IMG/VR virus record: IMGVR_UViG_3300042934_000565
Location: 1 to 64,000 of that record
Reading direction: 5' to 3' (one strand)
Length of the DNA stretch: 64,000 bases
DNA from: a virus
The position numbers were made by a program, and so were the translations under genes. The notes beneath the pieces were generated by a model. The model did no database searches. It was not told where the DNA came from and saw nothing but the letters and a program-made list of their open reading frames with translations. Positions 1-64,000 of the stretch are shown here, in pieces (the stretch's first letter is position 1; each line of letters opens with the position of its first letter).

Positions 1-29
1 ATCATATCAATCCCGTGAACCTATGTCAA
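1..29 (-). promoter_or_regulatory. Leftward promoter cut by the window edge
   Basis: On the minus strand TTGACA (29-24), a 17-nt spacer and TATGAT (6-1) form a near-consensus sigma70-type promoter. It drives a gene lying beyond the left edge, so the phage genome continues there. The same layout occurs in front of several genes in this window. Confidence 0.7.
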
Positions 30-37
30 ACCCCCTC

Positions 38-358
38 TCATTCTCCGTACTGGTACGATCCTGCGCCTCGAGAACGCTTGGGCATGGCGGCGTCGACTGA
101 GTGGATCAGTTGCTGCAGGAAGTCATTGGCAGCGTAGAGATCCATCTCAATCTCTACCGCGTCGAATCCTGTCCCTGTCCCTCTATCAGTCGTGTGTGGC
201 ACCTTAAATGCCATAACGATGACCGGCATCGGTGACCCGTGCAAGTCGTACTGGGCTTTCGTGGCCGTCCCTGCGACTCCTGACAGCTGCCAGTGAATGA
301 CCTCCTCACCCTTGAAAGCCCGCTTCTTGAACAGTCTCTTGATGTCTAGCCGAGTCAT
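38..358 (-). CDS. Hypothetical protein, 106 aa
   Basis: I do not recognise this protein. It has a basic N-terminus (MTRLDIKRLFKKRAF) followed by alternating strands, suggesting a small beta-rich domain, and a short basic C-terminus. Its start overlaps the stop of the upstream gene by one base, so it is translationally coupled and is the last gene of a three-gene leftward operon (1173 to 38). A new promoter follows directly after its stop. The neighbours are acidic small proteins, and the block resembles an early accessory region. Confidence 0.75.
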   Translation of the reverse strand: MTRLDIKRLFKKRAFKGEEVIHWQLSGVAGTATKAQYDLHGSPMPVIVMAFKVPHTTDRGTGTGFDAVEIEMDLYAANDFLQQLIHSVDAAMPKRSRGAGSYQYGE

Positions 359-849
359 CAGCTCTCCTTCGTCGTGTGACGATCCGAAAGGAACTCGAGC
401 TTGAATACCGTCCAGGCGTAGTCCAGCATGTTCTGAGCGACCTCATCCTCGTCTGCCTGATCGAACGGATACGAGACGTTGTCTCGAGCGTAGTCGTCGA
501 CCTTCTCTACCATTTCCAGGTAGATCTTCTCGGCCCCTCGTCCGGTGAGCATCTTCTCGATCTCTTCCCGGTACTTCTTCGGCACCCCCGTCTGGTCGAG
601 CTCGTCTCGCTCGATCTCATCCAGGTAGAAGTTGACCTCGTGCTTGAACTCCGGTGAGGTGTTCCAGATCCAGACGTCGCCGATTCCGACCGTGTCGCGC
701 ATCCATACCGTCACCACCTTGCCGGTGCTGTTCTCGGTGATGAATGCCAGCTTGTCCGGGTCCATCTGGATCAGCTCCAGACCCTGCCGAAGCGTCTCAA
801 CTTGGACGATGCCGTTTTCGTCTTGTACTCGGTACTTGTTCTCAGTCAT
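358..849 (-). CDS. Hypothetical acidic protein, 163 aa
   Basis: No family recognised. The protein is acidic and largely helical, with a beta-rich first third (residues 5-60) and a C-terminal half rich in Glu and Asp. The start is an ATG after a good ribosome site, GAAGGAG, 9-10 nt upstream. It is the middle gene of the leftward trio 868-1173, 358-849 and 38-358 with almost no spacing. Composition resembles the acidic proteins at 62879-63687, perhaps one early operon type. Confidence 0.75.
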   Translation of the reverse strand: MTENKYRVQDENGIVQVETLRQGLELIQMDPDKLAFITENSTGKVVTVWMRDTVGIGDVWIWNTSPEFKHEVNFYLDEIERDELDQTGVPKKYREEIEKMLTGRGAEKIYLEMVEKVDDYARDNVSYPFDQADEDEVAQNMLDYAWTVFKLEFLSDRHTTKES

Positions 850-867
850 TATTCTCAGCTCCTTCTC

Positions 868-1173
868 TTAGATGTCGTCGATGCTCGTACGGCGGATACC
901 AAATGCACCCAGACCTTCGAGCGCCTCTTCTCCGGCCGTGCTGGCGATACTGAGCATGCCCTCCATGTGCTCCTTCGTGATCCCCTCCGGGTCATTCTTG
1001 TAAACCATGTAGAGCATCCGCGCCCCGATGTAGTTCCAAATCTCTCCGATGTAAGAGAAAGCGTCTGAGAAATCCTCATGTGCTTCATGTGCCCCCGTCT
1101 CCTTCCATGCCTTGATGACCTTCTCGGTCAACTCATTGACCTCGTCGACTGTGATTCCTTCGATCTTCGTCAT
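868..1173 (-). CDS. Hypothetical helical protein, 101 aa
   Basis: Predicted all-helical small acidic protein, not recognised. It is the first gene of the leftward trio and is preceded by a GGAGGGG-type ribosome site. Upstream (1174-1430) lie two TATGAT boxes that could serve as -10 elements, though no clear -35 was found. It is divergent from the winged-helix gene at 1431. Confidence 0.75.
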   Translation of the reverse strand: MTKIEGITVDEVNELTEKVIKAWKETGAHEAHEDFSDAFSYIGEIWNYIGARMLYMVYKNDPEGITKEHMEGMLSIASTAGEEALEGLGAFGIRRTSIDDI

Positions 1174-1430
1174 TACCCTGTCCCCTCCATGTTTGATCCT
1201 CGCATCATATTTTTCATGCGCGATGGGAATATCATATCATTCCCCCATACCCATGTATACTCCCAGAAACCTAGGCCATTCCCCTTGTGACATCGTACAA
1301 CGGGGTTGTAGGGGTCAACAAAGGTCCCGACAAGCGTTGACATGGTTTCCCTTGGAGATATATAGTGTTTATATCGATCAACCCCGATCGAGGAACAAGG
1401 ATCTAGGGCAACCTAGGAGGGATAGGAAAA
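1174..1430. promoter_or_regulatory. Divergent intergenic control region
   Basis: A 257-bp gene-free stretch between divergent genes. It holds the rightward promoter at 1337-1366, possible leftward TATGAT boxes near 1205-1240, and a TTGT/ACAA dyad near 1305-1322. A regulator binding site is likely but not defined. Confidence 0.5.
1337..1366 (+). promoter_or_regulatory. Sigma70-like promoter of winged-helix gene 1431
   Basis: TTGACA (1337-1342), an 18-nt spacer and TATAGT (1361-1366). The -10 context GATATATAGT is also found in the promoter of the paralogous gene at 28476. The mRNA leader carries an AGGAGG-type ribosome site. Confidence 0.8.
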
Positions 1431-1655
1431 ATGGCAAAGATCAACGTGAAGGAACTGTCCGAGGAGCTGGACACCACGCCGCGGATGGCGCGGAAGTTCC
1501 TGCGGTCGGTCACCCCGCTGGAGGAGCAGCCGGGCAAGGGCGGGCGCTGGGAGATCCAGAAGGCGCAGGTCCGAGGCCTCAAGAAGAAGTTCGAGGCCTT
1601 CCAGTCGGAGCACACCCGTCAGGTCGAGGTGGACGACGTCTCCGAAGAGGAGTGA
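1431..1655 (+). CDS. Small winged-helix DNA-binding protein, paralogue 1 (74 aa)
   Basis: A compact helix-turn-helix followed by a Gly-rich wing, GKGGRWEI (residues 37-44), then a charged helix and an acidic tail. It shares this layout with products at 11202, 28476 and 60955: V/I-x2-E-V/L-A/S in helix 1, a basic recognition helix with L/F-R, then G-x-GGRW. Fold is MerR/excisionase-like by pattern. It is transcribed alone, rightward, from its own strong promoter and ends at a hairpin. Role inferred: transcription regulator or small architectural DNA-binding protein; an excisionase is unlikely because no integrase is visible. Confidence 0.8.
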   Translation: MAKINVKELSEELDTTPRMARKFLRSVTPLEEQPGKGGRWEIQKAQVRGLKKKFEAFQSEHTRQVEVDDVSEEE

Positions 1656-1661
1656 TCTTGG

Positions 1662-1718
1662 CTAGTACGAGCCCCAGGTAAACCTGAGACACAGTCCGGG
1701 AGCTTGGGGCTCTACTGG
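1662..1718 (+). terminator. Hairpin terminator after winged-helix gene 1
   Basis: GAGCCCCAGG (1669-1678) pairs with CTTGGGGCTC (703-712 of the same kilobase, i.e. 1703-1712), and the stem extends outward through CTAGTA/TACTGG with one bulged C. There is no U tract, but the sequence after the stem (TACTGGTGTGT) resembles that after the hairpins at 13169 and 28912. Confidence 0.6.
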
Positions 1719-1843
1719 TGTGTTGTCATGTGGACATGACTTGGTCTAGAGAGAGAGCCGTCCCGTCCATCTCCTTCTCTCTATATGAATCCAGAGGCAC
1801 CTAGAGCTCTCAGAGAGGAAAATTTTGGAGTATACATGGTTCT

Positions 1844-1877
1844 AGAATAATTTGGAGAGAGCAAACTCCGTTGGAAC
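1844..1877 (-). repeat. 34-nt conserved motif, copy C
   Basis: On the plus strand AATAATTT is followed after exactly 19 nt by GGAAC, with CAAA in the middle. Copies with identical spacing lie at 2116, 61613 and 62804, all in non-coding DNA. The strand of action is unknown. Confidence 0.65.
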
Positions 1878-2115
1878 CGCCAGCGTCCGGGTGTTTCTTT
1901 GCCGCAATTCGCTCCCAACATGGGATGTCTCCTCAAAAAGTGTTCATCGCTGACGTACATTCCTTTCGCCTCCTCTCTTCTTTCGATTCCTGGAACTCAC
2001 CCTCCCCTCTTCATCGTCCTCATTCACTTCCTCAGCACCCCATCACTCAGGCTTCCTCATCACCCTCATCTCATCGATCCCCTCTACTCCCCCCAGCGTT
2101 CCCGTTGATTCCGCT

Positions 2116-2149
2116 CCAATAATTTGCCCACTTCCCCAAGCTCAGGAAC
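2116..2149 (-). repeat. 34-nt conserved motif, copy D
   Basis: AATAATTT-N19-GGAAC with the same spacing as the other three copies. This one is more divergent in the centre (CCCCAA instead of CAAA) and has A instead of T before GGAAC. Confidence 0.55.
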
Positions 2150-2206
2150 CCTACGCGTCACCTCATATACGCAGCGCTCTCAAGCTTTTGTGTTCGGGTG
2201 GGACGT

Positions 2207-2228
2207 GCGGAGGGGCGGAGCCCCCCGC
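2207..2228 (-). terminator. GC-rich hairpin after the 2299 gene
   Basis: GCGGAGGGGC pairs with GCCCCCCGC around a 3-nt loop, with one bulged A. It lies 70 nt past the stop of the leftward gene at 2299-2910, as expected of its terminator, though without a U tract. Confidence 0.5.
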
Positions 2229-2298
2229 TAGCACTCACACACTGAAGCACGAAGGCGAAGAGAACGTGTTACCCTTGCTCCGTCCAGCACCTTCCCCA

Positions 2299-2910
2299 TT
2301 AGTGCACATAATACTCATGGTGACCAGCCCCTCCAGCATTGTAGGCAATGTCAAGCTTCCCCGCCTGCTGTAATACCCTAAGCCCTGCCCAGAATTGTGC
2401 TCCCTCGAGCTCTCCATCCAGCTCGACTTGAACTAGGTCAGTGTCAATTTGCTCTCCCCGGCGATAGCCCGCAGCCTTGATCCCAGCCCACACCAGCAGG
2501 GCGGCCGGCTTAGCATTCTCTCGGGCCTCATCCCTCAACTTGAACTGCTCAATGCCTTTCTCAGTGGCCGTGTACAGGAAATACTTATACCGGTTCAAGA
2601 TTCTGGGTTCGGCAGCGACTTCCTTATCCCTAACCAATCGCCTCAGGGCAGTCTCAATCTGGGCCTGAGTCAAATCTACGAGTCGTCTACCCAGCTTGGC
2701 CTTAGATATCCCCGGCTTTTTGATGATGGCGTCCAATACCTTCTGTACATTCGAGCCCGGGATTGCTGTATGCACCACTCTTGAGAACGTAAGGCCCTTG
2801 TCTGGAGCCTGGCTCATGGTGCCATGATCTCGGAGCCAGGCTTCTAGGTCTTGCTCGAAGGTTTGGGGGTTGTGCGGGGTGTAGCCGAGGACTTTGAAGC
2901 GGAGAGTCAT
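2299..2910 (-). CDS. Winged-helix-containing protein, 203 aa
   Basis: The start is the ATG at 2910, with GAAGAAGG about 5 nt upstream. The open frame extends further but that start has no ribosome site. Residues about 55-120 form a winged-helix segment (VLDAIIKKPGISKAKLGRRL, then an ALRRLVRDK helix and a strand pair). A second similar alpha-beta unit follows near residues 135-200 and ends in Tyr-Val-His. Such tandem winged helices occur in replication initiators and MarR-like regulators. Exact role unknown. It is divergent from the 3161 operon, across a region with an inverted repeat. Confidence 0.75.
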   Translation of the reverse strand: MTLRFKVLGYTPHNPQTFEQDLEAWLRDHGTMSQAPDKGLTFSRVVHTAIPGSNVQKVLDAIIKKPGISKAKLGRRLVDLTQAQIETALRRLVRDKEVAAEPRILNRYKYFLYTATEKGIEQFKLRDEARENAKPAALLVWAGIKAAGYRRGEQIDTDLVQVELDGELEGAQFWAGLRVLQQAGKLDIAYNAGGAGHHEYYVH

Positions 2911-2962
2911 GGTGCCTTCTTCACGGGGGTTAGTGAGTCTGTGAGTGAGAACAAGTATTATT

Positions 2963-2983
2963 GTGATCACCTAAAGGTGACAC
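2963..2983. promoter_or_regulatory. Inverted repeat, possible operator
   Basis: TCACCT-AA-AGGTGA with outer GTG/CAC arms (one extra A) in the gap between divergent genes 2910 and 3161. It may bind the winged-helix product of 2299-2910; this is inference from position. Confidence 0.4.
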
Positions 2984-3125
2984 TATCATCTTGGTGAATG
3001 ACGCGTCCGCGTGATGCGCGCGCGAGATGGTACTGACGTCAATAGCCAGTCCTGACTCGATTGGTGTCATAGTTACTACTATATCATGGGAGGAAGGTGG
3101 AAGCAATAACCATACTCTCGGGCTA

Positions 3126-3154
3126 TTGCCCCGATATTGCAGGTCTGATAGCAT
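3126..3154 (+). promoter_or_regulatory. Promoter of the 3161-6252 operon, leaderless type
   Basis: TTGCCC (3126-3131), 17 nt, TAGCAT (3149-3154), then exactly 6 nt to the ATG at 3161. No ribosome site precedes that ATG, so transcription probably starts at or next to the A of ATG. Confidence 0.6.
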
Positions 3155-3160
3155 ATACCT

Positions 3161-3661
3161 ATGCCAAACCCTCAGATTGAGATACAGAACATAGTCTTCG
3201 AGGTAGTCGAGGGCAACAAGATCGGCACGGTGAGAGTTCCGCGGCTGAAGCAGAACAACTTGCTGCAGGCCGGTATCGTGGTCGTGAACAACAAGCCGGT
3301 CAAGCGGCTGAGTGCCTTCGAGCTGATCGAGCAGACGCCCACGTACAGCCTGATACTAGGCGGGCACATCGAGCCGGCGGAGAACGGTGATGCTTATACC
3401 ATCGAGATGAGGTCGATCAACAGCCCGCCTCGCCCTACCGCTAGGGAGGATCGCCTGCTCGAACTGCTGAACAAGATCGATGACGAGGTCATGCAGTGGG
3501 ACAGGGACCGCACGGCCAAGCCTCGTGCTCAGTTCGATGACCGACTCAGCACTACTTACACCAGTGAGGGTCGCTTGAGTCGCATCCAGGCACTGCTCAA
3601 GAAGCACTTCGACAAGCACCCGGAGGATGTTGGGGATGATGACCTCTTCGACCTCGACTAA
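3161..3661 (+). CDS. Hypothetical protein, 166 aa
   Basis: First gene of the rightward operon 3161-6252. The N-terminal 90 residues are beta-rich, with a possible LysM- or SH3-like fold but no recognisable motif. The C-terminal part is helical and charged, ending in an Asp-rich tail (DDDLFDLD). The start is set by the leaderless-type promoter 6 nt upstream. The end overlaps the next gene. Function unknown. Confidence 0.75.
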   Translation: MPNPQIEIQNIVFEVVEGNKIGTVRVPRLKQNNLLQAGIVVVNNKPVKRLSAFELIEQTPTYSLILGGHIEPAENGDAYTIEMRSINSPPRPTAREDRLLELLNKIDDEVMQWDRDRTAKPRAQFDDRLSTTYTSEGRLSRIQALLKKHFDKHPEDVGDDDLFDLD

Positions 3662-4238
3662 CTTCAAGCGAGAGACTGACGCAGCCTGGGTCGCGGGCAT
3701 CATGTCGGTCATGGGTGAGTTCAAGATTCCTCACCGAGGTAAGCCCCGCGTTCAACTGCTGCTCGGTAGCACGAAGCACCCTGAGCCCATCGAGATGGTG
3801 GCCGCCTACTTCAAGACGCCTCTGGTGCTGATGTCAGGTCGACTCACACTGCGCCTCTCGGGTGAACAGTTGGACAAAGCCCTCGACAGGGTCTGGCCGT
3901 ACCTCTCAGAGGCTCGCAAGGCTGAGTACAATGGCCTAGTAGCCATCCAGCAGCAGCAGATGAATGCTTACGCGGCCGACAAGAAGCAGAAGCAACTCGA
4001 CCAGAAGTTCTGGGAGGGTCGCTCCACACCAAGCGATGAGGAACGCCGGGCTCGAGCAGAAGCCTCGTATCACAACCAAGACCCTGCAGTCGAGGTCATC
4101 GAGGATGAGCTTGAGCCGACTGAGGCAGAGGTCGAACTCGCTAAGGTCAGGCGCCAGCTTGAAGAGCAACGTCAGCGGGCAGAAATGCCATGGATCGATT
4201 ACACGCCCACCACCAAACGAGGGAAGAAAAATGCCTAA
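3636..4238 (+). CDS. LAGLIDADG-like protein with helical tail, 200 aa
   Basis: The start at 3636 is chosen because GGAGG (3622-3626) lies 9 nt upstream; the ATG at 3627 abuts that site. The N-terminal 100 residues resemble a single LAGLIDADG unit: WVAGIMSVMGEF at the position of the dodecapeptide, a beta sheet, then PYLSEARKAEY like the P-x-L-x2-K-R region. The usual acidic catalytic residue appears as Glu or is lost, so it may bind DNA without cutting. The last 100 residues are charged and likely coiled-coil. A second such protein lies at 19082. Confidence 0.6.
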   Translation: MMTSSTSTNFKRETDAAWVAGIMSVMGEFKIPHRGKPRVQLLLGSTKHPEPIEMVAAYFKTPLVLMSGRLTLRLSGEQLDKALDRVWPYLSEARKAEYNGLVAIQQQQMNAYAADKKQKQLDQKFWEGRSTPSDEERRARAEASYHNQDPAVEVIEDELEPTEAEVELAKVRRQLEEQRQRAEMPWIDYTPTTKRGKKNA

Positions 4239-4563
4239 CCAGAACAGCGGAGCAAGTCGCATTTACAACGAGCGAGCACGGCAGTCTGTCGAGGAGGGCT
4301 ACCTGCCCGGGGGTGATGTTGGCCGATCCCAGGAGCTCATGAGAGCAGCCATCGGCTATATCGGTCATGCTGGGGCACAGGAGGAATTCGGAGTCATTCT
4401 CACCGTGGAGGAAATGGGTACTGCCTGGCCCTGGCCTCCTGAGAGTTTCAAGCCTGAAGATCCAGTACGCACGCTGGAGAAGGCCGGGGCCCTGATCGCG
4501 GCAGCCATCGATGCACTCGAGGCCGAGCGGGAACTGAAGGCTGGTGAAACAGTTGCCGAGTAA
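4231..4563 (+). CDS. Phage protein of the R-x-R/WPW family, 110 aa
   Basis: Begins at the ATG at 4231 after GAGGGAAG, overlapping the preceding gene by 8 nt. The layout (RIYNERARQSVEEGYLPGGD, a helix ending AAIGYIGHAG, a WPWPPESFKPEDP loop, then EKAGALIAAAIDALE) matches a widespread small phage protein family of unknown function. That family is usually found among early genes of tailed phages. The match is from memory of the pattern only. Confidence 0.7.
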   Translation: MPNQNSGASRIYNERARQSVEEGYLPGGDVGRSQELMRAAIGYIGHAGAQEEFGVILTVEEMGTAWPWPPESFKPEDPVRTLEKAGALIAAAIDALEAERELKAGETVAE

Positions 4564-4714
4564 GCTGATCGTCGAGTACCGTAAGCACGATGGCGACCTC
4601 GAGTGGATCAGGTCCTTTCAGGACTGGACCCAGGATGACGTCGACCGACTCAACAAGATCATCGGCTACAACAAGTATCGGACAAGGATGTCTACAACAT
4701 GGCAAAATTCCTGA
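4544..4714 (+). CDS. Hypothetical small protein, 56 aa
   Basis: A GTG start with GAAGG 4 nt upstream, overlapping the previous stop by 20 nt. The product is charged and helical, with the segment DLEWIRSFQDWTQDDVDRLN, which resembles a helix-turn-helix or a small hinge protein. Not recognised. Codon use fits its neighbours and it fills the space between two certain genes. Confidence 0.6.
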   Translation: MKQLPSKLIVEYRKHDGDLEWIRSFQDWTQDDVDRLNKIIGYNKYRTRMSTTWQNS

Positions 4715-4791
4715 TGTACTCGACTATCATCTTCGTGGTAGTCCTTTACCTCTCAGCCTTAACCTTCAGCATTTTCATCCCCGTCAATTAA
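4699..4791 (+). CDS. Single-pass membrane microprotein, 30 aa
   Basis: ATG at 4699 with AAGG 11 nt upstream, overlapping the previous gene. Nearly the whole product is one hydrophobic helix with a short Met-Ala-Lys cap and FIPVN at the end. Its stop overlaps the ribosome site of the next gene (TAAGGAGAATC). It may be a membrane-acting early phage protein; function unknown. Confidence 0.5.
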   Translation: MAKFLMYSTIIFVVVLYLSALTFSIFIPVN

Positions 4792-4799
4792 GGAGAATC

Positions 4800-5129
4800 A
4801 TGCCCGACAAGTTACACGGCCAGACCGTACCGCCGAAGTCTTTCACGGTGGTGTGGGACGGAGACAAGCCCAAGGTCAAGGCGAGTCACTGGGAGGTAGG
4901 CTACACGCCCGCTTACCAGGCCACTGAGGACCTGGCCATCGCCCATGCCATGCAGACCAAGATGGTTGAGATCAACAAGGTCCGCAACGAGTGGATCGCC
5001 CTCAACCTGCTGGCCGCAGAATACGTGGCCGATACCATCGAGCGAGCAGGCGAGATGCAGATGGCCGAGATGGGGCTCACACCCGACACCGAACTGCCCG
5101 ACACCCACGACGACCACCAGGACGACTGA
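4800..5129 (+). CDS. Hypothetical protein, 109 aa
   Basis: Strong AAGGAG ribosome site 5 nt before the ATG. There is an N-terminal beta part (FTVVWDGDKPKVKASHWE), a long helix (residues 45-85) and an acidic His/Asp tail. The stop and the next ATG share one base. Not recognised; conserved gene order within the operon suggests an accessory early function. Confidence 0.75.
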   Translation: MPDKLHGQTVPPKSFTVVWDGDKPKVKASHWEVGYTPAYQATEDLAIAHAMQTKMVEINKVRNEWIALNLLAAEYVADTIERAGEMQMAEMGLTPDTELPDTHDDHQDD

Positions 5130-5521
5130 TGACTGACTACACGTTTGCGAACCGACTCGTCGATATCGCTACTCGGATCAAGCTCGCCGAAAACTTCGAC
5201 ATCGTGGTCGCCAGAGATCTCAAGATTCCCGATGGTCGCTGGTACTTCCAGATCAAGTGCTGGCGCAAGGATGTAATCACCAAGGAGATGGGCTGGGGTT
5301 ACGGCGGCAAGGCATATCTCTCTGAGGAGGCCAGTGACTCCGAACTGGTCGGCACGATCTTCGGCCTCTACAAGAACTACGTTGAGCACGAGGCCCGAGA
5401 GTCCTTCGAGTTCGATGGCTACCGCATCTATGGTCCGCACATGGATGTGAACGCACTCAAGACCGTCGCTCGCAAGGTGGACGTCCGTTCTGCTCAGCAC
5501 GTGGAAGACATGGCCCACTGA
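5129..5521 (+). CDS. Hypothetical protein, 130 aa
   Basis: Coupled to its neighbours at both ends by one-base stop/start overlaps. A mixed alpha-beta sequence with aromatic strands (GRWYFQIKCWRKD) and a helical end. No motif recognised. Lies within the rightward operon 3161-6252. Confidence 0.75.
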   Translation: MTDYTFANRLVDIATRIKLAENFDIVVARDLKIPDGRWYFQIKCWRKDVITKEMGWGYGGKAYLSEEASDSELVGTIFGLYKNYVEHEARESFEFDGYRIYGPHMDVNALKTVARKVDVRSAQHVEDMAH

Positions 5522-5685
5522 TGGGTAAGTGCTTCGTATGCGGTAAGAACCATGACAATGAGCCCTGGCGTGAAGCACTGGGAGCACTCAGACTCACACT
5601 CACAGGCGACCCCGACAAGGTCGATGTCCCTCGTGCGCAGTCCGAGGTGGAAACACTGACAAGGATCCTCAATGAAGAACATTAG
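5521..5685 (+). CDS. Small CxxC protein, 54 aa
   Basis: Starts at the ATG that overlaps the preceding stop by one base. The N-terminus has CFVCGKNHDNEPW, a half zinc-knuckle with possible ligands Cys, Cys, His. The rest is a helix. It overlaps the next gene by 14 nt. Probably a zinc-binding accessory protein; not identified. Confidence 0.6.
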   Translation: MGKCFVCGKNHDNEPWREALGALRLTLTGDPDKVDVPRAQSEVETLTRILNEEH

Positions 5686-6034
5686 GTTCGTGCCCCTGGA
5701 TGATGAGGGTAACCCAGTCCTCGAGCTCAGCCAGCCACTATCAACCGCTGAGTTCAGCTTCGAGCTGGAGGAAGACACCCACGATCAAGTCGACCTAAGC
5801 ACCCTGACTCAGACCACTGAGTGGACTACCGCACTGACAGTCGATCAGGAAACCTTCGATCTACTGGCCGGGGTATTCCCCCCTCAGCCACGATGGATTC
5901 TCGAGAACGGAGAACACAAGCTCGAGATATGGAACCTGCGTGAGGGTGAACGAGGCCCTGATGGCAGAATCCCTTACCACTTCGATGGTCGCTTCCTCTG
6001 CGGCCCTCACGATGAGGAAGGTAACCACCTGTAA
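5672..6034 (+). CDS. Hypothetical acidic protein, 120 aa
   Basis: Acidic beta-rich protein starting MKNIRFVPLDDEGN, with repeated strand-turn patterns. Not recognised. Overlaps the previous gene by 14 nt and shares a base with the next start. The ribosome site AAGGA precedes the ATG by a few nt. Confidence 0.7.
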   Translation: MKNIRFVPLDDEGNPVLELSQPLSTAEFSFELEEDTHDQVDLSTLTQTTEWTTALTVDQETFDLLAGVFPPQPRWILENGEHKLEIWNLREGERGPDGRIPYHFDGRFLCGPHDEEGNHL

Positions 6035-6252
6035 TGCCTCGAGCTATCCGGCCATATAGCACTGAGTATCCTCATGGTACTCGCCCCCGCTATGTGGCCG
6101 GTTGCTCGTGTATCCCTTGCTGCGACGCTAACGCCGAGTACATGCGTGAGTATCGAGCAGTGCGTAAGATGCTTGGTCGCCCTGCCCCTGGGGGGTCGCA
6201 ATATCACGCATCGCGCACGATCGAAAGCATATCCCCCAGCCCCTCAGAGTAG
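6034..6252 (+). CDS. Small basic zinc-type protein, 72 aa
   Basis: Last gene of the rightward operon. The core HGTRPRYVAGCSCIPCCDAN is a known actinophage/actinobacterial pattern (HGT...GC-x-C-x2-C), followed by a basic Tyr-Arg helix. Zinc binding by the clustered cysteines and the His is inferred. It may bind nucleic acid. A strong bidirectional terminator follows directly. Confidence 0.7.
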   Translation: MPRAIRPYSTEYPHGTRPRYVAGCSCIPCCDANAEYMREYRAVRKMLGRPAPGGSQYHASRTIESISPSPSE

Positions 6253-6261
6253 ACACTAATC

Positions 6262-6312
6262 GCCCCTGATATCATCGACCGGTCATTGATCAGTCTGATA
6301 TCAGGGGCTTTT
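6262..6312. terminator. Bidirectional rho-independent terminator
   Basis: GCCCCTGATATCA (6262-6274) pairs perfectly with 6296-6308 and is followed by TTTT. It separates the rightward operon 3161-6252 from the convergent leftward genes ending at 6323. The loop holds two further small palindromes. Confidence 0.85.
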
Positions 6313-6322
6313 AGGCGAGCTT

Positions 6323-6445
6323 CTAGGTGACTCGAATGTCAAGCTCTCCGCGATAGACCGCGGCTACGATGTCCTGCAGTGTTTCTTCGCGGATACGATC
6401 GTCGTGCTCACGCAGCCACTTGCTCTCGAGGATGCGGTCAGCCAT
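6323..6445 (-). CDS. Hypothetical small protein, 40 aa
   Basis: ATG at 6445 with GAGGGG 5 nt upstream. A highly charged helical product (MADRILESKWLREHDD) ending just before the terminator at 6262-6312. Last gene of the leftward operon that begins at 9962. Not recognised. Confidence 0.55.
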   Translation of the reverse strand: MADRILESKWLREHDDRIREETLQDIVAAVYRGELDIRVT

Positions 6446-6458
6446 GCCGGCCCCTCGC

Positions 6459-6710
6459 TTAAAGGGCCTCCGCGTCAGTAGGCTTATCAGCTGCTTTCGT
6501 TCTAGCGGCAGAAAGCTCGAGGAACGCGACGTAGAATCGTCCGAGCCTCGCATCCAAATGGAACGGGTCAAAGTCTGTTCCAGTGATGGCATCATACATC
6601 TCCTTGTCTGACTTAGAGAGCACATTCATCAGAGCCTGCCCGTACCGAAGTGAGGGGTCCTGAGTCTTGGCTCGAGCTGCCTTGTCGATGAGTTCGAAGA
6701 GGGTTAACAA
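6459..6710 (-). CDS. Hypothetical helical protein, 83 aa
   Basis: The start is TTG at 6710 (reads MLTLFELIDKAARAK), supported by GGAAGG 6 nt upstream and by the upstream stop at 6711-6713. All-helical, with the segment SLRYGQALMNVLS resembling small phage proteins next to replication genes. Function unknown. Confidence 0.65.
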   Translation of the reverse strand: MLTLFELIDKAARAKTQDPSLRYGQALMNVLSKSDKEMYDAITGTDFDPFHLDARLGRFYVAFLELSAARTKAADKPTDAEAL

Positions 6711-6794
6711 CTAGCGCCTTCCGCCCAGACCTGAGATGATGAGCATGATCAGAATGAACATAGTATACATCCACTCGTACCACTCCAGAATCAC
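6711..6794 (-). CDS. Single-pass membrane microprotein, 27 aa
   Basis: The GTG start overlaps the upstream stop in a GTGA arrangement and is preceded by GGGAGG. The product is one hydrophobic helix (MFILIMLIISGLG) with a WYEW cap and a GGRR end. It could act on the membrane or on host proteins; unknown. The coupling and ribosome site are the main support. Confidence 0.5.
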   Translation of the reverse strand: MILEWYEWMYTMFILIMLIISGLGGRR

Positions 6795-6949
6795 TCCGCC
6801 TCCCAGGTCTTGTTCTTGATGTTCGTAATGCGCCGACCATAGGCTTCGCTGTTGCGCACGAACTCAGCGACATCCTGGATGCCTCGCTTGTCGATATAGA
6901 CATACTGACCCCGCTGATCGATGTAGCCGATCGTGAACGTGTCATCCAT
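6791..6949 (-). CDS. Hypothetical small protein, 52 aa
   Basis: ATG at 6949 overlaps the stop of the 6949-7557 gene (TAATG). A mixed strand/helix product starting MDDTFTIGYIDQRGQYVY. Not recognised. Codon use and coupling at both ends support it as real. Confidence 0.6.
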   Translation of the reverse strand: MDDTFTIGYIDQRGQYVYIDKRGIQDVAEFVRNSEAYGRRITNIKNKTWEAE

Positions 6950-7557
6950 TAGCTGTCCTTCCGCTTCTTGAGCTTGAGTTCCCGAGGCGTTGCCCGAGGC
7001 GGAACTTCCTCTTCGATGGGCCGACCCCGTACGCCTACCTGGCCCTCGTCCTCGAGCGGTCGAAGCAGCTCGTAGAACGGTGACCCAGAAGCGAAGCCGC
7101 GCTCGAGATATCCCTCGACCTCGAGCTCCTTGAGCACCTTGTCGATGGCCAGCAGCGAAAGTCCCACACCATCGGGCTCGGGTGCTGCGAGGCGGTGGGG
7201 ATACACCCGGTTAGGCGAATCGATGAGCGGCTTGCCCTGTCGGTCCACCCCATTCAGACCCGTCGTGCCCTGTGTGGAGGGCCCTGCGGTGACATGCTGA
7301 CGGATCCAGTTCTCGATCTTTGGTCGGTTCACCGGCTTACGACCGCGCACCCCGCCGTTGCCCCCAGGCGTCGACTTCGTGCCACCCGCTCCTGCTCGGT
7401 GCTCCTTGACCGTAACACTCTTGATGAGTGAGTCCGACCGAGTGAGTGCCTGCTGGATCGTGAGCTGAAGGTACCGAACCATCTGCTCAGTGCTACGGTC
7501 CGTGCCATCGCTCTTCTTGCCCTCTTCGATGTCGAGAACAATACTGTACTTAGCCAC
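6949..7557 (-). CDS. Hypothetical protein with C-terminal winged-helix-like part, 202 aa
   Basis: GTG start after a strong AAGGAG site 8 nt upstream. Residues 1-55 form a helical unit after IVLDIEEGKK. A Gly/Arg-rich linker follows (residues 55-75). Residues about 75-175 resemble a winged helix (IENWIRQHV, then LLAIDKVLKELEVEGYLERG) of the kind used to sense chain ends or DNA. It lies directly downstream of the PrimPol-helicase gene, so a replication accessory role is plausible. Confidence 0.7.
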   Translation of the reverse strand: MAKYSIVLDIEEGKKSDGTDRSTEQMVRYLQLTIQQALTRSDSLIKSVTVKEHRAGAGGTKSTPGGNGGVRGRKPVNRPKIENWIRQHVTAGPSTQGTTGLNGVDRQGKPLIDSPNRVYPHRLAAPEPDGVGLSLLAIDKVLKELEVEGYLERGFASGSPFYELLRPLEDEGQVGVRGRPIEEEVPPRATPRELKLKKRKDS

Positions 7558-7638
7558 TAGCGATTCTCCTTTCTTCGATTATCGCTATCGAATTGATTCA
7601 ATATAAATATATCAAAGGCATTCGCATTTAGCAATTCT

Positions 7639-9693
7639 TTATTTATCTACAACCAAGAACCACCTATTGCTACCGTCACTCAGTTGCTCGCGTTCCACGA
7701 GCTCATTGTCGAGATGACGGGCAAGCTGCTTGTGTACGGCCGAGCGAGTGATGCCTCGAGCCTCTGCGATGGCCTGGGTAGTCATCGGTCCCATCTCGAG
7801 AATCTCGAGCAGCTTATCCTTGGCTGACTTCTCGCGACGAGGCTTCCATCCCCCGCCAGTTTCCTTGGTAGTTTCCTCGGGCTTGTCTTCAGACCAGGGG
7901 CTGATCATAGGTGACCACTCGAGGTTACGCACGTTCTCCATGCGATAGGCATTACCCGGGATCGTCTTCGACTCTGTATCGAGCTTCAGGTGTTCGCCCC
8001 CAGTGTGACTGATGTAGATGCTATCTTCAGCCCATGCATGGTTTGCCACTGCCCCGAGCATGCGCTGGCCCGGGCGTGACTTCTCACCCTTGCTCATGTG
8101 GTGGATGACGATGACCGCGCAGTTATGCTTACGCGATAGAACCTTCAGCGGCCTGAAGATCTTGTTCGTCATCTCCTGAGACTTGTTCTCCTCGACATCG
8201 CCGGCGGTCATCATCAGCGTGTCAATGATCAGCAGTTTGTAGGGTCTACCTGATAGCCCGTCAGAGAGCGTTTCGTCGAGCCACAACTGCCAGGCCTCGT
8301 CACTGATCGTGAACGACTTCTGGATGTAGGCCATGACGTCTGGGTCGAATGACTGTTCCTGATCTGGCGGCAGCCACCATACCCCAGCCCCGGACTCATC
8401 CTTGACTAGCTCGAACTTGTCGGTGGCTTTGTTGACCCAGATCTTTGCCGACCTGTTCTTGAGTGTTGCCGGCGGATCTTCTTCCTGGATATATAGGACA
8501 GGCCCGGGATCAACAACCCGAAAATGACCGAGGAAATCAGCACCGGTAGCAACAGAAAAGGCCAGGTCGAGACCGAGCCAAGACTTGTAGGACTTAGGTT
8601 CACCAGCAATGAAACCACAAGCACCCTCCGTTAGAATTCCTTGGACGAGATACCGAGGCTTCTGAATGTTGCGGAGTAGGGCGCCCATTCGCTCCGGAGC
8701 TGGCCGGTCGACTGGTTCTTCTTCACCGCCCGTGCCCTCCAGCTTCTCGATCGTCTCGTCTGACCTCTTCGCAATAGCCTTGCTTGCTTCTGCAATGAGT
8801 CGCCGAAGTTCATCATGGCGGGTGTTGAACTTATTCCAAACAGTTTCCCGTACGATTGCGACGATCTCAGAGACGCTACATCCGACATCAGCAAGGCATC
8901 GGATGAGATACCAAAGCTTGTCAGACTTGTCCCCAGATGCTTCCTTGGCATTGAGCAACTCCCTTGCCGTGTGATTCAACTTGAGTCGAACTCGAGCGAT
9001 GACTGCGAGCCTGTCCACACCATCGATCTCGGTGCCCAGCGCCTCGGTCAGTTGGGTGGTACCGTGATTGACTTCAGGCAGCTCAGCGAAGTCGTTCAGC
9101 TCATACCGCGGTCCATCCACCCAGAGCATCTTGCCCTTTGGTGACTTGCCCCTGTCTTCATACTCGAGCTTGTGATTGTCCCACCCCGGTATGCGAAGCA
9201 GCTGTGTCGTGTCCCAGCCCGAGTGATCCGCGTTGACATGATAGGTCAGACGCTGGTTCTCATTGCCAGGCCACGAAGCACCACCGAAAGAACCCGAGCC
9301 CCGCTGTGCAAGCCAGAGTGCCTGATAGTGACCGGGGCTTGACTCCCAGGCGATCGTCGGCGGGTAATCATCGATGGTGTGGGGGTCTGCTTCATCGAGG
9401 TCAGCCCAGAGGGCGTACTCATCCATGGCAAAGCCCTCTTGCCGGACGGGGTACTCGAAGAGGTTGGGACACCAGTACAGATCGTGCTGGGTATGCGCGA
9501 GCATGTGATCAATGATCTGCTCACGTTCCTTCGGCCAAAGGAATGGGGGACCGTCGCTGTAACCCTTGCGCCTTTCGCCGGTACGTCGCTGAACCTCACG
9601 GTCGATGTAGGGGAAGAAGGCATACCCGCTCTGCCTCCCCCATGCCTGAGATATGATTCGAAGAGTCTTCTCGGCTTCAGCCTTACTTACCAT
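7639..9693 (-). CDS. PrimPol-type primase fused to RecA-fold helicase and winged helix, 684 aa
   Basis: Residues about 60-210 carry archaeo-eukaryotic primase motifs: LWADLDEADP (D-x-D), SSPGHYQALWL, and the LLRIPGWDNHK segment typical of plasmid/phage RepB-like PrimPols. Residues about 335-560 are an AAA_25/RepA-like helicase: GEPKSYKSW as the P-loop, LLIIDTLMM as Walker B, and IVIHHMSKG as a sensor. The P-loop has Tyr where Gly is usual (G-x4-Y-K-S). The last 70 residues form a winged helix (AIAEARGITRSAVHKQL). It should lay primers and unwind DNA at the phage fork. Confidence 0.85.
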   Translation of the reverse strand: MVSKAEAEKTLRIISQAWGRQSGYAFFPYIDREVQRRTGERRKGYSDGPPFLWPKEREQIIDHMLAHTQHDLYWCPNLFEYPVRQEGFAMDEYALWADLDEADPHTIDDYPPTIAWESSPGHYQALWLAQRGSGSFGGASWPGNENQRLTYHVNADHSGWDTTQLLRIPGWDNHKLEYEDRGKSPKGKMLWVDGPRYELNDFAELPEVNHGTTQLTEALGTEIDGVDRLAVIARVRLKLNHTARELLNAKEASGDKSDKLWYLIRCLADVGCSVSEIVAIVRETVWNKFNTRHDELRRLIAEASKAIAKRSDETIEKLEGTGGEEEPVDRPAPERMGALLRNIQKPRYLVQGILTEGACGFIAGEPKSYKSWLGLDLAFSVATGADFLGHFRVVDPGPVLYIQEEDPPATLKNRSAKIWVNKATDKFELVKDESGAGVWWLPPDQEQSFDPDVMAYIQKSFTISDEAWQLWLDETLSDGLSGRPYKLLIIDTLMMTAGDVEENKSQEMTNKIFRPLKVLSRKHNCAVIVIHHMSKGEKSRPGQRMLGAVANHAWAEDSIYISHTGGEHLKLDTESKTIPGNAYRMENVRNLEWSPMISPWSEDKPEETTKETGGGWKPRREKSAKDKLLEILEMGPMTTQAIAEARGITRSAVHKQLARHLDNELVEREQLSDGSNRWFLVVDK

Positions 9694-9695
9694 AC

Positions 9696-9962
9696 TTACT
9701 CAAGACCCTCGATCTTGTAGTTACGCATGGTCTCCGCCAGCTCCTTTGCCAGCTTCAGCAGGGCGATGCCTTCGGGGCTACCGCGTTCCGGTCGATCGTT
9801 GTCCTCGATGTACTTCTTTTCGAGATGGGTGAGCACGAACTGCTGCATCCCTAGCTTGCCCTGCACCAGCCCAGCCTGAAAGATGGGGTAGGTGGGATCC
9901 TTCTTCATCCCGGCCGGAGCTTTCGCATATCCTCGAAGCTGTGAGTCCAACTGCTTACCCAT
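9696..9962 (-). CDS. Hypothetical protein, 88 aa
   Basis: Basic N-terminus (MGKQLDSQLRGYAKAPAG) and a helical remainder. AGGGA lies about 8 nt before the ATG. First gene of the leftward operon that includes the PrimPol-helicase. A promoter 70 nt upstream (10028-10056) and a possible 15-codon leader frame (9973-10020) precede it. Function unknown; replication accessory is a guess. Confidence 0.7.
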   Translation of the reverse strand: MGKQLDSQLRGYAKAPAGMKKDPTYPIFQAGLVQGKLGMQQFVLTHLEKKYIEDNDRPERGSPEGIALLKLAKELAETMRNYKIEGLE

Positions 9963-10027
9963 TTGGTAGTCCCTAGTGATGTGAGTGAGTACTTTGTATA
10001 TGAGCCCTGAGGTGGCTCATCCCTACG

Positions 10028-10056
10028 ATCATATCGTCGAAATCTCGGGGAGGCAA
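10028..10056 (-). promoter_or_regulatory. Promoter of the PrimPol operon with overlapping dyad
   Basis: Minus strand: TTGCCT (10056-10051), 17 nt, TATGAT (10033-10028). The -35 box lies inside the inverted repeat GAGGCA-AA-TGCCTC (10050-10063), so a repressor could block it. Confidence 0.65.
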
Positions 10057-10063
10057 ATGCCTC
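10050..10063. promoter_or_regulatory. 14-bp inverted repeat over the -35 box
   Basis: GAGGCA and TGCCTC separated by AA, flanked on both sides by ATCTCGG copies. It overlaps the -35 element of the PrimPol promoter and is 30 bp from the divergent promoter at 10090. Operator inferred. Confidence 0.45.
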
Positions 10064-10089
10064 AATCTCGGGTAAGGGCATACCGGAGT

Positions 10090-10118
10090 TTGATCCACTT
10101 ATTCTCATGCATTATGAT
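10090..10118 (+). promoter_or_regulatory. Promoter of the 10165-11114 genes
   Basis: TTGATC (10090-10095), 17-nt spacer, TATGAT (10113-10118). It fires rightward, away from the PrimPol promoter. Confidence 0.65.
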
Positions 10119-10164
10119 CGATATGCGCCCATCAATCGAGGGGCAATAACTAAAGGAGGTGCCA

Positions 10165-10743
10165 ATGGTAGAGTCAGGTCAGATCACAATTCGGGAGTTG
10201 CTCCGCGATCCCCAGTTCAAGGCCTACTTCATCAAGGTTCCCAAGCTGCCCGACCATTATACGCCAGAAGCAGAACCCTGGCGCCTTTTGGTGGTGAAGC
10301 AGGGTGAGCATAAGTGGCGATCGAAGCGGTTCGGCACATACCAGGAGGCTTTCGCCGGGTTCAAGAAGATGCTGCCAGTCATCAGCGACGCGGCAATCAA
10401 CTGCCCCGGCCTCAATTTTATGCCACCCACTCGCACCGTGAAGCTCAAGGGTCGCTTCGAAGTAGTCAAGGGCATTCAGAAGCCCGTTCTTCGCACCCTG
10501 GTATGGGCCCCCCGCCTTGAGGCTGATATGCCTCGGCATCATTGGTGCGGGTACTGCCGTCGGCCCACGGTATTCGTGAACAAGGGCATGCCCTCTCGGA
10601 TGCTGAATGGTTTCACCCTACCGGCAACGCGCGTTGCTTATCGCTGCAATGTATGCGGCTCGAGCGACGAAATCATGGATATTCGTAGTCCTGAGCTCAA
10701 TCAGCAGTGGGATGTGAAGCGCCCCAGGTTGTATCGTGCCTGA
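10165..10743 (+). CDS. Zinc-ribbon protein, 192 aa
   Basis: The ATG at 10165 is preceded by AGGAGG 5 nt upstream, which decides against the in-frame GTG at 10159. The N-terminal 120 residues are mixed alpha-beta and include a WRLLVVKQGEHKWRS strand pair. The C-terminus has two knuckles, CGYC (near residue 127) and CNVC (near 162), forming a likely zinc ribbon. This suggests a DNA- or RNA-binding protein. Family not recognised. It heads a short rightward operon. Confidence 0.7.
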   Translation: MVESGQITIRELLRDPQFKAYFIKVPKLPDHYTPEAEPWRLLVVKQGEHKWRSKRFGTYQEAFAGFKKMLPVISDAAINCPGLNFMPPTRTVKLKGRFEVVKGIQKPVLRTLVWAPRLEADMPRHHWCGYCRRPTVFVNKGMPSRMLNGFTLPATRVAYRCNVCGSSDEIMDIRSPELNQQWDVKRPRLYRA

Positions 10744-10900
10744 TCTCCCACACCTGAGTATCGAGGAGCTCGAGTCGACGATCAGAGTGCTTGAAGTTAT
10801 GCGCTCTTCAGAAGGTGAGCGGGCAAGCGCCTACCGGGTAGTTCTCACCGATGTACACCAAGTGATAAGAAATGCGAGAGATATCAGCGATGGCCACTGA
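10736..10900 (+). CDS. Hypothetical small helical protein, 54 aa
   Basis: GTG start at 10736 overlapping the previous stop by 8 nt. A helical product with LSIEELESTIRVLEVM and a polar C-terminal helix. Overlaps the next gene by 11 nt. Not recognised. Confidence 0.5.
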   Translation: MPDLPHLSIEELESTIRVLEVMRSSEGERASAYRVVLTDVHQVIRNARDISDGH

Positions 10901-11114
10901 GCACTTTTGGGTCGAGATGAGCTATATGCCCGTCTCGGTCGAGATAGATGAATCAACCGGGGACGTCACCATTCTTGCCGACGAAGGCGCGGATGAAGTG
11001 ATGAAGGAGGAGGCCCTCCATGGCTGCTGGTTCTGCCATACACCCTTGAACACTGAGTCGGTCAAGACTGAGTGTGAAGGTCAGGACGCGGCAAAAGAAG
11101 TTGAAATAAGTTGA
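10890..11114 (+). CDS. Small CxxC protein, 74 aa
   Basis: The ATG at 10890 (MATEHFWVEMS) is preferred over the upstream ATG at 10872 because it gives a usual N-terminus, though the ribosome site is weak. The product is acidic, beta-rich, with CWFC near residue 50 and a further Cys, so a zinc knuckle is possible. Last gene before the promoter of the 11202 gene. Confidence 0.55.
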   Translation: MATEHFWVEMSYMPVSVEIDESTGDVTILADEGADEVMKEEALHGCWFCHTPLNTESVKTECEGQDAAKEVEIS

Positions 11115-11123
11115 AACCCCGCC

Positions 11124-11152
11124 TTGACTTGAGAATGCCCCCCCGATAAGTT
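11124..11152 (+). promoter_or_regulatory. Promoter of winged-helix gene 2
   Basis: TTGACT (11124-11129), 17 nt, TAAGTT (11147-11152). It lies in the short gap after the 11114 stop, so the 11202 gene can be expressed independently. Confidence 0.65.
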
Positions 11153-11201
11153 AGTCATATCGCCCCGCGCGATGCCTGATAAATAAATGAGGAGAACAAG
11201 C

Positions 11202-11894
11202 ATGGGACTGAAGTACACTGAGGCAAGCCTCAAGAAGAAGTCGGTTGCCGATCTGAAGGAGCTGGCATCGGACCTCTTCGATGAGGACGAGCTCGACGAG
11301 ATCACGACGAAGCAGCCGCTCATCGACAAGCTGGTCGAAGTCGAGGACGACGAAGAAGTCGAGGAAGACGACGAGGTCGAGGAATCGGACGACGAGGAAG
11401 AGGTCGAAGAGGACGACGCCGACCCCGAGCTGCCCGATGAGGAGGAGGAGGACGAGGTCGACGAGCCCGCCCCCGCCAAGTCGAAGGCCGCAGCCAAGAA
11501 GCAGACGAAGTACACCGAAAGCGGCAAGGCCGACAACGGCGAAAAGCTGCTCGGGGCTAAGGAGGTCGCAACGGCCATCGGGACCGACGCCAAGTCGCTT
11601 CGTCAGTTCTTCCGCTCGGGCAAGTCGAGCTTCACCGCAGTGGGTGCCGGCGGCCGCTACGAGTTCAAGGAATCCGACGTCGAGAAGATCAAGTCGGAGT
11701 TCGAGACCTGGAAGGCCGGCAAGCCGGGCCGGGGTCGAGGCACCAGCGAGGGTGGCAGCACCCGGAGCCGCAGCACCACTCGGGGCCGCGAGGTGAAGCC
11801 CGAGGATCAGATCGAGGAAGTCGAAGAGATCGAAGAACTCGAGGACCTCGAAGAGCTGGACGAGGCCGACCTCGAGCTCGAAGAAGAGGACTGA
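11202..11894 (+). CDS. Acidic SAP/Rho_N-like plus winged-helix protein, paralogue 2 (230 aa)
   Basis: The start is the ATG at 11202; GAGGAGAAC precedes it with normal spacing, while the ATG at 11187 overlaps that site. Residues 10-48 (SVADLKELASDLFDEDELDE) look like a Rho_N/SAP-type helical unit. A long Glu/Asp stretch follows (50-95), then a short basic Lys/Ala linker. Residues about 115-170 are the winged helix shared with 1431, 28476 and 60955 (KEVATAIGTDAKSLRQFFR, then GAGGRYEF). A basic Arg/Gly linker and a second acidic tail follow. Likely a DNA-organising or transcription factor; inferred. Confidence 0.8.
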   Translation: MGLKYTEASLKKKSVADLKELASDLFDEDELDEITTKQPLIDKLVEVEDDEEVEEDDEVEESDDEEEVEEDDADPELPDEEEEDEVDEPAPAKSKAAAKKQTKYTESGKADNGEKLLGAKEVATAIGTDAKSLRQFFRSGKSSFTAVGAGGRYEFKESDVEKIKSEFETWKAGKPGRGRGTSEGGSTRSRSTTRGREVKPEDQIEEVEEIEELEDLEELDEADLELEEED

Positions 11895-12296
11895 AGGACT
11901 GGGCCCCTTGCGAGGATCAGCGCTAGGGGATAGGGTTATACCTGAACGACAGCACCGCTAACTAAGACGCTGCGCCCCTCCTCACAACTTAACATTGGTT
12001 CGACTAGGCGAACAGAAACAGATCTTAGGCCTAGTGCGGGTGGTCCCTTTAAGCTGGGGGCAACGGGGATAAGCGATCAAAGCCTGGAAGCGCCCCGCCA
12101 CCGTGATAGACTCATCGCAGCTCCTCATACCCTGGAGAGTCCCTGAGGTCGGTGGGTTGACTAACTCTAACCATGGTGATATCATCTAACTTAACATCGA
12201 ACTGCCCCAAAGAGTGACCCGGGGTAGAGGTCCTGGTACAAAGGGTTCGGTTACGGACGACGGTTCGTATTCCATTAATGTACACGAGGGCCGCCC
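11895..12296. other. Non-coding leader of the tRNA locus
   Basis: About 400 nt with no convincing rightward gene. It starts with a hairpin (11904-11929, CCCCT-x-GCG pairing with CGC-x-AGGGG). It also holds two AACTTAACAT copies near 11987 and 12187. Further tRNA-like pieces could not be folded by eye. A weak minus-strand open frame crosses 12112-12285. Confidence 0.4.
12112..12285 (-). CDS. Doubtful small protein, 57 aa
   Basis: A GTG-started frame whose translation looks protein-like in its C-terminal half (FDVKLDDITMVRVSQPTDL). There is no good ribosome site, and it lies antisense within the RNA locus. It may be a gene remnant or chance. Reported only because the stretch otherwise lacks explanation. 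Confidence 0.2.
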   Translation of the reverse strand: MYINGIRTVVRNRTLCTRTSTPGHSLGQFDVKLDDITMVRVSQPTDLRDSPGYEELR

Positions 12297-12369
12297 ACCC
12301 CATTAGCCCAAAGGCAGAGGCAGTGGACTTAAAATCCACTCAGTATCAGTTCGAATCTGATATGGGGTA
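12297..12369 (+). tRNA. tRNA with anticodon UAA (Leu, UUA codon), short variable loop
   Basis: All four arms fold: acceptor ACCCCAT/ATGGGGT, D stem GCC/GGC, anticodon stem GTGGA/TCCAC around CTTAAAA, T arm ATCAG-TTCGAAT-CTGAT, discriminator A. CCA is not encoded. The anticodon is UAA. Unusually, the variable loop is only 5 nt, while bacterial t-RNA Leu has a long variable arm. The charging amino acid is therefore uncertain although the codon read is UUA, a rare codon in GC-rich actinobacteria. Confidence 0.85.
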
Positions 12370-12578
12370 CGGCTAGTGATCTGGTACACGGCTTGCTTAC
12401 AGAAACAAAGGCCAGCGAGGTTGTAAGGCTCCTCGGAAGTTAAACGCCCGGGAAAACGGCTTTTAGGGTAAGATTACGGGGCCGGGGTAAGGGTTTGGTT
12501 AGCCCCTAACAACTCAATAGGGTTGCAGGACAGGAAGCCCAGGATTTGCCATGGTGTATCCGAGTCTGAGAAACCCAT
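12370..12578. other. Spacer between the two tRNAs
   Basis: About 210 nt without an open frame of note. It contains several GC-rich short hairpins (for example GGGGC/GCCCC near 12479-12508 and TTAG-CCC-CTAA near 12500). No complete cloverleaf found. It is probably part of the tRNA precursor or decayed tRNA genes. Confidence 0.4.
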
Positions 12579-12651
12579 TCCCAGTTAGCTTAGTTGGCAG
12601 AGCATCGGACTGTTAATCCGAGGGTCGGTGGTTCGAGCCCACCACTGGGAG
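12579..12651 (+). tRNA. tRNA-Asn (GUU)
   Basis: Complete cloverleaf: acceptor TCCCAGT/ACTGGGA, D arm with AGC...GC and GG in the loop, anticodon stem TCGGA/TCCGA around CTGTTAA, T arm GGTGG-TTCGAGC-CCACC, discriminator G as usual for Asn. CCA is only partly present after the discriminator (CA). Confidence 0.95.
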
Positions 12652-12707
12652 CAATAGGTTGTCGGTGACCAATGTAACCCAATGAGGAACCGTCAACAAC
12701 TCAACAT

Positions 12708-12873
12708 GGGCCTCAGGCGAGAGAAAGGCACACGCGCCGAGGAAAGCACGCCAGGGGTAGGGCCGCAGTGCCACTCGAGCGCCCCGGTAATAGTGAGTAG
12801 CCCCCGGGTGGGCCAAAGCGGCAGATGCAAAGTACTAGGAAATATTGCCCGGTTCAAATCCGGGGAGGTCCAC
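12708..12873 (+). ncRNA. tRNA-like element ending in a T arm and acceptor
   Basis: A perfect T arm (CCCGG-TTCAAAT-CCGGG, 12848-12864) is followed by GAGGTCC-A. No standard tRNA 5' half fits. Two options are visible. GTGGGCC (12808-12814) pairs with GGTCCAC (12867-12873), giving a compact 66-nt element with a poor anticodon arm. Alternatively GGGCCTC (12708-12714) pairs with GAGGTCC (12865-12871), giving a 165-nt RNA that includes a CCTC-GGCG hairpin. It may be a decayed tRNA or a larger structured RNA. Its 3' end doubles as the ribosome site of the next gene. Confidence 0.45.
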
Positions 12874-13149
12874 ATGGTGAATATCCATTGCAGCAACTGC
12901 CAGGGAGTCTTCGACTTTGACCACCCGTCAGTGCTATCAGCAGCAGATCTTTACAAAGTAACACTGACATGCGCATGGTGTGGGGTAGCTCTCAAGGCCC
13001 CGAGTGACGAGGTTTATATGATCACTCTCGATGAGTACACCCAGCGGGCACTCAAGCGACAAGGTCATCCTGGCTATCGCAGCACTGGCAATGGCTACGT
13101 ACAACTTCTTCCCACACCGAAAGCCGCCGGAGACCCCAGCTCCGGTTGA
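12874..13149 (+). CDS. Zinc-ribbon protein, 91 aa
   Basis: The ATG at 12874 is chosen because GGGGAGG, supplied by the 3' end of the tRNA-like element, lies 6 nt upstream. The open frame extends further upstream through the RNA element and is not used. It has two knuckles, CSNC (near residue 6) and CAWC (near 33), as in a zinc ribbon, then a helical and Pro-rich tail. Nucleic-acid binding inferred. It is followed by a perfect hairpin. Confidence 0.65.
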   Translation: MVNIHCSNCQGVFDFDHPSVLSAADLYKVTLTCAWCGVALKAPSDEVYMITLDEYTQRALKRQGHPGYRSTGNGYVQLLPTPKAAGDPSSG

Positions 13150-13168
13150 GTCAGCCCACTGACTCCTA

Positions 13169-13203
13169 CTAGACCTCGACTCCCTCCCCTTGTCGAGGTC
13201 TAG
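13169..13203 (+). terminator. Terminator hairpin after the tRNA locus
   Basis: CTAGACCTCGAC pairs perfectly with GTCGAGGTCTAG around an 11-nt pyrimidine loop. The downstream TGGTGTGT resembles the tails after hairpins 1669 and 28912. It ends the rightward unit that begins at 10165 or 11202. Confidence 0.75.
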
Positions 13204-13287
13204 TGGTGTGTCGCGTGTTCAGCTTCCCAGATCAATTGATCGATCGATGCGCGCATGATGATCAAGCATATCCTCAGGATGCCGAGA

Positions 13288-13599
13288 TTAAACCCTGGAT
13301 TGCCGAGACCCTTTGCGCGCATCATTGCGCGACTTCGACTTCGAGGATTTTAGGTTTGATTCTGTCGACTTTTGCTCACGTAATAGACCGGCGGTTTCTC
13401 TCCGCTGATACTCTCGGAGCGCATCCATCATGTAGTCTTCGCGCGAGGATTCAGGGGTACGCAAGCATTCGTATGCCATCTCGCGTAAGTTACTTTCGGT
13501 CAGACCTCGTGCCCAGGCCTCGCTCAGTTCAGCATAGCTGGGTTCACCCGCTGATGTAACTCGAGCGGCTGGGGCGGGACGATTCTCGGGACGGATCAC
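13288..13599 (-). CDS. Hypothetical protein, 103 aa
   Basis: GTG start overlapping the upstream stop (GTGA). An acidic helical first part with a YMMDALREYQRRE helix and a Ser/Lys/Arg-rich basic tail, which suggests nucleic-acid contact. Last gene of the leftward pair with the VRR-NUC nuclease. Not recognised. Confidence 0.65.
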   Translation of the reverse strand: MIRPENRPAPAARVTSAGEPSYAELSEAWARGLTESNLREMAYECLRTPESSREDYMMDALREYQRRETAGLLREQKSTESNLKSSKSKSRNDARKGSRQSRV

Positions 13600-13907
13600 C
13601 GGTTTCTCTTTCTTGCTACGAGGTGATTCTTAACCACCATCAGGGCTTCTTGGGGGGAGCAGACCACGGTCGCCAGGCCGCCTGCCTCATTGATCAACCC
13701 ATGCACATAATCCTGGCGCGCTGAGGTATTATCCCGAGTGCTGGGGAGCTTAACTTCGAGCCCGATATAGTAGCCCTCAGCGCATACGATCAGGTCAGGT
13801 AACCCCGCCATCATCATCTCGCTGCCATGAACCTTGAAGACGAACCATCCCTCGAGCTTGAGGGCGTCCTGTATCTTGCGCTGAAGTCGGGACTCGGGCT
13901 GGGTCAT
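13596..13907 (-). CDS. VRR-NUC domain nuclease, 103 aa
   Basis: Typical small phage VRR-NUC: an N-terminal E-x3-Q helix (PESRLQRKIQDAL), GWFVFKVHG, the GLPDLIV motif holding the catalytic Asp, then GLEVKLPST with the E-V-K pair of a PD-(D/E)XK fold. Members act as structure-specific nucleases or junction resolvases. The start follows a leaderless-type promoter by 6 nt. It likely processes recombination intermediates before packaging. Confidence 0.85.
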   Translation of the reverse strand: MTQPESRLQRKIQDALKLEGWFVFKVHGSEMMMAGLPDLIVCAEGYYIGLEVKLPSTRDNTSARQDYVHGLINEAGGLATVVCSPQEALMVVKNHLVARKRNR

Positions 13908-13913
13908 GGGATG

Positions 13914-13943
13914 ATCCTATCAGTGGTCTAGTGAGTTCGGCAA
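13914..13943 (-). promoter_or_regulatory. Leaderless-type promoter of the nuclease gene
   Basis: TTGCCG (13943-13938), 18 nt, TAGGAT (13919-13914), then 6 nt to ATG. No ribosome site is present. Confidence 0.6.
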
Positions 13944-14014
13944 GGTCATGAGTCCGCCAGAAACCCCAGCCTGGGTTTCCCCGCGAGGAGAGGCAGACTG
14001 GGGCTCTGGGTTCA

Positions 14015-14037
14015 TGCCGGAGGGACTAGTCCCGGCA
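14015..14037 (-). terminator. Hairpin directly after the SSB-like gene
   Basis: A perfect 12-bp palindrome GGGACTAGTCCC extended by TGCC/GGCA with a short bulge, beginning 5 nt after the stop of the 14042 gene. A second imperfect hairpin (CCAGAAACCCCAG with CTGGGGCTCTGG, 13957-14009) follows. Confidence 0.6.
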
Positions 14038-14041
14038 GGTC

Positions 14042-14848
14042 TCAGATGTCGTCGATGTCGATGTCATCCAGATCGTCGTCCGAGAGCTCCGCGGCCTTGA
14101 CCGTGGACTTCGGCTTGGCGGTGCGCTTCGGCTTGGGCTCCTCCTCGGCCGGCGCTGCCGACTCGAGCTTGGCGAGGAAACCCTTGAGGTCGTCGTCGGT
14201 GTGCTTGGTGAGGATCTTGAAGTCGGCCTGGAGGGCCTTGATCCGCTGCTTCAGCGCCGTGCGGTCGAGACCTTCGTAGGGGTCAGCCTCTTCAGCTTCG
14301 TCCTCCTCAGCCTCCTCTTCGGGCTCCTCCTCAGCCTCTTCGGCCTCGTCGTCGTCGACCGAACCGTTGTCCATGTCGTCGATATCGACGTCGTCGTCGT
14401 CCTCAGGGGCGTCGTCGTCATCGTCGTCCGAGGAGGTGGTCAGCGTCTCATCGCCGATCTCCGAAGCCGGGAAGACCCCCGTGATCTCCGAGGTCTCCTT
14501 GTCCTTGTAGTCCTCGCCATCCTCGATCGTGACGCCGATGAGGCGACCGACGATCTGGTTGGGGTCGACCTTCGACCGCTTCTTCGGCACCGTCTTGCCG
14601 GCAGCGACGAGGATGTTGCGAAGCTTCCAGAGCGACTTCTCATCGAGCTTGCAGTAGTAGCGGAAGACCGAAGACGGCTTGTTCTTCAGCTTGACCGCGA
14701 AGACGTAGGCATCGGTCTTGTCGGGAGCGACGGCGTCAGCCACCGAAGAGATGATGGCGAGATAGTCACCGGCCTTGACCCGAGACTGGTTGAAGCCCGA
14801 GGACTCCTTGACGTTGGTCATGTCGACGTTGCGTGCGGTTGCACCCAT
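14042..14848 (-). CDS. Predicted ssDNA-binding protein with acidic tail, 268 aa
   Basis: ATG preceded by AAGGAG. The N-terminal 125 residues (G-D-Y-x3-I start, beta-rich core, K-x-LWKLRNIL helix, then QIVGRLIGVTIEDG) match the pattern of DUF669-like SSBs near phage recombinases. A very acidic stretch follows (residues 140-190), then a helical part, a basic Lys/Pro patch and an acidic tail (DDDLDDIDIDDI), as in SSB C-termini that recruit partners. It lies directly upstream of the RecA-like ATPase gene. Confidence 0.7.
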   Translation of the reverse strand: MGATARNVDMTNVKESSGFNQSRVKAGDYLAIISSVADAVAPDKTDAYVFAVKLKNKPSSVFRYYCKLDEKSLWKLRNILVAAGKTVPKKRSKVDPNQIVGRLIGVTIEDGEDYKDKETSEITGVFPASEIGDETLTTSSDDDDDDAPEDDDDVDIDDMDNGSVDDDEAEEAEEEPEEEAEEDEAEEADPYEGLDRTALKQRIKALQADFKILTKHTDDDLKGFLAKLESAAPAEEEPKPKRTAKPKSTVKAAELSDDDLDDIDIDDI

Positions 14849-14882
14849 TGCTTTTTCTCCTTGTTATGAGTGGTCGATATTC

Positions 14883-14911
14883 AGTTTATCATGCCAGGTG
14901 TGGAGATCCAA
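14883..14911 (-). promoter_or_regulatory. Promoter of the SSB-like gene
   Basis: TTGGAT (14911-14906), 17 nt, TAAACT (14888-14883), about 35 nt before the ATG at 14848, leaving room for the AAGGAG site. Confidence 0.6.
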
Positions 14912-14924
14912 GGTTCTCCATTCC

Positions 14925-15725
14925 CTAGGCTTTTACGACTGCCTTCGGTGCGGCAGTGCTCCCAGTGCGGATCAACCGCGTGAGTTTCGGGGCGGATGGG
15001 TTGGGGATGTAGTCAGGCAGCACGAAGTCCGAGCGGTACCCGGTGTCATACTTGAGAGACTCACCGATCCAGAGGCGACGTTCTGCCTTGCCATCGTCGT
15101 TGCGAATTACATAGATGCGACCGATGACATCCACGATCGAGTTGACGTAGCTTCGGACACCCTTGGGCAGGTCAGGGATGAAGATCGCATCGGCACCTTC
15201 GATATCCTCGTCCTCTTCGGAGTCGAACGACTCAGACATGCGTTCCTGAGCGGTGAAGATGACCCCCATTGGCAGGTTATGGAAGCGCGTCAGAAGATCC
15301 TTCATCAGCTCGCCACTCTTGCCATAGTCCTTCAACTGCACCATGCCCGGGATGCGGTCGAGCGACTTCTCCTCCTGAAGCTTCATCACATACTTCAGCG
15401 ACATGTTGGCGTACCGAGTGAGACCATCGACCGCCACCCATTTGTAAGGGTGGTTGCCATACTTGAGGAAGTTGAACGCGTCGTCGATGTCCTCCCAGCG
15501 CTCGATCTTCCAAACATGAGGGTTCTTCGACTTCATCTCGTCGGTGCCATCCTCGGGGTCCAGGATCAGGGTCTGCTCCACACCCCCACTCAGGGCGAAG
15601 GTCGACTTGCCTTTCTTGTTCCGGCCATAGACCAGGAACTTGGGCATGCGTCGGGTCGTGGCTGGTCGTGTGATGTGCTTAGCCGCCAGGGCCTCGAAGT
15701 CAATCTTCGGTTTGGCCGTTGCCAT
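14925..15725 (-). CDS. RecA-fold (Sak4/AAA_24-type) ATPase, 266 aa
   Basis: The start at 15725 has GGGAGAAC just upstream. Walker A is GRNKKGKST (near residue 32), Walker B WVAVDGLTRY (near 98), and FTAQERM resembles motif 3 of Sak4-like recombinases. Such single-domain RecA-like proteins mediate strand annealing or exchange with phage SSBs. The neighbours (SSB-like gene downstream, Cas4-like nuclease upstream) form a recombination module. Confidence 0.8.
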   Translation of the reverse strand: MATAKPKIDFEALAAKHITRPATTRRMPKFLVYGRNKKGKSTFALSGGVEQTLILDPEDGTDEMKSKNPHVWKIERWEDIDDAFNFLKYGNHPYKWVAVDGLTRYANMSLKYVMKLQEEKSLDRIPGMVQLKDYGKSGELMKDLLTRFHNLPMGVIFTAQERMSESFDSEEDEDIEGADAIFIPDLPKGVRSYVNSIVDVIGRIYVIRNDDGKAERRLWIGESLKYDTGYRSDFVLPDYIPNPSAPKLTRLIRTGSTAAPKAVVKA

Positions 15726-16050
15726 TGTTCTCCCTAGTAATCTCGAGCTGAAGGAAGTGCGCGAACTTCTTGCTGAAGTCATCGATCATGGGACCGTCGA
15801 CCACTGTGCCTTTACCTACGAGGCCGTAACGAATGCCCTCGATGTTCACCGCTAGGTAGTCCAGGACCTGGCCCATGCGGCGATGCAGAAAGGTTATCAC
15901 ATCGGAAGTCAGGGCAGCAACCCCATCGACTCCGTCCATAGTGATGAAGATGTCATCCGACACCATGTATTCCTCGATGGAGGGTTCAACACCCATAGCC
16001 ATCCCAGGGCTAGCCTGTTGAATGCCAGCCATGATGCTGCGGATGTGCAT
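15700..16050 (-). CDS. Hypothetical protein, 116 aa
   Basis: Overlaps the RecA-like gene by 26 nt and shares one base with the upstream stop. A mixed alpha-beta sequence with hydrophobic strands (DDIFITMDGVDGVAA) and a helical middle. Not recognised. Position between a coiled-coil protein and the ATPase suggests a role in the recombination module. Confidence 0.7.
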   Translation of the reverse strand: MHIRSIMAGIQQASPGMAMGVEPSIEEYMVSDDIFITMDGVDGVAALTSDVITFLHRRMGQVLDYLAVNIEGIRYGLVGKGTVVDGPMIDDFSKKFAHFLQLEITRENNGNGQTED

Positions 16051-16409
16051 CAGAAGTCCACTCGACCGACAAGACGCTGGATCTGACGAAGTCGTCGTTC
16101 GAGGCGATCAGCCAAGCTCTCTAGCTGTTCGGCAAACTGACTCTGGTTGTTCCAGTCTGTCTTCATTTCCTCGTTCTTACCCCGAGAGGACTCAGTCGTT
16201 TCCGGGTCATTCTTCATCAGGATCGGCTCGAGCGTCCCCTCGAGAACCCCGATAGCCTCATCCAGGCGCTGCGATAAGTGGCCGAGTCGATCGATCTGAC
16301 CACTGATGGTGCGAGGACGAAGATCCTCTGCCTGTTCCTTTCTATCCTGGTAGCCGGCGAAGCTCTGGCTCTCTGACATGTCATCTCGTACTCGGCTATA
16401 GTCTGCCAT
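16050..16409 (-). CDS. Coiled-coil protein, 119 aa
   Basis: ATG at 16409 with AAGGGACG about 4 nt upstream; the longer frame overlaps the upstream gene and lacks a site. Residues 35-115 show heptad patterning with Leu and Glu/Arg (LSQRLDEAIGVLEGTLE and LESLADRLERRLRQI). Probably a helical adaptor or oligomer. Function unknown. Confidence 0.7.
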   Translation of the reverse strand: MADYSRVRDDMSESQSFAGYQDRKEQAEDLRPRTISGQIDRLGHLSQRLDEAIGVLEGTLEPILMKNDPETTESSRGKNEEMKTDWNNQSQFAEQLESLADRLERRLRQIQRLVGRVDF

Positions 16410-16422
16410 TGTCGTCCCTTTC

Positions 16423-17499
16423 CTATGCGGCCTTGTCCGCGTCATCGCCGGCGCGGTCCTGGTAGTAATCGTTGGGATCACCCTCGGTGTAGTTCAGTCG
16501 GATCATGCGCTCGACGTCACCACCCATGATGTGGGCTACGTGAAGGTCCTCGTAGTCCTCAAAGAATCCTCGCTGCTGAGGGTCCGCCATCTCGATGGCA
16601 GCGGTGTCGTCGAAGTCATAGTTCTGCATCCGCAGTGCCGTGCGGTAGTTCATCAGCATGACTCGGTCGAGCATCTCATCAGACTTCTCGAGGATATCGC
16701 GGCGGAAGAACTCGGAAGTCTGCATCGCCCCGTGCTGATACTGAAGCCCTCTAAGGTATTCTGCCTTGGCTCGATCCTGCGGGCGAATCTTGAACTGGGG
16801 GTTCTCTTCCTTGTACTTCTTCAACGCCCGAACGAAGGTGGGGTAGTCGGTATCGCACGCCGAGTCAGAGATGCGGTCACCCTTGACTAGCAACTTAGGT
16901 GTGGAGGCTGGCTTCCATCGTAGATAGTTCCAGATAAAGCCCTGCACCGGAAGACCATTTTCACGGGCGGCCCAGAGGTATAGAGCAGACTGACTGTCTC
17001 GGAGTCGGAACTGCAGATCGGGCAGACTTCGATGTGTCTTGTGATCAACAAGCCATAACCCGTACTCGTTCTCAATGAGCGCATCAACCTTGCCACGGTA
17101 GAGAGTGCCATCGGGAAACTCGCATTCTAGTGTGAACTCATTGGCGACGTAAGTCCAGGGGTCATTCTTGTAGTGCCAAGAGTAGGACTCCATGATCTTG
17201 CCGATCTCAGTCGGCATGTCACCGTAGTAATCCTTCTCCTCATCGAAGAGTTGATCGAACTGGTGACTGTAGTGCTTGTGAACGCCCCGCCAGTCCTTGC
17301 CATTGCCCTGAGCTTCGAGCAGCGCATGCACCCAAGTGCCTCGCTTGAGCGGCTTCTTGAGCATCTTGGGCTTGAGCCGACGGACGTACTTGAAGTAGGC
17401 GCACATCTCACAACGACGGAATGTCTTCAACATCGAGTGAGTGATGATTCGCTTCCCAAGCTCCTCATCGAAGTAAAGTCCCTTATGCTCGGGCGTCAT
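16423..17499 (-). CDS. Cas4/RecB-like PD-(D/E)XK exonuclease, 358 aa
   Basis: The ATG at 17499 has TTGAGG 6 nt upstream. A GTG at 17529, overlapping the upstream stop, is an alternative adding 10 residues. It begins like PDDEXK_1 proteins (SMLKTFRRCEMCAYF, the S-x-L-x4-C entry). Catalytic residues: GKVDALIE (Asp) and LWLVDHKTH (Asp, Lys). A QSALYLWAA helix corresponds to motif QxxxY. It probably resects DNA ends for the RecA-like annealing system. Confidence 0.85.
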   Translation of the reverse strand: MTPEHKGLYFDEELGKRIITHSMLKTFRRCEMCAYFKYVRRLKPKMLKKPLKRGTWVHALLEAQGNGKDWRGVHKHYSHQFDQLFDEEKDYYGDMPTEIGKIMESYSWHYKNDPWTYVANEFTLECEFPDGTLYRGKVDALIENEYGLWLVDHKTHRSLPDLQFRLRDSQSALYLWAARENGLPVQGFIWNYLRWKPASTPKLLVKGDRISDSACDTDYPTFVRALKKYKEENPQFKIRPQDRAKAEYLRGLQYQHGAMQTSEFFRRDILEKSDEMLDRVMLMNYRTALRMQNYDFDDTAAIEMADPQQRGFFEDYEDLHVAHIMGGDVERMIRLNYTEGDPNDYYQDRAGDDADKAA

Positions 17500-17521
17500 C
17501 AGCGCCTCAAGCCGCGCCAGC

Positions 17522-17752
17522 TCAGTCACGGTCGAGCTGCTCGTACAAGTCTTTGCAAGTGGGGCAGACGGGGAACTTGGTGAAGTCCCGAGAGGGTCGC
17601 CATTTCTTTCCGCAGAGTGCGGTGATTTCCACACCATCGAAGATCGAGCGTTCGATGTCTGTTCTTCGGGCGTAGTGAGCGAAGAGGTCGTGATCGCCAT
17701 CCTCGGTCACCGTAGTGACGCGAGTATCCTCTAAAAGATCGGAGTCAGCCAT
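17522..17752 (-). CDS. DUF3039-like zinc protein, 76 aa
   Basis: Pattern HYARRTDIERSIFDGVEITALCGKKW, split here as HYARR then ALCGKKWRPSRD and FPVCPTCKDLY, matches the actinobacterial DUF3039 family with three cysteines in C...C-x2-C. Function of that family is unknown; zinc binding is likely. A promoter lies 30 nt upstream. It is one of the clues to an actinobacterial host. Confidence 0.7.
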   Translation of the reverse strand: MADSDLLEDTRVTTVTEDGDHDLFAHYARRTDIERSIFDGVEITALCGKKWRPSRDFTKFPVCPTCKDLYEQLDRD

Positions 17753-17783
17753 TGCCGTGTCCCTTGAGTAAGTAGTTAAGTCA

Positions 17784-17812
17784 ATACTACCATCTTAGAA
17801 CGCGGCAGTCAA
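17784..17812 (-). promoter_or_regulatory. Promoter of the 17752 gene
   Basis: TTGACT (17812-17807), 17 nt, TAGTAT (17789-17784), about 31 nt ahead of the ATG; AAGGGA serves as ribosome site. Confidence 0.7.
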
Positions 17813-18004
17813 TTACTCGTTTCCTTGATCCTTCGCCCACTCTTCGAGGAGCCGGGCCTGTTCTGCTCGCCATGCCCAGAGTCGCTCGGCAATGATCCTC
17901 TGTTGTTCCTCGAGCAGGCTAACCGCCGTGCCATCCGGATGGGTGATTGCCCCGCTCTCATGGACGACGTAACGCCCAGCCGGTAGATTGTCCATAGTCA
18001 TCAT
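17813..18004 (-). CDS. Hypothetical small helical protein, 63 aa
   Basis: ATG at 18004 with GGGGAGG 4 nt upstream. A short N-terminal strand part (AGRYVVHESGAITHPDG) and a charged helix with WAWRAEQARLLEEWA. Not recognised. Part of a run of small genes (17813-19014) with coupled starts. Confidence 0.65.
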   Translation of the reverse strand: MMTMDNLPAGRYVVHESGAITHPDGTAVSLLEEQQRIIAERLWAWRAEQARLLEEWAKDQGNE

Positions 18005-18020
18005 TGACCTCCCCTTGTGT

Positions 18021-18206
18021 TCATCGCTTCGCACACTTCTTGCAGTAGATGGCAGTGAAGCAGGTCTTGTTGTATGAGCGTGACCATAGCTTCATGTTGA
18101 GGCCACATACCGTGGTGTCGATGTCAGTCTCCAGCACTCGATGCTGAAGCGCGGGTCGACCTGACCCTGTGCGTGCCAGTACAAATACTCCCCTAGGCAT
18201 GCTCAT
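18021..18206 (-). CDS. Small CxxC protein, 61 aa
   Basis: The ATG at 18206 is preceded by AAGGAG with 8-nt spacing and overlaps the previous stop (ATGA). Basic protein with cysteines in CGLNMKLW and YCKKCAKR, a likely single zinc site made by separated C and C-x2-C. The KLWSRSYNKT stretch is typical of actinophage zinc proteins of unknown role. Confidence 0.65.
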   Translation of the reverse strand: MSMPRGVFVLARTGSGRPALQHRVLETDIDTTVCGLNMKLWSRSYNKTCFTAIYCKKCAKR

Positions 18207-18364
18207 CGTGCCCACTCCTTCGCTACCCTGACCCAGTCTTCAGGGGTATTCAAGGGCCTTATTCCATGCTTTACCAACCAGAGGGTGAACCGAATCCATT
18301 CTTCTTCGGTCCACCCTAGGTCATCAATCAAGTGTCGTTTTGCCTGGAGCCGGGCAAGCGCCAT
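18203..18364 (-). CDS. Hypothetical small protein, 53 aa
   Basis: Starts at the ATG at 18364, overlapping the upstream stop by one base (TGATG), and ends with ATGA overlap into the next gene. Trp-rich helical product (LGWTEEEWIRFTLWLVKHG) with a charged end. Not recognised; tight coupling at both ends supports it. Confidence 0.6.
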   Translation of the reverse strand: MALARLQAKRHLIDDLGWTEEEWIRFTLWLVKHGIRPLNTPEDWVRVAKEWAR

Positions 18365-18561
18365 CACTTACCGCCTTTCTGGGGCTGCGAGGTGAGGTGG
18401 TAATGATTGCCGAATGGGCACTTGTAGATGCGCTGAGGGTCAGTGTCGAAGAATGGGTGCCGGGCAAGCTCGAGCTTGGCATCGAGTTCGTCTCGGAAGA
18501 TGACCTTGTTATGCCGACCGCAGAACCTACGCTTCGCCTTGGACTTGTAATGCCGAGTCAT
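18364..18561 (-). CDS. Small zinc-type protein, 65 aa
   Basis: ATG at 18561 follows the upstream stop by one base. Pattern: FCGRHNKVIFRDELDAKLEL, split as FCGRH and F-x-DELDAK-x-E, then RIYKCPFGNHYHLTS. Cys, His, Cys, His are probable zinc ligands. Similar small proteins are common in actinophages and resemble a stripped HNH or zinc-finger unit. Function unknown. Confidence 0.65.
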   Translation of the reverse strand: MTRHYKSKAKRRFCGRHNKVIFRDELDAKLELARHPFFDTDPQRIYKCPFGNHYHLTSQPQKGGK

Positions 18562-18562
18562 C

Positions 18563-18832
18563 TCAGACACCCAGCCGATCACGAAGAGTAGCGGTATCGA
18601 TGGTAATGACCATCATCGACCCTGCCACATAGCCTGCGCCCTGGGACTGCATCAGCTCCCAGCCTCGAGCAAGCCACTTGGTCACCGCAGTCTGATGCAC
18701 CTTGTGCACCAGGAGGGGCGTACCCTCAGCGGCCTCCTTCAGAACCCTGCGCTCTTCACGACGAATCAGGAACTCGTCGGCATTCTGCCAGCGCTCCCGA
18801 ATCGTCCACTTGCGCTCCTTTGCGATCTTCAC
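18563..18832 (-). CDS. Hypothetical protein, 89 aa
   Basis: Begins with GTG (MKIAKERKWTIRERW). Basic, mostly helical, with a WLARGWELMQSQG helix and C-terminal strands that end in DTATLRDRLGV. It may be a small DNA-binding protein. No family recognised. Confidence 0.65.
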   Translation of the reverse strand: MKIAKERKWTIRERWQNADEFLIRREERRVLKEAAEGTPLLVHKVHQTAVTKWLARGWELMQSQGAGYVAGSMMVITIDTATLRDRLGV

Positions 18833-18834
18833 CT

Positions 18835-19014
18835 CTACGCCCCCTTAACATCAGCGAGCTTGGTAGCTCCCTTGAGGTAGGTGGGGTGAGCGTCGGTCTT
18901 CATGTGCTCATCGCAGAGATAAGCCCATGGTCCTCGCTTGGTCTTCGCGTCGTAAGTCGCTGGGACCGTTTCGCCCTGCTGCTTGTGGAGATCGCAGTCG
19001 CGGGTTATTGCCAT
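18835..19014 (-). CDS. Small C-x2-H protein, 59 aa
   Basis: ATG at 19014 with AAGGAGG about 6 nt upstream. Two knuckles, CDLH (near residue 7) and CDEH (near 34), form a likely zinc site of the type seen in many actinophage proteins of unknown role. The tail is basic. First gene after the LAGLIDADG-like gene. Confidence 0.65.
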   Translation of the reverse strand: MAITRDCDLHKQQGETVPATYDAKTKRGPWAYLCDEHMKTDAHPTYLKGATKLADVKGA

Positions 19015-19081
19015 TTCATTCCTCCTTGGTTTTGCATTTCGATTGCCTGCATGATCATTTTATCAACAGGGGTATTCCCTA

Positions 19082-19435
19082 TCAACTACCAATTTGCCCC
19101 GACTTCAGGAGCTTGTACCTACGCAGCTCGGCGTTGATTTCGGCTCGCTTGCGTGGAGTCAAGAACTTCCAGATGTCGGCAAGGAACCCGCGGACCGCAG
19201 CATAACCCCCGATTTCAAAGCAGGGATCGCCTGTCGGCGCCATGATCACATTGCCATTACCGACTGCATCGATGAGTCGATCGTTCACATCAGGATTGCC
19301 AGTGACGGCTAGGAGACCGATTGCATGATACATGCGAGTCGGCCCCTGCTCGATCGTGACAGCGACAACTCCACACCCCTCAATGACGCCTGCTGCCCAG
19401 ATGAGGGACTCTCGGTAATTCATGCTATCCATCAT
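19082..19435 (-). CDS. LAGLIDADG-like protein, 117 aa
   Basis: IWAAGVIEGCGVVAV near the N-terminus matches the LAGLIDADG helix with Glu in the acidic position. A beta region follows (IGLLAVTGNPDVNDRLI), then FLTPRKRAEINAEL, like the conserved P-x2-K-R end of single-motif homing endonucleases. It lies right after the polymerase gene and is shorter than active enzymes (about 150 aa or more). It may be a domesticated DNA-binding relic or a dimeric free-standing endonuclease. A start at the ATG at 19423 (MNYRESL), 7 nt after a TATGAT box, is possible. Confidence 0.6.
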   Translation of the reverse strand: MMDSMNYRESLIWAAGVIEGCGVVAVTIEQGPTRMYHAIGLLAVTGNPDVNDRLIDAVGNGNVIMAPTGDPCFEIGGYAAVRGFLADIWKFLTPRKRAEINAELRRYKLLKSGQIGS

Positions 19436-19441
19436 ATCATC

Positions 19442-21970
19442 CTATGCTGCCTTAGCATACTTGTATGACTGCTCGTATGCGTAGACCTGATCGTGGTAAA
19501 GTTCTACCTTGTCACCCCAGTGCTGACCGACTGAGACATCTGCAACGATCGGGATATCGACCACCGTACCGAATCGCTTGTAAACATGGTGCATATCTTC
19601 CATGCTGTCCTTGATTATCGGCAGCACTCGTGCGACGTAGTCGTCTCGAATCTCGAAGTTGATAGCGTCGTGCACCAAGCCAAGGCAGTGAGCGAACTGA
19701 TCCCACCCGAGCTCACGAAGCTTTCGGTTAATCTCGATCATGGCGATGACTGCCAGGTCACTACCGAAGCCCTGTACCGGAGAGTTGATCGCCTGTCGCT
19801 CGGCTTCAGCGCGTACCCCCTGATCAGGCGAATAGATGTCGGGCAGATGACGAATGCGACCCAGGGGCGATACCACCCGGCCATATTTGTTGACCAGGCG
19901 TCGCTGCTTTGCGTGCCATGCGGGCAACTTGGGGTAGAGGTCGAAGTATGCGATACGGGCTGCCTGAGCTTCCATCTCGGTGAAGATCGAGCCATAGCTA
20001 CTGAAGGCAGTCTCGATGAACTTGCGCCAGCCCATGCCATAGAGGAAGCCGAAGTTAACCGGCTTACCGACTACCTTTCGAATCTCCTTGGTCACCTGAG
20101 ATTCAGGCAGCCCAGTGACTCGAGCGGCAGTCATCAAGTGGATGTCGCCACCAGTAGCATAGATATGCTTCATCGTGGTTTCATCCGCCATGAATGCGGC
20201 GATCCTCAGCTCGATCTGGCTATAGTCAGCCTCCACGAATGTCCAGCCAGGCGGCGCCCCGAATAGACCCCGAATGAATGGATCTCTTGGTACCTGTTGA
20301 AGATTGACACCTCGCATCTTACCCCGAGAACCGGAGATCTTGTCTTCATCCGCTTTGCCAGAACTAAGACGTCCCGTAACGGTTCCTGCGAGTTTGAAGT
20401 TCGTGTGAATTCTATGGTTATCATCGTAGAGCTCCGAGTATGGGTTGAAGAACGAGCTGAGGTGCTTCTGCTTCGTAACTCTATCAAGCATACCCTGGAG
20501 GGCTTCATGCTTATACTCTGACTGAAGATGCTTGATTACATCCTCTGCCATGCTCGGGTCACCAGGCGAGCCATCCTGCTTTACCTTGCCCCGTTCGAGC
20601 ACTGGCATCTCGAGCCATTCGAACAGCATCCATCGTGCGAACTTAGAGGCATTGAAGTTAACGGGTAGCGGCTTGCCCCTGGCATCGGTGGGCCATACAT
20701 CCGCAGGCACCTTGTCAAGCTCGGCGGCAGCATATATGCGGGCCTCGACATCTGCCAGGTTCTGCTCGGCAATCGGCTTGCGTTCCTTCAGTCGCTTGAC
20801 ATCGATCCATGCCCCGCGTATCTCAGAGTCGATCAGGTCACGCTGTGCCGGCATCGTCTCGAACTTGAAAATACGGGCAAGTCGGGGTTCGGCCTTGAAC
20901 TCCTCGACCAACTGTTGCTTCACCCAGTACATGTACCAGGTGTCGAGAACATTGTAGTGAAGAACTTCTTTGATCGGGTAGTTCAGCAGGTTGCCCGTGT
21001 CGATACCCCATGCCTCAACACCGAGGCGCGCCATCGCCTGAGGCTTGAGCCCTTTCTGCACGTTCTCATTGAGCAGGGCGATGGCGAGCATCGTATCGAA
21101 GGATGGATAAAGCTTAATCCCGCACCAGATCAACCACTTGCAATCGAAGGAGGCGTTGTGAGCAACCACCTTACGGATGCGCTTAACATGCCGGCCAATA
21201 AGGTCCAGGATATACTGCCAGCGACTACGCCAAGGGGACTGGGGATGATATAGAGGTACAGCAAAGACAGTGCGACCCATGCTCCCGTCAGGCTTGCGTA
21301 TAACGCAAGTAGCAGCAAGACTAACCATTCTCGCCTCAGGCTCATAGTACTCACCGCCGTTCGTTTCGATGTCGATGTAGATTTCATCCGTCATCTCGAG
21401 GATGCGGAATACTTTCTTCAGTGTTTCCTTGGTATCCGCAATAAGATACTTGGGCTGAGGAAACTTGTTGTCGCGTTCGAGCACGCGGTTAGCGAATAGT
21501 CGGAGATCAGCAATGTATCCGGGGAGCTGCCCAGGGTTGCGATTGATAGCACTGGGAGAGAGGGTAGACATGACGTCAGAACCAAGGGCTTCGAAAAACT
21601 TGCCCCTATACTTGGTGATGCCTGACTTACCCACAACGGCTTGCAGAGCCTCATTTCCCAAACAAAGGATGTGCTTCCGCTTTCGGGTTTGTATCTCCGG
21701 GATGAGATACTTAGCCGCATGTTCCTTGAGCTGCCGTGTAGTAAGTGATGTATCGAACTCCCGGCACTTAATAACGGGGGTAAAGAGGATCTTCGATACG
21801 TCGAGCCCGAGTTCCTTGAGCTGGAGATCGAGAGCATCTTGAAATCGTCCCGAGCTCTTTCTGTTAGTAACAACCACGACTTCAGCATCGAGAGGTCCCA
21901 CTGAGAAGGATGATTGGTCATGGTTGCCACATACCTCGCAGATGTCGGGCAGGGTTGAAAGCTCAAGCAC
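19442..21970 (-). CDS. polA: Family A DNA polymerase with UDG-like N-terminus, 842 aa
   Basis: The GTG at 21970 is chosen because a strong promoter ends exactly 6 nt upstream (leaderless). Residues 1-165 resemble family-4 uracil-DNA glycosylase (CEVC, VIKC, HILCLGNEALQAV, TLSPSAINRNPG), but the catalytic GExPG motif and one of the four cluster cysteines are missing. Residues about 195-370 are a DEDDy 3'-5' exonuclease (YIDIETNGG, VVAHNASFD, YNVLDTWYMY). The C-terminal half has pol A motifs VEADYSQIELR, KPVNFGFLYGMG and LVHDAINFE. Replicative polymerase of the phage; a UDG-like domain is also found in SPO1-type polymerases. Confidence 0.9.
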   Translation of the reverse strand: MLELSTLPDICEVCGNHDQSSFSVGPLDAEVVVVTNRKSSGRFQDALDLQLKELGLDVSKILFTPVIKCREFDTSLTTRQLKEHAAKYLIPEIQTRKRKHILCLGNEALQAVVGKSGITKYRGKFFEALGSDVMSTLSPSAINRNPGQLPGYIADLRLFANRVLERDNKFPQPKYLIADTKETLKKVFRILEMTDEIYIDIETNGGEYYEPEARMVSLAATCVIRKPDGSMGRTVFAVPLYHPQSPWRSRWQYILDLIGRHVKRIRKVVAHNASFDCKWLIWCGIKLYPSFDTMLAIALLNENVQKGLKPQAMARLGVEAWGIDTGNLLNYPIKEVLHYNVLDTWYMYWVKQQLVEEFKAEPRLARIFKFETMPAQRDLIDSEIRGAWIDVKRLKERKPIAEQNLADVEARIYAAAELDKVPADVWPTDARGKPLPVNFNASKFARWMLFEWLEMPVLERGKVKQDGSPGDPSMAEDVIKHLQSEYKHEALQGMLDRVTKQKHLSSFFNPYSELYDDNHRIHTNFKLAGTVTGRLSSGKADEDKISGSRGKMRGVNLQQVPRDPFIRGLFGAPPGWTFVEADYSQIELRIAAFMADETTMKHIYATGGDIHLMTAARVTGLPESQVTKEIRKVVGKPVNFGFLYGMGWRKFIETAFSSYGSIFTEMEAQAARIAYFDLYPKLPAWHAKQRRLVNKYGRVVSPLGRIRHLPDIYSPDQGVRAEAERQAINSPVQGFGSDLAVIAMIEINRKLRELGWDQFAHCLGLVHDAINFEIRDDYVARVLPIIKDSMEDMHHVYKRFGTVVDIPIVADVSVGQHWGDKVELYHDQVYAYEQSYKYAKAA

Positions 21971-21976
21971 GATTGT

Positions 21977-22006
21977 ATTATACCACCTTCGAACTCGAGA
22001 GGTCAA
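21977..22006 (-). promoter_or_regulatory. Leaderless-type promoter of the polymerase gene
   Basis: TTGACC (22006-22001), 18 nt, TATAAT (21982-21977, consensus -10), then 6 nt to the GTG. It sits inside the end of the deaminase gene. Confidence 0.75.
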
Positions 22007-22406
22007 TTACCTCAATCCCCTGTGCGCGGAGTAATTCCACACCAGCGGTCAGGCGGTAGGGTACCTTAAATCGTAGAGATCCGATACCCACGTTAAGCAA
22101 CGAGCGTGCACAGTCAAGGCAGGGCGCATGGGTGCAGTAGGCATCACTGTCACCAAGCCTGATACCTTCTCGGGCTGCGTAGGCGATGGCGTTTCGCTCG
22201 GCGTGTTCGACGATCTTACATCCCTCTGTTTCGTCGGGGAGGTGTACGCAATGGGCCATACCACGAGGAGCACCATTATAGCCAGTAGCGAGGATACGAC
22301 CATCGCGAGCAAAGACCACCCCCACCTGGGCACGCGAGCAAGTGCCGCGACGGGCGACAACCTCAGCGACCTCCATGAGCATCTGTTCACGGCTGATCCT
22401 TTCCAT
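21978..22406 (-). CDS. dCMP deaminase, 142 aa
   Basis: The ATG at 22406 overlaps the upstream stop (TGATG). Zinc-dependent deaminase motifs: VEHAERNAI (H-A-E, catalytic Glu) and APCLDCARSLL (P-C-x2-C). GVVFARDGRILATGYNG is the usual strand-loop of dCMP deaminases. It makes dUMP from dCMP for thymidylate-type synthesis. Neighbours encode TS-fold enzymes, dUTPase and a dNMP kinase. Confidence 0.9.
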   Translation of the reverse strand: MERISREQMLMEVAEVVARRGTCSRAQVGVVFARDGRILATGYNGAPRGMAHCVHLPDETEGCKIVEHAERNAIAYAAREGIRLGDSDAYCTHAPCLDCARSLLNVGIGSLRFKVPYRLTAGVELLRAQGIEVIDLSSSKVV

Positions 22407-22528
22407 CACTTGGCCCAGGTCTTTCCGCAGCTGCACCTATACAGCTCGCCTCGAGCGGACATATCGAACATCGGAACAGAGACCCTCGTCATCGTAACGA
22501 AGTGCCGCCACTTGTGCCACCAAAGCAT
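22406..22528 (-). CDS. Microprotein with C-x-C motif, 40 aa
   Basis: ATG at 22528 lies one base after the stop of the TS-fold gene and its own stop overlaps the deaminase start. Basic N-terminus (MLWWHKWRHFV) and an LYRCSCGKTW end like half a zinc ribbon. Small size and good coupling suggest it is translated; function unknown. Confidence 0.5.
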   Translation of the reverse strand: MLWWHKWRHFVTMTRVSVPMFDMSARGELYRCSCGKTWAK

Positions 22529-22529
22529 A

Positions 22530-23405
22530 TCAGTACCAAAGCTTTCCCTGGGAGTTCCAGTATTTGATCATCTCGACGTCCTGGTCGAAGATGTGCATGT
22601 TTGCGGTGTGGAAGATCAGTTTGCCGACCTCGAGCGGATACTGCTGAGGCTCGTTGTACTTGTATTCCCAGAGTCGATTGACTTCCCCTACTACCCACTG
22701 GGCAAGTCGAACGGCGAGGTAGACATCGTCCTGAAAGTGTCTGAGAAGATCGGTCGAGCGCATGAAGTAGCTGATGTCGAGCACACCATCGCGGATGATG
22801 AAGTGATACCCGAGGGTGCAAGGGACCCGCTTGCCGTGGACTGCTCCGGTATCCTCCGGGAACCAGATGGGGAGGTATGCCTGCCGAGTCAGCGGTGACT
22901 TGAACAGTTGGTTCACAACATCGCGCAGATCGCCATAGTCGAAACGGATACCCCGCATCTCACCATTTGTGAAAAGGGATCGATTGTATCCCTGGATTTG
23001 GCCCGCATTCTTCGGCCACATGCGTTCGGGGTAGGTGTGACTGAATGCCTCACCCTCACTCTTGTGAGCGACGTTCGTGCCCTCTTTCTTGGCGGCGAAC
23101 GGCCACCAGGCCTCGCTCGGGCTCGGATTGAGGGGCTCGCCACCTACGCGCTCAAGGAAATGATCCTCGGCCCAAGGCAAACGAGCCCCCGTCTCACGAG
23201 CCAGTTCTTCCTTCGTCTGCGGCATCTGCCACTGGAAGACGACATGAAGCAACTCTCGCATCTTGGCATCTGTTGATTGACTTTGCCACTCCCCCAAGTC
23301 CACCGCTGGCTGCTCCAATAATTTCCGCTCCAACATTTCGAATAGTACCCGAAAGGTGAGGGGCAGGTTCGTGTTGAGATTGTCGAACTGCGAAGCGATG
23401 ATCAT
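22530..23405 (-). CDS. Thymidylate synthase-fold enzyme, probable pyrimidine hydroxymethylase, 291 aa
   Basis: TS-family signatures: VPCTLGYHF (catalytic Cys), ISYFMRSTDLLRHFQDDVY (phosphate-binding R-S and the base-reading region), and HTANMHIFDQD (the H-x-Y-like end). Where TS has Asn eleven residues after the Arg (GLPFN), this protein has Asp, as in dCMP hydroxymethylase of T4. It may therefore act on dCMP, or on dUMP with altered reaction. ATG preceded by AAGGGA. A second TS-fold gene lies directly upstream. Confidence 0.8.
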   Translation of the reverse strand: MIIASQFDNLNTNLPLTFRVLFEMLERKLLEQPAVDLGEWQSQSTDAKMRELLHVVFQWQMPQTKEELARETGARLPWAEDHFLERVGGEPLNPSPSEAWWPFAAKKEGTNVAHKSEGEAFSHTYPERMWPKNAGQIQGYNRSLFTNGEMRGIRFDYGDLRDVVNQLFKSPLTRQAYLPIWFPEDTGAVHGKRVPCTLGYHFIIRDGVLDISYFMRSTDLLRHFQDDVYLAVRLAQWVVGEVNRLWEYKYNEPQQYPLEVGKLIFHTANMHIFDQDVEMIKYWNSQGKLWY

Positions 23406-23477
23406 GGAAGTAGTCCCTTAGGTCTCTGAGTCGTCTCTAATGATGCCGAGATATCGTCATGCGGTAGTTAGATCATA

Positions 23478-24509
23478 TCACTCATCGTCATCCTCGTCAT
23501 CGTCGCCCCCTCCGACGAATGGATCTCCATACCTACGGTTGATCGGCATCCCGATTCGTTCGAAGTCCAGCTCATCGACATGCACCGAGGGCAGCGGCTT
23601 GTATGCGGTGAAGAACTCCTTCTCCTCACCCTTGAGTGGGCCGCGCTTGTAGTACTCCCAACCTTCGAACTGCTGAGCGTACTCGTAGCCATGCACCTCG
23701 GTATGGTACCGGCGAATGACTCGGCGGAAGGTGTTATAGGTCAGCGCCCCGTAAGTGCGACCTGCCTCATCTTCAGCGACCACCTTCTGGAACCACTTCC
23801 TCGATCCTCGGATCGCCGGGTGGTCGATGATCAAACGCTTATGTTCTCTATCCAGCTCAGACGAGGGAGCCAGGATGAGTTTACGGAACAGCTGCGACCG
23901 CTCATCGTCAGGGCTGGTAAGCACATAGCTCACCGACTTGAAGAAGTGCCACTGCGTTGCCTCGTTGATCCAGACGAAGCGCAGCTTCTTCACATCGATC
24001 CCGAGTTCCTGAGCCAGGTACTTGCCGATCACATATGCGACCGAAAGGTCGAGCCCCGCGATGTACCCCATGTAAGAGGTGCGGCTGTGCAGAGTCAGCG
24101 TCGGGTAGGGCTTGGCCTTGTAGCTGAAGCTCAGCATGCACGCGCCCCAGATACGAGTCTGCTTGTTCTGATGCCCGGTTGCCTCACCACCGCGAGGCTT
24201 GACGGTCTTGGTACGCATGACTGCGATGCCGCGTTCCTTCAGACCGATACGTGAGGTGATCCGACCGATCCAGGTCTCGAGGTCCTGCGGATCGATGTAC
24301 TGACGAATGAGCATCGACCATCGCTGCTTGGTCAGCCACGAAGTCTTGAGGTCGAAGTCCCACTCCATCGAGTCGCACTCGGCGATCACCATGTGCTCGG
24401 ATACATCCACCGAACTGATGAGGTCGAGGCTATCGGGAGTACCGAAGAGCAGTCCATCCACGAGAGCATCGTGAAGCTGCGTCATGGTGTGGGTGTGGTA
24501 ATGCTTCAT
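23478..24509 (-). CDS. Second, divergent thymidylate synthase-fold protein, 343 aa
   Basis: The segment RIWGACMLSFSY (candidate catalytic Cys), then LTLHSRTSYMGYIAGLDLSV, then YLAQELGIDVKKLRFVW aligns by eye with the TS region LYQRSCD...GLPFN...MAQQ...FVW. Asp replaces Asn at the same position as in the 22530 product. N- and C-terminal parts are unlike TS; the last 15 residues are Gly/Asp-rich. ATGA overlap with the dUTPase gene. Could be the substrate-specific partner in a base-modification pathway. Confidence 0.65.
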   Translation of the reverse strand: MKHYHTHTMTQLHDALVDGLLFGTPDSLDLISSVDVSEHMVIAECDSMEWDFDLKTSWLTKQRWSMLIRQYIDPQDLETWIGRITSRIGLKERGIAVMRTKTVKPRGGEATGHQNKQTRIWGACMLSFSYKAKPYPTLTLHSRTSYMGYIAGLDLSVAYVIGKYLAQELGIDVKKLRFVWINEATQWHFFKSVSYVLTSPDDERSQLFRKLILAPSSELDREHKRLIIDHPAIRGSRKWFQKVVAEDEAGRTYGALTYNTFRRVIRRYHTEVHGYEYAQQFEGWEYYKRGPLKGEEKEFFTAYKPLPSVHVDELDFERIGMPINRRYGDPFVGGGDDDEDDDE

Positions 24510-25099
24510 GCCTGCACCGCCTTGTAGAGACCGTCGGTCACTGAGCAGTGGAAGAACCGAGTACCCTCGGCTGACATGGGGTACGAGCGAAGCAGATTCT
24601 CGTGCTCCTCACCCTCGTACATGTAGCAGAAGACAGCGGCATCGTCGAGGGCCCGCTTACAGCCAGGGCACTTGGTGCTGACCCCGTCGTAACCCTCCTC
24701 CTGTCGCTTCTCGTTCTTCTTGTGCTTGTTGTCGTAGGCGAGCTTGACCGATTCTGCATCCATGCCCAGCCCCAGGAAGATGTTGAGCAGGAAGTGCAGA
24801 GCATCGATGGCCTCACCCTGTGCGGCCTCGAGATTGATGTGCCGGGACTTGGCCCAGGGCTTCCACCCGATTTCGCCCAGCAGCTCATGCAGCTCGTCGG
24901 TCAGGGCGGTGACGTTCCAGTGAAGGAAATCGATCAGCGGCTTGCGATCTTCATCGGTGTTCTCGTAGTTGCCCTCCTCATCAAGAAGCGCGAACTCGGG
25001 AGAGTCGAAGGCGTTGAGGAAGAGATTAATCGGGTGCGGCGATGGCATCTTCCCCTGAAGCTCGCTCTGCTGATCGAGGAAGTACTGGAGGGTGGTCAT
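24506..25099 (-). CDS. Dimeric (all-alpha) dUTPase/dCTPase-like enzyme, 197 aa
   Basis: The core LTDELHELLGEIGWKPWAKS, EAIDALHFLLNIFLGLG and NKHKKNEKRQEEGYDG has the E-x2-E and E-x2-D metal-binding pairs of the all-alpha NTP pyrophosphatases. That superfamily includes dimeric dUTPases and T4 dCTPase-dUTPase. Extra C-terminal cysteines (CPGCKRALDD...FHC) could form a zinc site. It removes dUTP and perhaps dCTP. Overlaps both neighbours by 4 nt. Confidence 0.85.
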   Translation of the reverse strand: MTTLQYFLDQQSELQGKMPSPHPINLFLNAFDSPEFALLDEEGNYENTDEDRKPLIDFLHWNVTALTDELHELLGEIGWKPWAKSRHINLEAAQGEAIDALHFLLNIFLGLGMDAESVKLAYDNKHKKNEKRQEEGYDGVSTKCPGCKRALDDAAVFCYMYEGEEHENLLRSYPMSAEGTRFFHCSVTDGLYKAVQA

Positions 25100-25638
25100 A
25101 GGAAAGCCCTTTCCTGAGCTCGGTTGAGTGGGAGGTAAAGAGGACCGAGAGGGTCTCGATCGCTCCAGACAGTGTAGTCATAGACGACAGCGCCGGCATG
25201 AATCACGTCGAGGGAGGCCCGCTGAAGGTATGCCGTGTACAGCTGTTCGACATGATCCCACACCGCGCGATTCGTTTCGTCGCCCGCGATGTTCATCTTC
25301 ACTACGCTGAGCGGTGGCAGGCAGTAGATGATGATCGGCTTTAGCTGGTAGAATCGACGAAGCGAACCATGTACCCAAGCTGGAGAAGTGAAGCCCGCTC
25401 GTTGCTCCTTGCGGAGTACGGGGCCGTAGATGAACTCGCTGATGAGTCGGTATCGATCAAAGAGGGTGTACTGGAATCCCTCAGCAAGATTCTGATCGAC
25501 CCACTGCTGAAGATCGACCAGGTCGTTCGTCTCTTTGCTCACCACTCGAGGAGCGACCGTCAGATCGGGGTAAGCGTCGAGGATGTTCTTGATCAGGGTT
25601 GTCTTGCCCGAGCCGTCAGGGCCTTCGACGATGATCAT
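25096..25638 (-). CDS. Deoxynucleoside monophosphate kinase (TMK-like), 180 aa
   Basis: P-loop GPDGSGKTT at residues 6-14, and the D-R-Y-x3-S motif (FDRYRLISEFIYG) of thymidylate kinase-type enzymes near residue 60. YCLPPLSVV fits the lid-side strand. In phages with modified bases such a kinase charges the modified dNMP as well as dTMP. Coupled by ATGA overlaps. Confidence 0.8.
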   Translation of the reverse strand: MIIVEGPDGSGKTTLIKNILDAYPDLTVAPRVVSKETNDLVDLQQWVDQNLAEGFQYTLFDRYRLISEFIYGPVLRKEQRAGFTSPAWVHGSLRRFYQLKPIIIYCLPPLSVVKMNIAGDETNRAVWDHVEQLYTAYLQRASLDVIHAGAVVYDYTVWSDRDPLGPLYLPLNRAQERAFL

Positions 25639-25787
25639 CCGTTCGTCTGAAGGTAAGAGATGTTCTTCTCGGGGTCACGGATGATGTCGACGATCTCGAC
25701 GTCCGTGCCCTGAGGAGTGATGACCTTGATGAAGTCATCGCCAGAGGTCTTATCCCCGATCATCTCGTACAGATCGCGAGCTCTCAT
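25635..25787 (-). CDS. Hypothetical small protein, 50 aa
   Basis: Start at 25787 and stop at 25635 both overlap the neighbours by 4 nt (ATGA), a strong sign that it is real. Acidic alpha-beta product (MRARDLYEMIGDKTSGDDF then strands ending YLQTNG). Resembles a small SH3-like fold. Function unknown. Confidence 0.7.
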   Translation of the reverse strand: MRARDLYEMIGDKTSGDDFIKVITPQGTDVEIVDIIRDPEKNISYLQTNG

Positions 25788-25990
25788 TCTACTACCCTTT
25801 CGTATCCGGAACCCTTGAGGTCCTTGACGTCGATGATGGCGGGGATACCGCTATCGGTGGTGACTCGAGCTTGCCACTCCTGAGTCATGGTTTTGGGTGA
25901 GATGAACTCCGTCACGGTGAGGATGACGCTTCCATCTTCGGACTTGAATCGGGCACCGAGCGGTACCCCGTAAACCTTATTGGCTGGCAT
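25784..25990 (-). CDS. Hypothetical small beta-rich protein, 68 aa
   Basis: Start fixed by a leaderless-type promoter exactly 6 nt upstream. Beta-rich product (GVPLGARFKSEDGSVILTV) that could be an SH3-like or KOW-like barrel. First gene of the nucleotide-metabolism operon reading to the left. Not recognised. Confidence 0.7.
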   Translation of the reverse strand: MPANKVYGVPLGARFKSEDGSVILTVTEFISPKTMTQEWQARVTTDSGIPAIIDVKDLKGSGYERVVE

Positions 25991-25996
25991 ATATAG

Positions 25997-26025
25997 AGTA
26001 TACCATTCTCGAATCTTCGAGTCAA
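25997..26025 (-). promoter_or_regulatory. Leaderless-type promoter of the nucleotide operon
   Basis: TTGACT (26025-26020), 17 nt, TATACT (26002-25997), then 6 nt to the ATG at 25990. The -35 box overlaps the end of the helicase gene. Confidence 0.75.
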
Positions 26026-27641
26026 TGAACCGTATTCTTGAACAGGTCCAGAGCCGCGTGCATCTTATCTGCGTTATCCAGGGATTGACCGATACGAAGC
26101 AGACGCTCGGGTGACTGAATCATTTTCTTACCGATGTCACTATCCTCGAGCAGGGTTGTGTATCGTTCCTCATCGACGGTGCCACGTGCGAGATAGAACT
26201 CATGGAAGGTGGGCTTCTGGCTCAGGGCGATTCGGTCGGAGAATTGCTTGAAGTTGACCCATGAGGATGGGAGGCTGTACCATTGCAGAATGCTAGCCGC
26301 GGATAGATCGATAGCCTCTCCAGCAGCGGCTGGCTGACCGATGAAGATGGCGCCTCCAGACACCTTGGCAAATTGCTTGGGGATCGGTGCGCGGTCGGCC
26401 TGCTTGACACCACCGTGGATAGCGAATGTAGGTACACCGAGCTTCTTACCCAGTTTAATGAGGCGAGCGATGTCAGCCTTAAAGAGAGCACCTATGACTA
26501 CCTTCTCGTCAGCTTCCATAAGATCTTCGAGACGATCCTGTATAACCCTGAGCTTCTCCGATCCGATGGCCACCAGCCTTCCCTTGGGATGAAGCTTTGT
26601 CGGTGCCGTCTTGGCAAACCCCGATGTGATCTGCTGAAGCCGGAGAATTTGTACCAGCTTGATCGAAGCCTCAGTGATCTCGCCCGTGCGGATTCTCGCG
26701 ACCATATCCTCCGCCATCTCATCGTATGCCTTGGCAGACTCTTCGAGTTCGATAGGGATGATTTGAGGAGTGGACTTGGGGAGGTCATAACATTCTTCTC
26801 GGGTAATGCTGAAGCTGTCTAGATGGACGAGGTCATGCAACTGCTTGGTATTACGAGGCCCGATGAACTTGGCGTAGTTTTCTTTCTGAAGCCAACGGCC
26901 ATACTCCGCCTTGAACTCAGCGAAGTTCATTGCCTCACCATTGTCATCGACGAAACGGTGGGGGTTTACGAATCGCCACTGAGCATAGATGTCGAAGAGG
27001 CGCTTGCTCTTAGTCACCGGAGTACCAGTGAGAATCATGCGCTTGGCATCAGGGGATCGATCGGCAATGGAAAGAAGCGCCGTTGTCTTCTTAGCAGAGG
27101 GGGACTTGATACGGTGGCTCTCATCGAGGATGATCATCTGAGGCTGCCACTTTAGCACCATGTCCTTCATGGCATATCGCCCACCAGCTCTGGTGGATCG
27201 ACGATGGACACCTTCCCTGTCGAGCATGGGCTGACCCTTATTGGGTCCGCGTTTGTAGTACATCAGCTCGCCCGGTGTGGAGAAGGCATCATAGTTGACG
27301 ATCACGATGTCGAGGATGTTCTTGCCATAGTTAGGCATCGCGCCGTTCTTACGACCATCCTTGTCCATGATGACGAGGCGGTATGGTACGGGGCAATTCT
27401 CTTCGAGCTGCTCCTTCCACACCTGAATGGCGACGACGGGCCCGACCACGAGAACACGATTAACTTCCTCGAACTCGTGCAGAATTGACGCCACATCTAC
27501 GGCGACCTTGGTCTTGCCCGTTCGAGGGTCCATCAACAGAGCGAAGCCCTGGTTGCCCTCGCGGTAATGCTTCAGAGCCGCTTTAATCGCCCGGACCTGA
27601 TGGGCATACGGCTTCTTCTTGGGCTTATAGACGCGACTCAC
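26022..27641 (-). CDS. SF2 (SNF2-like) DNA helicase, 539 aa
   Basis: GTG start overlapping the upstream stop (GTGA). Helicase motifs: a Q-like PYAHQVRAIKA, Walker A MDPRTGKTK, LVVGPVVAIQVW (Ia), DESH box ILDESHRIKS, LTGTPVTKS (III), VVIGALFKADI (IV) and WVNFKQFSDRIALSQ (VI, with only one of the usual Arg fingers clear). It likely remodels forks or recombination intermediates. About 30-60 aa of the C-terminus are extra. Confidence 0.85.
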   Translation of the reverse strand: MSRVYKPKKKPYAHQVRAIKAALKHYREGNQGFALLMDPRTGKTKVAVDVASILHEFEEVNRVLVVGPVVAIQVWKEQLEENCPVPYRLVIMDKDGRKNGAMPNYGKNILDIVIVNYDAFSTPGELMYYKRGPNKGQPMLDREGVHRRSTRAGGRYAMKDMVLKWQPQMIILDESHRIKSPSAKKTTALLSIADRSPDAKRMILTGTPVTKSKRLFDIYAQWRFVNPHRFVDDNGEAMNFAEFKAEYGRWLQKENYAKFIGPRNTKQLHDLVHLDSFSITREECYDLPKSTPQIIPIELEESAKAYDEMAEDMVARIRTGEITEASIKLVQILRLQQITSGFAKTAPTKLHPKGRLVAIGSEKLRVIQDRLEDLMEADEKVVIGALFKADIARLIKLGKKLGVPTFAIHGGVKQADRAPIPKQFAKVSGGAIFIGQPAAAGEAIDLSAASILQWYSLPSSWVNFKQFSDRIALSQKPTFHEFYLARGTVDEERYTTLLEDSDIGKKMIQSPERLLRIGQSLDNADKMHAALDLFKNTVH

Positions 27642-27805
27642 TGGTAGTCTGCCAGGAATCGAAGGCCGTCCAGAGGGATGATCGCGGGATCGATGTGGTT
27701 ACCATCCATCCACCAGCCACTACCATCTTTACGAAGGTAGTAAACCTTGCTCAGGTTGTCACTGGGATTCCAGTAGGCAGCCGGCTTAGTTGGAAGCTCG
27801 TCCAT
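27638..27805 (-). CDS. Hypothetical small protein, 55 aa
   Basis: ATG at 27805 with GGAGAG 5 nt upstream; it overlaps the upstream gene by 20 nt and the helicase start by 4 nt. Aromatic product (AAYWNPSDNLSKVYYLRKDG then GSGWWMDGNH). Not recognised; coupling supports translation. Confidence 0.65.
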   Translation of the reverse strand: MDELPTKPAAYWNPSDNLSKVYYLRKDGSGWWMDGNHIDPAIIPLDGLRFLADYQ

Positions 27806-28169
27806 TGGCTCTCCATGATCGTGCGCTCAGGCTTTCAATTACGAAGTGTAACGGGCCCTTGCCGAGGTCGAATGTCTGCGGGTTAATGATATCACTTGGC
27901 GCGACCAAGTTCACTAGTCCCGAGATTGACGCAGCCGGTCGCTTACATTCAGTACAAACCCACCACCCAAAACGGCGGCCGCGCTTAGTAGTCGCAGCCT
28001 TAGCCTTAGTGGTAGTCCACTTCTCAACTCCGCACTGGCAATACGCAGTAGGTTTCGCGAAGAGTCCGACGACTCGGAAGCGCTTACCTTGAGCGGCATC
28101 GATCTTCTCCCTTAACTTGACTGCTGATTCCTCATCGTCGAACTCGATGAGCAGGTATCTGCTACCCAC
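27786..28169 (-). CDS. Zinc-ribbon protein, 127 aa
   Basis: An N-terminal beta-alpha unit (RYLLIEFDDEESAVKL) followed by CQCGVEKW (near residue 44) and WVCTECKRP (near 71), a probable zinc ribbon separated by a Lys/Arg-rich stretch. This suggests nucleic-acid binding. Overlaps the upstream gene by 8 nt. Function unknown. Confidence 0.65.
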   Translation of the reverse strand: MGSRYLLIEFDDEESAVKLREKIDAAQGKRFRVVGLFAKPTAYCQCGVEKWTTTKAKAATTKRGRRFGWWVCTECKRPAASISGLVNLVAPSDIINPQTFDLGKGPLHFVIESLSARSWRANGRASN

Positions 28170-28407
28170 GACTCAACTCCTTCACTGCACCGCACGTGTC
28201 GCAGTACTTGATCTTGGGCTTGAGGTATCCGAGAGCGACGTCGATTCTCACCTTCAACCATGACTGATCAGTGGGGCACTTATCGAGGGTCACGATGGCA
28301 ACCTCTCGGATATCCTCGGGCGCAGTTTTTCGCATACCCTCATCATATATGCGCGTGATAACCAAGTCAACGGTCGAGATGCCATTCTCTTCTTCCTTGA
28401 CAGCCAT
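28162..28407 (-). CDS. Small protein with C-terminal CxxC, 81 aa
   Basis: ATG at 28407 lies exactly 6 nt after a weak leaderless-type -10 (TATCGA). Residues 15-60 are mixed alpha-beta (VDLVITRIYDEG). It ends with KYCDTCGAVKELS, a CxxC knuckle. Its 5' end overlaps the -35 box of the divergent gene at 28476. Role unknown. Confidence 0.65.
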   Translation of the reverse strand: MAVKEEENGISTVDLVITRIYDEGMRKTAPEDIREVAIVTLDKCPTDQSWLKVRIDVALGYLKPKIKYCDTCGAVKELSRG

Positions 28408-28425
28408 GCTGAGTCGATATATAGT
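28397..28425 (+). promoter_or_regulatory. Promoter of winged-helix gene 3
   Basis: TTGACA (28397-28402), 17 nt, TATAGT (28420-28425). The -10 context (GATATATAGT) matches that of the 1431 gene. It overlaps the start of the divergent gene. Confidence 0.8.
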
Positions 28426-28442
28426 TGTACATGCAAGCTCAA
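28414..28442 (-). promoter_or_regulatory. Weak leaderless-type promoter of the 28407 gene
   Basis: TTGAGC (28442-28437), 17 nt, TATCGA (28419-28414), 6 nt to ATG. The spacing matches other leaderless promoters here, but the -10 is poor. It is interleaved with the rightward promoter, so the two should compete. Confidence 0.4.
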
Positions 28443-28475
28443 CTGAGCAACTGACCCCAAAACGAAGGAATAATC

Positions 28476-28889
28476 ATGGCTGCTGCCAAGAAGTCCACCG
28501 CCAAGGCAACCGTCAAGGCAACGCCGGCGCCGGAGCCCGAGGTCACCGAGGAGGTCGAGACGTTCGGTGTCGCTGACGTCGCCGAGCTCATCAAGACCAA
28601 GACCGGCAAGGTGGTCAAGACCCGCGACCTCCGCATCCTCCTCCGCAAGCTCGCCCGTGACGGCCGACTCGACCGCGAGATCATCGCCGGCAACCGTCAG
28701 CGCTGGGAGTTCGATGGTGCGGACGACCCCCGCGTCGAGGTCATCATCGAGGCATTCGAGAACGGCGAGCTGGATGCCGACAAGAAGGCGAAGCTCGACG
28801 CCCTCAAGGCTCGGAAGGCGGCCCAGAAGGCCGAGGCGAAGGCAGCCGCTGAGGCCGAGGCCGGCGACGAGGAGGAGCTCGAGGAGTAA
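28476..28889 (+). CDS. Winged-helix protein with basic head and acidic tail, paralogue 3 (137 aa)
   Basis: GAAGGAA precedes the ATG. The first 25 residues are Lys/Ala/Pro-rich, like histone tails. The winged helix (residues about 30-85) has VADVAELIKTKTGKVVK, a basic L-R-x-L-L-R-K helix and an N-R-Q-R-W-E-F wing in place of G-x-GGRW. A charged helix and a Lys/Ala then Glu-rich tail follow. It stands alone between the tail operon and the replication operon and ends at a strong hairpin. Role inferred: regulator or DNA-architectural protein. Confidence 0.8.
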   Translation: MAAAKKSTAKATVKATPAPEPEVTEEVETFGVADVAELIKTKTGKVVKTRDLRILLRKLARDGRLDREIIAGNRQRWEFDGADDPRVEVIIEAFENGELDADKKAKLDALKARKAAQKAEAKAAAEAEAGDEEELEE

Positions 28890-28911
28890 TTCTCGACCCC
28901 CGACAAACAGC

Positions 28912-28951
28912 TAGACCCTCCAGGTGAACCCGAATCCCTGGGGGGTCTAGT
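28912..28951 (+). terminator. Terminator after winged-helix gene 3
   Basis: CTAGACCCTCCAGG pairs along its full length with CCTGGGGGGTCTAG (one G-T pair) around 12 nt. The following TCATGTGTG resembles the tails of the hairpins at 1669 and 13169. In the opposite direction it may also stop transcripts from the tail operon. Confidence 0.8.
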
Positions 28952-29061
28952 CATGTGTGCCGCGATATCGAGACGATAAATGACTCGAAGTCATATGGTC
29001 GAGGCGATTAGGCCCATCTCTGAGCCCCTTGCAAGATCGCTCTGATCATCGACTCATCGCG

Positions 29062-29373
29062 TCATTCAGTCGGTCCGGCCGGGGGAAAGAAAGACTGGAT
29101 GGCGGTCTGAATGTGGGTGTCCGTGACGGCACTCAGGTTAGCACCGGGCAACGGAGGCAAGGCAGCAATCGCCGCGTTTCGCACGCTCAGTGCATAGGCA
29201 TAAACATCGGCCATGCTCTGTCCGGCATCGACCTCGATACCGACAACCAGACCCATGTTCTGCTGAACCCAGTTGTTGGCATTAGGAACCCCCAGCATTT
29301 CTGCGGTGGCGATGGTTCGAGCGATGAGGTCACCATCGGATCGAGCAGAGATGTGTTCGGTAGTAGTAGCCAC
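29062..29373 (-). CDS. Hypothetical tail-region protein, 103 aa
   Basis: Last gene of the leftward virion operon. Helical, Ala-rich, with SARSDGDLIARTIATAEMLG and a Pro-rich end. Such small genes after the fibre often encode chaperones or minor tail parts; here this is inference from position only. Confidence 0.65.
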   Translation of the reverse strand: MATTTEHISARSDGDLIARTIATAEMLGVPNANNWVQQNMGLVVGIEVDAGQSMADVYAYALSVRNAAIAALPPLPGANLSAVTDTHIQTAIQSFFPPAGPTE

Positions 29374-29386
29374 TGTATTTCCTCTC

Positions 29387-31288
29387 TTACGCGGCCTTGA
29401 CGATCCAGTTAACTACGAGGTACGGCTGCAGGTTGTTGTGCGCGCCACCACCTCCGGTGGCCGCCGGGTCCGTCCATGTCCCAGTGGGGGCGTTGTTGTG
29501 CGGGGGGATGCCGGTACCGGTCGTGATGCTGCCAGCTGCAGTGGTGCGAATTAACCCGTTATCATGGGTATGGCTAGGCATCTCCGCCACGGATAGCGTG
29601 TGGGTCTTCGCACCACCAGTTTCACCGAGAGCGTTGAATTCTGTCTGACCGGTATCCTTACCCACCGGGACTCTACCCTTAAGGTTGGGCAGGTTGAATG
29701 TCGTAGAACCGTCACCGCTACCAAAGGTTGTACCCCAGAGCGCATACAGAATGCTATAGGTCACTCGAGATACTGCCTGACCTTGCATCAGTAGCCAACC
29801 CATTGGAGGAGTGTCAGTCATCCACATCTCGACAGAACCGATTGGAGCCACTGCCCCATTCCGTGAGAAGATATCACCGGCGACATCGACCATGCCATTC
29901 TCGCGGAACTTGCCGAATCCCACACCGAGCTCAGCATCCCAGTGCATGAAGATGGCAGCCACCGGAACCTGAAGAATCGTGGCGGTGGTGATGAAGTCGT
30001 CGTAGACCTCCACCTTGACCTCATAGGCAGTGGTGATGGCGTAAGGTCCGGTGAGCAAAACATTGCTGTTGAACGTGAGACCACCCGGAGTAACGGTACT
30101 CTTTACCGTCCAGGTTGAGGTACCTCGAGTTCGAGTAGACAGTCGGTAGTTAAGCGCGTTACGCTGAGTGGTATTCATCAGCGACTGCACCGCAGCGTTC
30201 AGGTCAACCCGGATGTACGTGCCATCATCCTCGTCGACTGTGCCCCCGGAAAGCGCTCGCCGAGCCGTTGCGGTTGTGATCGTAGGAGGCACATAGTTGA
30301 GGACGGTAATGCTGACCGTCTTGGTAGTGCTTCGACCTCGAGAGTCAGTTACCTTGCCGCGAAGAGTAATGGTTCCATCAGCACTGAGGGGAAGAGAAGT
30401 GCCAGACGAAGAGTTGATGGTCTGGAGAATCGTAGAACCCTTGAGGATCTCGATCTTGTAGGAGGTGATGGTTGACCCATAGTAACCTGCCGCACCAGTA
30501 ATGGCGAGAGCCAACTTGCTGATGGTTTCAACATAAGCCCCGACATTCGAGGCAACGCCAGTGGTAGCTTCAGAATGGGTGATCGTTGTGAAGTCCGGAA
30601 CTGCCGTAGACAGCGCTCCGATAACGATGCCAACATCACTGTGACCAATAGAACTGCCATTGACGATGGTGTGGGTTCTGATGAATCCCGAACCCGAGGC
30701 AGAGTTGGGGAACTGGTTCAAGAGGGTCAGCGGAACGGCCCAGGTGGTCGAAGCCCCGACGCCGTTGGCAATGGTGCCAGATGCATTGCCGAAGAAGTAT
30801 TCGATGTTATGAGTGAAGCTTGTGCTAGCGCGGTTGGTCACGATGGTGATTGTCTCACCAGCGTTGAAGATGTTATCGCCGTCAGCCGTAGGGACGGATG
30901 CTCGGGGGATTGTAGTCAGACCCATGGAGCCCGAGCATGATGCACTACCAATTAGAGTGCCACCACCAGCGGATGCCGAGAAGTTGATGTTCAGGCTACC
31001 ATCGGCGTTGTGAGTTACGTTGATAGCGGGGTTAGCGCTATAGAGAACCAAAACGTCATAGTTTCGGAAGTCATAGGTTGTACTGCCCGAGGCCGTCTGA
31101 CCATGTACATTCCAGGACCAGGTCAAGGCAGCAGACAGCGAGTACGACCCATTGCTCGAGGTCTCATTGATCCTGAGGTCTACCTGCAGAGCAGAGTAGT
31201 TACTACCTATGTTCTGTGAGTGCTGATTGACCGTATGAACCAGCGAGTACTGAGACCGACCGCTGAATGCATCTGAAGCACTAGCCAA
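29387..31288 (-). CDS. Minor tail/fibre protein with tail-collar domain, 633 aa
   Basis: The first 450 residues are beta-rich and low in charge, with a DUF859-like layout (ending ELGVGFGKFRENGMVDVAGD). The C-terminal 140 residues form a Phage_Collar domain: PIGSVEMWMTD, PMGWLLMQGQ, GSGDGSTTFNLPNLKGRVPVG, here shortened, and EMPSHTHDNG, ending NLQPYLVVNWIVKA. Such domains sit at fibre tips. A likely receptor-binding protein. Confidence 0.8.
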   Translation of the reverse strand: MASASDAFSGRSQYSLVHTVNQHSQNIGSNYSALQVDLRINETSSNGSYSLSAALTWSWNVHGQTASGSTTYDFRNYDVLVLYSANPAINVTHNADGSLNINFSASAGGGTLIGSASCSGSMGLTTIPRASVPTADGDNIFNAGETITIVTNRASTSFTHNIEYFFGNASGTIANGVGASTTWAVPLTLLNQFPNSASGSGFIRTHTIVNGSSIGHSDVGIVIGALSTAVPDFTTITHSEATTGVASNVGAYVETISKLALAITGAAGYYGSTITSYKIEILKGSTILQTINSSSGTSLPLSADGTITLRGKVTDSRGRSTTKTVSITVLNYVPPTITTATARRALSGGTVDEDDGTYIRVDLNAAVQSLMNTTQRNALNYRLSTRTRGTSTWTVKSTVTPGGLTFNSNVLLTGPYAITTAYEVKVEVYDDFITTATILQVPVAAIFMHWDAELGVGFGKFRENGMVDVAGDIFSRNGAVAPIGSVEMWMTDTPPMGWLLMQGQAVSRVTYSILYALWGTTFGSGDGSTTFNLPNLKGRVPVGKDTGQTEFNALGETGGAKTHTLSVAEMPSHTHDNGLIRTTAAGSITTGTGIPPHNNAPTGTWTDPAATGGGGAHNNLQPYLVVNWIVKAA

Positions 31289-34200
31289 GAGCCCTCACCA
31301 CCGTTCCTGTTCCGAACTTCTCCAGCTGGTGATTACCAAGTGTAACCTTTTCCCCAACGAACTGGTTAACATACATGGTACCAGAATTCCAGTAGGAGAC
31401 GACGTTCCCGTTCTCCAACATCTCGATTCTATCACTGCGAATAGCTGTCGCAAAAACCGAGCCGGGACTAGAGATTACCGCACCTTCAGCACCGAAGGCA
31501 TAGTAAGTCTGCATCTCTGTCAGGTTATCCTGAGTTCCTTGCAGGTTAGTCTCCACACCAGCGATCGTGTCCTGGGTGGCGACGATGGTAACGTTGCCCG
31601 CGATGTTGAGCTCATCACCAACCGCAGGCGATAGGTGGTTAGTTTCAACCGCGCCCGCCTGAATGTGGTTTGCAATGATGGCATTGGCGGCAATCTTCTC
31701 TGCCGTTACTGCTTCTGCTGCGATCTTCTCGGCAATGATGGCGGCAGCCTGAATCTTCTCAGCCGATACCGAGTTAGCCTGCAAGTGTTCAGCGACGATC
31801 GAGTTCGCCGCGACCTTGTCAGCAGTAACCGACCCTGCGACGATGTCAACCCCACTGACCATCTTCAGCAGTCGGAAGTCATCGACGAAGTATACCGAAG
31901 TGTTAGTGGTGTCAGCGATCCAAACCTGGGGCTTGAAGTAGTTGATTCCCTCAGGCACTGTCCAGCTACCCATTACCATGATGTAACCGGCAGTGATCAG
32001 CTCACCAGAACCCTCAACCTCAGTAATGGTACCGAGAGCAGTAGTTGCTCCCGACATCACTCGGATCACGAGGCCATCATCAGGAACCGTCGTCTGAGGA
32101 TCGATGTACATCCGGAAGTAGAAGGTGTCACCAGGCTGGCAGGGGAGGACTCGATTATACTGGAAACCCTCTCGAGCAACTGTTGTTGCCGGCAGGCGAA
32201 GGTGACGAGTACCAGTACGAGGCAGCGTAGTAACGTTCGTGACCCCTGAGCCCAGCGTCCAGAACTCCGAAGTGTTGAGTTCGAAGCTGGCGTCACTGAG
32301 CATGTTCGACTGTTCAGCTGCAGCCCTGGCCGCTTCCTCGGCAGCCTCAATGGCTGCTTCAATCGCCGGGTCAAGATCGCCGAGGTCAACCCCCGTAATC
32401 GTGATCGGACCCGCCGTGGCGGATACCGTCGAAAGGATGCCCGCTCCGTCAACCGCGGTGAATCGAACCCATCGCTGTGCGCCAATGGTCTCACCGGGGA
32501 TGCTGATCTGACCCGCACCAGTAAGAACGTTACCCTTACGAACCCAGGGCTGACCAGTTGCTGCGGTGGAAACCTCGGCATAAAGGTATCGGAACTGAGG
32601 CGGAGGAGTGGCACTTGCAATCTGCCCATTCCAGGCAGCGATCAGAAGACCCAGCTCGCTTGCAAGCGTAGGTGTGGAGGGGGCCCCCATCGGAACGGTC
32701 GGACCCGCGACGGTGAAGGATACCGAGGCCGACCAGTCGGAGGGAGTAGTATCTTCGTTGATCGCTCGAACCTGGAAAACCCACTGATCGGTTGGCACCA
32801 GGGCCCGAATGGTGATGTCCGACGAGGTTACAAAGCCATAGCTTACGAAGTTCGAGCTACCGTTTCGCCAGCCCCATACCTCATAGTACGTCGGGGTAGT
32901 TGCCGTCAGGTCAGTGTTCTGGGTAACAGGGTTCCAGTCAAGTACCACCTGACCGCTGGCCGTAACTCCATTGGGAGTCCAGTAACCGACGTTGGAAGTT
33001 ACCGCAAGCCCCGTAGGGGCCATGGGCTTAAGGACTGCCGGGGTAGCAGGCGGCGGAATGACGATCGGCTGTCCCACACCAGGGGTCGAGCCGGAGACGT
33101 TTGCCAGCGAACCACCAACCCCGCCACCACCGAGCTTCTCGATAACCCGATTGATTCGATCCTCGTTGTTTCGGAAGATCGTATCGAACTCGATGGTGTA
33201 GATGACGCGGCCAGCATCGTTCTCAGTGACGGCGATCGACATCACCCGGCGAGGGACAGGTACTCCACGATCGTTAGGGGCCAGCACCCAGTCACCAATG
33301 TTGAAGTCTACGAACGGTACATACTCATCGAAGATAAGGTCGTAGCTGGCACCCTCTTCTTCTCGAGCTCGTTGAGCGAATACCAGGCTGGCGATTTTCC
33401 CGGCGAAAACAGCCGGAACATTCGTATCAAGGGTTGACTCGAGGCGACCATAGATTCCTACCGAAGCCGAGTCAGAAGCTTCTACCCATCCCTCGATTGT
33501 CTTAAGCAGGAGGTCGTTCTTGATCTTCGCCTTGCTCTGAGTCGACGCAGTTCGAAGGTGCTTACCCAGTTTGAACTCGATGGGAGTAGCAGTAATCGTG
33601 CGAGTAGCGAGAGTGGTCATCGACGCGTTAGGGGTACCGGCCCAGGCAATTTGCGCCGAGGGGGTATCAGGAAGGTCACCACTGAGCGCCCCATTATCGA
33701 CACTGCCAACCTCAAAGACAATGTTCTTGATAATTGCCGTAGAGTTAAGTGCCGCAGTCTGACGAAGTAAATAGACGGTGCCCCTAGCAGAGCTGTTGGT
33801 GGTGAAGGTGAACGACAGTCGCTTGGTTTGACCTACTCCTACAGAAGTATAAGGGCTATTAACATGTGTTGTAACCCAGCTTCCTTGAGCACTAAGTCGC
33901 CAGCCATCAGCAACTACCCCAATGACATCCATACTGACGGTATAAGTTTGAACTCCGACCTGGTAATCAACATTGCCAGCCAGATTTACCCCAGAGTCTC
34001 CCACTCCCCCAGCGGTAGCCGTGACTCGAAGTCCCTTAGTAGCGGAGTCGAAAGCGATGACCGCAGAGTTAGCAACGAAGAAGTTTGCAATGTCCGTCGC
34101 CGTGTCACCCATCGGCTTCGTCATGCGGTTAGTGCGACGAACTGAGTAACTGCCACCCTGGTACTGGGTACGATCTACTCCTCGTACGGGCAGCATGTTG

Positions 34201-35441
34201 AGTTCGAGGGTATCAGGGTCGATCCAGATGTCGACCGAAGCTTCCTCGAGCTTACTCACTACCGAGAGAAGTGACTCACCTACTGCGAAGCTCCACTCGC
34301 CGTACATCGATGTAGGCCAGGGTACTCCATTGGAGTCGAGGGTGTTAGTGAAGGTTTTGGTCAGGTAGGTAAGGGACTCTACCCCTCGAGCTACTGCCTC
34401 AGCGATGAGGTCACTCAGCACTTCACCGGGCGACCATCCCGGAGCCTCGGCCGGGTATGCAAGAACCTTCCAGCCAGAGGACTGGGACCTACCTACGAAG
34501 GATTCCTTGTCGGTACCAGTAATCTTGGCAATCGCCATGGCCAGAGCAGCCGGGCCCTCATATCCAGGGGCATTCAAGTTGTGTGCGCGGTAGGCAATCA
34601 CATGACTACCTGCGGTGAGGTCGATTTCTACTCGAGTAGCTTCTCGCCAGGAGGCCGACTTCTCCGAGCTCTTGGCGATCTGCTCACCATCGACGTACAA
34701 CTGGAATACATCGTCTACCGAACTGTAGATGGCATACCGACCAGATGAAGCCAGTGTGATGGTGTAGCGAAAGTATACATCCCCATAGGGCATGGTCGCA
34801 CTGTAAGCGGAACCCCAGATCCACTCAGCGTTCTTGGCACCCGAGGGCCACTTGTTCGGTATCTCATAGTGGGTCTTGGAACCCACCGTGCTAAAGACGT
34901 TAGGAGCGATCCAGCTTGCCGAGTTGTACCAGGAACCGACCTCGCTGGCGAAGTTGAAGTATCGTGTGGAACTGGATGTCTGCTTGATTCCCCCGAACGG
35001 TTCGACGCGCGCATCATCGAACAGTTGCTTCAGGCCGGGGCCTGCAGGCTTCCAAGCGATCTCTGAGCGTTCTCCCGCCCCGACGATGATCGATTCTTTA
35101 TCACCGATCAGGAAGGCGCCTACAGGCGTTCCGTCGACAAGGAGCTTGCACATATTGCGACCCTTGAGAAGGAGAGGATCCTTCACGATCTTAGGGTCAC
35201 TACGGGAAATGGCGAAAGAACCGCCACCCACTGCCTTCATCTCAGCGAGAGCGGTGGGAGCCTTACGGAAAGGCAGGATGCCATAGGGCGTGGTGTAATC
35301 GTCGTACTTGTAGATCTGAAGCTGGATGCCAGTGCTGTTTGATACTACCGGCAGGGGTTCGGGATCGGTTCCCTCTTCAGAGACACCAAAGACTCCGCCT
35401 CCCACACCATAAACGCTGGAACCCGAACCTCCATAAGTCAT
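31281..35441 (-). CDS. Large tail-tip (Tal-type) protein, 1386 aa
   Basis: The N-terminal 110 residues resemble tail-associated protein starts (YDDYTTPYGILPF). Residues about 150-300 look like a PA14/jelly-roll sugar-binding unit (SVDDVFQLYVDGEQIA). Residues 780-970 hold fibronectin-III-like strands (TYYEVWGWRNGSS, WVFQVRAINEDT). Near 1140-1290 comes a helical, repeated ADKVAANSIVAEHLQANSVS-type shaft, and then a beta C-terminus. It is expected to form the tail tip or central fibre that contacts the cell wall. Confidence 0.75.
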   Translation of the reverse strand: MTYGGSGSSVYGVGGGVFGVSEEGTDPEPLPVVSNSTGIQLQIYKYDDYTTPYGILPFRKAPTALAEMKAVGGGSFAISRSDPKIVKDPLLLKGRNMCKLLVDGTPVGAFLIGDKESIIVGAGERSEIAWKPAGPGLKQLFDDARVEPFGGIKQTSSSTRYFNFASEVGSWYNSASWIAPNVFSTVGSKTHYEIPNKWPSGAKNAEWIWGSAYSATMPYGDVYFRYTITLASSGRYAIYSSVDDVFQLYVDGEQIAKSSEKSASWREATRVEIDLTAGSHVIAYRAHNLNAPGYEGPAALAMAIAKITGTDKESFVGRSQSSGWKVLAYPAEAPGWSPGEVLSDLIAEAVARGVESLTYLTKTFTNTLDSNGVPWPTSMYGEWSFAVGESLLSVVSKLEEASVDIWIDPDTLELNMLPVRGVDRTQYQGGSYSVRRTNRMTKPMGDTATDIANFFVANSAVIAFDSATKGLRVTATAGGVGDSGVNLAGNVDYQVGVQTYTVSMDVIGVVADGWRLSAQGSWVTTHVNSPYTSVGVGQTKRLSFTFTTNSSARGTVYLLRQTAALNSTAIIKNIVFEVGSVDNGALSGDLPDTPSAQIAWAGTPNASMTTLATRTITATPIEFKLGKHLRTASTQSKAKIKNDLLLKTIEGWVEASDSASVGIYGRLESTLDTNVPAVFAGKIASLVFAQRAREEEGASYDLIFDEYVPFVDFNIGDWVLAPNDRGVPVPRRVMSIAVTENDAGRVIYTIEFDTIFRNNEDRINRVIEKLGGGGVGGSLANVSGSTPGVGQPIVIPPPATPAVLKPMAPTGLAVTSNVGYWTPNGVTASGQVVLDWNPVTQNTDLTATTPTYYEVWGWRNGSSNFVSYGFVTSSDITIRALVPTDQWVFQVRAINEDTTPSDWSASVSFTVAGPTVPMGAPSTPTLASELGLLIAAWNGQIASATPPPQFRYLYAEVSTAATGQPWVRKGNVLTGAGQISIPGETIGAQRWVRFTAVDGAGILSTVSATAGPITITGVDLGDLDPAIEAAIEAAEEAARAAAEQSNMLSDASFELNTSEFWTLGSGVTNVTTLPRTGTRHLRLPATTVAREGFQYNRVLPCQPGDTFYFRMYIDPQTTVPDDGLVIRVMSGATTALGTITEVEGSGELITAGYIMVMGSWTVPEGINYFKPQVWIADTTNTSVYFVDDFRLLKMVSGVDIVAGSVTADKVAANSIVAEHLQANSVSAEKIQAAAIIAEKIAAEAVTAEKIAANAIIANHIQAGAVETNHLSPAVGDELNIAGNVTIVATQDTIAGVETNLQGTQDNLTEMQTYYAFGAEGAVISSPGSVFATAIRSDRIEMLENGNVVSYWNSGTMYVNQFVGEKVTLGNHQLEKFGTGTVVRALG

Positions 35442-35443
35442 GG

Positions 35444-35788
35444 TCAGTTAACTCCATCGAACTTAGCCAGGGCCATGCGGTCCAGGCGACGGATAGCGCG
35501 AGCAATGTCCTTGATGTAGCTTGCCGGTGACGCATTGATTGTCGCGTTTGCCGTGTCGATGATCGTCTGCATCGCCGCGAGGTCCTGCACGATGTTCGCT
35601 TCGATCGCGCCCTTGTTGGTTGCTTCGGTGAGCTGCGTGGCTTCTGCAACCGCGCGAGCGTTCTCTTCCGTCGTGTACGGGCGAGTGGAGAGCTGCACAC
35701 CGGCAGGGTCGTAAGTGCGGTACGTGCGTGTCGCGTCGTCCCAGATTTCTCGGAGGACACCCTCGGCGTCGTAGGTACGGAAGCTCAT
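35444..35788 (-). CDS. Small minor tail protein, 114 aa
   Basis: Two YDAEGV/YDPAGV strand repeats at the N-terminus (FRTYDAEGVLREIW and YRTYDPAGVQLST), then a helix (EENARAVAEATQLTEAT) and a basic end. Lies between two large tail genes and overlaps one by 4 nt. A small connector or baseplate piece by position. Confidence 0.65.
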   Translation of the reverse strand: MSFRTYDAEGVLREIWDDATRTYRTYDPAGVQLSTRPYTTEENARAVAEATQLTEATNKGAIEANIVQDLAAMQTIIDTANATINASPASYIKDIARAIRRLDRMALAKFDGVN

Positions 35789-37281
35789 GTCAGTCTCCTA
35801 AGTGCAACTGCAGTCGAGAAGGTGGTACCCTCCAGCATGGCCTTGCTCCTGCCGCCGACGGTGTCTGTGCCGATGAGCGGGGTCGGTCCGCCCGTGGCGA
35901 TCACGCCCCAGACTCGTGCGACCGAGGCACTGCCCTCGGCTTCGATGTAGAGACCGTCGGCAGGAATGGAGATGGGAGCATCGAGGAGCTTTGTGATGAT
36001 GCCCACGGCGGTGGGATCGTACACCACCGTCGAGATGACCGTCGTCGAGGGACGGAAGTTCGTCGGATCCACTTCGAGAAGTCGGATCGTGATCGTGTCC
36101 CCGACGCCGCCGATGGTCGTGATCTTCAAGAGCGTCGCGTCGTACGTCCCCGGCATGTAGGGGAAGTAGATTGGCGGGCCACCAGGAATCTTCGCCGCCG
36201 CGCTGATAGCAGTGATGAACGGGGACGGTACCCACTCGTCGATGGCAGGGATAGCGGTAGCTACGACGCCGCCACCGCCACTCGGTGCAGGGATCCACTT
36301 CAGACCGGTCACCTCCGCGCTGTCGGCAGAGAGGACCTGGCCGTTGGTACCTGCCTGAAGACGAGTCACCGAGTCATCGGCTAGACCGACGAGGAGATCA
36401 CCCTTGGCGTTGATGAGGCTTTCGGGAATACCCGAAGCACCAGAGGGGGCAGCGATATCGATGGTCCAGGTATTTGCCGCCCGCTTGATTGCTACCGCTC
36501 GTCGCCATTGCGGAGCGACTAGAGTGGCTCCGTTAACCGTTGCTCCAGTGCCCGCGCCGAATGTCGCAGAACCAGCGCCGATGATCAGGAAGTCGATCCA
36601 GGCCCCGATGGGGAAGGCTACTGCCGAGTCCTGGGGAAGGCTGACGGCGATGGCTGCCGCGTTGCTCAGGGTCACCAGTTTACCCTGGTCGGTGAGTACC
36701 GGGGTGTATGATGTCCCAGTCTGAGCATTGACCCCGACATACAGGCCTCGAGTTGCGAGCAGACCCGCAGCAGTGATTGCTCGTGTCGTATCGGTACCGG
36801 CTGTCGCCTCAGCAGTTGTCGCGAGTTCGACAGCTCCCTGAGCAGTTGCGGTGGCAGCGGGGACAGCGGCCGGAACGGCAGTAGCGAAGTCCGAAATCTG
36901 AGCGGCGGTGTGGGTGTGCGAGCTCGCGGCCTTGGTATCTGCGACAGTCTTCAGTCCGGCGGGAGTGACGGCCCGGGCGGTATCTGTACCAGTCGTCGCC
37001 TCAGCCGTCGTGGCAAGCTCGACGATGCCGGCAGCTGTCTCAGAAGCGGCGGCAACCGAAAGGACAGTTCCAGTGATGCTGAGGGGGGCGGAGAAGCTCA
37101 ATGCCACCCATGCACTCGCGGAGTCGTCCCAGAAGACGATTCGATCTGCACCGGGGTCAGCGAAGGCCTCGACCTTGCCATTGTTCAACGCAGTGAGGGC
37201 ATCGTTGATCTTCTGGGCCCAGTTACCCGTTGTGGGGTAATCGGGAGTTGTTCCCGGAACCGGTAGATCAAGGGTTGTCAT
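35785..37281 (-). CDS. Tail fibre-like minor tail protein, 498 aa
   Basis: Start like the fibre proteins of siphophages (TLDLPVPGTTPDYPTTGNW). Two copies of a shaft repeat of the form AGIVELATTAEATTGTD...RAVT-AGL lie near residues 85-180. HTHTAAQISDF between them is a classic fibre repeat. The C-terminal 200 residues form beta strands ending at RRLT. Likely part of the adsorption apparatus. Confidence 0.75.
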   Translation of the reverse strand: MTTLDLPVPGTTPDYPTTGNWAQKINDALTALNNGKVEAFADPGADRIVFWDDSASAWVALSFSAPLSITGTVLSVAAASETAAGIVELATTAEATTGTDTARAVTPAGLKTVADTKAASSHTHTAAQISDFATAVPAAVPAATATAQGAVELATTAEATAGTDTTRAITAAGLLATRGLYVGVNAQTGTSYTPVLTDQGKLVTLSNAAAIAVSLPQDSAVAFPIGAWIDFLIIGAGSATFGAGTGATVNGATLVAPQWRRAVAIKRAANTWTIDIAAPSGASGIPESLINAKGDLLVGLADDSVTRLQAGTNGQVLSADSAEVTGLKWIPAPSGGGGVVATAIPAIDEWVPSPFITAISAAAKIPGGPPIYFPYMPGTYDATLLKITTIGGVGDTITIRLLEVDPTNFRPSTTVISTVVYDPTAVGIITKLLDAPISIPADGLYIEAEGSASVARVWGVIATGGPTPLIGTDTVGGRSKAMLEGTTFSTAVALRRLT

Positions 37282-37307
37282 GTGAAACTCCTTCTGTGAT
37301 GACTATA

Positions 37308-38141
37308 TCAGACCCAAGCGCCCCGAGCCTGGAGGCTTACTATTCCGATGCCACTGGAGGAACTGAGTTCAATAATGTTGGTACCCGGTTCGAGCTGCAT
37401 CCACTGGTATGACCCTGAGTGAATGATCCGAGACGAGACATCATATTCCACACCCGAGGAGGGCTGGAAGGTGGCGTCATAGGTCCGAGGGTTGATTTCT
37501 ACCGAGTCGCCCGACAGCACAACTTCGGGAGATGTAAACTGGATACCATTGGTGAGGTTCCGAATGGTGACGTTACTACGAGAACCGGTGATGGTGAACA
37601 ACATGTTCAGTGTCGGGGCATTACCCGGGACGATGATGGTGTTGTTACCATTAACCAGGTTCGTCGAAAACAGGGCATCGTCATAGAAGAACGGATCGGC
37701 CAGGATAAGATCGATAACGCAGCGACCCGCAGCAGGTCCGATCATAATGGGTTCCATACCAGAAGCGTAGGCAGCCAAGGCAGTTGCCGAAACGACCCCC
37801 GCACCATATGTATCGTAGAACCGCTTGGTCAGTTGGAACTGCTTCCCGCCTTTCCAAAGCAGGCGAACCAGATCGTTGTAGTTCTTCATGTACTGGGCTT
37901 TGGTAGCAGCAACTGCGCTGTTGCCCGCATCCTGAGCTACACCCCGAAGCCACATACCCAGCGAGTACGTGTTCTGATCTGCGGTTTTGCTGACGTGACG
38001 CGCCCCGGGATACAGGGGAACGATGACGTTCTCTCCTCGCATAGCCGGCGGACCATTACCTCCGAGGGTCTCGATCGACCTCGCGTAGGTGTGGAGGCTT
38101 TGACCGTCGGCCTGCCAGTAGGTCTCAGTGTTGTTCGGCAT
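37308..38141 (-). CDS. Distal tail (Dit-like) protein, 277 aa
   Basis: Follows the tape measure gene in the usual siphophage order. N-terminal part with GENVIVPLYPGARHVSKT, middle KNYNDLVRLLWKGGKQFQL typical of distal tail proteins (two-layer ring between tube and tip), and C-terminal galectin-like strands (TYDATFQPSSGVEYDVSS). It should join the tube to the tip proteins encoded downstream. Confidence 0.75.
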   Translation of the reverse strand: MPNNTETYWQADGQSLHTYARSIETLGGNGPPAMRGENVIVPLYPGARHVSKTADQNTYSLGMWLRGVAQDAGNSAVAATKAQYMKNYNDLVRLLWKGGKQFQLTKRFYDTYGAGVVSATALAAYASGMEPIMIGPAAGRCVIDLILADPFFYDDALFSTNLVNGNNTIIVPGNAPTLNMLFTITGSRSNVTIRNLTNGIQFTSPEVVLSGDSVEINPRTYDATFQPSSGVEYDVSSRIIHSGSYQWMQLEPGTNIIELSSSSGIGIVSLQARGAWV

Positions 38142-38142
38142 G

Positions 38143-41100
38143 TCATCCTACCATGTAAGCCGTCTTGCGAATGGCGTTCGGGAGCGAGACGTCGAGGTTT
38201 TCGCCCTCTTCCTTCGTGACTTCGAGCTTCTCGATATTGAAGGTATCCTTCTCTGCGATGTCCGTCATCAGATCGGTAAGGGCAGCGAGCTGTCCCTGGA
38301 GACCCATGTTCAGCGGGTCCATCTGGGTCTGGAGGTTCAGCATCATGTCCATCTCGCGAGCTGCGTAAACCTGATCGTAGAACGAGTCGAGCGAGTCGCT
38401 GATGACCCCGAAGGTGCGCTCCAGCTGCGGAGCAGTCTTCTCCATACCGACCACCATACCCATGATGGTGTTAACTCCGATGTCTCGGAAGACCTTAGAC
38501 GGCGAGTTGATGTTGAGAAGGTTCTTGGCGAAGTCAATTGCCCCGCCTACCACATCCTGAATTGCCCCGATAACCCGCTTCGCCATTGCGGTAACTCCGC
38601 TGACGAGGCCTTCGATCATCTGTCGACCCATGCTCACCAGAGCACCGACAATGGCTGGAATAACTTGCGGGATAGCCTCAACGATACCCATGAAGAGCTG
38701 CACGGCAGCATTGATAAGCTGAGGGATGATGCCGATGATGGTACTAACCAGTACCGGTACCATACCCAAGATCGCACCGATGAGCGGGGGAATGATCTTC
38801 GGAATGGCCATGACCAGTGCCAGGAACAACTGGATAGCTGCCTGTATCAGGGCCGGGATCAGTCCGATCACCGTACTGATGAGGATGGGCAGCAGACCAA
38901 TCACGGCTTCGATCAGCGGGGGGATGATCTCTGGAATCGCCTCAACGATTGCCATGAACAGGTTGATCGCTGCCTCGATGACCAGCGGGATCATCGCTAG
39001 GAGCGCCGCTAGGACCATTGGGATCATGCCTACGACCGCAGTGATCAGCGGGGGCAGAATGACCGGAATGGCCTGTACAATGGCGAGGAAGAACTGAACT
39101 GCCGCGTTGAGCAGAAGAGGCAAGGCCTGGATCAATGCCGTGAGGATGGCAGTAATGGCGGTGATCAGAGTAGTAATGATCATCGGCAGTACAGTGGTGA
39201 TTGCCATGACGATGCCGGTGAACAGCTGAATAGCTGCTGTTAGAATCATCGGCAGCATCGAGACCAGAGCCACTAGGATGGTGGTGATGACCTGGGTCAG
39301 GGCGGCAATGATCGTAGGCAGAATAGCCGTGAGCGCAGTCACGAGGCTGGTCAGCGTGGTGAGAAATGCCGTCAGCAGCAGAGGCGCGGCAGCTACGATC
39401 ACCTGGAGAATCAGAGTAATCAACTGGACCACCGTCGTCAGAATGACGGGGATTATGTTGACCATGGCAGCCGCGAGGCCGGCAAAGATGTTCATAATGC
39501 CCTGGAGTCCAGTGGCATCAGTTCCCACACCCGCGAATGCTGCGCCGAGTCCCGCGAGGAGCTGGGTAATGATCGGGAGCACTGGGGCGATAACCGCCAT
39601 CAGGAAGTCGCCGATGATCTGCAGCAGGGGGATTACGACCTGGAGGGCACTAGCGAACCAGCCGCTGAATGTACCGGCGAGCTGGGTCAGAAGCGGTCCT
39701 ACTGCTGCCAGAGCAGTAGTCAACCAGCCACCCAGTAGCTCAGCGAACTGCTGAAGCATCGGCAGAACAACTGCCATCGCCTGGTTGAAGACGGCCATCA
39801 ACTGGGCCCAGACTCCCTTGCCTGTCTCAGTCTGAGTGAAGAAGAATGCCAGTGCCGCAGCGATCGCGAGAAGAAGTGCGATGATAGGTGTGCCCGGGAA
39901 GAGCATCACGGCCTTGAGGCGAGCCCAGGCGAATGCCACGATGGGAATCGTCTTACCAAGGAACAACATGGCGTCGTTGAGTCGAATCGCCAGACTAATG
40001 ATGTTGAGTAGAGAACCCGCGAACAATCCAGCTACACCTATGAAGATGAGCATGCCCGCTACTACTGCTGCGGTCGTCGTGATCAGACCGAGTGTACTGG
40101 AGTCGAGGCTGTTCAGCCAATCGACTACTGCCTGGATACTCTGAACCAGTCCTCGGGCGAATGCCTGCTGAGTAGAACCGATGTTGATGACTAGAGTCTG
40201 AAGGTTACCCTTAAGAATCTCGATGTCACCACTGAGGTTATCCAGTCGTTCACTGGCGATGTCCAGTGCAGTAGTCTTCCCGATCTCGGCATTGAGTCGG
40301 GCAAGACCAGCAGAACCCTCGTTGAGGAGGTTAAGAATAGTAGGCAGCGAGGTGATCGGGAAGATCTGCCCCAGGATATCCATCTTCTTGTCAACGCTGA
40401 GCTGAGACAGCGGCCCATTGAGCATATCGAGAAGCTGGGGGATAGGCTTAAGAGCACCTGAAGCATCGAGGAGGCTGTTAGTGCCATCGTCAAGGATGAT
40501 CCCCAGTTCCTTGAGGGCTTCCTTACCAGTTCGGGTAGGGGCGATGAGCTTATCGAACATCTGCCGGAGACCGGTACCGGCCTTGGACCCCTTGATACCA
40601 TTCTCACCGAGGAGAGCGATAGCAGTGTTGACATCTTCGAAGCTAATGCCTGCCGTCTTCGCAGACGCACCCGCATATGTCATGGTGGTGATGAGGTCAC
40701 CAACATCGATGGACGATGCGTTGGCAGCACCAGCCAGCTTATCAACTACATCAACCGCATCTTCGGCGGAGAGGTTGAATGTGTTAAGAATTGTAGTTAG
40801 CGATGTCGCAGCCTGAGCCAGTGGAATATCAGTAGCAGCACCAAGGTTGGCAACGGCGTCACCGATACCATTGAGGATGTCCTGCGTCTCCACACCAGAC
40901 TTTGCCAACTCGACGAAGGAGTCGGCGATTTGATCCGCGGAGTAGATGGTATCGGCACCGAGCTGCAGTGCCTTCTCACGGATCTTGTCATACTCTTTCT
41001 GAGTTGCCCCAGATACTGCGGTGAAGAAGTCGAGCTTACGTTCGAACTCGGCAGCAGCATTAACTGCAACCATGATGCCGGCGGCCATCCCCGCCCCCGC

Positions 41101-41259
41101 GGTGACGAATCCAGCCGATACTGCCGCGATGGCGCCGGCACCAGAATTAAGGGCAGATACAGCAGAGAGGTGGTGCTGACGAACTTCGGTGTAGGCTTTA
41201 ATAGCCTCCTTGACATCCAGTTCGATCCAGCCCCGGATGCCACCTAGGTCGTTTGCCAC
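38143..41259 (-). CDS. Tape measure protein, 1038 aa
   Basis: Typical PhageMin_Tail segment in residues 70-330 (ADQIADSFVELAKSG, LAQAATSLTTILNTF, GLRQMFDKLIAP). Hydrophobic membrane-like stretches follow (residues 380-470), then a long hydrophobic helical part. Residues about 715-870 hold three or four repeats of roughly 44 residues with the pattern AA-x-x-L/F-F-x-A-I-V-x-A-I-P-x-I-I-P-P-L-I. It sets the tail length, about 150 nm if the usual 0.15 nm per residue holds, and may act in DNA entry. Confidence 0.9.
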   Translation of the reverse strand: MANDLGGIRGWIELDVKEAIKAYTEVRQHHLSAVSALNSGAGAIAAVSAGFVTAGAGMAAGIMVAVNAAAEFERKLDFFTAVSGATQKEYDKIREKALQLGADTIYSADQIADSFVELAKSGVETQDILNGIGDAVANLGAATDIPLAQAATSLTTILNTFNLSAEDAVDVVDKLAGAANASSIDVGDLITTMTYAGASAKTAGISFEDVNTAIALLGENGIKGSKAGTGLRQMFDKLIAPTRTGKEALKELGIILDDGTNSLLDASGALKPIPQLLDMLNGPLSQLSVDKKMDILGQIFPITSLPTILNLLNEGSAGLARLNAEIGKTTALDIASERLDNLSGDIEILKGNLQTLVINIGSTQQAFARGLVQSIQAVVDWLNSLDSSTLGLITTTAAVVAGMLIFIGVAGLFAGSLLNIISLAIRLNDAMLFLGKTIPIVAFAWARLKAVMLFPGTPIIALLLAIAAALAFFFTQTETGKGVWAQLMAVFNQAMAVVLPMLQQFAELLGGWLTTALAAVGPLLTQLAGTFSGWFASALQVVIPLLQIIGDFLMAVIAPVLPIITQLLAGLGAAFAGVGTDATGLQGIMNIFAGLAAAMVNIIPVILTTVVQLITLILQVIVAAAPLLLTAFLTTLTSLVTALTAILPTIIAALTQVITTILVALVSMLPMILTAAIQLFTGIVMAITTVLPMIITTLITAITAILTALIQALPLLLNAAVQFFLAIVQAIPVILPPLITAVVGMIPMVLAALLAMIPLVIEAAINLFMAIVEAIPEIIPPLIEAVIGLLPILISTVIGLIPALIQAAIQLFLALVMAIPKIIPPLIGAILGMVPVLVSTIIGIIPQLINAAVQLFMGIVEAIPQVIPAIVGALVSMGRQMIEGLVSGVTAMAKRVIGAIQDVVGGAIDFAKNLLNINSPSKVFRDIGVNTIMGMVVGMEKTAPQLERTFGVISDSLDSFYDQVYAAREMDMMLNLQTQMDPLNMGLQGQLAALTDLMTDIAEKDTFNIEKLEVTKEEGENLDVSLPNAIRKTAYMVG

Positions 41260-41268
41260 CTCAACTCC

Positions 41269-41538
41269 TTAAGAGAAGAGGAGAGACGGGTCTGCGAAGT
41301 TACCCTTGGCGTCCTTGCCCTCAAGAATGAGTTTAAGTTCGCGTTCCCGGGCGGCCTGCATACCTGCTTCCCCTCGCTGCTTCTTCCTGCCTATGTTTTC
41401 GAGTCGGTTGGTGATCGAGGTTCCCAGGTACCAGACTGCCTGGTCAAGGCAGTATGCTTCATAACTACCCGGCGTTAGCCCCATCACCAGACTCGGCTGC
41501 ACCTGCTGATCCCGGGATTGCAGATACAGCAGCCACAT
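41269..41538 (-). CDS. Second tail assembly chaperone (T-type), 89 aa from ATG
   Basis: Lies between the first chaperone and the tape measure gene, the usual place of the frameshifted chaperone. The frame is open well upstream of the ATG at 41538, inside the first gene, at +1 (or -2) relative to it, not the common -1. LEGKDAKGNFADPSLLFS is the typical C-terminus. It may be made as a fusion by frameshift or independently from the ATG. Confidence 0.75.
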   Translation of the reverse strand: MWLLYLQSRDQQVQPSLVMGLTPGSYEAYCLDQAVWYLGTSITNRLENIGRKKQRGEAGMQAARERELKLILEGKDAKGNFADPSLLFS

Positions 41539-42067
41539 TGCTTTCGTATTTCTGGCGAAACGTCTCGAGGTCCCTCGTTCCTCCCGAAATCCACTGGAAC
41601 AGGAACTGCTTGTCCATCAGTTCGATCTCGTCGGTGTACAGGAACTCATCCTCCTTGCGGAGTTCATCAGGCTCGGTGACCTGGTTCTCGGGGAAGAGAA
41701 GGTTGTGACGATCGACATCGGCCTGTGTGGGAGCGCGTCGAACCTTGGGTTCCTGGATGACCTGAGCGGTCACCACATCCATGAGTTCAATCATCTCACC
41801 GAGAGAGTCTACATCATCGGCGAGCTTGCTAGCTTCCTCCATGGCGTCACCCGTGTTACCACCCTTGAGTGCCTTCTGAACGATGGCGAGCAGCGAGTTG
41901 GGGATGGTGCCGTTGGCAATGAATGCCGTGAGACCTCCGGGGTTCTTCGCCTTGACGACGAGGCCGGAGGGAAGTTCGATTTTGCCGCCCATGCGTTCGC
42001 GGAAGTCGCCGATCTGAGAGACTCGGATCTGCTCGGCCTGGGATGCTGACTTGCGTGCGGTAGCCAT
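41465..42067 (-). CDS. First tail assembly chaperone (G-type), 200 aa
   Basis: Phage chaperone layout: GGKIELPSGLVVKAKNPGG, ANGTIPNSLLAIVQKAL, helices with SLGEMIELMDVVTAQ, and EDEFLYTDEIELMDKQFLF followed by the WISGG-T-DLETFRQ end. It protects the tape measure protein and recruits tube subunits. It ends with GGG-TAG at 41470-41465, a candidate +1 slip site (GGG to GGT) into the next frame. Confidence 0.85.
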   Translation of the reverse strand: MATARKSASQAEQIRVSQIGDFRERMGGKIELPSGLVVKAKNPGGLTAFIANGTIPNSLLAIVQKALKGGNTGDAMEEASKLADDVDSLGEMIELMDVVTAQVIQEPKVRRAPTQADVDRHNLLFPENQVTEPDELRKEDEFLYTDEIELMDKQFLFQWISGGTRDLETFRQKYESNVAAVSAIPGSAGAAESGDGANAG

Positions 42068-42109
42068 TTTGGGTCCTCCTGGGGATCGGGGCTATCAGTG
42101 TTGTTGGTG

Positions 42110-42925
42110 TTACGCGACGGAGACAGTACCGGGCGTAACGGTGATGGTTCCCATCTCGACGGTACCAGCAGCCGACAGGGTGATCGTGAAGGTCGGGGAA
42201 GTACCCGAGACCGTCGCGGTAACCCCGGTGAGGGCGCTGAGTCCGTTGATGGCGGTCTGGATCGCGGTGAAGGTCGCGTTCCAGGCGATGTCGGCCGTGG
42301 AGTAGCCGTTGATGAGGAGTCGATAGTTACCTGCCGTCGGCGAACCGCTGAGGCTCAGCGTCCATCCAATCTTCACCGACGGATTAACTAAAGGGGCTGC
42401 CGTCTCCTTGTGGCGGAACATGTACAGCTTCGAGTCCGTCTCGTTGCCGAAGCCGGTTCCGGAAGCCGCGGTGAGAAGGAACGACCCATTCTCCATCGAG
42501 CCCTCCAGATCACCATCCGCCTTGCAGCGGTAGACGATCGCCTCGAAGTCGCCGCCGTTGTCCGAGATGGCTCGGCCGTAGACGTTGAAGTAGGGACGAG
42601 CATCCGTGGTGAGCTTCGTGAACGTCTTGATGACGTTCGGAGTGACGCCCGTCGAGCCGACGGTACCGCCACCGAGAAGCTTCCAGGCCTCGAGCGAGAT
42701 ACCGCCACCCTCGAGTTCCCAGTTGACCGTGGGACCTGCACCGTGCGAGGCAACCTTACGGTCGTCGCCATCGAGGGTCTCGAAGTCTTCCTGCTCAGCG
42801 AAGCTGAAGGTTCGTGACGCGGGCAGGAATACGGCACTTCCGGGGACCTCAACACCAGCGTCGTTGAGGGGGACGATTCTCACCTGCCTCAGCCCGAAAG
42901 GAATTGCATAACTAGCGAGAGGCAT
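42110..42925 (-). CDS. Major tail tube protein, 271 aa
   Basis: Position after the neck genes and before the chaperones. N-terminal core LRQVRIVPLNDAGVEVPGS with FAEQEDFETLDGDDRK, typical of siphophage tube subunits. An added C-terminal domain (residues about 180-271, TAGNYRLLINGYSTADIAWN) of Ig-like type may decorate the tail surface. Overlaps the small upstream gene by 14 nt. Confidence 0.85.
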   Translation of the reverse strand: MPLASYAIPFGLRQVRIVPLNDAGVEVPGSAVFLPASRTFSFAEQEDFETLDGDDRKVASHGAGPTVNWELEGGGISLEAWKLLGGGTVGSTGVTPNVIKTFTKLTTDARPYFNVYGRAISDNGGDFEAIVYRCKADGDLEGSMENGSFLLTAASGTGFGNETDSKLYMFRHKETAAPLVNPSVKIGWTLSLSGSPTAGNYRLLINGYSTADIAWNATFTAIQTAINGLSALTGVTATVSGTSPTFTITLSAAGTVEMGTITVTPGTVSVA

Positions 42926-43130
42926 CTCCTAGTCCTTTCTGTTGGTCGACCCGAGGGTCTTTGTATTTGTGGGTGTCTACCACTTTCCCCGTTTCGAGCG
43001 AGATAGTGTGTAGAACGATTGTTCCCGGATAAGCTCCGTGAGCCCGTCGCTTGCACCTGACTTCGAGAGTGTGTGCCTCTGGATCGTAGACCCCATAGAG
43101 GTTTCCCTCGCATCGGAGTTCAATCGCCAT
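42912..43130 (-). CDS. Hypothetical small beta protein, 72 aa
   Basis: AAGAGAAG precedes the ATG. Product with two cysteines (LRCEGNLYGVYD and LEVRCKRRAHG), beta-rich, ending basic. It sits between the 85-aa gene and the tube gene and overlaps the latter. May be a zinc knuckle or a small decoration protein. Unknown. Confidence 0.65.
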   Translation of the reverse strand: MAIELRCEGNLYGVYDPEAHTLEVRCKRRAHGAYPGTIVLHTISLETGKVVDTHKYKDPRVDQQKGLGDASR

Positions 43131-43231
43131 AAGCTTCTCTTATTCTGTCGCTTCGTAATTTATCATGGCGCGCGAGATCGGCGTTTTCAGGAGCTCTGAG
43201 TGGGCTCTGGGGATATACCTATCCGATCTGA

Positions 43232-43489
43232 TCAGCCCTTTGACGACTTCGCAGACTTGGGAGCTTCCTCCTCGGCGACCTCTTCCTCGGCCGCCTCGAC
43301 GATTTCGAACTTGCCGAAGATGTCGGGATTGCTGACGAGCGCCTGAGCCACATCGTCCGAGACCTCAGTCTCCACACCCTCGGGGAACTCGGTCTTGTGA
43401 AACCCGGTCACGTCGGCATGACGACGAAGGTCATTACCATCGAGAATCCGGTAGTCGGCGTGGTCGTCGATGAACTTGACGATAGCCAT
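43232..43489 (-). CDS. Hypothetical head-tail region protein, 85 aa
   Basis: A small alpha-beta domain (HADYRILDGNDLRRHADVTG) with an acidic Glu/Ala tail and a Lys-Ser end. Similar small genes occur between tail terminator and tube genes in actinophages. Function unknown. Confidence 0.65.
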   Translation of the reverse strand: MAIVKFIDDHADYRILDGNDLRRHADVTGFHKTEFPEGVETEVSDDVAQALVSNPDIFGKFEIVEAAEEEVAEEEAPKSAKSSKG

Positions 43490-43490
43490 G

Positions 43491-43910
43491 TTAGTCCTCC
43501 TTGATTACCTGTAGACGGATATACCGAAACACCGTGTTTAGTGTATCGTCATTGAGGTCCTGAGACGTCTCGAGGAAACGAGTGGACCAAACCTTGTGTA
43601 CTGCGGAGTTCTTGTTCTGAAACGCCTTGCGAATCTCGAGTATGACCGCGTCGATCTTATCGTAGTCCGCAGTGACACCATCGTTGAAATCGTGTACCCA
43701 GATTTGCACGAACTGACGACTGATGTCTCGCTCTTCAGAAAACTCTTCGGCAGACTCATTACCCAGTTTGTAAACCACATAGGGGCACTCCTCTTTGGAA
43801 GACGTCATTGTCTTCTTAGCGAATACCCGAGGATTGGTCGGTCCCCCGACGAGGTCAGTGATCGAGGCAGTCCCAGTAAGCGTGCCGTAGATAAAATGCC
43901 GGGCGGTCAC
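43491..43910 (-). CDS. Tail terminator protein, 139 aa
   Basis: Fits the tail terminator pattern: an early helix, PYVVYKLGNES, FVQIWVHDFNDG and a C-terminal strand RYIRLQVIKED. Position before the tube gene and after the HK97-gp10-like gene agrees. It caps the tail tube and joins it to the neck. Confidence 0.75.
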   Translation of the reverse strand: MTARHFIYGTLTGTASITDLVGGPTNPRVFAKKTMTSSKEECPYVVYKLGNESAEEFSEERDISRQFVQIWVHDFNDGVTADYDKIDAVILEIRKAFQNKNSAVHKVWSTRFLETSQDLNDDTLNTVFRYIRLQVIKED

Positions 43911-44275
43911 GGTGTACTCCCCTTTCGAGCATAGCGAATGCGTCGTATCGCATTGTAGGTAATTCGTCGAGCATGTTCTTCTAGCGTGGGGCGAATGATG
44001 GCGAACCGACCGTTCTGGATTACTTCCAGCCAGAAACCATGTTCAACTGTATGCTGAAGATACATCCGGACTACATCGTCCTCATTCTCAACATAAGCAG
44101 TCAATCCCCAGCGAGCAGCACCTGTGCGGTCTTCCCAGATAGCATCCTGCCTCATCTGGGCTTCGATCTGGTCTCGCGATTCGAGGTATTCCTCTTCGGC
44201 TACATCATCCCACTCAGGTCCATTGAACCACTCAATGATGCCGTCTTCCCAGTGGATCCTACTCTTAGCTACCAC
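43907..44275 (-). CDS. HK97 gp10-like neck protein, 122 aa
   Basis: Helical N-terminal half (EEEYLESRDQIEAQMRQDA) and strands ARWGLTAYVENED and VEHGFWLEVIQNGRFAIIRP, ending in a basic helix. This matches HK97 gp10-like tail completion proteins. Overlaps both neighbours by 4-11 nt. Confidence 0.75.
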   Translation of the reverse strand: MVAKSRIHWEDGIIEWFNGPEWDDVAEEEYLESRDQIEAQMRQDAIWEDRTGAARWGLTAYVENEDDVVRMYLQHTVEHGFWLEVIQNGRFAIIRPTLEEHARRITYNAIRRIRYARKGSTP

Positions 44276-44657
44276 GATTATCGAACCCTTGCAGTTCGAT
44301 CGCGGCGAAGGTGGATTCTTGACGGGCCTCGTGAATGCCTACGACTTTGTAGTTCTCACCAAGCCACGTGAACTTATCGTTCGGCTGAAGATCTAGAGTG
44401 TGCATCCCTATTAGGCGATACTCGGTGTTCGGGATGTCACCTGCCTCGGCGTTAACCAGACCGGCAGTATAGCGTCGCACGTTCTGAACGATGCGAGCGG
44501 TTTGAGGCTGGAGGGTAACATCGGGCTGAGCGATGTACCCCCCAGTACCCGGATTCTTGACGGGAGGCTGGGCCCGCACTACCACGAGACTGAAGGAGTC
44601 GGCATCGATAAACGCTCTAACGTTTCGGCGCCTCATCAACATCTCAGTAGGGTTCAT
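44265..44657 (-). CDS. Head-tail stopper-like protein, 130 aa
   Basis: Beta-rich: FSLVVVRAQPPVKNPGTGG, TARIVQNVRRYTAG, EYRLIGMHTLDLQPND and WLGENYKVVGIHEARQE. It has the layout of stopper proteins (SPP1 gp16-like) with an acidic to basic surface pattern. Position agrees. Confidence rests on order and fold pattern. Confidence 0.7.
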   Translation of the reverse strand: MNPTEMLMRRRNVRAFIDADSFSLVVVRAQPPVKNPGTGGYIAQPDVTLQPQTARIVQNVRRYTAGLVNAEAGDIPNTEYRLIGMHTLDLQPNDKFTWLGENYKVVGIHEARQESTFAAIELQGFDNRGS

Positions 44658-44995
44658 GTGCGGACTATCTTCCCAATCCGAGTGCGACCAATCCGACCCT
44701 CACCAGGACCGGAGGTAATGCGTCCTCGGTAGTACCTAAGCATGAGCTCGGCGTTTTCCATCAGATCGCCAAGCTTACGCGATGCGGCACCGTCGGTGAC
44801 ATCCACCAGGCTCGCCCAGGCGGCGATCTTGGCTTCCCAGCCCTCAACGACGGCATGGTTCATATCGGAGGCGGCCGTCAGCCAGATCGTGATCTGGGCG
44901 TCGGTGAACATGGTATCCGCCTCTGATCCTCCGCTAGGGAAGACCTCTCCCGTTTTTTGACGGAAGATGGTGATGTTATCGGCGGATGCGTCCAT
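44654..44995 (-). CDS. Head-tail adaptor-like protein, 113 aa
   Basis: All-helical, beginning with MFTDAQITIWLTAASDMNHA and ending in a basic tail (RGRITSGPGEGRIGRTRIG). This is the shape of connector proteins of the HK97 gp6/SPP1 gp15 type. Follows the capsid and a small gene. ATGA overlap with the next gene. Confidence 0.75.
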   Translation of the reverse strand: MDASADNITIFRQKTGEVFPSGGSEADTMFTDAQITIWLTAASDMNHAVVEGWEAKIAAWASLVDVTDGAASRKLGDLMENAELMLRYYRGRITSGPGEGRIGRTRIGKIVRT

Positions 44996-44997
44996 GG

Positions 44998-45384
44998 TTA
45001 CTTGCCGGCCTCATCCTGAGCGACGAGCGCGGCGCGAACCTCGCCAGCCTTCAGCTTCGAACCGTCCTCGTGAGTGAGCTTGATGCCCCGCTCCTTGGCC
45101 AGGTTGCCGAGCTCGGTGCCCTTGACCGAATCGTAGGGACCTTCCCCATCGGTCTCGTCGTCTTCCTCATCGTTGCCCGACTCGACGACCTGACCGACTG
45201 CCCCCGGCTGGTTGGGGACATTCGCAGCCTTGAAAGCGCGGAGTTCCTCAAGCTCGGCCTGGAGTGCGTCGACGTCCACACCCTCCTGGCGGCTGAGGGT
45301 CTGGCGGGCGTGCCAGCGGGGATCGTTCGAGATGGTCTCGCCGAGCGAGTTCTGGAAGGTGACGATGTCGTCGTTGTCAGCCAT
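44998..45384 (-). CDS. Head-region protein with Rho_N/SAP-like end, 128 aa
   Basis: N-terminal FQNSLGETISNDPRWHA, a coiled helix (EGVDVDALQAELEELRAF), an acidic loop (NDEEDDETDGEG) and a C-terminal segment KGTELGNLAKERGIKL like a Rho_N/SAP unit. Similar genes lie between capsid and connector in actinophages. Function unknown. Confidence 0.65.
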   Translation of the reverse strand: MADNDDIVTFQNSLGETISNDPRWHARQTLSRQEGVDVDALQAELEELRAFKAANVPNQPGAVGQVVESGNDEEDDETDGEGPYDSVKGTELGNLAKERGIKLTHEDGSKLKAGEVRAALVAQDEAGK

Positions 45385-45418
45385 GATCTTCTCCTTGTTT
45401 GAGGCTGGCTAGTTGAAA

Positions 45419-45458
45419 GGGGGAGGACCAGTGGCGTAGAATGCCTAGGCCCTCCCCC
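45419..45458 (-). terminator. Partial terminator after the capsid gene
   Basis: GGGGGAGGACC (45419-45429) pairs with GGCCCTCCCCC (45448-45458) apart from one mismatch. It starts 7 nt after the capsid stop. Such hairpins raise capsid over distal gene output. Confidence 0.65.
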
Positions 45459-45464
45459 AATCGG

Positions 45465-46649
45465 TTAGAACGTTGCCGGGTCGTACGCGGCGGGGATCAC
45501 GTAGGGAAGAGCTGCCTTCACCTGCATGATGGCGATGGAACCGCGCTGGCGGACGCCAGTTCCGATGCCGCGGCGGTAGAAGGAGTCGATCAGCGGGTAG
45601 TCGCTTCGCGCACCCGGGATCAGCTTCAGCCCGCGGTAGTTCGGGTTCGAGTGCTGACGGAGCCCGATGGGGTTGGTCAGGCGGTCGGTGCCGCCAGTCG
45701 CAATCGCCACCAGGTAGCCGGCCGGGATGAGCCCCTCTTCGACCACGTGGAACGGGCCGTAGGTGCCGATCTCGCCCGGGACCGTACCCTCAGGACCACC
45801 GACGTAGGAGCCGTTGTTCGGCACCCAGACCTTGCCACCGTAGAGGTTGGGGTTCGGCACGAAGTCGAACGACGCCCCCGTCGAGGTCTTGTACGTCTTG
45901 ATGATGGTGGCTTCCTGCTTGTTGACCCAGAGGATCAGCTGGTAGCCATTCTGAAGGTCGTACCCGTGCTCGGTGAGGAGCGTGGCCAGGTTGTCGACGT
46001 TCACCGAGGTGACGGCCGCGTTGCCCGAGACGACGTAGTGCGTGTGCGTCCCGGCGAACGTGGTGTTGTTGTAGTCCGGGGGCACCTCACCATCACCGTT
46101 GTAGGCCGCGTAGACCGTCATCGGCTCGTTCTTGTCGGTGTAACCCGAGGTGTTGATCGGGTTGAAGAGGCGCTCCATCACCTTGCGGAACTGGAGCTTG
46201 GTGTCAGCCTCCAGCGCCAGGTTGTGGTTCACCCGCAGGTCGTCGGCCGACGCCTCGGCGAGGTACATCCAGGTGTACCGAATCGCGAGGTCGTAGAAGT
46301 CGAAGTCGTACCCGCGGAAGAACCGAGTCGCGCCACCCTTGATACCGACGGGCTGACCGTACTCGGACGCCTTCTCGAAGTCCACCGAGCTGGGCACGGA
46401 GACTTCCGACGTGATGTCGACCACCGGATAGGTGAGGACGTTGATCATCGTGTTCTTCTTCGCGTTGCGAATCCGAATGGTGTCCATCACCTCGTTCCAG
46501 AACTCGTTGAGGTCGGTGCCATCCGCCGCCTTGACGACGTCGGCCCGCTCGTTGAAGCCGTTCTCGCGGCCGAAGACCTCGAGCGACTGCGATCCCTCGT
46601 CCAGGAGCCAGTGGATGAGGTGCTCAGGGGATGCCTGCAGCAGAGTCAT
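45465..46649 (-). CDS. Major capsid protein (HK97 fold), 394 aa
   Basis: Position after scaffold and decoration genes, before connectors. N-arm helix, E-loop-like VPSSVDFEKASEYGQPVG, P-domain helix (LALEADTKLQFRKVMERLF) and A-domain strands with FVPNPNLYGGKVWVPNNG, ending with RQRGSIAIMQVKAALPYV. GAAAGGA precedes the ATG. No N-terminal delta domain is visible, so the separate scaffold gene fits. Confidence 0.9.
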   Translation of the reverse strand: MTLLQASPEHLIHWLLDEGSQSLEVFGRENGFNERADVVKAADGTDLNEFWNEVMDTIRIRNAKKNTMINVLTYPVVDITSEVSVPSSVDFEKASEYGQPVGIKGGATRFFRGYDFDFYDLAIRYTWMYLAEASADDLRVNHNLALEADTKLQFRKVMERLFNPINTSGYTDKNEPMTVYAAYNGDGEVPPDYNNTTFAGTHTHYVVSGNAAVTSVNVDNLATLLTEHGYDLQNGYQLILWVNKQEATIIKTYKTSTGASFDFVPNPNLYGGKVWVPNNGSYVGGPEGTVPGEIGTYGPFHVVEEGLIPAGYLVAIATGGTDRLTNPIGLRQHSNPNYRGLKLIPGARSDYPLIDSFYRRGIGTGVRQRGSIAIMQVKAALPYVIPAAYDPATF

Positions 46650-46664
46650 GTTCCTGTTCCTTTC

Positions 46665-47126
46665 TTACGCCAGCGCCGCAGCGCCGAGGGGGATGCGGAC
46701 GATGAGACGGCCCTTGTCGGCCATGACTCCGACGAGGAACTTGCCCGTAGGAGCCGTGTTCGAGAGAACGCCGGCGGTGTTGACGTAGACCTTCGAACCC
46801 GGGGTGAAGACGGCGGGATCGAGCCCGACGATCTCTCCGGAGGTCATGATGTCGACTGCCTCACCGGTCTTTGCGCCGATGAAGCTAAGGCCGGGGGAGC
46901 CCGGAGGCGTCCCGTACTGACCGACCGGCTGGCGAACGATGTTCTTGATCAGGAGGCCCACGAGGCCCGAAGCCCCGGTGGTACCAACGATGACTCGACC
47001 ACTCGTGTTGAGCGAGACACCGACCGGACCAATGCTACCGTCAGTCAGCGTGAGGTCCGCACCGAGACGAGCTCGGAACGAACCACTGATCGGGTCGACC
47101 TTGTCATAAGTAGGCTTCTGAGCCAT
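46665..47126 (-). CDS. Head decoration protein, 153 aa
   Basis: Gly/Val-rich beta-tulip-like sequence (ADLTLTDGSIGPVGVSL, GEAVDIMTSGEIVGLDPA, FTPGSKVYVNTAGVLS) as in lambda gpD-type and related decoration proteins, located between scaffold and capsid genes. It stabilises the expanded shell. Confidence 0.8.
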   Translation of the reverse strand: MAQKPTYDKVDPISGSFRARLGADLTLTDGSIGPVGVSLNTSGRVIVGTTGASGLVGLLIKNIVRQPVGQYGTPPGSPGLSFIGAKTGEAVDIMTSGEIVGLDPAVFTPGSKVYVNTAGVLSNTAPTGKFLVGVMADKGRLIVRIPLGAAALA

Positions 47127-47165
47127 GACTAGTTACCCTTTCTTCTGAGGATTGGTGTGGATGTA

Positions 47166-47831
47166 TCAGAGTGAGGGATATCGCTCTGCGTAGACCTCTT
47201 CGGGAGTCTGCGTCTTCCGTCGTCGGGAACCTCCATGAGCGCTGCCAGTGGCTTCGCCGTCGTTGGTGCCCTTACGAATGAAGTGCTGCTTTTTCGCCGC
47301 GAGTGCCTTGACTACCGTCGAAACGGTGGTGAGATCGATGTCGATGTCCGTGGGGTCTTCATCGTCCTGATCGAAAGTGATCTTGGTCCGATCCACCCCA
47401 TTCACCGCGTCTTCGACGTCGATGAACTTGGCTTCCCGGGCCGCCTCTCGGATGGCCGAGTCGATGTCCCGCTTCAGGATGCCAGCCGCAAGCTTCTCCG
47501 ACCGGGCCAGGGCAGCAGCCTCACGCTGCTTTGCTTCCTCGACCGTGTCGTTCTCTTCCTGCGATACAGCAGCCTTGACGTTCCGCTCCTTGCGGAGCTC
47601 CCGTTCGAGCTTCTTGGAGTTGCGTCGTTCAGCGTTGAGCGCCTTCTGAAGCTTCTCCAGGTCGGTCTCTTCTCCGTTGGGTTCACCGGTGCTGTCGGTC
47701 GAGTCGGTCGAACCCGCTTCGCCTTCACCTTCCGGATCTTCCTCACTCGAATCACTCGAGTCGCCGGCGGCATCAGGATCTTCGTGACCAAGGATCACCC
47801 CAGGCCAGCGACCCCAAAAGTCGTCGTCCAT
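47166..47831 (-). CDS. Scaffolding protein, 221 aa
   Basis: Acidic, Ser/Asp-rich N-terminus, long coiled-coil helix (residues 55-125, LEKLQKALNAERRNSKKLER), and a C-terminal basic patch GGSRRRKTQTPEEVYAERY that should bind the capsid. Classic scaffold layout, located after the portal gene. Confidence 0.85.
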   Translation of the reverse strand: MDDDFWGRWPGVILGHEDPDAAGDSSDSSEEDPEGEGEAGSTDSTDSTGEPNGEETDLEKLQKALNAERRNSKKLERELRKERNVKAAVSQEENDTVEEAKQREAAALARSEKLAAGILKRDIDSAIREAAREAKFIDVEDAVNGVDRTKITFDQDDEDPTDIDIDLTTVSTVVKALAAKKQHFIRKGTNDGEATGSAHGGSRRRKTQTPEEVYAERYPSL

Positions 47832-47858
47832 TGCTTTCTCCCTCTAGCGGATCACCCG

Positions 47859-49451
47859 CTATTTTTGTTCGGCCTCGGTACCGTTACTTTCGTTGGTACG
47901 AGACTTGTTGTTGCTTTGGTTTCCCTCAGCGCCCTCAGAAGAATCACTCTTCTGGGAAGTCTGTAGCTTTGCAGCTTCCATCATCGCCCGCATCTGATCC
48001 TGGAAAGCCTTCTCAGCTTCCTTGTCGATCTGGTCCTGGATGTCAGCGGGGAACTCGTACCCCAGCTTCTCCATTTCATCCCGGTAGTACTGAGCCGAAA
48101 TGATCTTGCGGTCACGCATGTTGTTGAGTTCATTCAGCGTGGCAGCCCGATCCTGGGGCAGCTTTTCGCCGATTGCTGGAACTATATCACCCTCGAGCAC
48201 TTCATCTTCGAAGACCTCATACCAAGTCTTCCAGTCGAAGAACAACTGAGTAAGCTTATCTAAGCCCGCCTGGTCGCGAGACTCAAGGCGAGCGAGGGTT
48301 GGCAGGAACTTGATGGCTAGGGCGATACCCGACTGGGCAACTGTAGCCTCAACTTCACCGAGTGCCACATCGGTCAAACCCAGTGCTCGGTTAATGGAGC
48401 CTTCCAGGTAGTTGATGTTATCGATCGCCGGAGTGATGGATCCCACACCCTCGACTCGGCGGAAATAGGCTCCGGCAGGGACTTCCATCACCTTACCGGG
48501 AGCAACCTCCCAGTCGGCTTCGGTGGTATTGCCGGCAGCGTCCTGAGTAATAGGTCGGCCACCATCGGTAGCATAAACGCCCAGGCCCTCGAGCGACAGG
48601 GCACCCGATACGTCAGTGCTGCTCTGGGAGATGACCTCAGTCAGTCGCTCCATACCGCGGAGTTCGGACGAGCCGTAGTCATCGCCGCCCCAGGCCTGAT
48701 TCTTGAACCAGTAGATGGGGAGGTGCTGAATTCGTTCATCCAGGTAACCCTTTGGCAGAATGGTCTTGACCTTTTCGGCCTGCCCAGTGTCTTCCCCAGT
48801 CAGCCAGGACGTGTCCCTAATCGCCCAGATGGCCTCTTCGCGGCTGATACGCGGGGTCGAATCTGGGTCCTTCGGGTCTTCCCGCTCAATGCGGTACGTG
48901 AGTCGGTGAAGTCGCATTCGCTGCTCAGGATCATCCTTGAGCGCGGGCAGGTATGCCATCGCAATGTGGCAGCCGATCATCTTGTCCGGAACATCTTCGT
49001 CCCAGATCGGGAAGACATCCATCGGCTGAAGAACCGTCAGCGAGATTCGGTTATCCTTGGCCTTACGAGGGTTAGCGGTGAGATGGAAGATCCAATCACC
49101 CCGCGCAACTCCAGCGATCTTCGCCTCGTTGAAGCGAGAGTAGAAGGACTCGCGCTTGAGGAAGTTCTCGAGGATCTTCTTTGTCTTATCCTCAGTGCAG
49201 GTGATCTGAAGTCCCTTGAGCAGGAAGTGGGCCGTGGTATTAACGACCTTTCGAGCACTCGGGATATAAACCGGTTCTTCGCCCTCGAGTACGCGCAGTG
49301 CAAACTGTCGCGGATCGTTCCAGTACATGTCGTCGTACTGGATATAGGCAGCGATTCGAGCTCGCTCTTCCGGGGGAATCCAGGTCATCGCCTGGTATGC
49401 AGTACCGACATACCCTTTAGTGGTAGACCACTGGCTAGGTTCTGTACTCAT
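47859..49451 (-). CDS. Portal protein, 530 aa
   Basis: Starts one reading-frame overlap (ATGA) after the large terminase. Long protein with YWNDPRQFALRVLEGEEP, LTVLQPMDVFPIWDED, LPIYWFKNQAWGGDDYGSS and the stem helix ALGLTDVALGEVEATVAQSG typical of SPP1/HK97-like portals. The C-terminal part is helical with a Gln/Lys/Ser-rich low-complexity end. It forms the dodecameric channel for packaging. Confidence 0.9.
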   Translation of the reverse strand: MSTEPSQWSTTKGYVGTAYQAMTWIPPEERARIAAYIQYDDMYWNDPRQFALRVLEGEEPVYIPSARKVVNTTAHFLLKGLQITCTEDKTKKILENFLKRESFYSRFNEAKIAGVARGDWIFHLTANPRKAKDNRISLTVLQPMDVFPIWDEDVPDKMIGCHIAMAYLPALKDDPEQRMRLHRLTYRIEREDPKDPDSTPRISREEAIWAIRDTSWLTGEDTGQAEKVKTILPKGYLDERIQHLPIYWFKNQAWGGDDYGSSELRGMERLTEVISQSSTDVSGALSLEGLGVYATDGGRPITQDAAGNTTEADWEVAPGKVMEVPAGAYFRRVEGVGSITPAIDNINYLEGSINRALGLTDVALGEVEATVAQSGIALAIKFLPTLARLESRDQAGLDKLTQLFFDWKTWYEVFEDEVLEGDIVPAIGEKLPQDRAATLNELNNMRDRKIISAQYYRDEMEKLGYEFPADIQDQIDKEAEKAFQDQMRAMMEAAKLQTSQKSDSSEGAEGNQSNNKSRTNESNGTEAEQK

Positions 49452-50857
49452 GCTGCAATCTTCCTCTTCCGAATTGAGCCCTGCCGGCTAATTCTACTAC
49501 CAATCGTGGACAGTTTTTCCATGTGGCCCTTGAAGAATCGCCCGAGTGCTTCCGGTCCATGGTTATTGTCATCCATGGGGATTTCACTAGCGTTGCGATC
49601 TTGGTTACGATTCTCGGGCCAACGGTAACCCTCTCGCATCTCCCAGATGAGACGATCACAGCTTCGATCGACCATCAGCATGGGCAGCTTGTCGGGGTCG
49701 TTATCATCCATGTAATCCGGCTTACGCTTGAGCGCAGAACGAATCAGCTGGAGTCGGGGGTTAATCTCGCCACCCGTATTTGCCCGAGTGGGTACCCCTA
49801 CGTGGCGGCGAAGAATAGCCGCATCATCAGGTGACGACGGGTCAACGTAGATGGCAAGAAGATTGCTGGCAAGGTGATGTTCCTTCATCTCCTTAGCGAT
49901 GAGCTCAGTATCAGTGAACTTCCACCGCTTCTCGCCAATGACATACACCCGGTCGGTTTGGGGATCGATCTGAATCCAGAGCCAAACCCAGTCGTTGGTG
50001 TAACCGAAGTCGACGGCAGCAAAGAGGGGCCAGTCTCGTCGGTAGCTGATGTCCTTGACATGGATGTCGTCGTCCCATTCCTTCATCACGCGACCGCGCT
50101 TGAGGACGAACTCACCACCATACTGCCGACGGAACTCATCATCCGTAAGGTCTGCAGCAGCTTCGATAATCTCCGGGTCCTGTCGACCACCGGGGAAAAC
50201 GTGAGTGTTAGTCCAGGAAGGAAGCTGCCATGACTTCCACTGGCTCATCACTGGATCCTGACCTCGAAGGTAAGCCCAGTAAAGCAGGTTATTTTCACTG
50301 ACATCCTCAGGCACCCCACTCATCATGGAGAAACCTCGTTTGTCAGACAAGGCAGGTCGCACGTACTCGGTGAAGGTTCGTTTGAGATGTCGACCGGCCT
50401 CAGCTAGTAGCACGAAGTCAAGACCCTCACCGACCAAGCTATCGGGGTGCTGAGCGGATCGGCATTCAATCTCCCAGCCCCAGTTCGTGGCGATACGCAT
50501 GTTACCGTTTTCCACGTTCTTGATGAACTTGTTCGAGAGGGTATCGATGCCGAGGGCCTTGAACGTGTTGTAGATAACGCGGAATTCCTTCTCAGCATCA
50601 CCATAGTTCGGCCCAATGATCCAGCCTCGCATCGGCTGGTTGATGTAATTCTTGACGAAGGCAGTAGCCTCAATCTCCTTACCCCCGAAGAGAGACTTAC
50701 CCCACCGTCGTCCGTTGCAAAGCACGCGGTGTCGAGTGTTGTCGTAGTGCACCAGGCTCTGACCCGGGTGTGGACGATAGCCCGTTGCCTCGAACCACTT
50801 ATCCTTACGGAACAGTCGGCCGTCGACTAATGCCGGGATACTCGGCCCTCGTGCCAT
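49448..50857 (-). CDS. terL: Terminase large subunit, 469 aa
   Basis: ATPase: VLCNGRRWGKSLFGG (Walker A variant, residues 44-58), FVLLAEAGRHLK (Walker B with Glu, near 150) and MMSGVPEDVS as the coupling motif. Nuclease: LFAAVDFGYTNDW (first Asp, near 270) and AIYVDPSSPDDA (second, near 330). RNase H-like end. AAGGAG precedes the ATG. It cuts concatemers and powers packaging. Confidence 0.92.
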   Translation of the reverse strand: MARGPSIPALVDGRLFRKDKWFEATGYRPHPGQSLVHYDNTRHRVLCNGRRWGKSLFGGKEIEATAFVKNYINQPMRGWIIGPNYGDAEKEFRVIYNTFKALGIDTLSNKFIKNVENGNMRIATNWGWEIECRSAQHPDSLVGEGLDFVLLAEAGRHLKRTFTEYVRPALSDKRGFSMMSGVPEDVSENNLLYWAYLRGQDPVMSQWKSWQLPSWTNTHVFPGGRQDPEIIEAAADLTDDEFRRQYGGEFVLKRGRVMKEWDDDIHVKDISYRRDWPLFAAVDFGYTNDWVWLWIQIDPQTDRVYVIGEKRWKFTDTELIAKEMKEHHLASNLLAIYVDPSSPDDAAILRRHVGVPTRANTGGEINPRLQLIRSALKRKPDYMDDNDPDKLPMLMVDRSCDRLIWEMREGYRWPENRNQDRNASEIPMDDNNHGPEALGRFFKGHMEKLSTIGSRISRQGSIRKRKIAA

Positions 50858-50933
50858 TTGCCGACTCCTTATGATTTATCGTGCGCGTCGATTGAGGCGA
50901 ATGTCGCGTTCTCTGCGTCTTCTCAGAGATATG

Positions 50934-51212
50934 CTATCGACGCGACTCGCGATATCGCAACCGCTCGATTCTCGCCAATTCCTGCTCGCGACGAACTCGC
51001 GCCGGATCTGGCTTAGGCACCTCGTCCGGATCGAAGTACTGGTTCCCATACCAGACTCCCGGATCGAGCGAGGCTCGGCTATCCTCTTCTTGTCCTGTCA
51101 GATAGCCGAGCCGAAGCTTGTCTGCGGGGGTGAGAGCATCAGTTCCTTTCGGGAACACGGTGTTGGGCATAACGCCCCCACCCTCGTATTCTGTGCGATC
51201 CTCCACACCCAT
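50934..51212 (-). CDS. Hypothetical protein, 92 aa
   Basis: AAGGAG 5 nt before the ATG. Polar N-terminal half (GTDALTPADKLRLGYLTG) and a basic helix at the end with RRREQELARIERLRYRESRR-type composition. Lies between holin and large terminase genes. It may bind DNA or head parts. Unknown. Confidence 0.7.
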   Translation of the reverse strand: MGVEDRTEYEGGGVMPNTVFPKGTDALTPADKLRLGYLTGQEEDSRASLDPGVWYGNQYFDPDEVPKPDPARVRREQELARIERLRYRESRR

Positions 51213-51221
51213 GACAGCTCC

Positions 51222-51497
51222 TTACTTGCCCGTGATCGAAGCGGGAGCGAGGTAGGTTGCCCCACCCACCAGGCCGGTCGCAACGATGGTGGCGATGGCG
51301 ATGGTCACCCACTCCTGGCCGGTCACGACGTTGTCGGTGATGGCAACGCCGAGAGCACCGAGGAATGCGACCGCGATGGTGGCCACCGTAGCAGCCACGG
51401 CCTTCGCCGGACCGAGGTCGACCTGGTCAGATGCGGAGCTGACCGTCTCACCGGCGACGAGCGAAACCTTCTCGCCGTTCACATCGTAATTCGTCAT
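51222..51497 (-). CDS. Holin, 91 aa
   Basis: Two membrane segments (residues about 32-55 and 65-88) joined by the short loop TDNVVTGQEW, an N-terminal soluble part with acidic residues, and a short Lys end. Size and position next to endolysin fit a class II holin. Function inferred. Confidence 0.8.
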   Translation of the reverse strand: MTNYDVNGEKVSLVAGETVSSASDQVDLGPAKAVAATVATIAVAFLGALGVAITDNVVTGQEWVTIAIATIVATGLVGGATYLAPASITGK

Positions 51498-51506
51498 CTC
51501 TGTTCC

Positions 51507-52235
51507 TTACTGGTTGGGCCGGCAGATGTAGGCCGGCTGCGGGTCCCCATTGGGGTCTTCGGGATTCTCCGTGTATTCAACATATACGAGGGCCAGGGTA
51601 GAGCCTTCGGGGCAGGTAGGCCCTGCCGGACCAGTGGCACCGGGTTCGCCCTGAGCACCAGCCGGTCCAGGTTCACCCTGAGGGCCAGCGGGACCAGCAG
51701 CGCCAGGCTCACCGGGTACACCTTGAGGACCTTGTGGCCCCTGAGCGCCATCCACACCATCCGAGCCTGCTTCGCCAGTGACACCAGGCAATCCCTCGGG
51801 ACCCATCGGACCCATAGCCCCAGGAGGGCCCTGGAAGCCCCTCTGACCCTGAGGGCCAGCAGGACCTGTTATCTCCTCAGGATCAACCGGCCTAGGTTCG
51901 TCCGGAATTTCACCGGGGATAGCATTGATCTGGTCGTACAACTCTTGGCCCGTACGGGTCAGTTCGACGATGATCTCGTCCTGAGCCTCGTTGCGATCGA
52001 TCTGTTCCGCTAGCTCAGTATTGAGGTGGGCATTGCGTGCGGTCAGGTTTGCGATGAACCATCCCGTTACAGCAAACATGCCCAAGAGAACGATTACGGC
52101 GATGGCGTAGGGCCACAAGACCTTGGTTGTCTGAGGCGTCTCATACGTCGCGGCCACAATAGCTCCAGGCGAGGTATCGACGACGGTCAGGTGACCAGGG
52201 TCGAGCTGGTCCTCGCCGTCGTTGGCTTTGGTCAT
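51507..52235 (-). CDS. Membrane-anchored collagen-like protein, 242 aa
   Basis: The ATG at 52235 has GGGAGG 6 nt upstream and overlaps the previous stop. Residues about 40-65 are one membrane helix (LWPYAIAVIVLLGMFAVTGW), followed by a coiled coil (AHLNTELAEQIDRNEAQDE). About 27 Gly-x-y triplets (residues 120-205, rich in Pro and Gln) form a collagen-like stretch, and the last 35 residues contain a Cys pair. Type II topology would put the collagen part outside. It sits between holin and the TM-tailed protein; a lysis or surface role is possible. Confidence 0.8.
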   Translation of the reverse strand: MTKANDGEDQLDPGHLTVVDTSPGAIVAATYETPQTTKVLWPYAIAVIVLLGMFAVTGWFIANLTARNAHLNTELAEQIDRNEAQDEIIVELTRTGQELYDQINAIPGEIPDEPRPVDPEEITGPAGPQGQRGFQGPPGAMGPMGPEGLPGVTGEAGSDGVDGAQGPQGPQGVPGEPGAAGPAGPQGEPGPAGAQGEPGATGPAGPTCPEGSTLALVYVEYTENPEDPNGDPQPAYICRPNQ

Positions 52236-52594
52236 GGGGTTCCTCCCGGTAGAAAGCGCATTAGATAGTTTAGCGCTACCGTTCCGATGATTAATATCCA
52301 CTGCCAGTTGGTCGCGCTTTGAACCCTCTGCCTCGACTGGGCTTCCGCCAGTGCCTTAGCCGCGGCTGCAGTTTCGGCGGCCTGTCGAGCTGTGCTTTCC
52401 GCCTGTATGTCTAATCGGAGTTGGGCTATATCTTCAGTTTTTCGGCGTAGCTCGTCATTCACCCGAGTTCGTTCATCTCGGAAGGTATCCTTTGTCACCA
52501 GGTCCCTGAGGGTCTCGTCCATTCCCTCGAACCGACGAATCATCTCCGCCTGGAACATCTTCATCCAGAGTGGAGCATGCTCCTCATCAGCCAT
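52232..52594 (-). CDS. Coiled-coil protein with C-terminal membrane anchor, 120 aa
   Basis: N-terminal helix (PLWMKMFQAEMIRRFEGMDE), a coiled coil with Arg/Ala/Glu heptads (residues 35-90), and a C-terminal TM helix (WILIIGTVALNYLMRFL). This resembles holin-like/antiholin proteins that follow actinophage endolysins. Overlaps the collagen-like gene by 4 nt (ATGA). Confidence 0.7.
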   Translation of the reverse strand: MADEEHAPLWMKMFQAEMIRRFEGMDETLRDLVTKDTFRDERTRVNDELRRKTEDIAQLRLDIQAESTARQAAETAAAAKALAEAQSRQRVQSATNWQWILIIGTVALNYLMRFLPGGTP

Positions 52595-52617
52595 GATGAC
52601 TGTGAACCTTTCTACTG

Positions 52618-54390
52618 TTACTGGCTCAGCAGCTCGTCAATCTGATGTCCCCACTCTTCCAACTGACTCCGCGGAACTTCCACGAGAACATCGGGTTCGG
52701 GTTCAACAACCGGCGGTTCGCCAGTCGCAGGATCAAGCTTGCCGGTGTGGAACATCTCGGCGTACTGCCGGACCATGTCCACCTTGATTTCGGAGCAGGA
52801 GGTCGCATAGAACTCCTTATGGAGGCGAAGAGCCTCTGCTCGAAGCGAGGGGTTCAGGTGCTCGATGATGTACGTCAGGTAGCCGATGGTCTTGTAACCA
52901 TGGTTGCTGACCGAGGTCGTGATGAGAGGGTCGCACTCGCACTTCCAGGCGAACGGGTTTCGCTGACCCGTGGTGAGAGCGATCTTGGCGAGAGGCATGG
53001 TCTTCGTGATTCGACCTGCGGAACCCACGAAGTTTGCACCGACATCGGGGGTACGGTTCAGGTAGTCGACGTTGCCATCGTGCGATCCCCCCTGACCGGG
53101 AAGGTTCCACCAGTGGAGGTGACCCTCGATGGGGTTGTACGGAGTCTTGTAGTAGTTCTGGAGGTTGAGGTTCCACTGCGACGACGAGAGGAACTGAGCG
53201 TCGAACTTCTCTTCGTAACGGATCCACGAGGGGAAGTGCTCGAAGGTCGGTTCGATCAACTTGGGAGTGGCTGAAGCCTCATCCGCCGTTGGGGGAGTCG
53301 GATCCGGCTTGACGACGGGCGGAACGATATCGGTCCAGGCCTTGGCCCATGTCAGCGGCCCGATCTTGCCATCTGCCGATAGTCCGGTGGTAGTCTGCAG
53401 TGTCTTGGCTGCTCGACCCGTATAGGTGTCCGTCGAGTTCGACCCCTTAGGCCCGTAATAACCATCAGCCCCGTCGGGACCGAGGTCGAAGCCCTTGGCA
53501 ATCATCTGCGCCTGCCACTGCTTGAGTTCAGCGTTGAACGAGTACCAGCCGGAGATGGAGTCGTCACCGCCCTGCTCGGGACCGAAGTACTGGTGAGGCT
53601 GCAGCGGGAAGGCCGGAGTACCAGGGGCGGGCGTTGGGGTGATGAACAGCTTGGAGTCGGTGGCAGGACCGTAGATCGCATCGGGATCGAGATCGTTGGC
53701 AAGCTGGGCGATGTACGTCTTCCAAGACGTCTCGTTACCCCACTGTCCGTCGACCTTGGCGTTGATCCGCTTCTGGATCTCTTCGACGGACCGTGAGACG
53801 GAGTCGAGCTTGCGACCCGCCTTGATTTCTACTGCAACCGATGTGGTGTTCGGTCCGAAGATGCCGTCACTGGGGAGCTGAACGGAGCTCTGGAAGGAGC
53901 GTGTCGCAGCATCCGACATCGGCCCCCAGCCGTTGCCGACTCCGCCGGTGTCGTAACCGAGCGAAACCAGGAACTGCTGCTTCTCGGTATCGGACCACAT
54001 GCTCGAGCCGGTGCCGCCCCCGACCACTCGCTGCGGATCGAAGAACTGCCAGTAGCCGGCCGTGGTCGCATGACCAGCGACTTCGGAGTGAAGGTGGGGA
54101 CCGGTAACGCGTTCGCCGAGGTCGCCCGTGAAACCCAGCTGACTGGACTCGTTGACCCAGTCGCCGACGTTTGGGCAGCCATTGTGGCTGTTCATGTGGT
54201 GGTAGCCGACGAGGGCCCCTGTGTCGTACTGCACCCAAATGTAGTACCCACCGCGGGGGTTCTTGCTCTTGGTCTTGACCTGACCATGACCAGAGGCGCG
54301 GAAAATGGTACCCTTAGGTACAGGGAAGTCGACGCCAGAGTGCCCGTCATAGGTATGGGGGTTGTTGAACGGCATAGGAAGTCTTGGCAT
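52618..54390 (-). CDS. Endolysin with M23 peptidase and amidase-like domains, 590 aa
   Basis: The ATG at 54390 has AAGGAG 6 nt upstream; the ATG two codons earlier abuts it. Residues 10-110: M23/LytM peptidase with GHSGVDFPVP and GPHLHSEV zinc motifs. Residues 130-360: two or three peptidoglycan-binding units (ATRSFQSSVQLPSDGIFGP and TTGLSADGKIGPLTW). Residues about 420-560: an Amidase_2-like domain (GHLHWWNLPGQGGSH, GYKTIGYLTYIIEHL). It should cut both stem cross-bridges and the amide bond. Confidence 0.85.
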   Translation of the reverse strand: MPRLPMPFNNPHTYDGHSGVDFPVPKGTIFRASGHGQVKTKSKNPRGGYYIWVQYDTGALVGYHHMNSHNGCPNVGDWVNESSQLGFTGDLGERVTGPHLHSEVAGHATTAGYWQFFDPQRVVGGGTGSSMWSDTEKQQFLVSLGYDTGGVGNGWGPMSDAATRSFQSSVQLPSDGIFGPNTTSVAVEIKAGRKLDSVSRSVEEIQKRINAKVDGQWGNETSWKTYIAQLANDLDPDAIYGPATDSKLFITPTPAPGTPAFPLQPHQYFGPEQGGDDSISGWYSFNAELKQWQAQMIAKGFDLGPDGADGYYGPKGSNSTDTYTGRAAKTLQTTTGLSADGKIGPLTWAKAWTDIVPPVVKPDPTPPTADEASATPKLIEPTFEHFPSWIRYEEKFDAQFLSSSQWNLNLQNYYKTPYNPIEGHLHWWNLPGQGGSHDGNVDYLNRTPDVGANFVGSAGRITKTMPLAKIALTTGQRNPFAWKCECDPLITTSVSNHGYKTIGYLTYIIEHLNPSLRAEALRLHKEFYATSCSEIKVDMVRQYAEMFHTGKLDPATGEPPVVEPEPDVLVEVPRSQLEEWGHQIDELLSQ

Positions 54391-54414
54391 GACCATCTCC
54401 TTAATTCCCCACTC

Positions 54415-54443
54415 ATCCTATCACGAGTAGGGAGGAGGATCAA
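54415..54443 (-). promoter_or_regulatory. Promoter of the lysis genes
   Basis: TTGATC (54443-54438), 17 nt, TAGGAT (54420-54415), about 25 nt before the endolysin ATG. The -35 box overlaps the end of the JAMM gene. It allows separate, probably late, expression of lysis and structural genes. Confidence 0.6.
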
Positions 54444-54784
54444 TACCAGGTCGGTACTATGTCACCATCCACTAAGCTAACCACCAGATGATGCTTGAGC
54501 GGCGTTCTGTTCCTCATATCGAAGCGCGATGGCCCCACACCACCAGCAGGATGGGTGTGCCAAAGTGCCACCGACTCATCGATCCACTGTATCGGAATAT
54601 CGAGAGCCAGGATCATCTCCTTAAGCTCTTGCATATCGACTGCGAATGAATCGCGGGGCGACTCTGAAGTATTCGTCAGGGAGTAAACCAGGCCTCCTGC
54701 GATGATTCCCACCGCTTCATTAGGGGCGGCTTGCAATGCATGGAGGTGCAGAGCAGCTTTAACCGGCCCCGACAGCTCGATCAT
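54440..54784 (-). CDS. JAMM/MPN metalloprotease-like protein, 114 aa
   Basis: NEAVGIIAGG (Glu near residue 23) and LWHTHPAGGVGPSRFDM (H-x-H-x10-D) form the full JAMM zinc motif. As in lambda gpK N-terminal JAB domains, phage JAMM proteins can act in tail assembly or cleavage. Here it stands alone between putative small terminase genes and the endolysin. Overlaps the upstream gene by 4 nt. Confidence 0.8.
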   Translation of the reverse strand: MIELSGPVKAALHLHALQAAPNEAVGIIAGGLVYSLTNTSESPRDSFAVDMQELKEMILALDIPIQWIDESVALWHTHPAGGVGPSRFDMRNRTPLKHHLVVSLVDGDIVPTWY

Positions 54785-55098
54785 CCCTGGCCCGAGAAGA
54801 TGCGAATGATGTCCTTGGAGTCAAGGATCGGGCGATTCACTCCGTCGAACGAGATCGTTTTTTCGGAGAGTATTTCGACAAGTGTGGCGAAAGCTCTCGC
54901 TTCTGGAGATGGCCCGGGCTGCGGCGCACCCAGACTTGCACGCTCTCGTGGTGCTTCGCGCCGAGCTGGCGGACCTGGCTTGAGGGGGACAAGGTTGTCG
55001 CTAACGGGGTTGAAGACATGGTTCTTATCTCCATGATTCTCTCGAGTTGTTTCGCATACCAGGCACATCTCATCGGGGCTTAATGGTGCGTCGGTCAT
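54781..55098 (-). CDS. Hypothetical protein with C/H zinc motif, 105 aa
   Basis: MCLVCETTRENHGDKNHVF is a C-x2-C-x6-H-x4-H-type motif common in small actinophage proteins. A Pro/Arg-rich linker and a C-terminal helix (FATLVEILSEKTISF) follow. Overlaps both neighbours by 4 nt. Function unknown. Confidence 0.65.
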   Translation of the reverse strand: MTDAPLSPDEMCLVCETTRENHGDKNHVFNPVSDNLVPLKPGPPARREAPRERASLGAPQPGPSPEARAFATLVEILSEKTISFDGVNRPILDSKDIIRIFSGQG

Positions 55099-55889
55099 CC
55101 CGCTTCATCCCATTCTTCTTCTTCGGCGGCTGCATTAGCCAGCTCCATCGTGAGGCCGGGCAGGTGACCGACCATGTAGTTGCCAGTGGCCATCTCGGCG
55201 GGGTTCACCATGACGGAACCGAGGATCGCCTGCAGCTTAACCGAGACGTCGTTCTCGACGCGCTGGGTGGGCTTACCGACAACGTGCTCGATCAAGAACT
55301 GAGCAGCCTGAAGCTTCGTCGATGCAGCCACTAGAGGACGACCCCGGTTATCCGTAGAGTCATCATTCAGGATGGACTGAACCACCGTGATAGCATCCAC
55401 CGTAGCGACTCGCATGCCCGTCTTGACAACAGATTTGAATCGATCCATGGCCTCTTCATAAATCTCACCGGAGATATACGCAGGCTTCGGGCCTCGGAAC
55501 GATCCATCACGATTACGAGGGCGGCCTCGAGCCAGTTCCTCAGCATCCCACTCGCTCAGGGGCTTGCGGAACTTGATCTCTTTCTCGACGTCGGACAGGT
55601 TCATCTTCTTGGCGAAGGCATCCTGAGCCCGCTTCTGTCGGCGGTATATCTGCTGCTTGTTGAGGCGGTATCCCTCAGGCGACATCGGAGCGGCATCCTC
55701 ATCGCGCCACCGACCAGTGGCATGCTGCAAGTAGTCCTCAGCCGCGCTGAAGTCGACTGTTTGGATCTTCGCTGTCCTTGCCGCCAACGCTGATTCTTGT
55801 AACCTTGACAGCTCGAGCTGCAGGGCTTTCCCCGCTAGCCGTGCCCGCTTCAGTTCCTGGGGCAGTTCGCTGAACTCCTTGACCGGCAT
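55095..55889 (-). CDS. Putative terminase small subunit, 264 aa
   Basis: Helical N-terminus (residues 1-60), basic middle (YRLNKQQIYRRQKRAQ), GRPRNRDGSFRGPKP, and a C-terminal part with KLQAAQFLIEHVVGKPTQRV, a segment common in small terminase-like actinophage proteins near the packaging genes. Confidence is moderate because the large subunit is 4 kb away. The ATG at 55889 overlaps an upstream gene by about 150 nt in another frame. Confidence 0.55.
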   Translation of the reverse strand: MPVKEFSELPQELKRARLAGKALQLELSRLQESALAARTAKIQTVDFSAAEDYLQHATGRWRDEDAAPMSPEGYRLNKQQIYRRQKRAQDAFAKKMNLSDVEKEIKFRKPLSEWDAEELARGRPRNRDGSFRGPKPAYISGEIYEEAMDRFKSVVKTGMRVATVDAITVVQSILNDDSTDNRGRPLVAASTKLQAAQFLIEHVVGKPTQRVENDVSVKLQAILGSVMVNPAEMATGNYMVGHLPGLTMELANAAAEEEEWDEAG

Positions 55890-56127
55890 AGGGTTGTTCC
55901 ACCTTAGGCTTGGGATCTACATGAGCTCGAGTCTCATCGGATCGAAGTCGGGTTCTTAGTTGACCCTGGGTTGTGGTCACAGAATGTTGAACCGAGCTGA
56001 CGATGCTTCGTACTCGCACCATCTCCTGTTCGAGGTAGATGACTCGCTGGTGCATGAAAAACACCAGGGTGAGAGTCACCGCCTGAAGAACCAGTGCGAT
56101 AATGACCAGCAGCATCAGAGTGTCCAT
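55738..56127 (-). CDS. Membrane protein with N-terminal anchor, 129 aa
   Basis: The ATG at 56127 is preferred (GAAAGGG 7 nt upstream; an ATG two codons earlier abuts it). Residues 5-27 form a membrane helix (LMLLVIIALVLQAVTLTLVF), then a coiled coil, then a low-complexity Thr/Gly/Ala/Ser tail. It overlaps the next gene by 152 nt. A spanin or tail-attached membrane role is possible, not shown. Confidence 0.6.
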   Translation of the reverse strand: MDTLMLLVIIALVLQAVTLTLVFFMHQRVIYLEQEMVRVRSIVSSVQHSVTTTQGQLRTRLRSDETRAHVDPKPKVEQPYAGQGVQRTAPGTEAGTASGESPAARAVKVTRISVGGKDSEDPNSRLQRG

Positions 56128-56146
56128 CGCCATCCCTTTCTCGTAA

Positions 56147-56176
56147 ACCTTATCACTCGAGGGCCGTAAGAAGCAA
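56147..56176 (-). promoter_or_regulatory. Possible promoter before the packaging genes
   Basis: TTGCTT (56176-56171), 18 nt, TAAGGT (56152-56147). Weak match; position before the 56127 gene supports it. Confidence 0.35.
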
Positions 56177-56191
56177 CCTAATCGCCCTCGA

Positions 56192-56539
56192 TTATGCTTC
56201 GATCATTTTCCCACTGATCATGTCAGGGAATCGCAGTGACATCCGTGCCCCCATAGGAGACAGCTCCTGCATCGCGTCATGCAGCAAATGATCGACGCCG
56301 TGCTGTCGGGCGATGTTTCTGATGAGGTCAAACTCAAATGGGAAGTACCCCGTAGCGGCGGGCGGCAAAACCACATGGAGATAGCCTAGGAACCAGCGAA
56401 GTTCCCCCCATCGGTTGTAGGCATGTACCCTCTTGTCGATCTTGATCTCGGCCTCCTCCACCAGATGGTCGATGTGTTCCATCGTGATCTGGTGTCCAAC
56501 ATCGAGGGCGAGGTGAATCTTGTCCAGAGTATCAGTCAT
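56192..56539 (-). CDS. Hypothetical protein, 115 aa
   Basis: Helical, with DTLDKIHLALDVGHQITMEH and a Trp/Pro-rich core (WGELRWFLGYLHVVLPP). It ends with SLRFPDMISGK. Similar to small early proteins of actinophages, but no family named. Overlaps the upstream gene by 8 nt; last gene of the 60649-56192 series of small genes. Confidence 0.65.
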   Translation of the reverse strand: MTDTLDKIHLALDVGHQITMEHIDHLVEEAEIKIDKRVHAYNRWGELRWFLGYLHVVLPPAATGYFPFEFDLIRNIARQHGVDHLLHDAMQELSPMGARMSLRFPDMISGKMIEA

Positions 56540-56792
56540 CGATCTCTCCTAGCAATCTCAGTAGTGCTTCGACTTCGGTGGCGAGGATCTCCCGAGAGCG
56601 ACCCAAGCTGATCGTGCGACGTACTTCCTTGCACTGCTCTTCAACCATGAGGCGCCAGTCCATGGCCTTGAGCTCAGGAGTCATGCGCTTGAGTCGCATT
56701 GCTCCGTCTGCTCGCGTCGGCAGATACCGAACAGCCTCGTAACTGCCCAACATACCGCCGACGTATTGCTGCAATCGTTCCTTAAGACTCAT
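56532..56792 (-). CDS. Hypothetical helical protein, 86 aa
   Basis: ATG at 56792 with AGGGAG 8 nt upstream; the longer frame overlaps a better gene. Helical, charged (MSLKERLQQYVGGML then LMVEEQCKEVRRTIS). Not recognised. Confidence 0.6.
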   Translation of the reverse strand: MSLKERLQQYVGGMLGSYEAVRYLPTRADGAMRLKRMTPELKAMDWRLMVEEQCKEVRRTISLGRSREILATEVEALLRLLGEIDD

Positions 56793-57192
56793 CGAGGAAC
56801 TCCCTGTCCTGACCCTTACCCGGATACTCGTTCCGCTGGGCGATGATCTGGACTGCCATGAAGTCATCATATGCCCGATAGGTCTCAGCCACGAAGTTCG
56901 CCCACCGGTAGGCTTCCTTCTGGGTAACAAAGGAGCGATTCCACTTCTTGGCTTTGCCATTTGTCCAGGCATACCAAGCTTTGGTCTTATCTGTCCTCAT
57001 CTGATGGGGCAGTCGACGAACGAACCATCGACCTCCTCGTACCGGAGGGCGCTGATACTTACGAGGGCTGAATGGGGCTCGGAATGCGTGCCGAGTCCAA
57101 CCTCCCCCGTTCCACCAGCCCTGGTAGATCATGGTGCTACCATCGAGCTCTTTAACCTTGGTAGCTCGAGGGCGCCAGTCATTCGCCACCAT
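56782..57192 (-). CDS. Hypothetical Trp-rich basic protein, 136 aa
   Basis: The ATG at 57192 overlaps the previous gene by 14 nt; GAGAGG lies 9 nt upstream. Trp/Arg-rich with YQGWWNGGGWTRHAF, then KAWYAWTNGKAKKWNRSF and a helix with RWANFVAETYRAYDD. It looks like an RNA- or DNA-contacting strand-helix unit. Function unknown. Confidence 0.6.
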   Translation of the reverse strand: MVANDWRPRATKVKELDGSTMIYQGWWNGGGWTRHAFRAPFSPRKYQRPPVRGGRWFVRRLPHQMRTDKTKAWYAWTNGKAKKWNRSFVTQKEAYRWANFVAETYRAYDDFMAVQIIAQRNEYPGKGQDREFLDES

Positions 57193-57403
57193 TGGTAGCA
57201 GCCTCTCGCTTTGCCTCGATTTCGACGATCTGCTGATCGACCCAGGCTGCTGCCTTGGCAGAGGTGGTGAAGCGCTGATTCGCCCAACCTCGGGCAGAAT
57301 GCAGCGCCCGTGAGTCAGTTGTGTGGAGCATGCGAGCGATCTTGAATCGACCCCTGAGCGCATACATGGCGATAGCGAATCGGTCTTCCGGTGTGATGGT
57401 CAT
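57179..57403 (-). CDS. Hypothetical small helical protein, 74 aa
   Basis: Begins MTITPEDRFAIAMYALRG, and then helices with ARGWANQRFTTSAKAAAWV. Overlaps both neighbours. Not recognised. Upstream stop and start share one base. Confidence 0.65.
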   Translation of the reverse strand: MTITPEDRFAIAMYALRGRFKIARMLHTTDSRALHSARGWANQRFTTSAKAAAWVDQQIVEIEAKREAATNGGE

Positions 57404-57564
57404 TACTTCTCCTCCTTGAGGAATCGCAGTTGTTGCCGGTATACTGACCGTTGTGTATCATCCGTGTCGATGATCCAGAACTTACCGTCCAGATAACCCT
57501 CGACTTTAACCTTGCGACCTCTGAAGATCGCATACCGTGGGATATTGGTTTCATCGATGATCAT
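57403..57564 (-). CDS. Hypothetical small beta protein, 53 aa
   Basis: Start at the ATG at 57564, exactly 6 nt after a TTGACT-17-TATGAT promoter, so leaderless. Beta-rich product (YAIFRGRKVKVEGYLDGKF) of possible SH3/KOW fold. First gene of the 57564-56192 run. Confidence 0.65.
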   Translation of the reverse strand: MIIDETNIPRYAIFRGRKVKVEGYLDGKFWIIDTDDTQRSVYRQQLRFLKEEK

Positions 57565-57570
57565 GCTTCC

Positions 57571-57599
57571 ATCATATCGACAATGCAGTACCAAGTCAA
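57571..57599 (-). promoter_or_regulatory. Leaderless-type promoter
   Basis: TTGACT (57599-57594), 17 nt, TATGAT (57576-57571), then GGAAGC and ATG. Confidence 0.75.
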
Positions 57600-57603
57600 A
57601 GCT

Positions 57604-58278
57604 TTATAACCCCATGGATACTCGGATTTTATCCACCTCAAGCCAGAGTTCGTGGCTACCGCCGGTATCGGGGTGGGCATTGCGCTGTGCGCGCCTCAGC
57701 AGCTTCTTGTCCTCGATCTCAGTAGGCCATTCCACACCAGCGATCTTGGCGAGTCGTATACGCCGGGCCTGCCGAGTACTAGGGCCGCCCATCCTGTCAG
57801 CCTGCTCTTTGAGCCGAGCAAACTCTTCATTGAGTTTCTCCCAAACCCGTCTGGCATCCTCATTCTCTTGCTGGCGGTCTCGTTCTGCTTTGGCTCTGGC
57901 TCTGGCCTGGGCCTCTCGAACCTTCTCTTCTCGTTCTTTCCGCAGTCGCTCTTGTTCCTGCTGAGCAGTACGAGCCTTTTCACTCTCAAACCAGTAGGGG
58001 TCAAACGTGGGTCGGTATCGTCGTTGCTCCTCCCGATCCATAGCCTCCCACCGCTTGCGGTAACTCTCGCGCTGACTCGGCGTATGACCGAGGATGCGTC
58101 TACCTATGTTTATCAGGTCATCATCCGTCAGCGGAACGTACTGCGTTATTCTGCGACCTCGCTCATCGAACAGCTCGATCTTAACCATGCGATACGTATT
58201 ACCACGACGGTTGGGACCATAACCATTGTCAAACTGATCACGGATGAAGTTCTCGAAGAGGTAGTCGTCCTCGTTCAC
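57604..58278 (-). CDS. Protein with C-terminal DnaJ J-domain, 224 aa
   Basis: N-terminal FENFIRDQFDNGYGPN, then a basic/helical middle (residues 85-170, Arg/Glu/Gln-rich coiled coil). The last 40 residues, KLLRRAQRNAHPDTGGSHEL, are a J-domain with the HPD motif. Host DnaJ has the J-domain at the N-terminus. It may recruit host DnaK to a phage complex, for example in replication start or capsid assembly. Starts after a 4-nt overlap. Confidence 0.85.
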   Translation of the reverse strand: MNEDDYLFENFIRDQFDNGYGPNRRGNTYRMVKIELFDERGRRITQYVPLTDDDLINIGRRILGHTPSQRESYRKRWEAMDREEQRRYRPTFDPYWFESEKARTAQQEQERLRKEREEKVREAQARARAKAERDRQQENEDARRVWEKLNEEFARLKEQADRMGGPSTRQARRIRLAKIAGVEWPTEIEDKKLLRRAQRNAHPDTGGSHELWLEVDKIRVSMGL

Positions 58279-58475
58279 ATGTGTCTCTTCTCAAAGTGGT
58301 TAACGTACATTGCTCGTGTGCTGAATGTTCTGCCCTCTACGGGGCACTGGACCTTATTACCTCGGAGCACGTACTTGGGCTCTTCGACCCCCTCGGGAAG
58401 TAGACCGCTCGGGGTAGGAGCCTCTTGGCGTGTATCCTGCAGGTTCGGCAGTTTGCCATTGCTCAACCCGAACAT
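58275..58475 (-). CDS. Small zinc-finger-like protein, 66 aa
   Basis: ATG with GAGGAAG 6 nt upstream. The C-terminal 30 residues, NKVQCPVEGRTFSTRAMYVN then HFEKRHM, resemble a C2H2 finger that lacks the second Cys. It overlaps the upstream gene by 118 nt in another frame and the J-domain gene by 4 nt. Confidence 0.6.
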   Translation of the reverse strand: MFGLSNGKLPNLQDTRQEAPTPSGLLPEGVEEPKYVLRGNKVQCPVEGRTFSTRAMYVNHFEKRHM

Positions 58476-58560
58476 CTTTAGCTTCCTCTCGAAGCATCTC
58501 CATGATCACCGAGAAGACCTCGTCGGGAATCGCCCGTACCTTGATTGTGGCGTTGATCAT
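58357..58560 (-). CDS. Hypothetical small protein, 67 aa
   Basis: Helical N-terminal half (IPDEVFSVIMEMLREEAKD) with a basic, Arg/Ser/Pro-rich tail. The tail region overlaps the next gene in a different frame, so only the first half is well supported. Starts in an ATGA overlap. Confidence 0.5.
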   Translation of the reverse strand: MINATIKVRAIPDEVFSVIMEMLREEAKDVRVEQWQTAEPAGYTPRGSYPERSTSRGGRRAQVRAPR

Positions 58561-58850
58561 ACGTCTTCACCGTGCTGGCGTCGATAGATCCAGATTCTAT
58601 GGGCATCGTCGAGGAACTGCTCGCCGGCCCTCTCCAGCTCTATCATCCGACTCAGGGCATACCACTTGCGCGGCTCCCACCCTTTCTTCTCGATGTGGAA
58701 GTTGAAGATCCATGGCCCGACCCAGACCATGAATGAGATCGGCTCCTTGGTGTCCGGGTTGCTCTTCCAATGCGGGATATACCCGATCCCCAGTCGGAAT
58801 CCACGAGCTTTGACGACTTTGAGGTGTTTGCTTCGATATTTCACTGCCAT
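58557..58850 (-). CDS. Hypothetical protein, 97 aa
   Basis: ATG at 58850, exactly 6 nt after a near-consensus promoter. Basic N-terminus (MAVKYRSKHLKVVKARG), Trp-rich strands (FMVWVGPWIFNFHIEKKGW) and a helix. Unrecognised; a small beta-alpha unit. Confidence 0.65.
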   Translation of the reverse strand: MAVKYRSKHLKVVKARGFRLGIGYIPHWKSNPDTKEPISFMVWVGPWIFNFHIEKKGWEPRKWYALSRMIELERAGEQFLDDAHRIWIYRRQHGEDV

Positions 58851-58856
58851 AGATCG

Positions 58857-58885
58857 ATCATATCAATCCGCGTTACCAGAGTCAA
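58857..58885 (-). promoter_or_regulatory. Leaderless-type promoter
   Basis: TTGACT (58885-58880), 17 nt, TATGAT (58862-58857), then 6 nt to ATG at 58850. Confidence 0.8.
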
Positions 58886-58887
58886 TG

Positions 58888-59145
58888 TTATCGATCCCTG
58901 CTCACGATCATCACGGGGTAGGCGCTCTTGTGATAGGGCTCAGTGACAACCACCGTGAACTGGCGCCACCACCCAGGCTCGCGCTTCGGACGAGACGCAT
59001 CGAGCGCCTTTTTGACTGCCTCGTTGGGAATGATGCCGTGATCCCAGAACTCGGACATATCGATGGCCTCAGTCATATACCACTTGCCGCTCGGCTTGAA
59101 GTAATCGACCCTGACCATGCCGGGGTTCTCGCTGAAGTGTGTCAT
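58888..59145 (-). CDS. Hypothetical small protein, 85 aa
   Basis: Beta-alpha product (GMVRVDYFKPSGKWYMTEAI and GWWRQFTVVVTEPYH). Overlaps the upstream gene by 4 nt. Not recognised. Part of the operon 60649-58888. Confidence 0.65.
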   Translation of the reverse strand: MTHFSENPGMVRVDYFKPSGKWYMTEAIDMSEFWDHGIIPNEAVKKALDASRPKREPGWWRQFTVVVTEPYHKSAYPVMIVSRDR

Positions 59146-59675
59146 CGGAGCTTCCAGCCCTGATGCTCGATCGCCAGACGGAGCTCATTCAGCGCCGCCT
59201 CAGCTGTGGGCCCGGTCCTCGCCATCTCCACCAGTGAAGACTTTGGCGAGGGGCCGCCGTGGGTTATACTGCCCCCATATCTGAGCCGCGCAACAATCGA
59301 CGCCGTCCACTCAATCGAAGCAGTGATCGGTTCGCCATTGTACAGCTGCCGCTCGGTCTCCTCGACCATCATCACGTCCGAAAGCTCGAACCAGTATCCA
59401 GTTGTGCTCGGCGGAGTCGGTGTCTCCACACCATCGGGTATCACTTTCCCAGGCCTCCAGCCCTCGTGCCAATCAGTCATTTCTTCCTCCGTTGCCGCTT
59501 TTACGTAATTCAGTGAGTAGTACTTCAACTCCTTAACGCCATCGAACATCACACGAGCGTCACCCCTACTTGACAGTCCCATGAATGTGCCTCGCCTGGC
59601 CCTCATGTAAGGCACTCTGACTACGACCGGGTCGCCCTCCGTAAGTACAACGACCTCCCGAAACTCCTCGCTCAT
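59142..59675 (-). CDS. Hypothetical protein, 177 aa
   Basis: N-terminal beta barrel-like part (VVVLTEGDPVVVRVPYMRAR, GDARVMFDGVKELKYY), and a helical C-terminal half with ITHGGPSPKSSLVEMA, which resembles a hydrophobic ligand site. No match recalled. Coupled to both neighbours. Confidence 0.65.
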   Translation of the reverse strand: MSEEFREVVVLTEGDPVVVRVPYMRARRGTFMGLSSRGDARVMFDGVKELKYYSLNYVKAATEEEMTDWHEGWRPGKVIPDGVETPTPPSTTGYWFELSDVMMVEETERQLYNGEPITASIEWTASIVARLRYGGSITHGGPSPKSSLVEMARTGPTAEAALNELRLAIEHQGWKLR

Positions 59676-60112
59676 TTCTCTCCCTCGATAGACGTAGGAT
59701 GTGCTGCTTGAGCCTTGCTCTCACTGACCCTGTCAGCCTCCTCGCTGGTAGACTCAGGCTCTGTGAGCACCTCTACCGGCCGGTATGGGGTCGAGCCATC
59801 CGGCGCCCAGTGATCCGGCCAGTGTACCTCCATGATCCGACCAGGGCCCACCTTGAAGCCCTCAGTGTCCAGCTCCGGCGCTCTTACTACCAGAGGCCGA
59901 GAGTTGGGGTGCGGCAGTGGGTATCCGCGCGCTTGCCAGGTCTCAGTAAGCCTTCTCCGACTTACTCGCTTGCCACCATCTCTATACAAGTCCGAGATAT
60001 GCCCAGAGTGATCGATGTAGTGCTCGTTGAGTCCGATCACGGTCTCGAGCGAATAGTACCGGGCGACTTCCCAGTAAACCGGCACCGTCAGGGGTGTGGG
60101 CAGCGGGTTCAC
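59672..60112 (-). CDS. Hypothetical protein, 146 aa
   Basis: Beta-alpha sequence (VYWEVARYYSLETVIGL) and a basic middle (GKRVSRRRLTETWQARGY), ending in an acidic Ser/Glu linker. Unknown. Confidence 0.65.
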   Translation of the reverse strand: MNPLPTPLTVPVYWEVARYYSLETVIGLNEHYIDHSGHISDLYRDGGKRVSRRRLTETWQARGYPLPHPNSRPLVVRAPELDTEGFKVGPGRIMEVHWPDHWAPDGSTPYRPVEVLTEPESTSEEADRVSESKAQAAHPTSIEGEK

Positions 60113-60453
60113 TCGGCGATCACCTCTGAGAGATGCACCAGGTGTCCAAAGGCGCCGATCTTCACGTACAGCACGTTGTCATCGGTGGGCAGACCATTGA
60201 GGCCGCTTCGAAGCCCGTAGATCAGGCAGGCGGGATTGCCCTCGGCGAACATCCATGACCCTCCGGTCAAGGAATCCCAGTAGTCTTCGACCTCGGCCTC
60301 GTGCTCCTGAGGGTATCCTTGGGTGTCGACCTGGAAGTGGCCTTTGCCGGCGAACTTCACCTTGATCTTCTCGTAGCGGCCGAAGATCGGGCGGCCCTTG
60401 GCGTCCAGGTTCTGGATGGGGGCGGGGTTCTGGGTGGGGTTCTGGTCAGGCAT
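60109..60453 (-). CDS. Hypothetical protein, 114 aa
   Basis: Low-complexity Asn/Pro start (MPDQNPTQNPAPIQN), then strands (RPIFGRYEKIKVKFAGKG) and DYWDSLTGGSWMFAEG. Overlaps the upstream gene by 8 nt. Unknown. Confidence 0.65.
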   Translation of the reverse strand: MPDQNPTQNPAPIQNLDAKGRPIFGRYEKIKVKFAGKGHFQVDTQGYPQEHEAEVEDYWDSLTGGSWMFAEGNPACLIYGLRSGLNGLPTDDNVLYVKIGAFGHLVHLSEVIAE

Positions 60454-60649
60454 TGATAATCCTTTGTGCGGTGGCGATTGAGAGGGGGATTTTGAGTTCG
60501 ACGGTCAGGAGCGGGGCTTCTGGGCCTGACTGCTCAAGCGACCAATCGGTGAGTGCCGAGTGAGTGGCGAGGTAATGATCGACGCTCAGACCCATAGCTC
60601 TCAGAATCTCAGCGGTTCGTTCGGGGCTGTCAGGTTTCAGGATTGCCAT
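60446..60649 (-). CDS. Hypothetical small protein, 67 aa
   Basis: ATG at 60649 chosen because a promoter ends 6 nt upstream; the more upstream ATG at 60679 lies inside that promoter. Helix (SPERTAEILRAMGLS) and strands. First gene of the operon 60649-58888. Confidence 0.65.
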   Translation of the reverse strand: MAILKPDSPERTAEILRAMGLSVDHYLATHSALTDWSLEQSGPEAPLLTVELKIPLSIATAQRIINA

Positions 60650-60655
60650 GCCTCT

Positions 60656-60684
60656 ATCATATCGACTCGGTTTGCTCATCGCAA
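60656..60684 (-). promoter_or_regulatory. Leaderless-type promoter
   Basis: TTGCGA (60684-60679), 17 nt, TATGAT (60661-60656), then AGAGGC and ATG. Confidence 0.65.
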
Positions 60685-60867
60685 TGTCGGGGATACCTCG
60701 ACGACCTTATTGACGATGAAGGAGCATACGTGGGTAGACGTTTTTCAGGAGAGAGCACAGTCAGCACGAAGTACGGTCTCGAAGGCCCCTTCGAATATTT
60801 GAATTGAATTTTAGGGGAGGGGTTCGAACATATATTCGTTATCAAACCGTTATCAAATATATGTCTT

Positions 60868-60894
60868 GATTGTCCCGATTGTCCCCATTGTCCG
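60868..60894 (+). repeat. Three tandem 9-bp repeats before winged-helix gene 4
   Basis: GATTGTCCC, GATTGTCCC and CATTGTCCG in a row. Two GTTATCAAA copies lie just upstream (about 60838-60856). The repeats cover the -35 region of the putative promoter, as expected for an autoregulatory operator. Confidence 0.6.
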
Positions 60895-60899
60895 ATAGA
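60870..60899 (+). promoter_or_regulatory. Putative promoter of winged-helix gene 4
   Basis: TTGTCC (60870-60875), 18 nt, GATAGA (60894-60899). The match is modest; the 5' leader to the ATG is about 50 nt. Confidence 0.4.
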
Positions 60900-60954
60900 C
60901 TAAAAGCGTTCGATCAACCGATTGAACGAAATCGAAAATCAAGGGGATGAAACA

Positions 60955-61188
60955 ATGGCCGCATCGAATGCAAACGCAAAGAACCTTTCGATTCAGGAAG
61001 TCGCTGATCGAATCGAAGTCCCTGCGAAGACAATTCGAAAGGTTCTTCGCGCCAATTCCGAAAAGGAAAATCAGCCGGGACGTGGGGGCCGATGGATTGT
61101 CGCTGAAAGCGATATCGAAAAGCTCCGCGCGCTGATCAATTCGCACACGGCGAAAAGCGCAACGGTCGCACAATTCAGCGATGACTGA
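60955..61188 (+). CDS. Small winged-helix DNA-binding protein, paralogue 4 (77 aa)
   Basis: ATG at 60955 with AAGGGGAT upstream; an earlier in-frame start lacks a site. The core SIQEVADRIEVPAKTIRKVL then GRGGRWIV and SDIEKLRALI matches the 1431 product almost motif for motif. It is transcribed rightward and stands alone before the palindrome-rich region and after tandem 9-mers. Possible autoregulator; it may bind the nearby palindromes. Not shown. Confidence 0.8.
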   Translation: MAASNANAKNLSIQEVADRIEVPAKTIRKVLRANSEKENQPGRGGRWIVAESDIEKLRALINSHTAKSATVAQFSDD

Positions 61189-61200
61189 ATGACCGAATAG

Positions 61201-61238
61201 GATATCCCGCCCATTGAATTGGGCGGGATATTCTTTTA
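61201..61238 (+). terminator. Rho-independent terminator of winged-helix gene 4
   Basis: A 12-bp perfect stem (ATATCCCGCCCA and its complement) with a 6-nt loop and a T-rich end (TTCTTTT), 13 nt after the stop codon. Confidence 0.9.
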
Positions 61239-61246
61239 TCATTTTT

Positions 61247-61264
61247 TATATTCATATGAATATA
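61247..61264. repeat. 18-bp perfect palindrome
   Basis: TATATTCATATGAATATA. It lies right after the terminator. A CCCGCGCGGG palindrome follows 4 nt later. Binding site for a dimeric protein is likely. Confidence 0.6.
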
Positions 61265-61444
61265 GTCCCGCGCGGGGAGTATATGGCGTATACGGGGAAA
61301 GTGCGGAATGCGCGGAATTCGGAGAGAATGCGGAGAATACGGGGAAGCGCTTTCCGCGACCCAATCATGGGAAAGCGGTTTCCTAGAGAGGGGGGACGCC
61401 CCGCATGCTTGCTATTGCCCCTGCTATCAAACCCCCTCAGATCG

Positions 61445-61492
61445 CCCCCTATGCCCGGGGGAGTGCATGCGCGTTTCGGGGCAACCCCCCGA
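61445..61492. repeat. Two back-to-back GC hairpins
   Basis: CCCCC/GGGGG (61445-61461) and TCGGGG/CCCCGA (61476-61492). They could fold in single-stranded DNA or RNA. Confidence 0.45.
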
Positions 61493-61510
61493 CGGATATA
61501 TATTCACTGG

Positions 61511-61567
61511 GGAAGAAGTGTTCGAAAGTGGACTCTCGGAAAGCGCTTTCCATTCGAACATTCTTCC
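61511..61567. repeat. Inverted repeat flanking the perfect 14-bp palindrome
   Basis: GGAAGAAGTGTTCGAA (61511-61526) and TTCGAACATTCTTCC (61553-61567) are complementary except for one extra G. The perfect palindrome lies between them, so the whole can form a nested cruciform. Confidence 0.65.
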
Positions 61568-61612
61568 GAAGAGGGGAGAGCGCCGGAAAGCGCTTGCCGG
61601 AACACAGAGAAC

Positions 61613-61646
61613 GGAATAATTTTCACTCCGCAAAGTCCGCTGGAAC
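61613..61646 (-). repeat. 34-nt conserved motif, copy A
   Basis: AATAATTT-N19-GGAAC with CAAA in the middle, the same spacing as the other copies. It lies 15 bp from the last 14-bp palindrome. Confidence 0.65.
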
Positions 61647-61954
61647 TAGGGCGGTCCGCCGCTGCCCAGCCGATCTCCGACTCCGCGAATTCCTTTTGCG
61701 ATGCGCGATCGATGCATGATCAGAGAATGCTCCAGGGAGTCATAGAATCATGTCCCTGATTCCCCAATGATCGAGCATGCATCATCGATCGATTCGATAT
61801 GTCAGGCGATTAGGGATCGATCTGCGATCTTATTCCTCAGCTTCCAGCCAGTCCGTTCCGTCCACACCTGCATTCTGCGAGCGCTGTCTCTCGATTCCGT
61901 GGGCAGACACAAAGAAACCCCGAGTTTCCTCGAGGCTCCTTGTGGGTCCTTCAG

Positions 61955-62218
61955 TTACCCGTACATCTCGTCATACTCCATCTGCCGTTCCAGCATGTAC
62001 GCGAAATCCGGATCGTGCATTGCTCTGTAGACGTCCTGCTTGATCTTCTCATCGGACCCGTACTTCTGTCCGTTGCAGTCTCCTCTTTCGTGACCGCAGC
62101 ATGGGAAGTCTTCGCAAACCCCACCTTGCTGTTGGATCTGGCACGAGTGATTCTGCATCAGTGCCATGTCGTCTGTGCAGCTGAACCCACATTCCGAACA
62201 AGTCATCTCGATAGCCAT
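61955..62218 (-). CDS. Zinc-finger protein, 87 aa
   Basis: N-terminal MTCSECGFSCTDDMALMQNH is a C-x2-C finger with a His in helix position, then CEDFPCCGHERGDCNG adds four cysteines. The C-terminal half is acidic and helical. It may be a DNA-binding or redox-sensing protein; zinc proteins of this type are common among actinophage early genes. Confidence 0.7.
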   Translation of the reverse strand: MAIEMTCSECGFSCTDDMALMQNHSCQIQQQGGVCEDFPCCGHERGDCNGQKYGSDEKIKQDVYRAMHDPDFAYMLERQMEYDEMYG

Positions 62219-62232
62219 GTCCCGGTCCTCCC

Positions 62233-62580
62233 TTACTTCTTCACTTCACCGCAGCGCTTGCAGATTCCCATGCGGTCCTCGTGGCCCCAAATCTTGCAGG
62301 CTCCGACGTGACCTTCCTTGATCGTCCGATCCGTCCAGTGAGCGTCATCCGGCTGAGCCAGTGGGAACGAATCCTTGTAGCTCCGAAGGATGGAGTCATC
62401 CAAGACCTTCCCCGTGTCGAGGTTCTCGATGACGTAGCGTTCCCGATTCCCCGTCTTCTTGAACTCGTACTCCATGTCCCTCTGTGCCAACTCCAGAGTG
62501 GCGAAGTGTGCGTAGTAGTCCTTGTTGCGGCAGGATACCTGGAAGGGCTTGTGGGTGGGAGTGTGGGTGTTGTTGGTCAT
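62233..62580 (-). CDS. Hypothetical protein with C-terminal zinc knuckle, 115 aa
   Basis: Thr/His-rich N-terminus, alpha-beta core (KDYYAHFATLELAQRDMEYE) and CKIWGHEDRMGICKRCGEVK at the end, a probable zinc site. A promoter lies 49 nt upstream. Not recognised. Confidence 0.7.
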   Translation of the reverse strand: MTNNTHTPTHKPFQVSCRNKDYYAHFATLELAQRDMEYEFKKTGNRERYVIENLDTGKVLDDSILRSYKDSFPLAQPDDAHWTDRTIKEGHVGACKIWGHEDRMGICKRCGEVKK

Positions 62581-62628
62581 TTCTTCATCTCCTTCGGTGT
62601 TTCGAAGTTCAGATTTGATCTTCGATCA

Positions 62629-62656
62629 ATCATACCATCGTAGAACCAAAGGTCAA
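62629..62656 (-). promoter_or_regulatory. Promoter of the 62580 gene
   Basis: TTGACC (62656-62651), 16 nt, TATGAT (62634-62629). The leader of about 48 nt holds a weak GAAGGAGATG ribosome site. Confidence 0.65.
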
Positions 62657-62708
62657 GGCTTCCCGTTGACATTGTTATAAACCGTGATCTCCCTATTCCC
62701 CGTTTTCT

Positions 62709-62780
62709 GTCGAGAACCTATTCCCAGCCGTCCCGTCTCTCCCGTCTCTCCCGTCTACGGAGAATGGCGGAGTTCTCGAC
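62709..62780. repeat. Inverted repeat enclosing tandem 9-mers
   Basis: GTCGAGAAC (62709-62717) and GTTCTCGAC (62772-62780) flank three 9-mers, TCCCGTCTC, TCCCGTCTC and TCCCGTCTA (62731-62757). Resembles an iteron-type origin or multi-site operator. Confidence 0.5.
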
Positions 62781-62803
62781 GGAACCAAGAGAAACTCTGG
62801 AAC

Positions 62804-62837
62804 GGAATAATTTGAACTCTCCCAAACACACTGGAAC
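62804..62837 (-). repeat. 34-nt conserved motif, copy B
   Basis: AATAATTT-N19-GGAAC with CAAA in the middle. A further GGAAC lies 3 nt upstream of the motif and again about 20 nt before that. Confidence 0.65.
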
Positions 62838-62878
62838 TCGAGTACGCGTGGCGTGCGTACCCGAGCCAGCCTGTGCGT

Positions 62879-63316
62879 CTATTGCTGCGAGCGCTGTGCT
62901 TCCATGTTCTTCATGACCTCGTTGTAGAAGTCCCACTGGTGGCGGTAGGCCCTGGCGAGGAGGTCAACGAGTCGGTCATCCTCGAGATAGTCGGTGAGCT
63001 CCTGTTCGAGCTTGGTGAGCCCAGTTCGGGGATCGATGATGTTGTTGATCTGGTCATCGGTCAGTTCGTCAGCTCGGTCCGTGAGCAGGATCAGGGCTTC
63101 GGCGTTAGCCACCACATCGTCCTGTGAGTCGCCGATCAGATCTTCAGCGAGGTGAGTCCAAAAGATGTCATCGGTGGGTCCATAGTAGTCAGCCTCGGTG
63201 AAGGCTTCAACGGTGTCTCGGAAGGCATTGGGAAAGTTGGATGCACTGGCGATCTCAGATGAGATGAACCAGGTGGCGTAGGTCTCGAAGGTGAGTGAGA
63301 TGCGGGTGATGGACAT
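62879..63316 (-). CDS. Hypothetical acidic helical protein, 145 aa
   Basis: Acidic, all-helical (ETYATWFISSEIASASN, then HLAEDLIGDSQDDVVAN). It resembles the next upstream product in composition and both look like early inhibitors or antirestriction-type acidic proteins, which is only a guess. Spaced 2 nt from the upstream gene. Confidence 0.7.
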   Translation of the reverse strand: MSITRISLTFETYATWFISSEIASASNFPNAFRDTVEAFTEADYYGPTDDIFWTHLAEDLIGDSQDDVVANAEALILLTDRADELTDDQINNIIDPRTGLTKLEQELTDYLEDDRLVDLLARAYRHQWDFYNEVMKNMEAQRSQQ

Positions 63317-63318
63317 GG

Positions 63319-63687
63319 TCAGTTCTCCTCGATACGTCGTGCGAAGTTGTCCGTCAGACGACGGAGGGTCTTCCGAGCGGCCAGGCGCTGGTGGATGCGT
63401 TCCTTGAAGTAATCCCCGGAGCTGTCGTTGGCGTCGTCCTGGAGGTTTGTGATGAGTTCGACCAGGTCCTCCTCGGCAGGGTCCATGTCGGTCAGCGCGA
63501 GTGCGGCCGGCATGTTCATCATCAGCAGGGTGTAGAGATAGAAGATGCTCATGTCATCTTCGGTCGGATCGTACTCCATGGCAACTTCGATGTAGTCCAT
63601 GGCGTCATCGGTCAGAGCGTCGGCCAGGTCACGTTCGTGTCCCATGAAGCTGTCGGCAGGGGCGTTGTCGAGATCGTAGTTAGTCAT
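63319..63687 (-). CDS. Hypothetical acidic helical protein, 122 aa
   Basis: Asp/Glu-rich N-terminal two thirds (ALTDDAMDYIEVAMEYDPTE), hydrophobic middle helix and a basic C-terminus (RLAARKTLRRLTDNFARR). Acidic early proteins can mimic DNA, but no motif proves it. AGGACTGACCAATG includes the ribosome site. Confidence 0.7.
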   Translation of the reverse strand: MTNYDLDNAPADSFMGHERDLADALTDDAMDYIEVAMEYDPTEDDMSIFYLYTLLMMNMPAALALTDMDPAEEDLVELITNLQDDANDSSGDYFKERIHQRLAARKTLRRLTDNFARRIEEN

Positions 63688-63719
63688 TGGTCAGTCCTCC
63701 TTGTTGTGTGGGTGAGTGT

Positions 63720-64000
63720 TCAGGTGTCGTGTCCGGGAAAGTACTGGCGGATGACGCGGCATTCCTCGGGATCGTCATCGAAGCATGAGGCGTAATCGTC
63801 GTGGTGTACCGGGCAGACCGAGTTTTCGAGGCAGAGTGTCGAAATCAAGTCGCGAGAGTAAGGGTCGGCGCAGAGGACTTTGTAGGCGTGGGTCAGATGG
63901 CCGGCGATGAGATCGACTCGTTTGTGAATTTCGGGTTGGTCGATGTATTCCTCGAGATAGTAGGTGGTGTCGAGCGGCTCGGTCTCGTCTTCGTCGCGGC
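63720..64000 (-). CDS. Hypothetical protein, 5' end outside the window
   Basis: Open reading frame that enters from the right edge and ends at 63720-63722. The visible 93 residues include an acidic stretch, GHLTHAYKVLCADPYS, and several Cys/His (VCPVHHDDYASCF), so zinc binding is possible. The start lies beyond base 64000. Confidence 0.65.
   Translation of the reverse strand, partial: RDEDETEPLDTTYYLEEYIDQPEIHKRVDLIAGHLTHAYKVLCADPYSRDLISTLCLENSVCPVHHDDYASCFDDDPEECRVIRQYFPGHDT

Follow-up and report, generated by a model that had tools for sequence, protein, structure and literature searches.

The closest described counterparts of the locus analyzed here are enzymes of the thymidylate synthase (TS) superfamily and their partner proteins. 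In phage T4, the dCMP hydroxymethylase gp42 belongs to a pathway with the gp56 dCTPase, the gp1 kinase and the Cd deaminase. The acid three residues before its cysteine (Asp145) activates water, and the published hydroxymethylase signature combines an acid at this position (Cys-3) with Ser or Thr at Tyr-2, counted from Tyr96 (PMC6400193). Other members are the dUMP hydroxymethylase gp29 of SPO1, the RB69 5-hydroxy-dCMP synthase together with the dCMP hydroxylase AfhB of phage HY126 (PDB 9iqu), the CMP hydroxymethylase MilA and the Xp12-type TS of Pamexvirus phages. The exchange of Asn to Asp at TS position 177 switches the substrate from dUMP to dCMP and marks contigs with experimentally modified cytosine in the MetaGPA study, where the modified contigs combine TS with dCMP deaminase and with a domain of the all-alpha pyrophosphohydrolases (PMC8670742).

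An ORF check of the window, by which we mean the complete 64,000-nucleotide stretch of viral DNA, confirmed that all six reading frames of the gene set described in the initial annotation are present on the minus strand between positions 19442 and 25638 (Table 1). The block consists of genes for a kinase (KIN), an all-alpha pyrophosphohydrolase (PPH), a TS-fold companion (COM), a TS homologue (TS), a dCMP deaminase (DCD) and a family A DNA polymerase (PolA) with a UDG-like part (POL). With the listed starts, the reading frames overlap at three of the five junctions, by 4 bp at kinase/pyrophosphohydrolase as well as at pyrophosphohydrolase/companion and by 29 bp at deaminase/PolA, and the remaining two are separated by 72 and 93 bp. 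The order KIN-PPH-COM-TS-DCD-POL on the same strand was found in 58 of the 65 viral loci with a companion, and since six genes share order and strand in so many loci, the block is more than a chance arrangement. Except for one contig-limited stretch, the companion adjoins the TS homologue in every one of these 65 loci; a companion match was absent from 15 records with the TS homologue alone. Public phage records with the companion (85 in total) come from phages of Gordonia, Mycobacterium, Streptomyces, Microbacterium and Curtobacterium and include Muddy, and phages of Pseudomonas, Serratia and Brevundimonas also have the block with a related companion. Many of the cassette-bearing phages are isolated phages. 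The virus carrying the block is a virus of bacteria, and a Pfam scan of 36 further non-structural ORFs in the window returned replication, resolvase and regulatory domains only.

Table 1. Features of the six-gene block and predicted key residues of its two TS-fold proteins (positions in the window).
Feature	Position	Strand	Evidence
Family A DNA polymerase, 3'-5' exonuclease, N-terminal UDG-like domain	19442..22006	-	PF00476 5e-70, PF01612 1e-10, PF03167 2e-9
dCMP deaminase	21978..22436	-	PF00383 2e-19, phrog_174 5e-45; HAE and PCxxC zinc motifs intact in translation
TS homologue, cytosine-type active site (predicted)	22530..23405	-	PF00303 3e-6, phrog_160 1e-32
TS homologue Asp227 (E. coli N177, T4 gp42 D179), predicted cytosine-reading residue	22725..22727	-	Asp in 79/79 relatives
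TS homologue Cys196 (E. coli C146), predicted nucleophile	22818..22820	-	Cys in 79/79 relatives
TS homologue Arg193, Cys-3, position of catalytic Asp145 of T4 dCMP hydroxymethylase	22827..22829	-	Near-invariant to invariant Arg in family alignments
TS-fold companion, phrog_13667 'unknown function'	23478..24509	-	AlphaFold2 and Foldseek, invariant residues
Companion Asp154, base-reading position (E. coli N177)	24048..24050	-	66/66
Companion Cys124, TS nucleophile position (E. coli C146)	24138..24140	-	66/66; Cys in divergent relatives too
All-alpha dCTPase/dUTPase-like pyrophosphohydrolase, proposed dCTP (and dUTP) removal	24506..25099	-	PF08761 5e-12, phrog_18650 2e-62, phrog_173 2e-13
P-loop (d)NMP kinase, proposed substrate modified dCMP	25096..25638	-	phrog_761 1e-15

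The AlphaFold2 model of the TS homologue (pLDDT 82.5) matched MilA (2e-12), AfhB (1e-11) and T4 dCH (7e-10) in a Foldseek search of the PDB, with 9iqu (AfhB) and 9iqc at ranks 2 and 3, and MilA was also the top match of the TS profile against PDB sequences (5e-8). Column 177 is occupied by Asn in E. coli TS, SPO1 gp29 and Huwbert gp68 when aligned with the relatives of the TS homologue, and position 147 of these relatives is Thr or Ser, with Thr also in T4 gp42. Thus, neither the Asn177 and His147 of thymidylate synthases nor the Asn177 of an SPO1-type dUMP hydroxymethylase was found. As Asp at 177 is common to all relatives and to the T4 enzyme, unlike SPO1, where Asn177 and Asn147 read uracil, the substrate base of the TS homologue is predicted to be cytosine rather than uracil. 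The initial annotation had left the choice between hmC and hmU; its modified-pyrimidine pathway at the nucleotide level with T4-like parts is supported, whereas the uracil branch and the comparison with SPO1 fail at the base-reading residue, which is Asp in both TS-fold families.

The likeness to T4 gp42 comprises Asp177, Thr147, the catalytic Cys, the folate Asp169 and Tyr94 as well as the lack of a long C-terminal TS tail. Behind the H212 column, nine cassette TS homologues have 8-32 residues compared with 52 in E. coli, 58 in Pamexvirus and 25 in T4 gp42. The published hydroxymethylase signature was found at neither site, as Arg replaces the Asp of gp42 at Cys-3 and His123 (43/43) its Ser at Tyr-2, which weakens the hydroxymethyl part of the reading suggested in the initial annotation and leaves a hydroxymethyl group as the leading guess only. 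Several of the hydrophobic positions that contact folate in TS carry polar residues in the TS homologue (Arg at L172, His at G173 and mostly His at W83), and the column of the general-base Glu (E58) is mixed in the large alignment, its placement being uncertain. MilA differs in that it acts on a ribonucleotide in antibiotic synthesis and carries Asp at Cys-3; its extra C-terminal helices resemble those of the companion. The RB69 enzyme and AfhB share the TS fold, Asp177 and Thr147 with the block, but in RB69 position 169 is occupied by Asn and Cys-3 by Glu, sugar genes lie close by, and among these structures only 9iqc is described as using flavin.

The companion was modelled with a mean pLDDT of 92.8, and its top PDB matches were 9iqu (AfhB), 9iqc, 5jnh (MilA) and TS with E values of 5e-7 and down. 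The best of them, AfhB, is the closest solved fold (E 5e-7), at a modest TM of 0.38/0.58, and the second, 9iqc, is an entry with FAD. TS and dCMP hydroxymethylase were on top in the viral-model library as well, so that structure prediction of both proteins, as suggested in the initial annotation, bears out its claim of two TS-fold proteins. Pfam gave no support for a TS assignment of the companion, hhalign probabilities against TS profiles were below 1%, searching PDB sequences with the profile of the companion gave no match, and a single-sequence match to Sfp (E 0.66) was rejected as chance. The relation to TS is based on the predicted structure and on residue spacing, not on sequence statistics: Y71, C124, R143 and D154 are invariant in 66 sequences, the Cys-Arg spacing is 19 compared with 20 in E. 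coli TS and the Arg-Asp spacing of 11 is equal. By its model, the companion has a TS fold from which the folate Asp is absent. The invariance of Cys, Arg and Asp, which extends to divergent relatives, suggests that the companion is catalytic.

The pyrophosphohydrolase belongs to the all-alpha family of T4 gp56, which matches the same profiles (PF08761 2e-5, phrog_173 6e-39, phrog_18650 1e-9), and its substrate is putative; a dCMP deaminase is likewise common to T4 and the block. The kinase has weak Pfam matches below the cut-offs and falls into phrog_761 instead of the T4 gp1 family (PF21448/phrog_139); the kinase near the RB69 5-hydroxy-dCMP synthase gene is also a phrog_761 member (2e-45). 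Further differences to T4 are the tight clustering of the genes in one block, the extra TS-fold protein, a PolA instead of a PolB and the lack of a glucosyltransferase. In agreement with the initial annotation, the window's own record contains no match to the glycosyltransferase families PF00534 and PF00535 or to PF02543 and no downstream transferase was found in it; PF00534 had no hit above cut-off in 30 genomes, PF00535 was seen only in two longer records (G024, G040) and carbamoyltransferase PF02543 in none. The UDG-like part of PolA occurs mainly in genera bearing the cassette (within the 'phages' set), and both UDG active-site motifs are presumably not kept. We therefore rejected this domain as proof of hmU and regard it as an association with the cassette.

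Taken together, gene content, order, conservation, predicted folds and residue identities make it rather probable that the block encodes a nucleotide-level pathway which would place a 5-modified cytosine in the phage genome. In the literature searched, restriction or mass-spectrometry data on cassette-bearing phages were not found. The pyrophosphohydrolase would convert dCTP (and dUTP) to the monophosphates, and the TS homologue would bind dCMP, with Asp227 reading the base, Cys196 attacking C6 and a one-carbon unit being transferred to C5. The likely product would be 5-hydroxymethyl-dCMP or a different adduct at the methylene carbon rather than a 5-methyl group. The companion, as a predicted cytosine-reading protein devoid of the folate Asp, may act on dCMP or on the product of the TS homologue, or it may pair with the latter. 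The kinase would then form the di- and triphosphate of the modified nucleotide and PolA would incorporate the modified dCTP, while the deaminase would turn part of the dCMP into dUMP, which ThyX, a canonical TS or the host could convert to thymidylate. More tentatively, the two TS-fold enzymes might act on dCMP one after the other. The TS homologue would generate an intermediate with an exocyclic methylene or a hydroxymethyl group although it does not have the water-activating acid of T4, and the companion, which has no folate site of the TS type, would complete an undescribed cytosine modification; such a base, formed entirely at the nucleotide level, would then be present in a large set of phages of actinobacteria and proteobacteria.

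The four annotated genes of Gordonia phage Azira have been interpreted as a route that only boosts thymidylate (PMC10353413), in which the deaminase and the dUTPase deliver dUMP from dCMP and dUTP, the TS homologue makes dTMP and the kinase dTDP, and GenBank gene names agree with it. For the block we consider this improbable, because Asp at 177 has no exception, the C-terminal TS tail is missing and the conserved second TS-fold protein would stay unexplained. Moreover, relatives carry ThyX (16 of 43 genomes) or, in Huwbert, a separate canonical TS with N177/H147 alongside the TS homologue, which argues against its function as a dTMP synthase. A dCMP methylase and a genome with 5-methylcytosine as in Xp12 would fit the Asp177 of the TS of the Pamexvirus relatives PaMx28 and AAT-1, the deaminase and pyrophosphohydrolase genes near TS in Pamexvirus and the resistance of AXL1 DNA to enzymes whose sites contain G/C (PMC9206674). 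Pamexvirus phages, however, have a TS with a long tail and a DHFR gene three genes away from it, whereas the TS homologue lacks such a tail and DHFR was detected in none of the 43 cassette genomes. As both tail and DHFR partner are absent, a 5-methyl product is disfavoured, the TS homologue does not look like an Xp12-type methylase, and we regard this reading as very improbable.

It is also unlikely that either or both of the TS-fold proteins use flavin to hydroxylate dCMP to 5-hydroxy-dCMP as in RB69-type phages. The ranks of AfhB and the FAD-containing 9iqc for both proteins, the missing folate Asp of the companion and the PHROG shared by the two kinases point in this direction, but the TS homologue retains Asp169 in 79 of 79 relatives where RB69 has Asn, carries Arg and not Glu at Cys-3, the companion resembles AfhB at the fold level only, and arabinose pathway genes were not seen. 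Rather unlikely, too, is a companion that is catalytically idle and only shapes the active site of the TS homologue in a mixed dimer, an arrangement that would leave the main explanation of the other genes intact. In T4 dCMP hydroxymethylase, phosphate-binding Arg residues are supplied by the opposite protomer (PMC6400193), and both genes adjoin in nearly all loci; the conservation of Cys, Arg and Asp even in divergent relatives and the 15 records with a TS homologue alone speak against an idle partner.

A modified cytosine is therefore the likely outcome of the pathway. The block is akin to blocks annotated for thymine synthesis, and a sister block has been described in this way (PMC10353413), but here modified cytosine seems the most likely product. 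If it is made, an altered response of these phages to restriction and CRISPR would be expected, and phrog_13667 would become a second TS-fold nucleotide enzyme.

The six minus-strand open reading frames of the initial annotation, encoding a kinase, an all-alpha pyrophosphohydrolase, a companion protein, a thymidylate synthase (TS) homologue, a dCMP deaminase and a polymerase with a UDG-like N-terminal part, were all found in the window, which lies in a virus record of 65,027 bases. Pfam and PHROGs both back the pyrophosphohydrolase, the TS homologue, the deaminase and the polymerase; the kinase matches phrog_761 in PHROGs, and the sole family match of the companion in the two collections is phrog_13667 of unknown function. 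The pyrophosphohydrolase has families in common with the T4 dCTPase gp56, and phrog_761 includes the RB69 kinase encoded three genes from the 5-hydroxy-dCMP synthase but not T4 gp1. As in the initial annotation, the window yielded no transferase that could decorate a hydroxymethyl group; the family 2 glycosyltransferase matches in two longer cassette-bearing records are possible candidates for such an enzyme.

Coordinates of the cassette and of related features in compared loci
Sequence	Coordinates	Strand	Feature
Window	19442-25638	minus	six-gene cassette
Window	22530-23405	minus	TS homologue
Window	23478-24509	minus	companion
Huwbert	L002:14511-16156		adjacent genes 67 and 68, each with the annotation thymidylate synthase; a cassette-type TS (Asp177) beside a canonical TS (Asn177, His147)
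Manatee Spring contig ctuI7215	L014:7758-10052		cassette-type TS annotated 'pyrimidine hmase', ThyX gene in same block
Emalyn	L005:6626-7465		gene 44, lysin B, between TS and dCMP deaminase inside the nucleotide block; several Gordonia phages
Record of 78 kb	G024:C1:5569-7098		family 2 glycosyltransferase match
Record of 82 kb	G040:C1:41790-42742		family 2 glycosyltransferase match

The order kinase, pyrophosphohydrolase, companion, TS, deaminase and polymerase on one strand is kept in 58 of the 65 IMG/VR loci encoding the companion, and in each of the remaining seven, one to three genes are missing from the retrieved stretch without any rearrangement. By tblastn, 85 phage records contain the companion, and their hosts are all actinobacterial; the TS homologue was found in 213 records and, in IMG/VR, in at least 447 stretches. 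Over 75-82% of the region, the Microbacterium phages Huwbert and Triscuit and the Curtobacterium phage Shrew match the window at 69-73% DNA identity. The cassette's gene order is also seen in Pseudomonas PMBT14, Serratia Opt-155 and Brevundimonas Strzyga, where a hypothetical protein takes the companion's place (the deaminase is not annotated in Strzyga), and the companions of this group and of the actinobacterial-phage group match at the profile level (E about 1e-4, probability 54-59%). The TS homologue stands alone in 21 of 80 TS loci, and several large-genome phages (L129, L132, L135, L148 and others, contigs up to 434 kb) carry a cassette-type TS with none of the other five genes nearby and no companion match. 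The companion had no match in 15 TS-alone or similar records searched whole, an empty answer that is weak evidence. Among 84,980 bacterial and archaeal genomes, one per species, the TS homologue was confined to five MAG contigs (L169-L173), which are probably binned phage DNA.

The TS homologue and 79 usable viral relatives were aligned with E. coli TS, T4 gp42, SPO1 gp29, AXL3 TS and Huwbert gp68. The homologue retains C146, Y94, R126, R166, D169 and H207 (E. coli numbering), and in all 79 relatives N177 is replaced by Asp and H147 by Thr or Ser. Canonical TS has Asn and His at these positions and SPO1 gp29 has Asn at both, whereas T4 gp42 carries Asp and Thr. These residues disfavour the description of the cassette as thymine synthesis in Gordonia phage Azira (PMC10353413), and thymidylate synthesis is also made unlikely by the ThyX present in 16 of the 43 cassette genomes and by the second, canonical TS that adjoins the cassette TS in Huwbert. 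In the MetaGPA study, the TS sequences encoded on contigs whose cytosine was experimentally found to be modified are best told apart by positions 177 and 147, and domains of TS, dCMP deaminase and phosphoribosyl-ATP-pyrophosphohydrolase occur together in modified contigs (PMC8670742). Combined with the residues of the TS homologue, this argues for cytosine and against uracil, so that from the initially proposed hmC or hmU the uracil option is dropped. A TS similar to T4 gp42 was present in 194 Microbacterium phage records (27-29% identity among the matches listed), a candidate separate group for modified cytosine.

Regarding the product, TS converts methylene-THF to DHF, whereas hydroxymethylases release THF and do not need DHFR (PMC5175136, PMC6400193). 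DHFR was found in none of the 43 cassette genomes and the TS homologue is without the TS tail, which speaks for hydroxymethylation or for some other outcome of the methylene intermediate. In Pamexvirus phages, which are related to Xp12, a phage with 5-methylcytosine, DHFR lies close by and the TS has a long tail. The RB69 enzyme, a 5-hydroxy-dCMP synthase (PMC13390438), has Asn in place of the folate Asp169 that the TS homologue keeps. Three residues before the Cys the TS homologue has an invariant Arg, at a position taken by Asp in both T4 and SPO1, by Glu in RB69, by Leu in E. coli and by Asn in Pamexvirus; two residues before the Tyr it has an invariant His. It thus lacks the published hydroxymethylase signature. 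For this reason we do not file it as a T4-type dCMP hydroxymethylase, with which it probably shares the substrate. The hydroxymethyl group put forward initially is kept as the leading guess for the product base, at a little short of an even chance.

Sequence methods gave no link of the companion to TS. Its AlphaFold2 model (mean pLDDT 92.8, built from 60 sequences) has its top PDB matches in the TS superfamily (9iqu, the dCMP hydroxylase AfhB, 5e-7; 9iqc, 6e-6; MilA, 5e-5; then TS), in line with the TS fold suggested by the initial annotation, and its top matches among viral models are T4-like gp42, TS proteins and the PMBT14 companion. Tyr71, Cys124, Arg143 and Asp154 are invariant in 66 sequences with a spacing of 53, 19 and 11, compared with 52, 20 and 11 for Y94, C146, R166 and N177 of E. 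coli TS; the Cys, Arg and Asp are also kept in far relatives, and the position of the folate Asp is Tyr146. Because of the predicted fold, these residues with their spacing and Tyr146, we assume that the companion is probably an active, cytosine-reading protein without TS-type folate binding.

Taken together, the cassette is a real, widely conserved and co-ordered pathway. Read from sequence and predicted structure, as is all of the chemistry proposed here, this pathway most likely serves a modified cytosine.

Follow-up and report, generated by a model that had tools for sequence, protein, structure and literature searches.

In the record of Escherichia phage T5, a region annotated as an injection stop signal (iss) is located at 9140-10149, inside the 1-10219 terminal repeat. 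As described in PMC13250531, the iss contains repeats, inverted repeats, palindromes, and DnaA boxes, and the mechanism of the second-step DNA transfer is poorly understood. In phages of Actinobacteria, short dyads have been reported as 17-bp elements in more than 30 copies across the genomes of Cluster O mycobacteriophages (PMC4351075) and as 18-bp inverted repeats located 14-22 bp upstream of start codons in Microbacterium Cluster EG phages (PMC7302621).

Here, an array of palindromes and dyads at 61247-61646 was analysed in a stretch of 64,000 bases (hereafter the window), out of the 65,027 bases of virus record IMGVR_UViG_3300042934_000565. Like the Cluster O elements as PMC4351075 presents them, the array consists of repeated short dyads with no assigned role in an actinobacteriophage, but four of them are packed into 257 bp instead of more than 30 being spread genome-wide. 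Allowing up to two mismatches, the dyad GGAAAGCGCTTTCC occurs six times in the window (0.18 expected, with a largest value of two in any shuffle), and four of these matches lie inside the array, which is not the dispersed pattern of Cluster O. The Cluster EG repeats are likewise repeated and intergenic (PMC7302621); however, the array is found downstream of a gene and in a direct terminal repeat (DTR). A literature search returned no match for the exact GGAAAGCGCTTTCC string or for Curtobacterium phage Shrew, and the available portions of PMC7302621, PMC4351075, and PMC13250531 contain no description of the tract.

The terminal repeat and its winged-helix gene

The named phages with DNA similarity to the window are Microbacterium phages Triscuit and Huwbert and Curtobacterium phage Shrew, whose terminases are 71-74% identical to that of the window phage. 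In PMC7302621, Triscuit is a lytic siphovirus, a singleton, whose genome ends in a DTR of 3795 bp according to Table 1 and of 3,759 bp according to the text. Exact comparison of the record ends yields 3795 bp for Triscuit, in agreement with that table, and 4512 bp for Shrew. The DTR of the window phage is inferred by alignment to these relatives rather than seen directly in the contig. The right end of the window matches Triscuit genes 8 and 5, gene 4 is matched at both ends, and gene 1 at the left; the DTR genes thus leave the window at its right end and continue at its left, and the contig was therefore apparently cut within its own DTR. When projected onto Triscuit, the array falls within the DTR, roughly 470-870 bp from its inner end. 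Just outside that end, the motif GCTCTCT..CTACC(C)ACGT is present in Triscuit (3796-3842), Shrew (4513-4560), and, on the minus strand, the window (Table 1), and this conserved flank at the cut (about 60728-60776) is a candidate terminase recognition site.

The MerR-like product of the gene preceding the array is 52% identical to Triscuit gene 8 and 50% identical to Huwbert 9, and was assigned to family phrog_21603 (E 5e-22); its score against HTH_17 was 20.6 bits, under the cut-off of 27. The best fold matches of its structure model (pLDDT 78) include RacA, MerR-type regulators, BldC, pSK1 Par, and the Xis of phage Pukovnik. The likeness to RacA (Z 6.2, rmsd 3.4, 59 aligned) and the result of another fold search (E 0.076) are both below a reliable level, and such likenesses of the model may reflect merely a common arrangement. 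The model also matched the fold of lambda gpNu1 (Z 4.3), a likeness that was set aside. A second phrog_21603 member is encoded at 1431-1655, towards the other DTR end, and no relative of the winged-helix protein was confirmed in host genomes.

Table 1. Features of the array and its surroundings, in window coordinates.
Feature	Position	Strand	Basis or remark
Flank just outside inner DTR end, GCTCTCT..CTACCCACGT	60728..60775	-	Alignment with Triscuit and others, motif scan, exact Triscuit/Shrew DTR ends
Predicted inner DTR end (TACG/GTCT)	60776, cut 60775/60776	.	Alignment to exact DTR end of Triscuit
AC/GT-poor tract containing the whole array	60951..61950	.	11/1275 300-bp windows <0.5, all here
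MerR-like winged-helix protein, 77 aa, orthologue of Triscuit gene 8	60955..61188	+	Identity, profile, model
Intrinsic terminator of winged-helix gene	61199..61240	+	15-pair stem, T-rich tail
18-bp perfect palindrome TATATTCATATGAATATA	61247..61264	.	Palindrome search and shuffles
GTCCCGCGCGGGG	61265..61277	.	Identical in window, Triscuit, Huwbert, L004
Dyad GGGAAGCGCTTTCC, one change from GGAAAGCGCTTTCC	61342..61355	.	Motif search
Dyad GGAAAGCGGTTTCC, one change from GGAAAGCGCTTTCC	61370..61383	.	Motif search
Element TGAGGGGG-N-ATAGCTAGCAT, one copy	61405..61445	-	Common to distant relatives
Left arm of inverted repeat, GGAAGAAGTGTTCGAA	61511..61526	+	Arm alignment
Perfect dyad GGAAAGCGCTTTCC, 14 bp	61538..61551	.	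Motif search
Right arm of inverted repeat (pairs as reverse complement with GGAAGAAGTGTTCGAA)	61553..61567	-	Arm alignment
Dyad GGAAAGCGCTTGCC, one change from GGAAAGCGCTTTCC, 47 bp from perfect dyad	61585..61598	.	Motif search
Two-box element GGAATAATTT-N20-GAAYTNNN, copy a	61613..61650	+	Other copies 62804-62841, 1844-1881

Anatomy of the array

The original prediction of structured non-coding DNA directly downstream of the winged-helix gene was borne out in most of its parts: the perfect palindrome, the four GGAAAGCGCTTTCC dyads, and the GC hairpins (CCCGCGCGGG at 61267 and GGGGGGACGCCCC at 61390, besides more complementary G/C runs) were all recovered, and no supported gene or ORF covers 61247-61646. 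Among the perfect palindromes of the window, TATATTCATATGAATATA is the longest, palindromes of at least 18 bp being expected 0.37 times per shuffle, and it had no match in shuffled sequence even when three mismatches were allowed. The inverted repeat does enclose the perfect dyad, but it is not the plain 15-bp match first described, as a one-base gap is needed to bring 15 of 16 columns of the two arms into agreement.

With regard to density, five 14-bp near-palindromes (at most one mismatched pair) fall within 400 bp. This is the maximum of the window, tied only with 11.6-12.2 kb, where most of the near-palindromes lie within the coding part of the gene at 11187-11894. Compared with first-order Markov shuffles of the local non-coding stretch, five were observed versus 1.40 expected (P 0.025), and the 450 bp following the winged-helix gene likewise contain five (P 0.007, Markov shuffles); the excess over local shuffles is real but modest. 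As single-stranded DNA, the nested stretch folds better than its shuffles (z -3.1). An RNA reading of the array was rejected, the whole 400 bp folded as RNA giving z values of only -2.2 on the plus strand and -1.7 on the minus strand; a search of 60000-64000 against Rfam gave six matches, every one far under the gathering threshold. Elsewhere in the window, 11895-12680 is a long stretch with no evident gene except two tRNAs (Leu and Asn), and it also lies downstream of a winged-helix gene (11187-11894).

Operators of the LacI/GalR family are CG-centred 14-bp dyads, and the GGAAAGCGCTTTCC dyad resembles an operator of the LacI type. Mimicry of a host LacI operator was rejected: the LacI domain (PF00356) was not found in the window phage; the exact dyad is present in only four of 199 Microbacteriaceae genomes and is therefore not a host regulon; and a LacI-like start was seen at two of the 46 loci examined among the matches listed, in one case no more than 200 bp from the site.

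Conservation, turnover, and base-step bias

Window positions 60701-61960 were aligned with four close relatives (Triscuit, Huwbert, and contigs L004 and L022). The order of winged-helix gene, terminator, AT-rich dyad, GTCCCGCGCGGGG, GTTCGAAAGTG, and GGAATAATTT box is retained as a skeleton in all five genomes, including the window, with GTCCCGCGCGGGG altered in L022 and GTTCGAAAGTG replaced by ATTCGAAAGTG in L004. The AT-rich dyad downstream of the gene is TTGATAATGATTATCA or a near variant in the relatives (TTGATAATGGTTATCA in L022) and TATATTCATATGAATATA in the window, and TTGAGAATCATTCTCAA or variants of it are carried by the relatives upstream of the gene. From CCCGCGCGGG to the GGAATAATTT box, the interval measures 107, 117, 117, and 149 bp in the relatives (range 107-149) versus 348 bp in the window, and the extra DNA holds most of the array, including the GGAAAGCGCTTTCC dyads and the single TGAGGGGG-N-ATAGCTAGCAT copy. 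These dyads are private to the window phage, being absent at up to one mismatch from all 21 related records; in addition, no other viral contig was found with two exact GGAAAGCGCTTTCC dyads 5-35 bp apart. Conservation in relatives, on which the original prediction had been made to depend, thus extends to the place, the skeleton, and the base-step bias described below, but not to the GGAAAGCGCTTTCC dyads. Repeat lags above those of shuffles were detected at 47 bp in the window and 45 bp in L004.

Two further elements are shared more widely. TGAGGGGG-N~20-ATAGCTAGCAT is present in two to five copies per stretch examined in L078, L079, L080, L081, L082, L084, and Shrew (L023). No copy was detected in Triscuit, L004, or the examined part of G002; in the few places inspected, the element lay after a terminator and ahead of the next promoter. 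The two-box element GGAATAATTT-N20-GAATTACG, with its fixed spacing, occurs in three copies per DTR in five of five close genomes (window, Triscuit at 3158, 2690, and 29, Huwbert, L004, and G002), all on the strand of the winged-helix gene, while further matches at three to six mismatches are weak and look like chance. Huwbert gene 8 (OR521080.1, 2706-3293) is annotated over the tract, where the Triscuit annotation has no gene; it is probably not a real gene. A fixed-motif scan of the first 10 kb of contig G003, which has the closest terminase, and inspection of its bases 1-6000 revealed no such tract.

The tract is also marked by a scarcity of AC/GT steps. In a scan of 300-bp windows with a threshold of rho(AC/GT)<0.5, it is the sole region of the 64,000 bases below the threshold, and every one of the 12 genomes surveyed has such a region in the DNA covered (window, Triscuit, Huwbert, L004, G002, Shrew, G005, G006, G008, G009, G012, and G018), 10-15 kb of each of the six distant contigs being covered. 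The AC/GT-poor tract is situated within the DTR, at 62-195 bp from its mapped end, in Shrew, Triscuit, and the window; in G006, about 60 bp separate it from a sequence resembling the DTR-end flank. The flank motif itself accompanies the tract in only six of the 12 genomes (window, Triscuit, Huwbert, L004, Shrew, and G006). In Shrew, rho(AC/GT) falls to 0.00, and 49 of 50 low 300-bp windows are within the two DTR copies. Additional low-AC/GT regions occur elsewhere in Triscuit (four), Huwbert (three), and Shrew (one), and in the parts examined of G002 and G006 (one each). As controls, Musetta and Tandem, unrelated phages that also have a DTR, were scanned over their first 30 kb, and none of the 595 300-bp windows fell below 0.5 in either. 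Across annotated genes 7-10 of Shrew (2701-4450), the values are 0.29 for AC/GT, 0.15 for AG/CT, and 0.47 for GG/CC, as though DNA composition took precedence over protein sequence in this DTR tract.

A putative boundary tract and its comparison with the T5 iss

The locus is best, if tentatively, explained as a cis-acting, protein-binding control tract at the inner DTR boundary of a lytic-type siphovirus of Actinobacteria. The winged-helix protein and/or another phage DNA-binding protein would coat the dyads and repeats, and the coated structure would mark or hold the boundary between the terminal repeat, with its early genes, and the remaining genome. Such a boundary might act during DNA entry or early transcription, as has been proposed for the T5 iss, and the four private GGAAAGCGCTTTCC dyads could be the phage's own binding sites in the tract, some of them multiplied by local duplications of 45-47 bp.

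The operator array named in the original prediction is a plausible option. In its plain form, the winged-helix protein or another phage regulator would bind there and set early transcription with no role at the DTR boundary, an account that we consider somewhat unlikely. It agrees with the location of the palindrome and dyads 59-410 bp downstream of a regulator gene, with the 7-1-7 dyads that the relatives carry on both sides (upstream and downstream) of that gene, and with repeated dyads being common in actinobacteriophages, as reported in PMC4351075 and PMC7302621. However, a promoter search of both strands of 61247-61646 gave no sigma-70-like match, and where the genome ends are known, the bias and the position both go with the DTR edge. 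A site for packaging or for duplication of the terminal repeat, used when concatemers are cut, is unlikely in our judgement. The place suits that proposal of the original prediction, since the array belongs to the DTR and is a few hundred bp (at most about 900) away from the mapped cut, just outside which there is a conserved motif; nevertheless, the strongest non-coding conservation is at the cut and not at the array, the dyads are private, and the flank is the better candidate for a terminase site.

The lags of 45-47 bp, the fast sequence turnover, and the modest dyad excess would also be expected if the array were functionless, a by-product of tandem duplication acting locally on DNA under weak constraint, but the skeleton and the base-step bias are kept across genomes with little common DNA, and this explanation appears quite improbable. 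Even less credence is given to a replication origin with iteron-like dyads, another option of the original prediction, for which there is little support. Clustered dyads, two repeat lags of about 46 bp, and a strand-biased G-rich stretch in four of four close relatives (skew about 0.5) point in that direction; on the other hand, DnaA boxes are missing (one DnaA-like box at up to one mismatch in 60776-64000, with no cluster), GC skew is noisy with no clear switch, and the dyads belong to one phage.

Beyond a control tract at the DTR boundary, a bolder proposal, rather doubtful at present, is that DNA delivery by the Triscuit/Shrew group of actinobacteriophages is a two-step process, as in T5, the inner DTR tract being a putative injection stop signal recognised by its few AC/GT steps and by fast-changing dyads bound by the DTR-encoded MerR-like protein. 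If this were true, phages infecting Gram-positive bacteria and phages infecting Gram-negative bacteria would have evolved a similar device independently, and if an unrelated phage group has a boundary tract of like placement and make-up, the common properties could give a lead as to what stops the DNA. The cultured relatives Triscuit, Huwbert, and Shrew put the boundary question within experimental reach, and the tract may be usable as a marker of the DTR edge in uncultured contigs of the Triscuit/Shrew group.

Compared with the T5 iss, the tract is likewise a non-coding, repeat-rich region, about 1 kb long, within a long DTR with early genes and close to its inner end, the position being matched exactly in Triscuit and Shrew and by alignment in the window, where repeats, inverted repeats, and palindromes again lie in non-coding DNA. 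The iss also has the lowest AC/GT 300-bp windows of the first 14 kb of T5. Its bias is weaker (iss mean 0.71): across 1-54000 and 80001-121750, four of the six T5 windows below 0.5 are at 9451-10350, at least one of them extending past the DTR end, and the right-hand DTR copy has none at the matching place on its grid, so the T5 signal is weak. Dyads are not enriched in the T5 iss (2 versus 1.4) or in the Triscuit tract (1 versus 2.2). At up to one mismatch, TGAGAATCATT has four copies in the T5 iss, three in the Triscuit DTR, two in L004, and none in the window DTR. The T5 repeats are at about 9590-9700, and similar dyads flank the Triscuit winged-helix gene at about 3310 and 3720; both are reminiscent of Fur-type 7-1-7 boxes, and the likeness between them may be chance. 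In contrast to the iss, DnaA boxes at up to one mismatch number zero in the Triscuit and Shrew DTRs, apart from the single box of the window, and DNA of 60900-62900 matches two phage records, neither of them T5. Because DnaA boxes are missing and DNA similarity is lacking, the tract is not a member of the T5 iss, yet it is placed like the iss and has its general anatomy in common with it.
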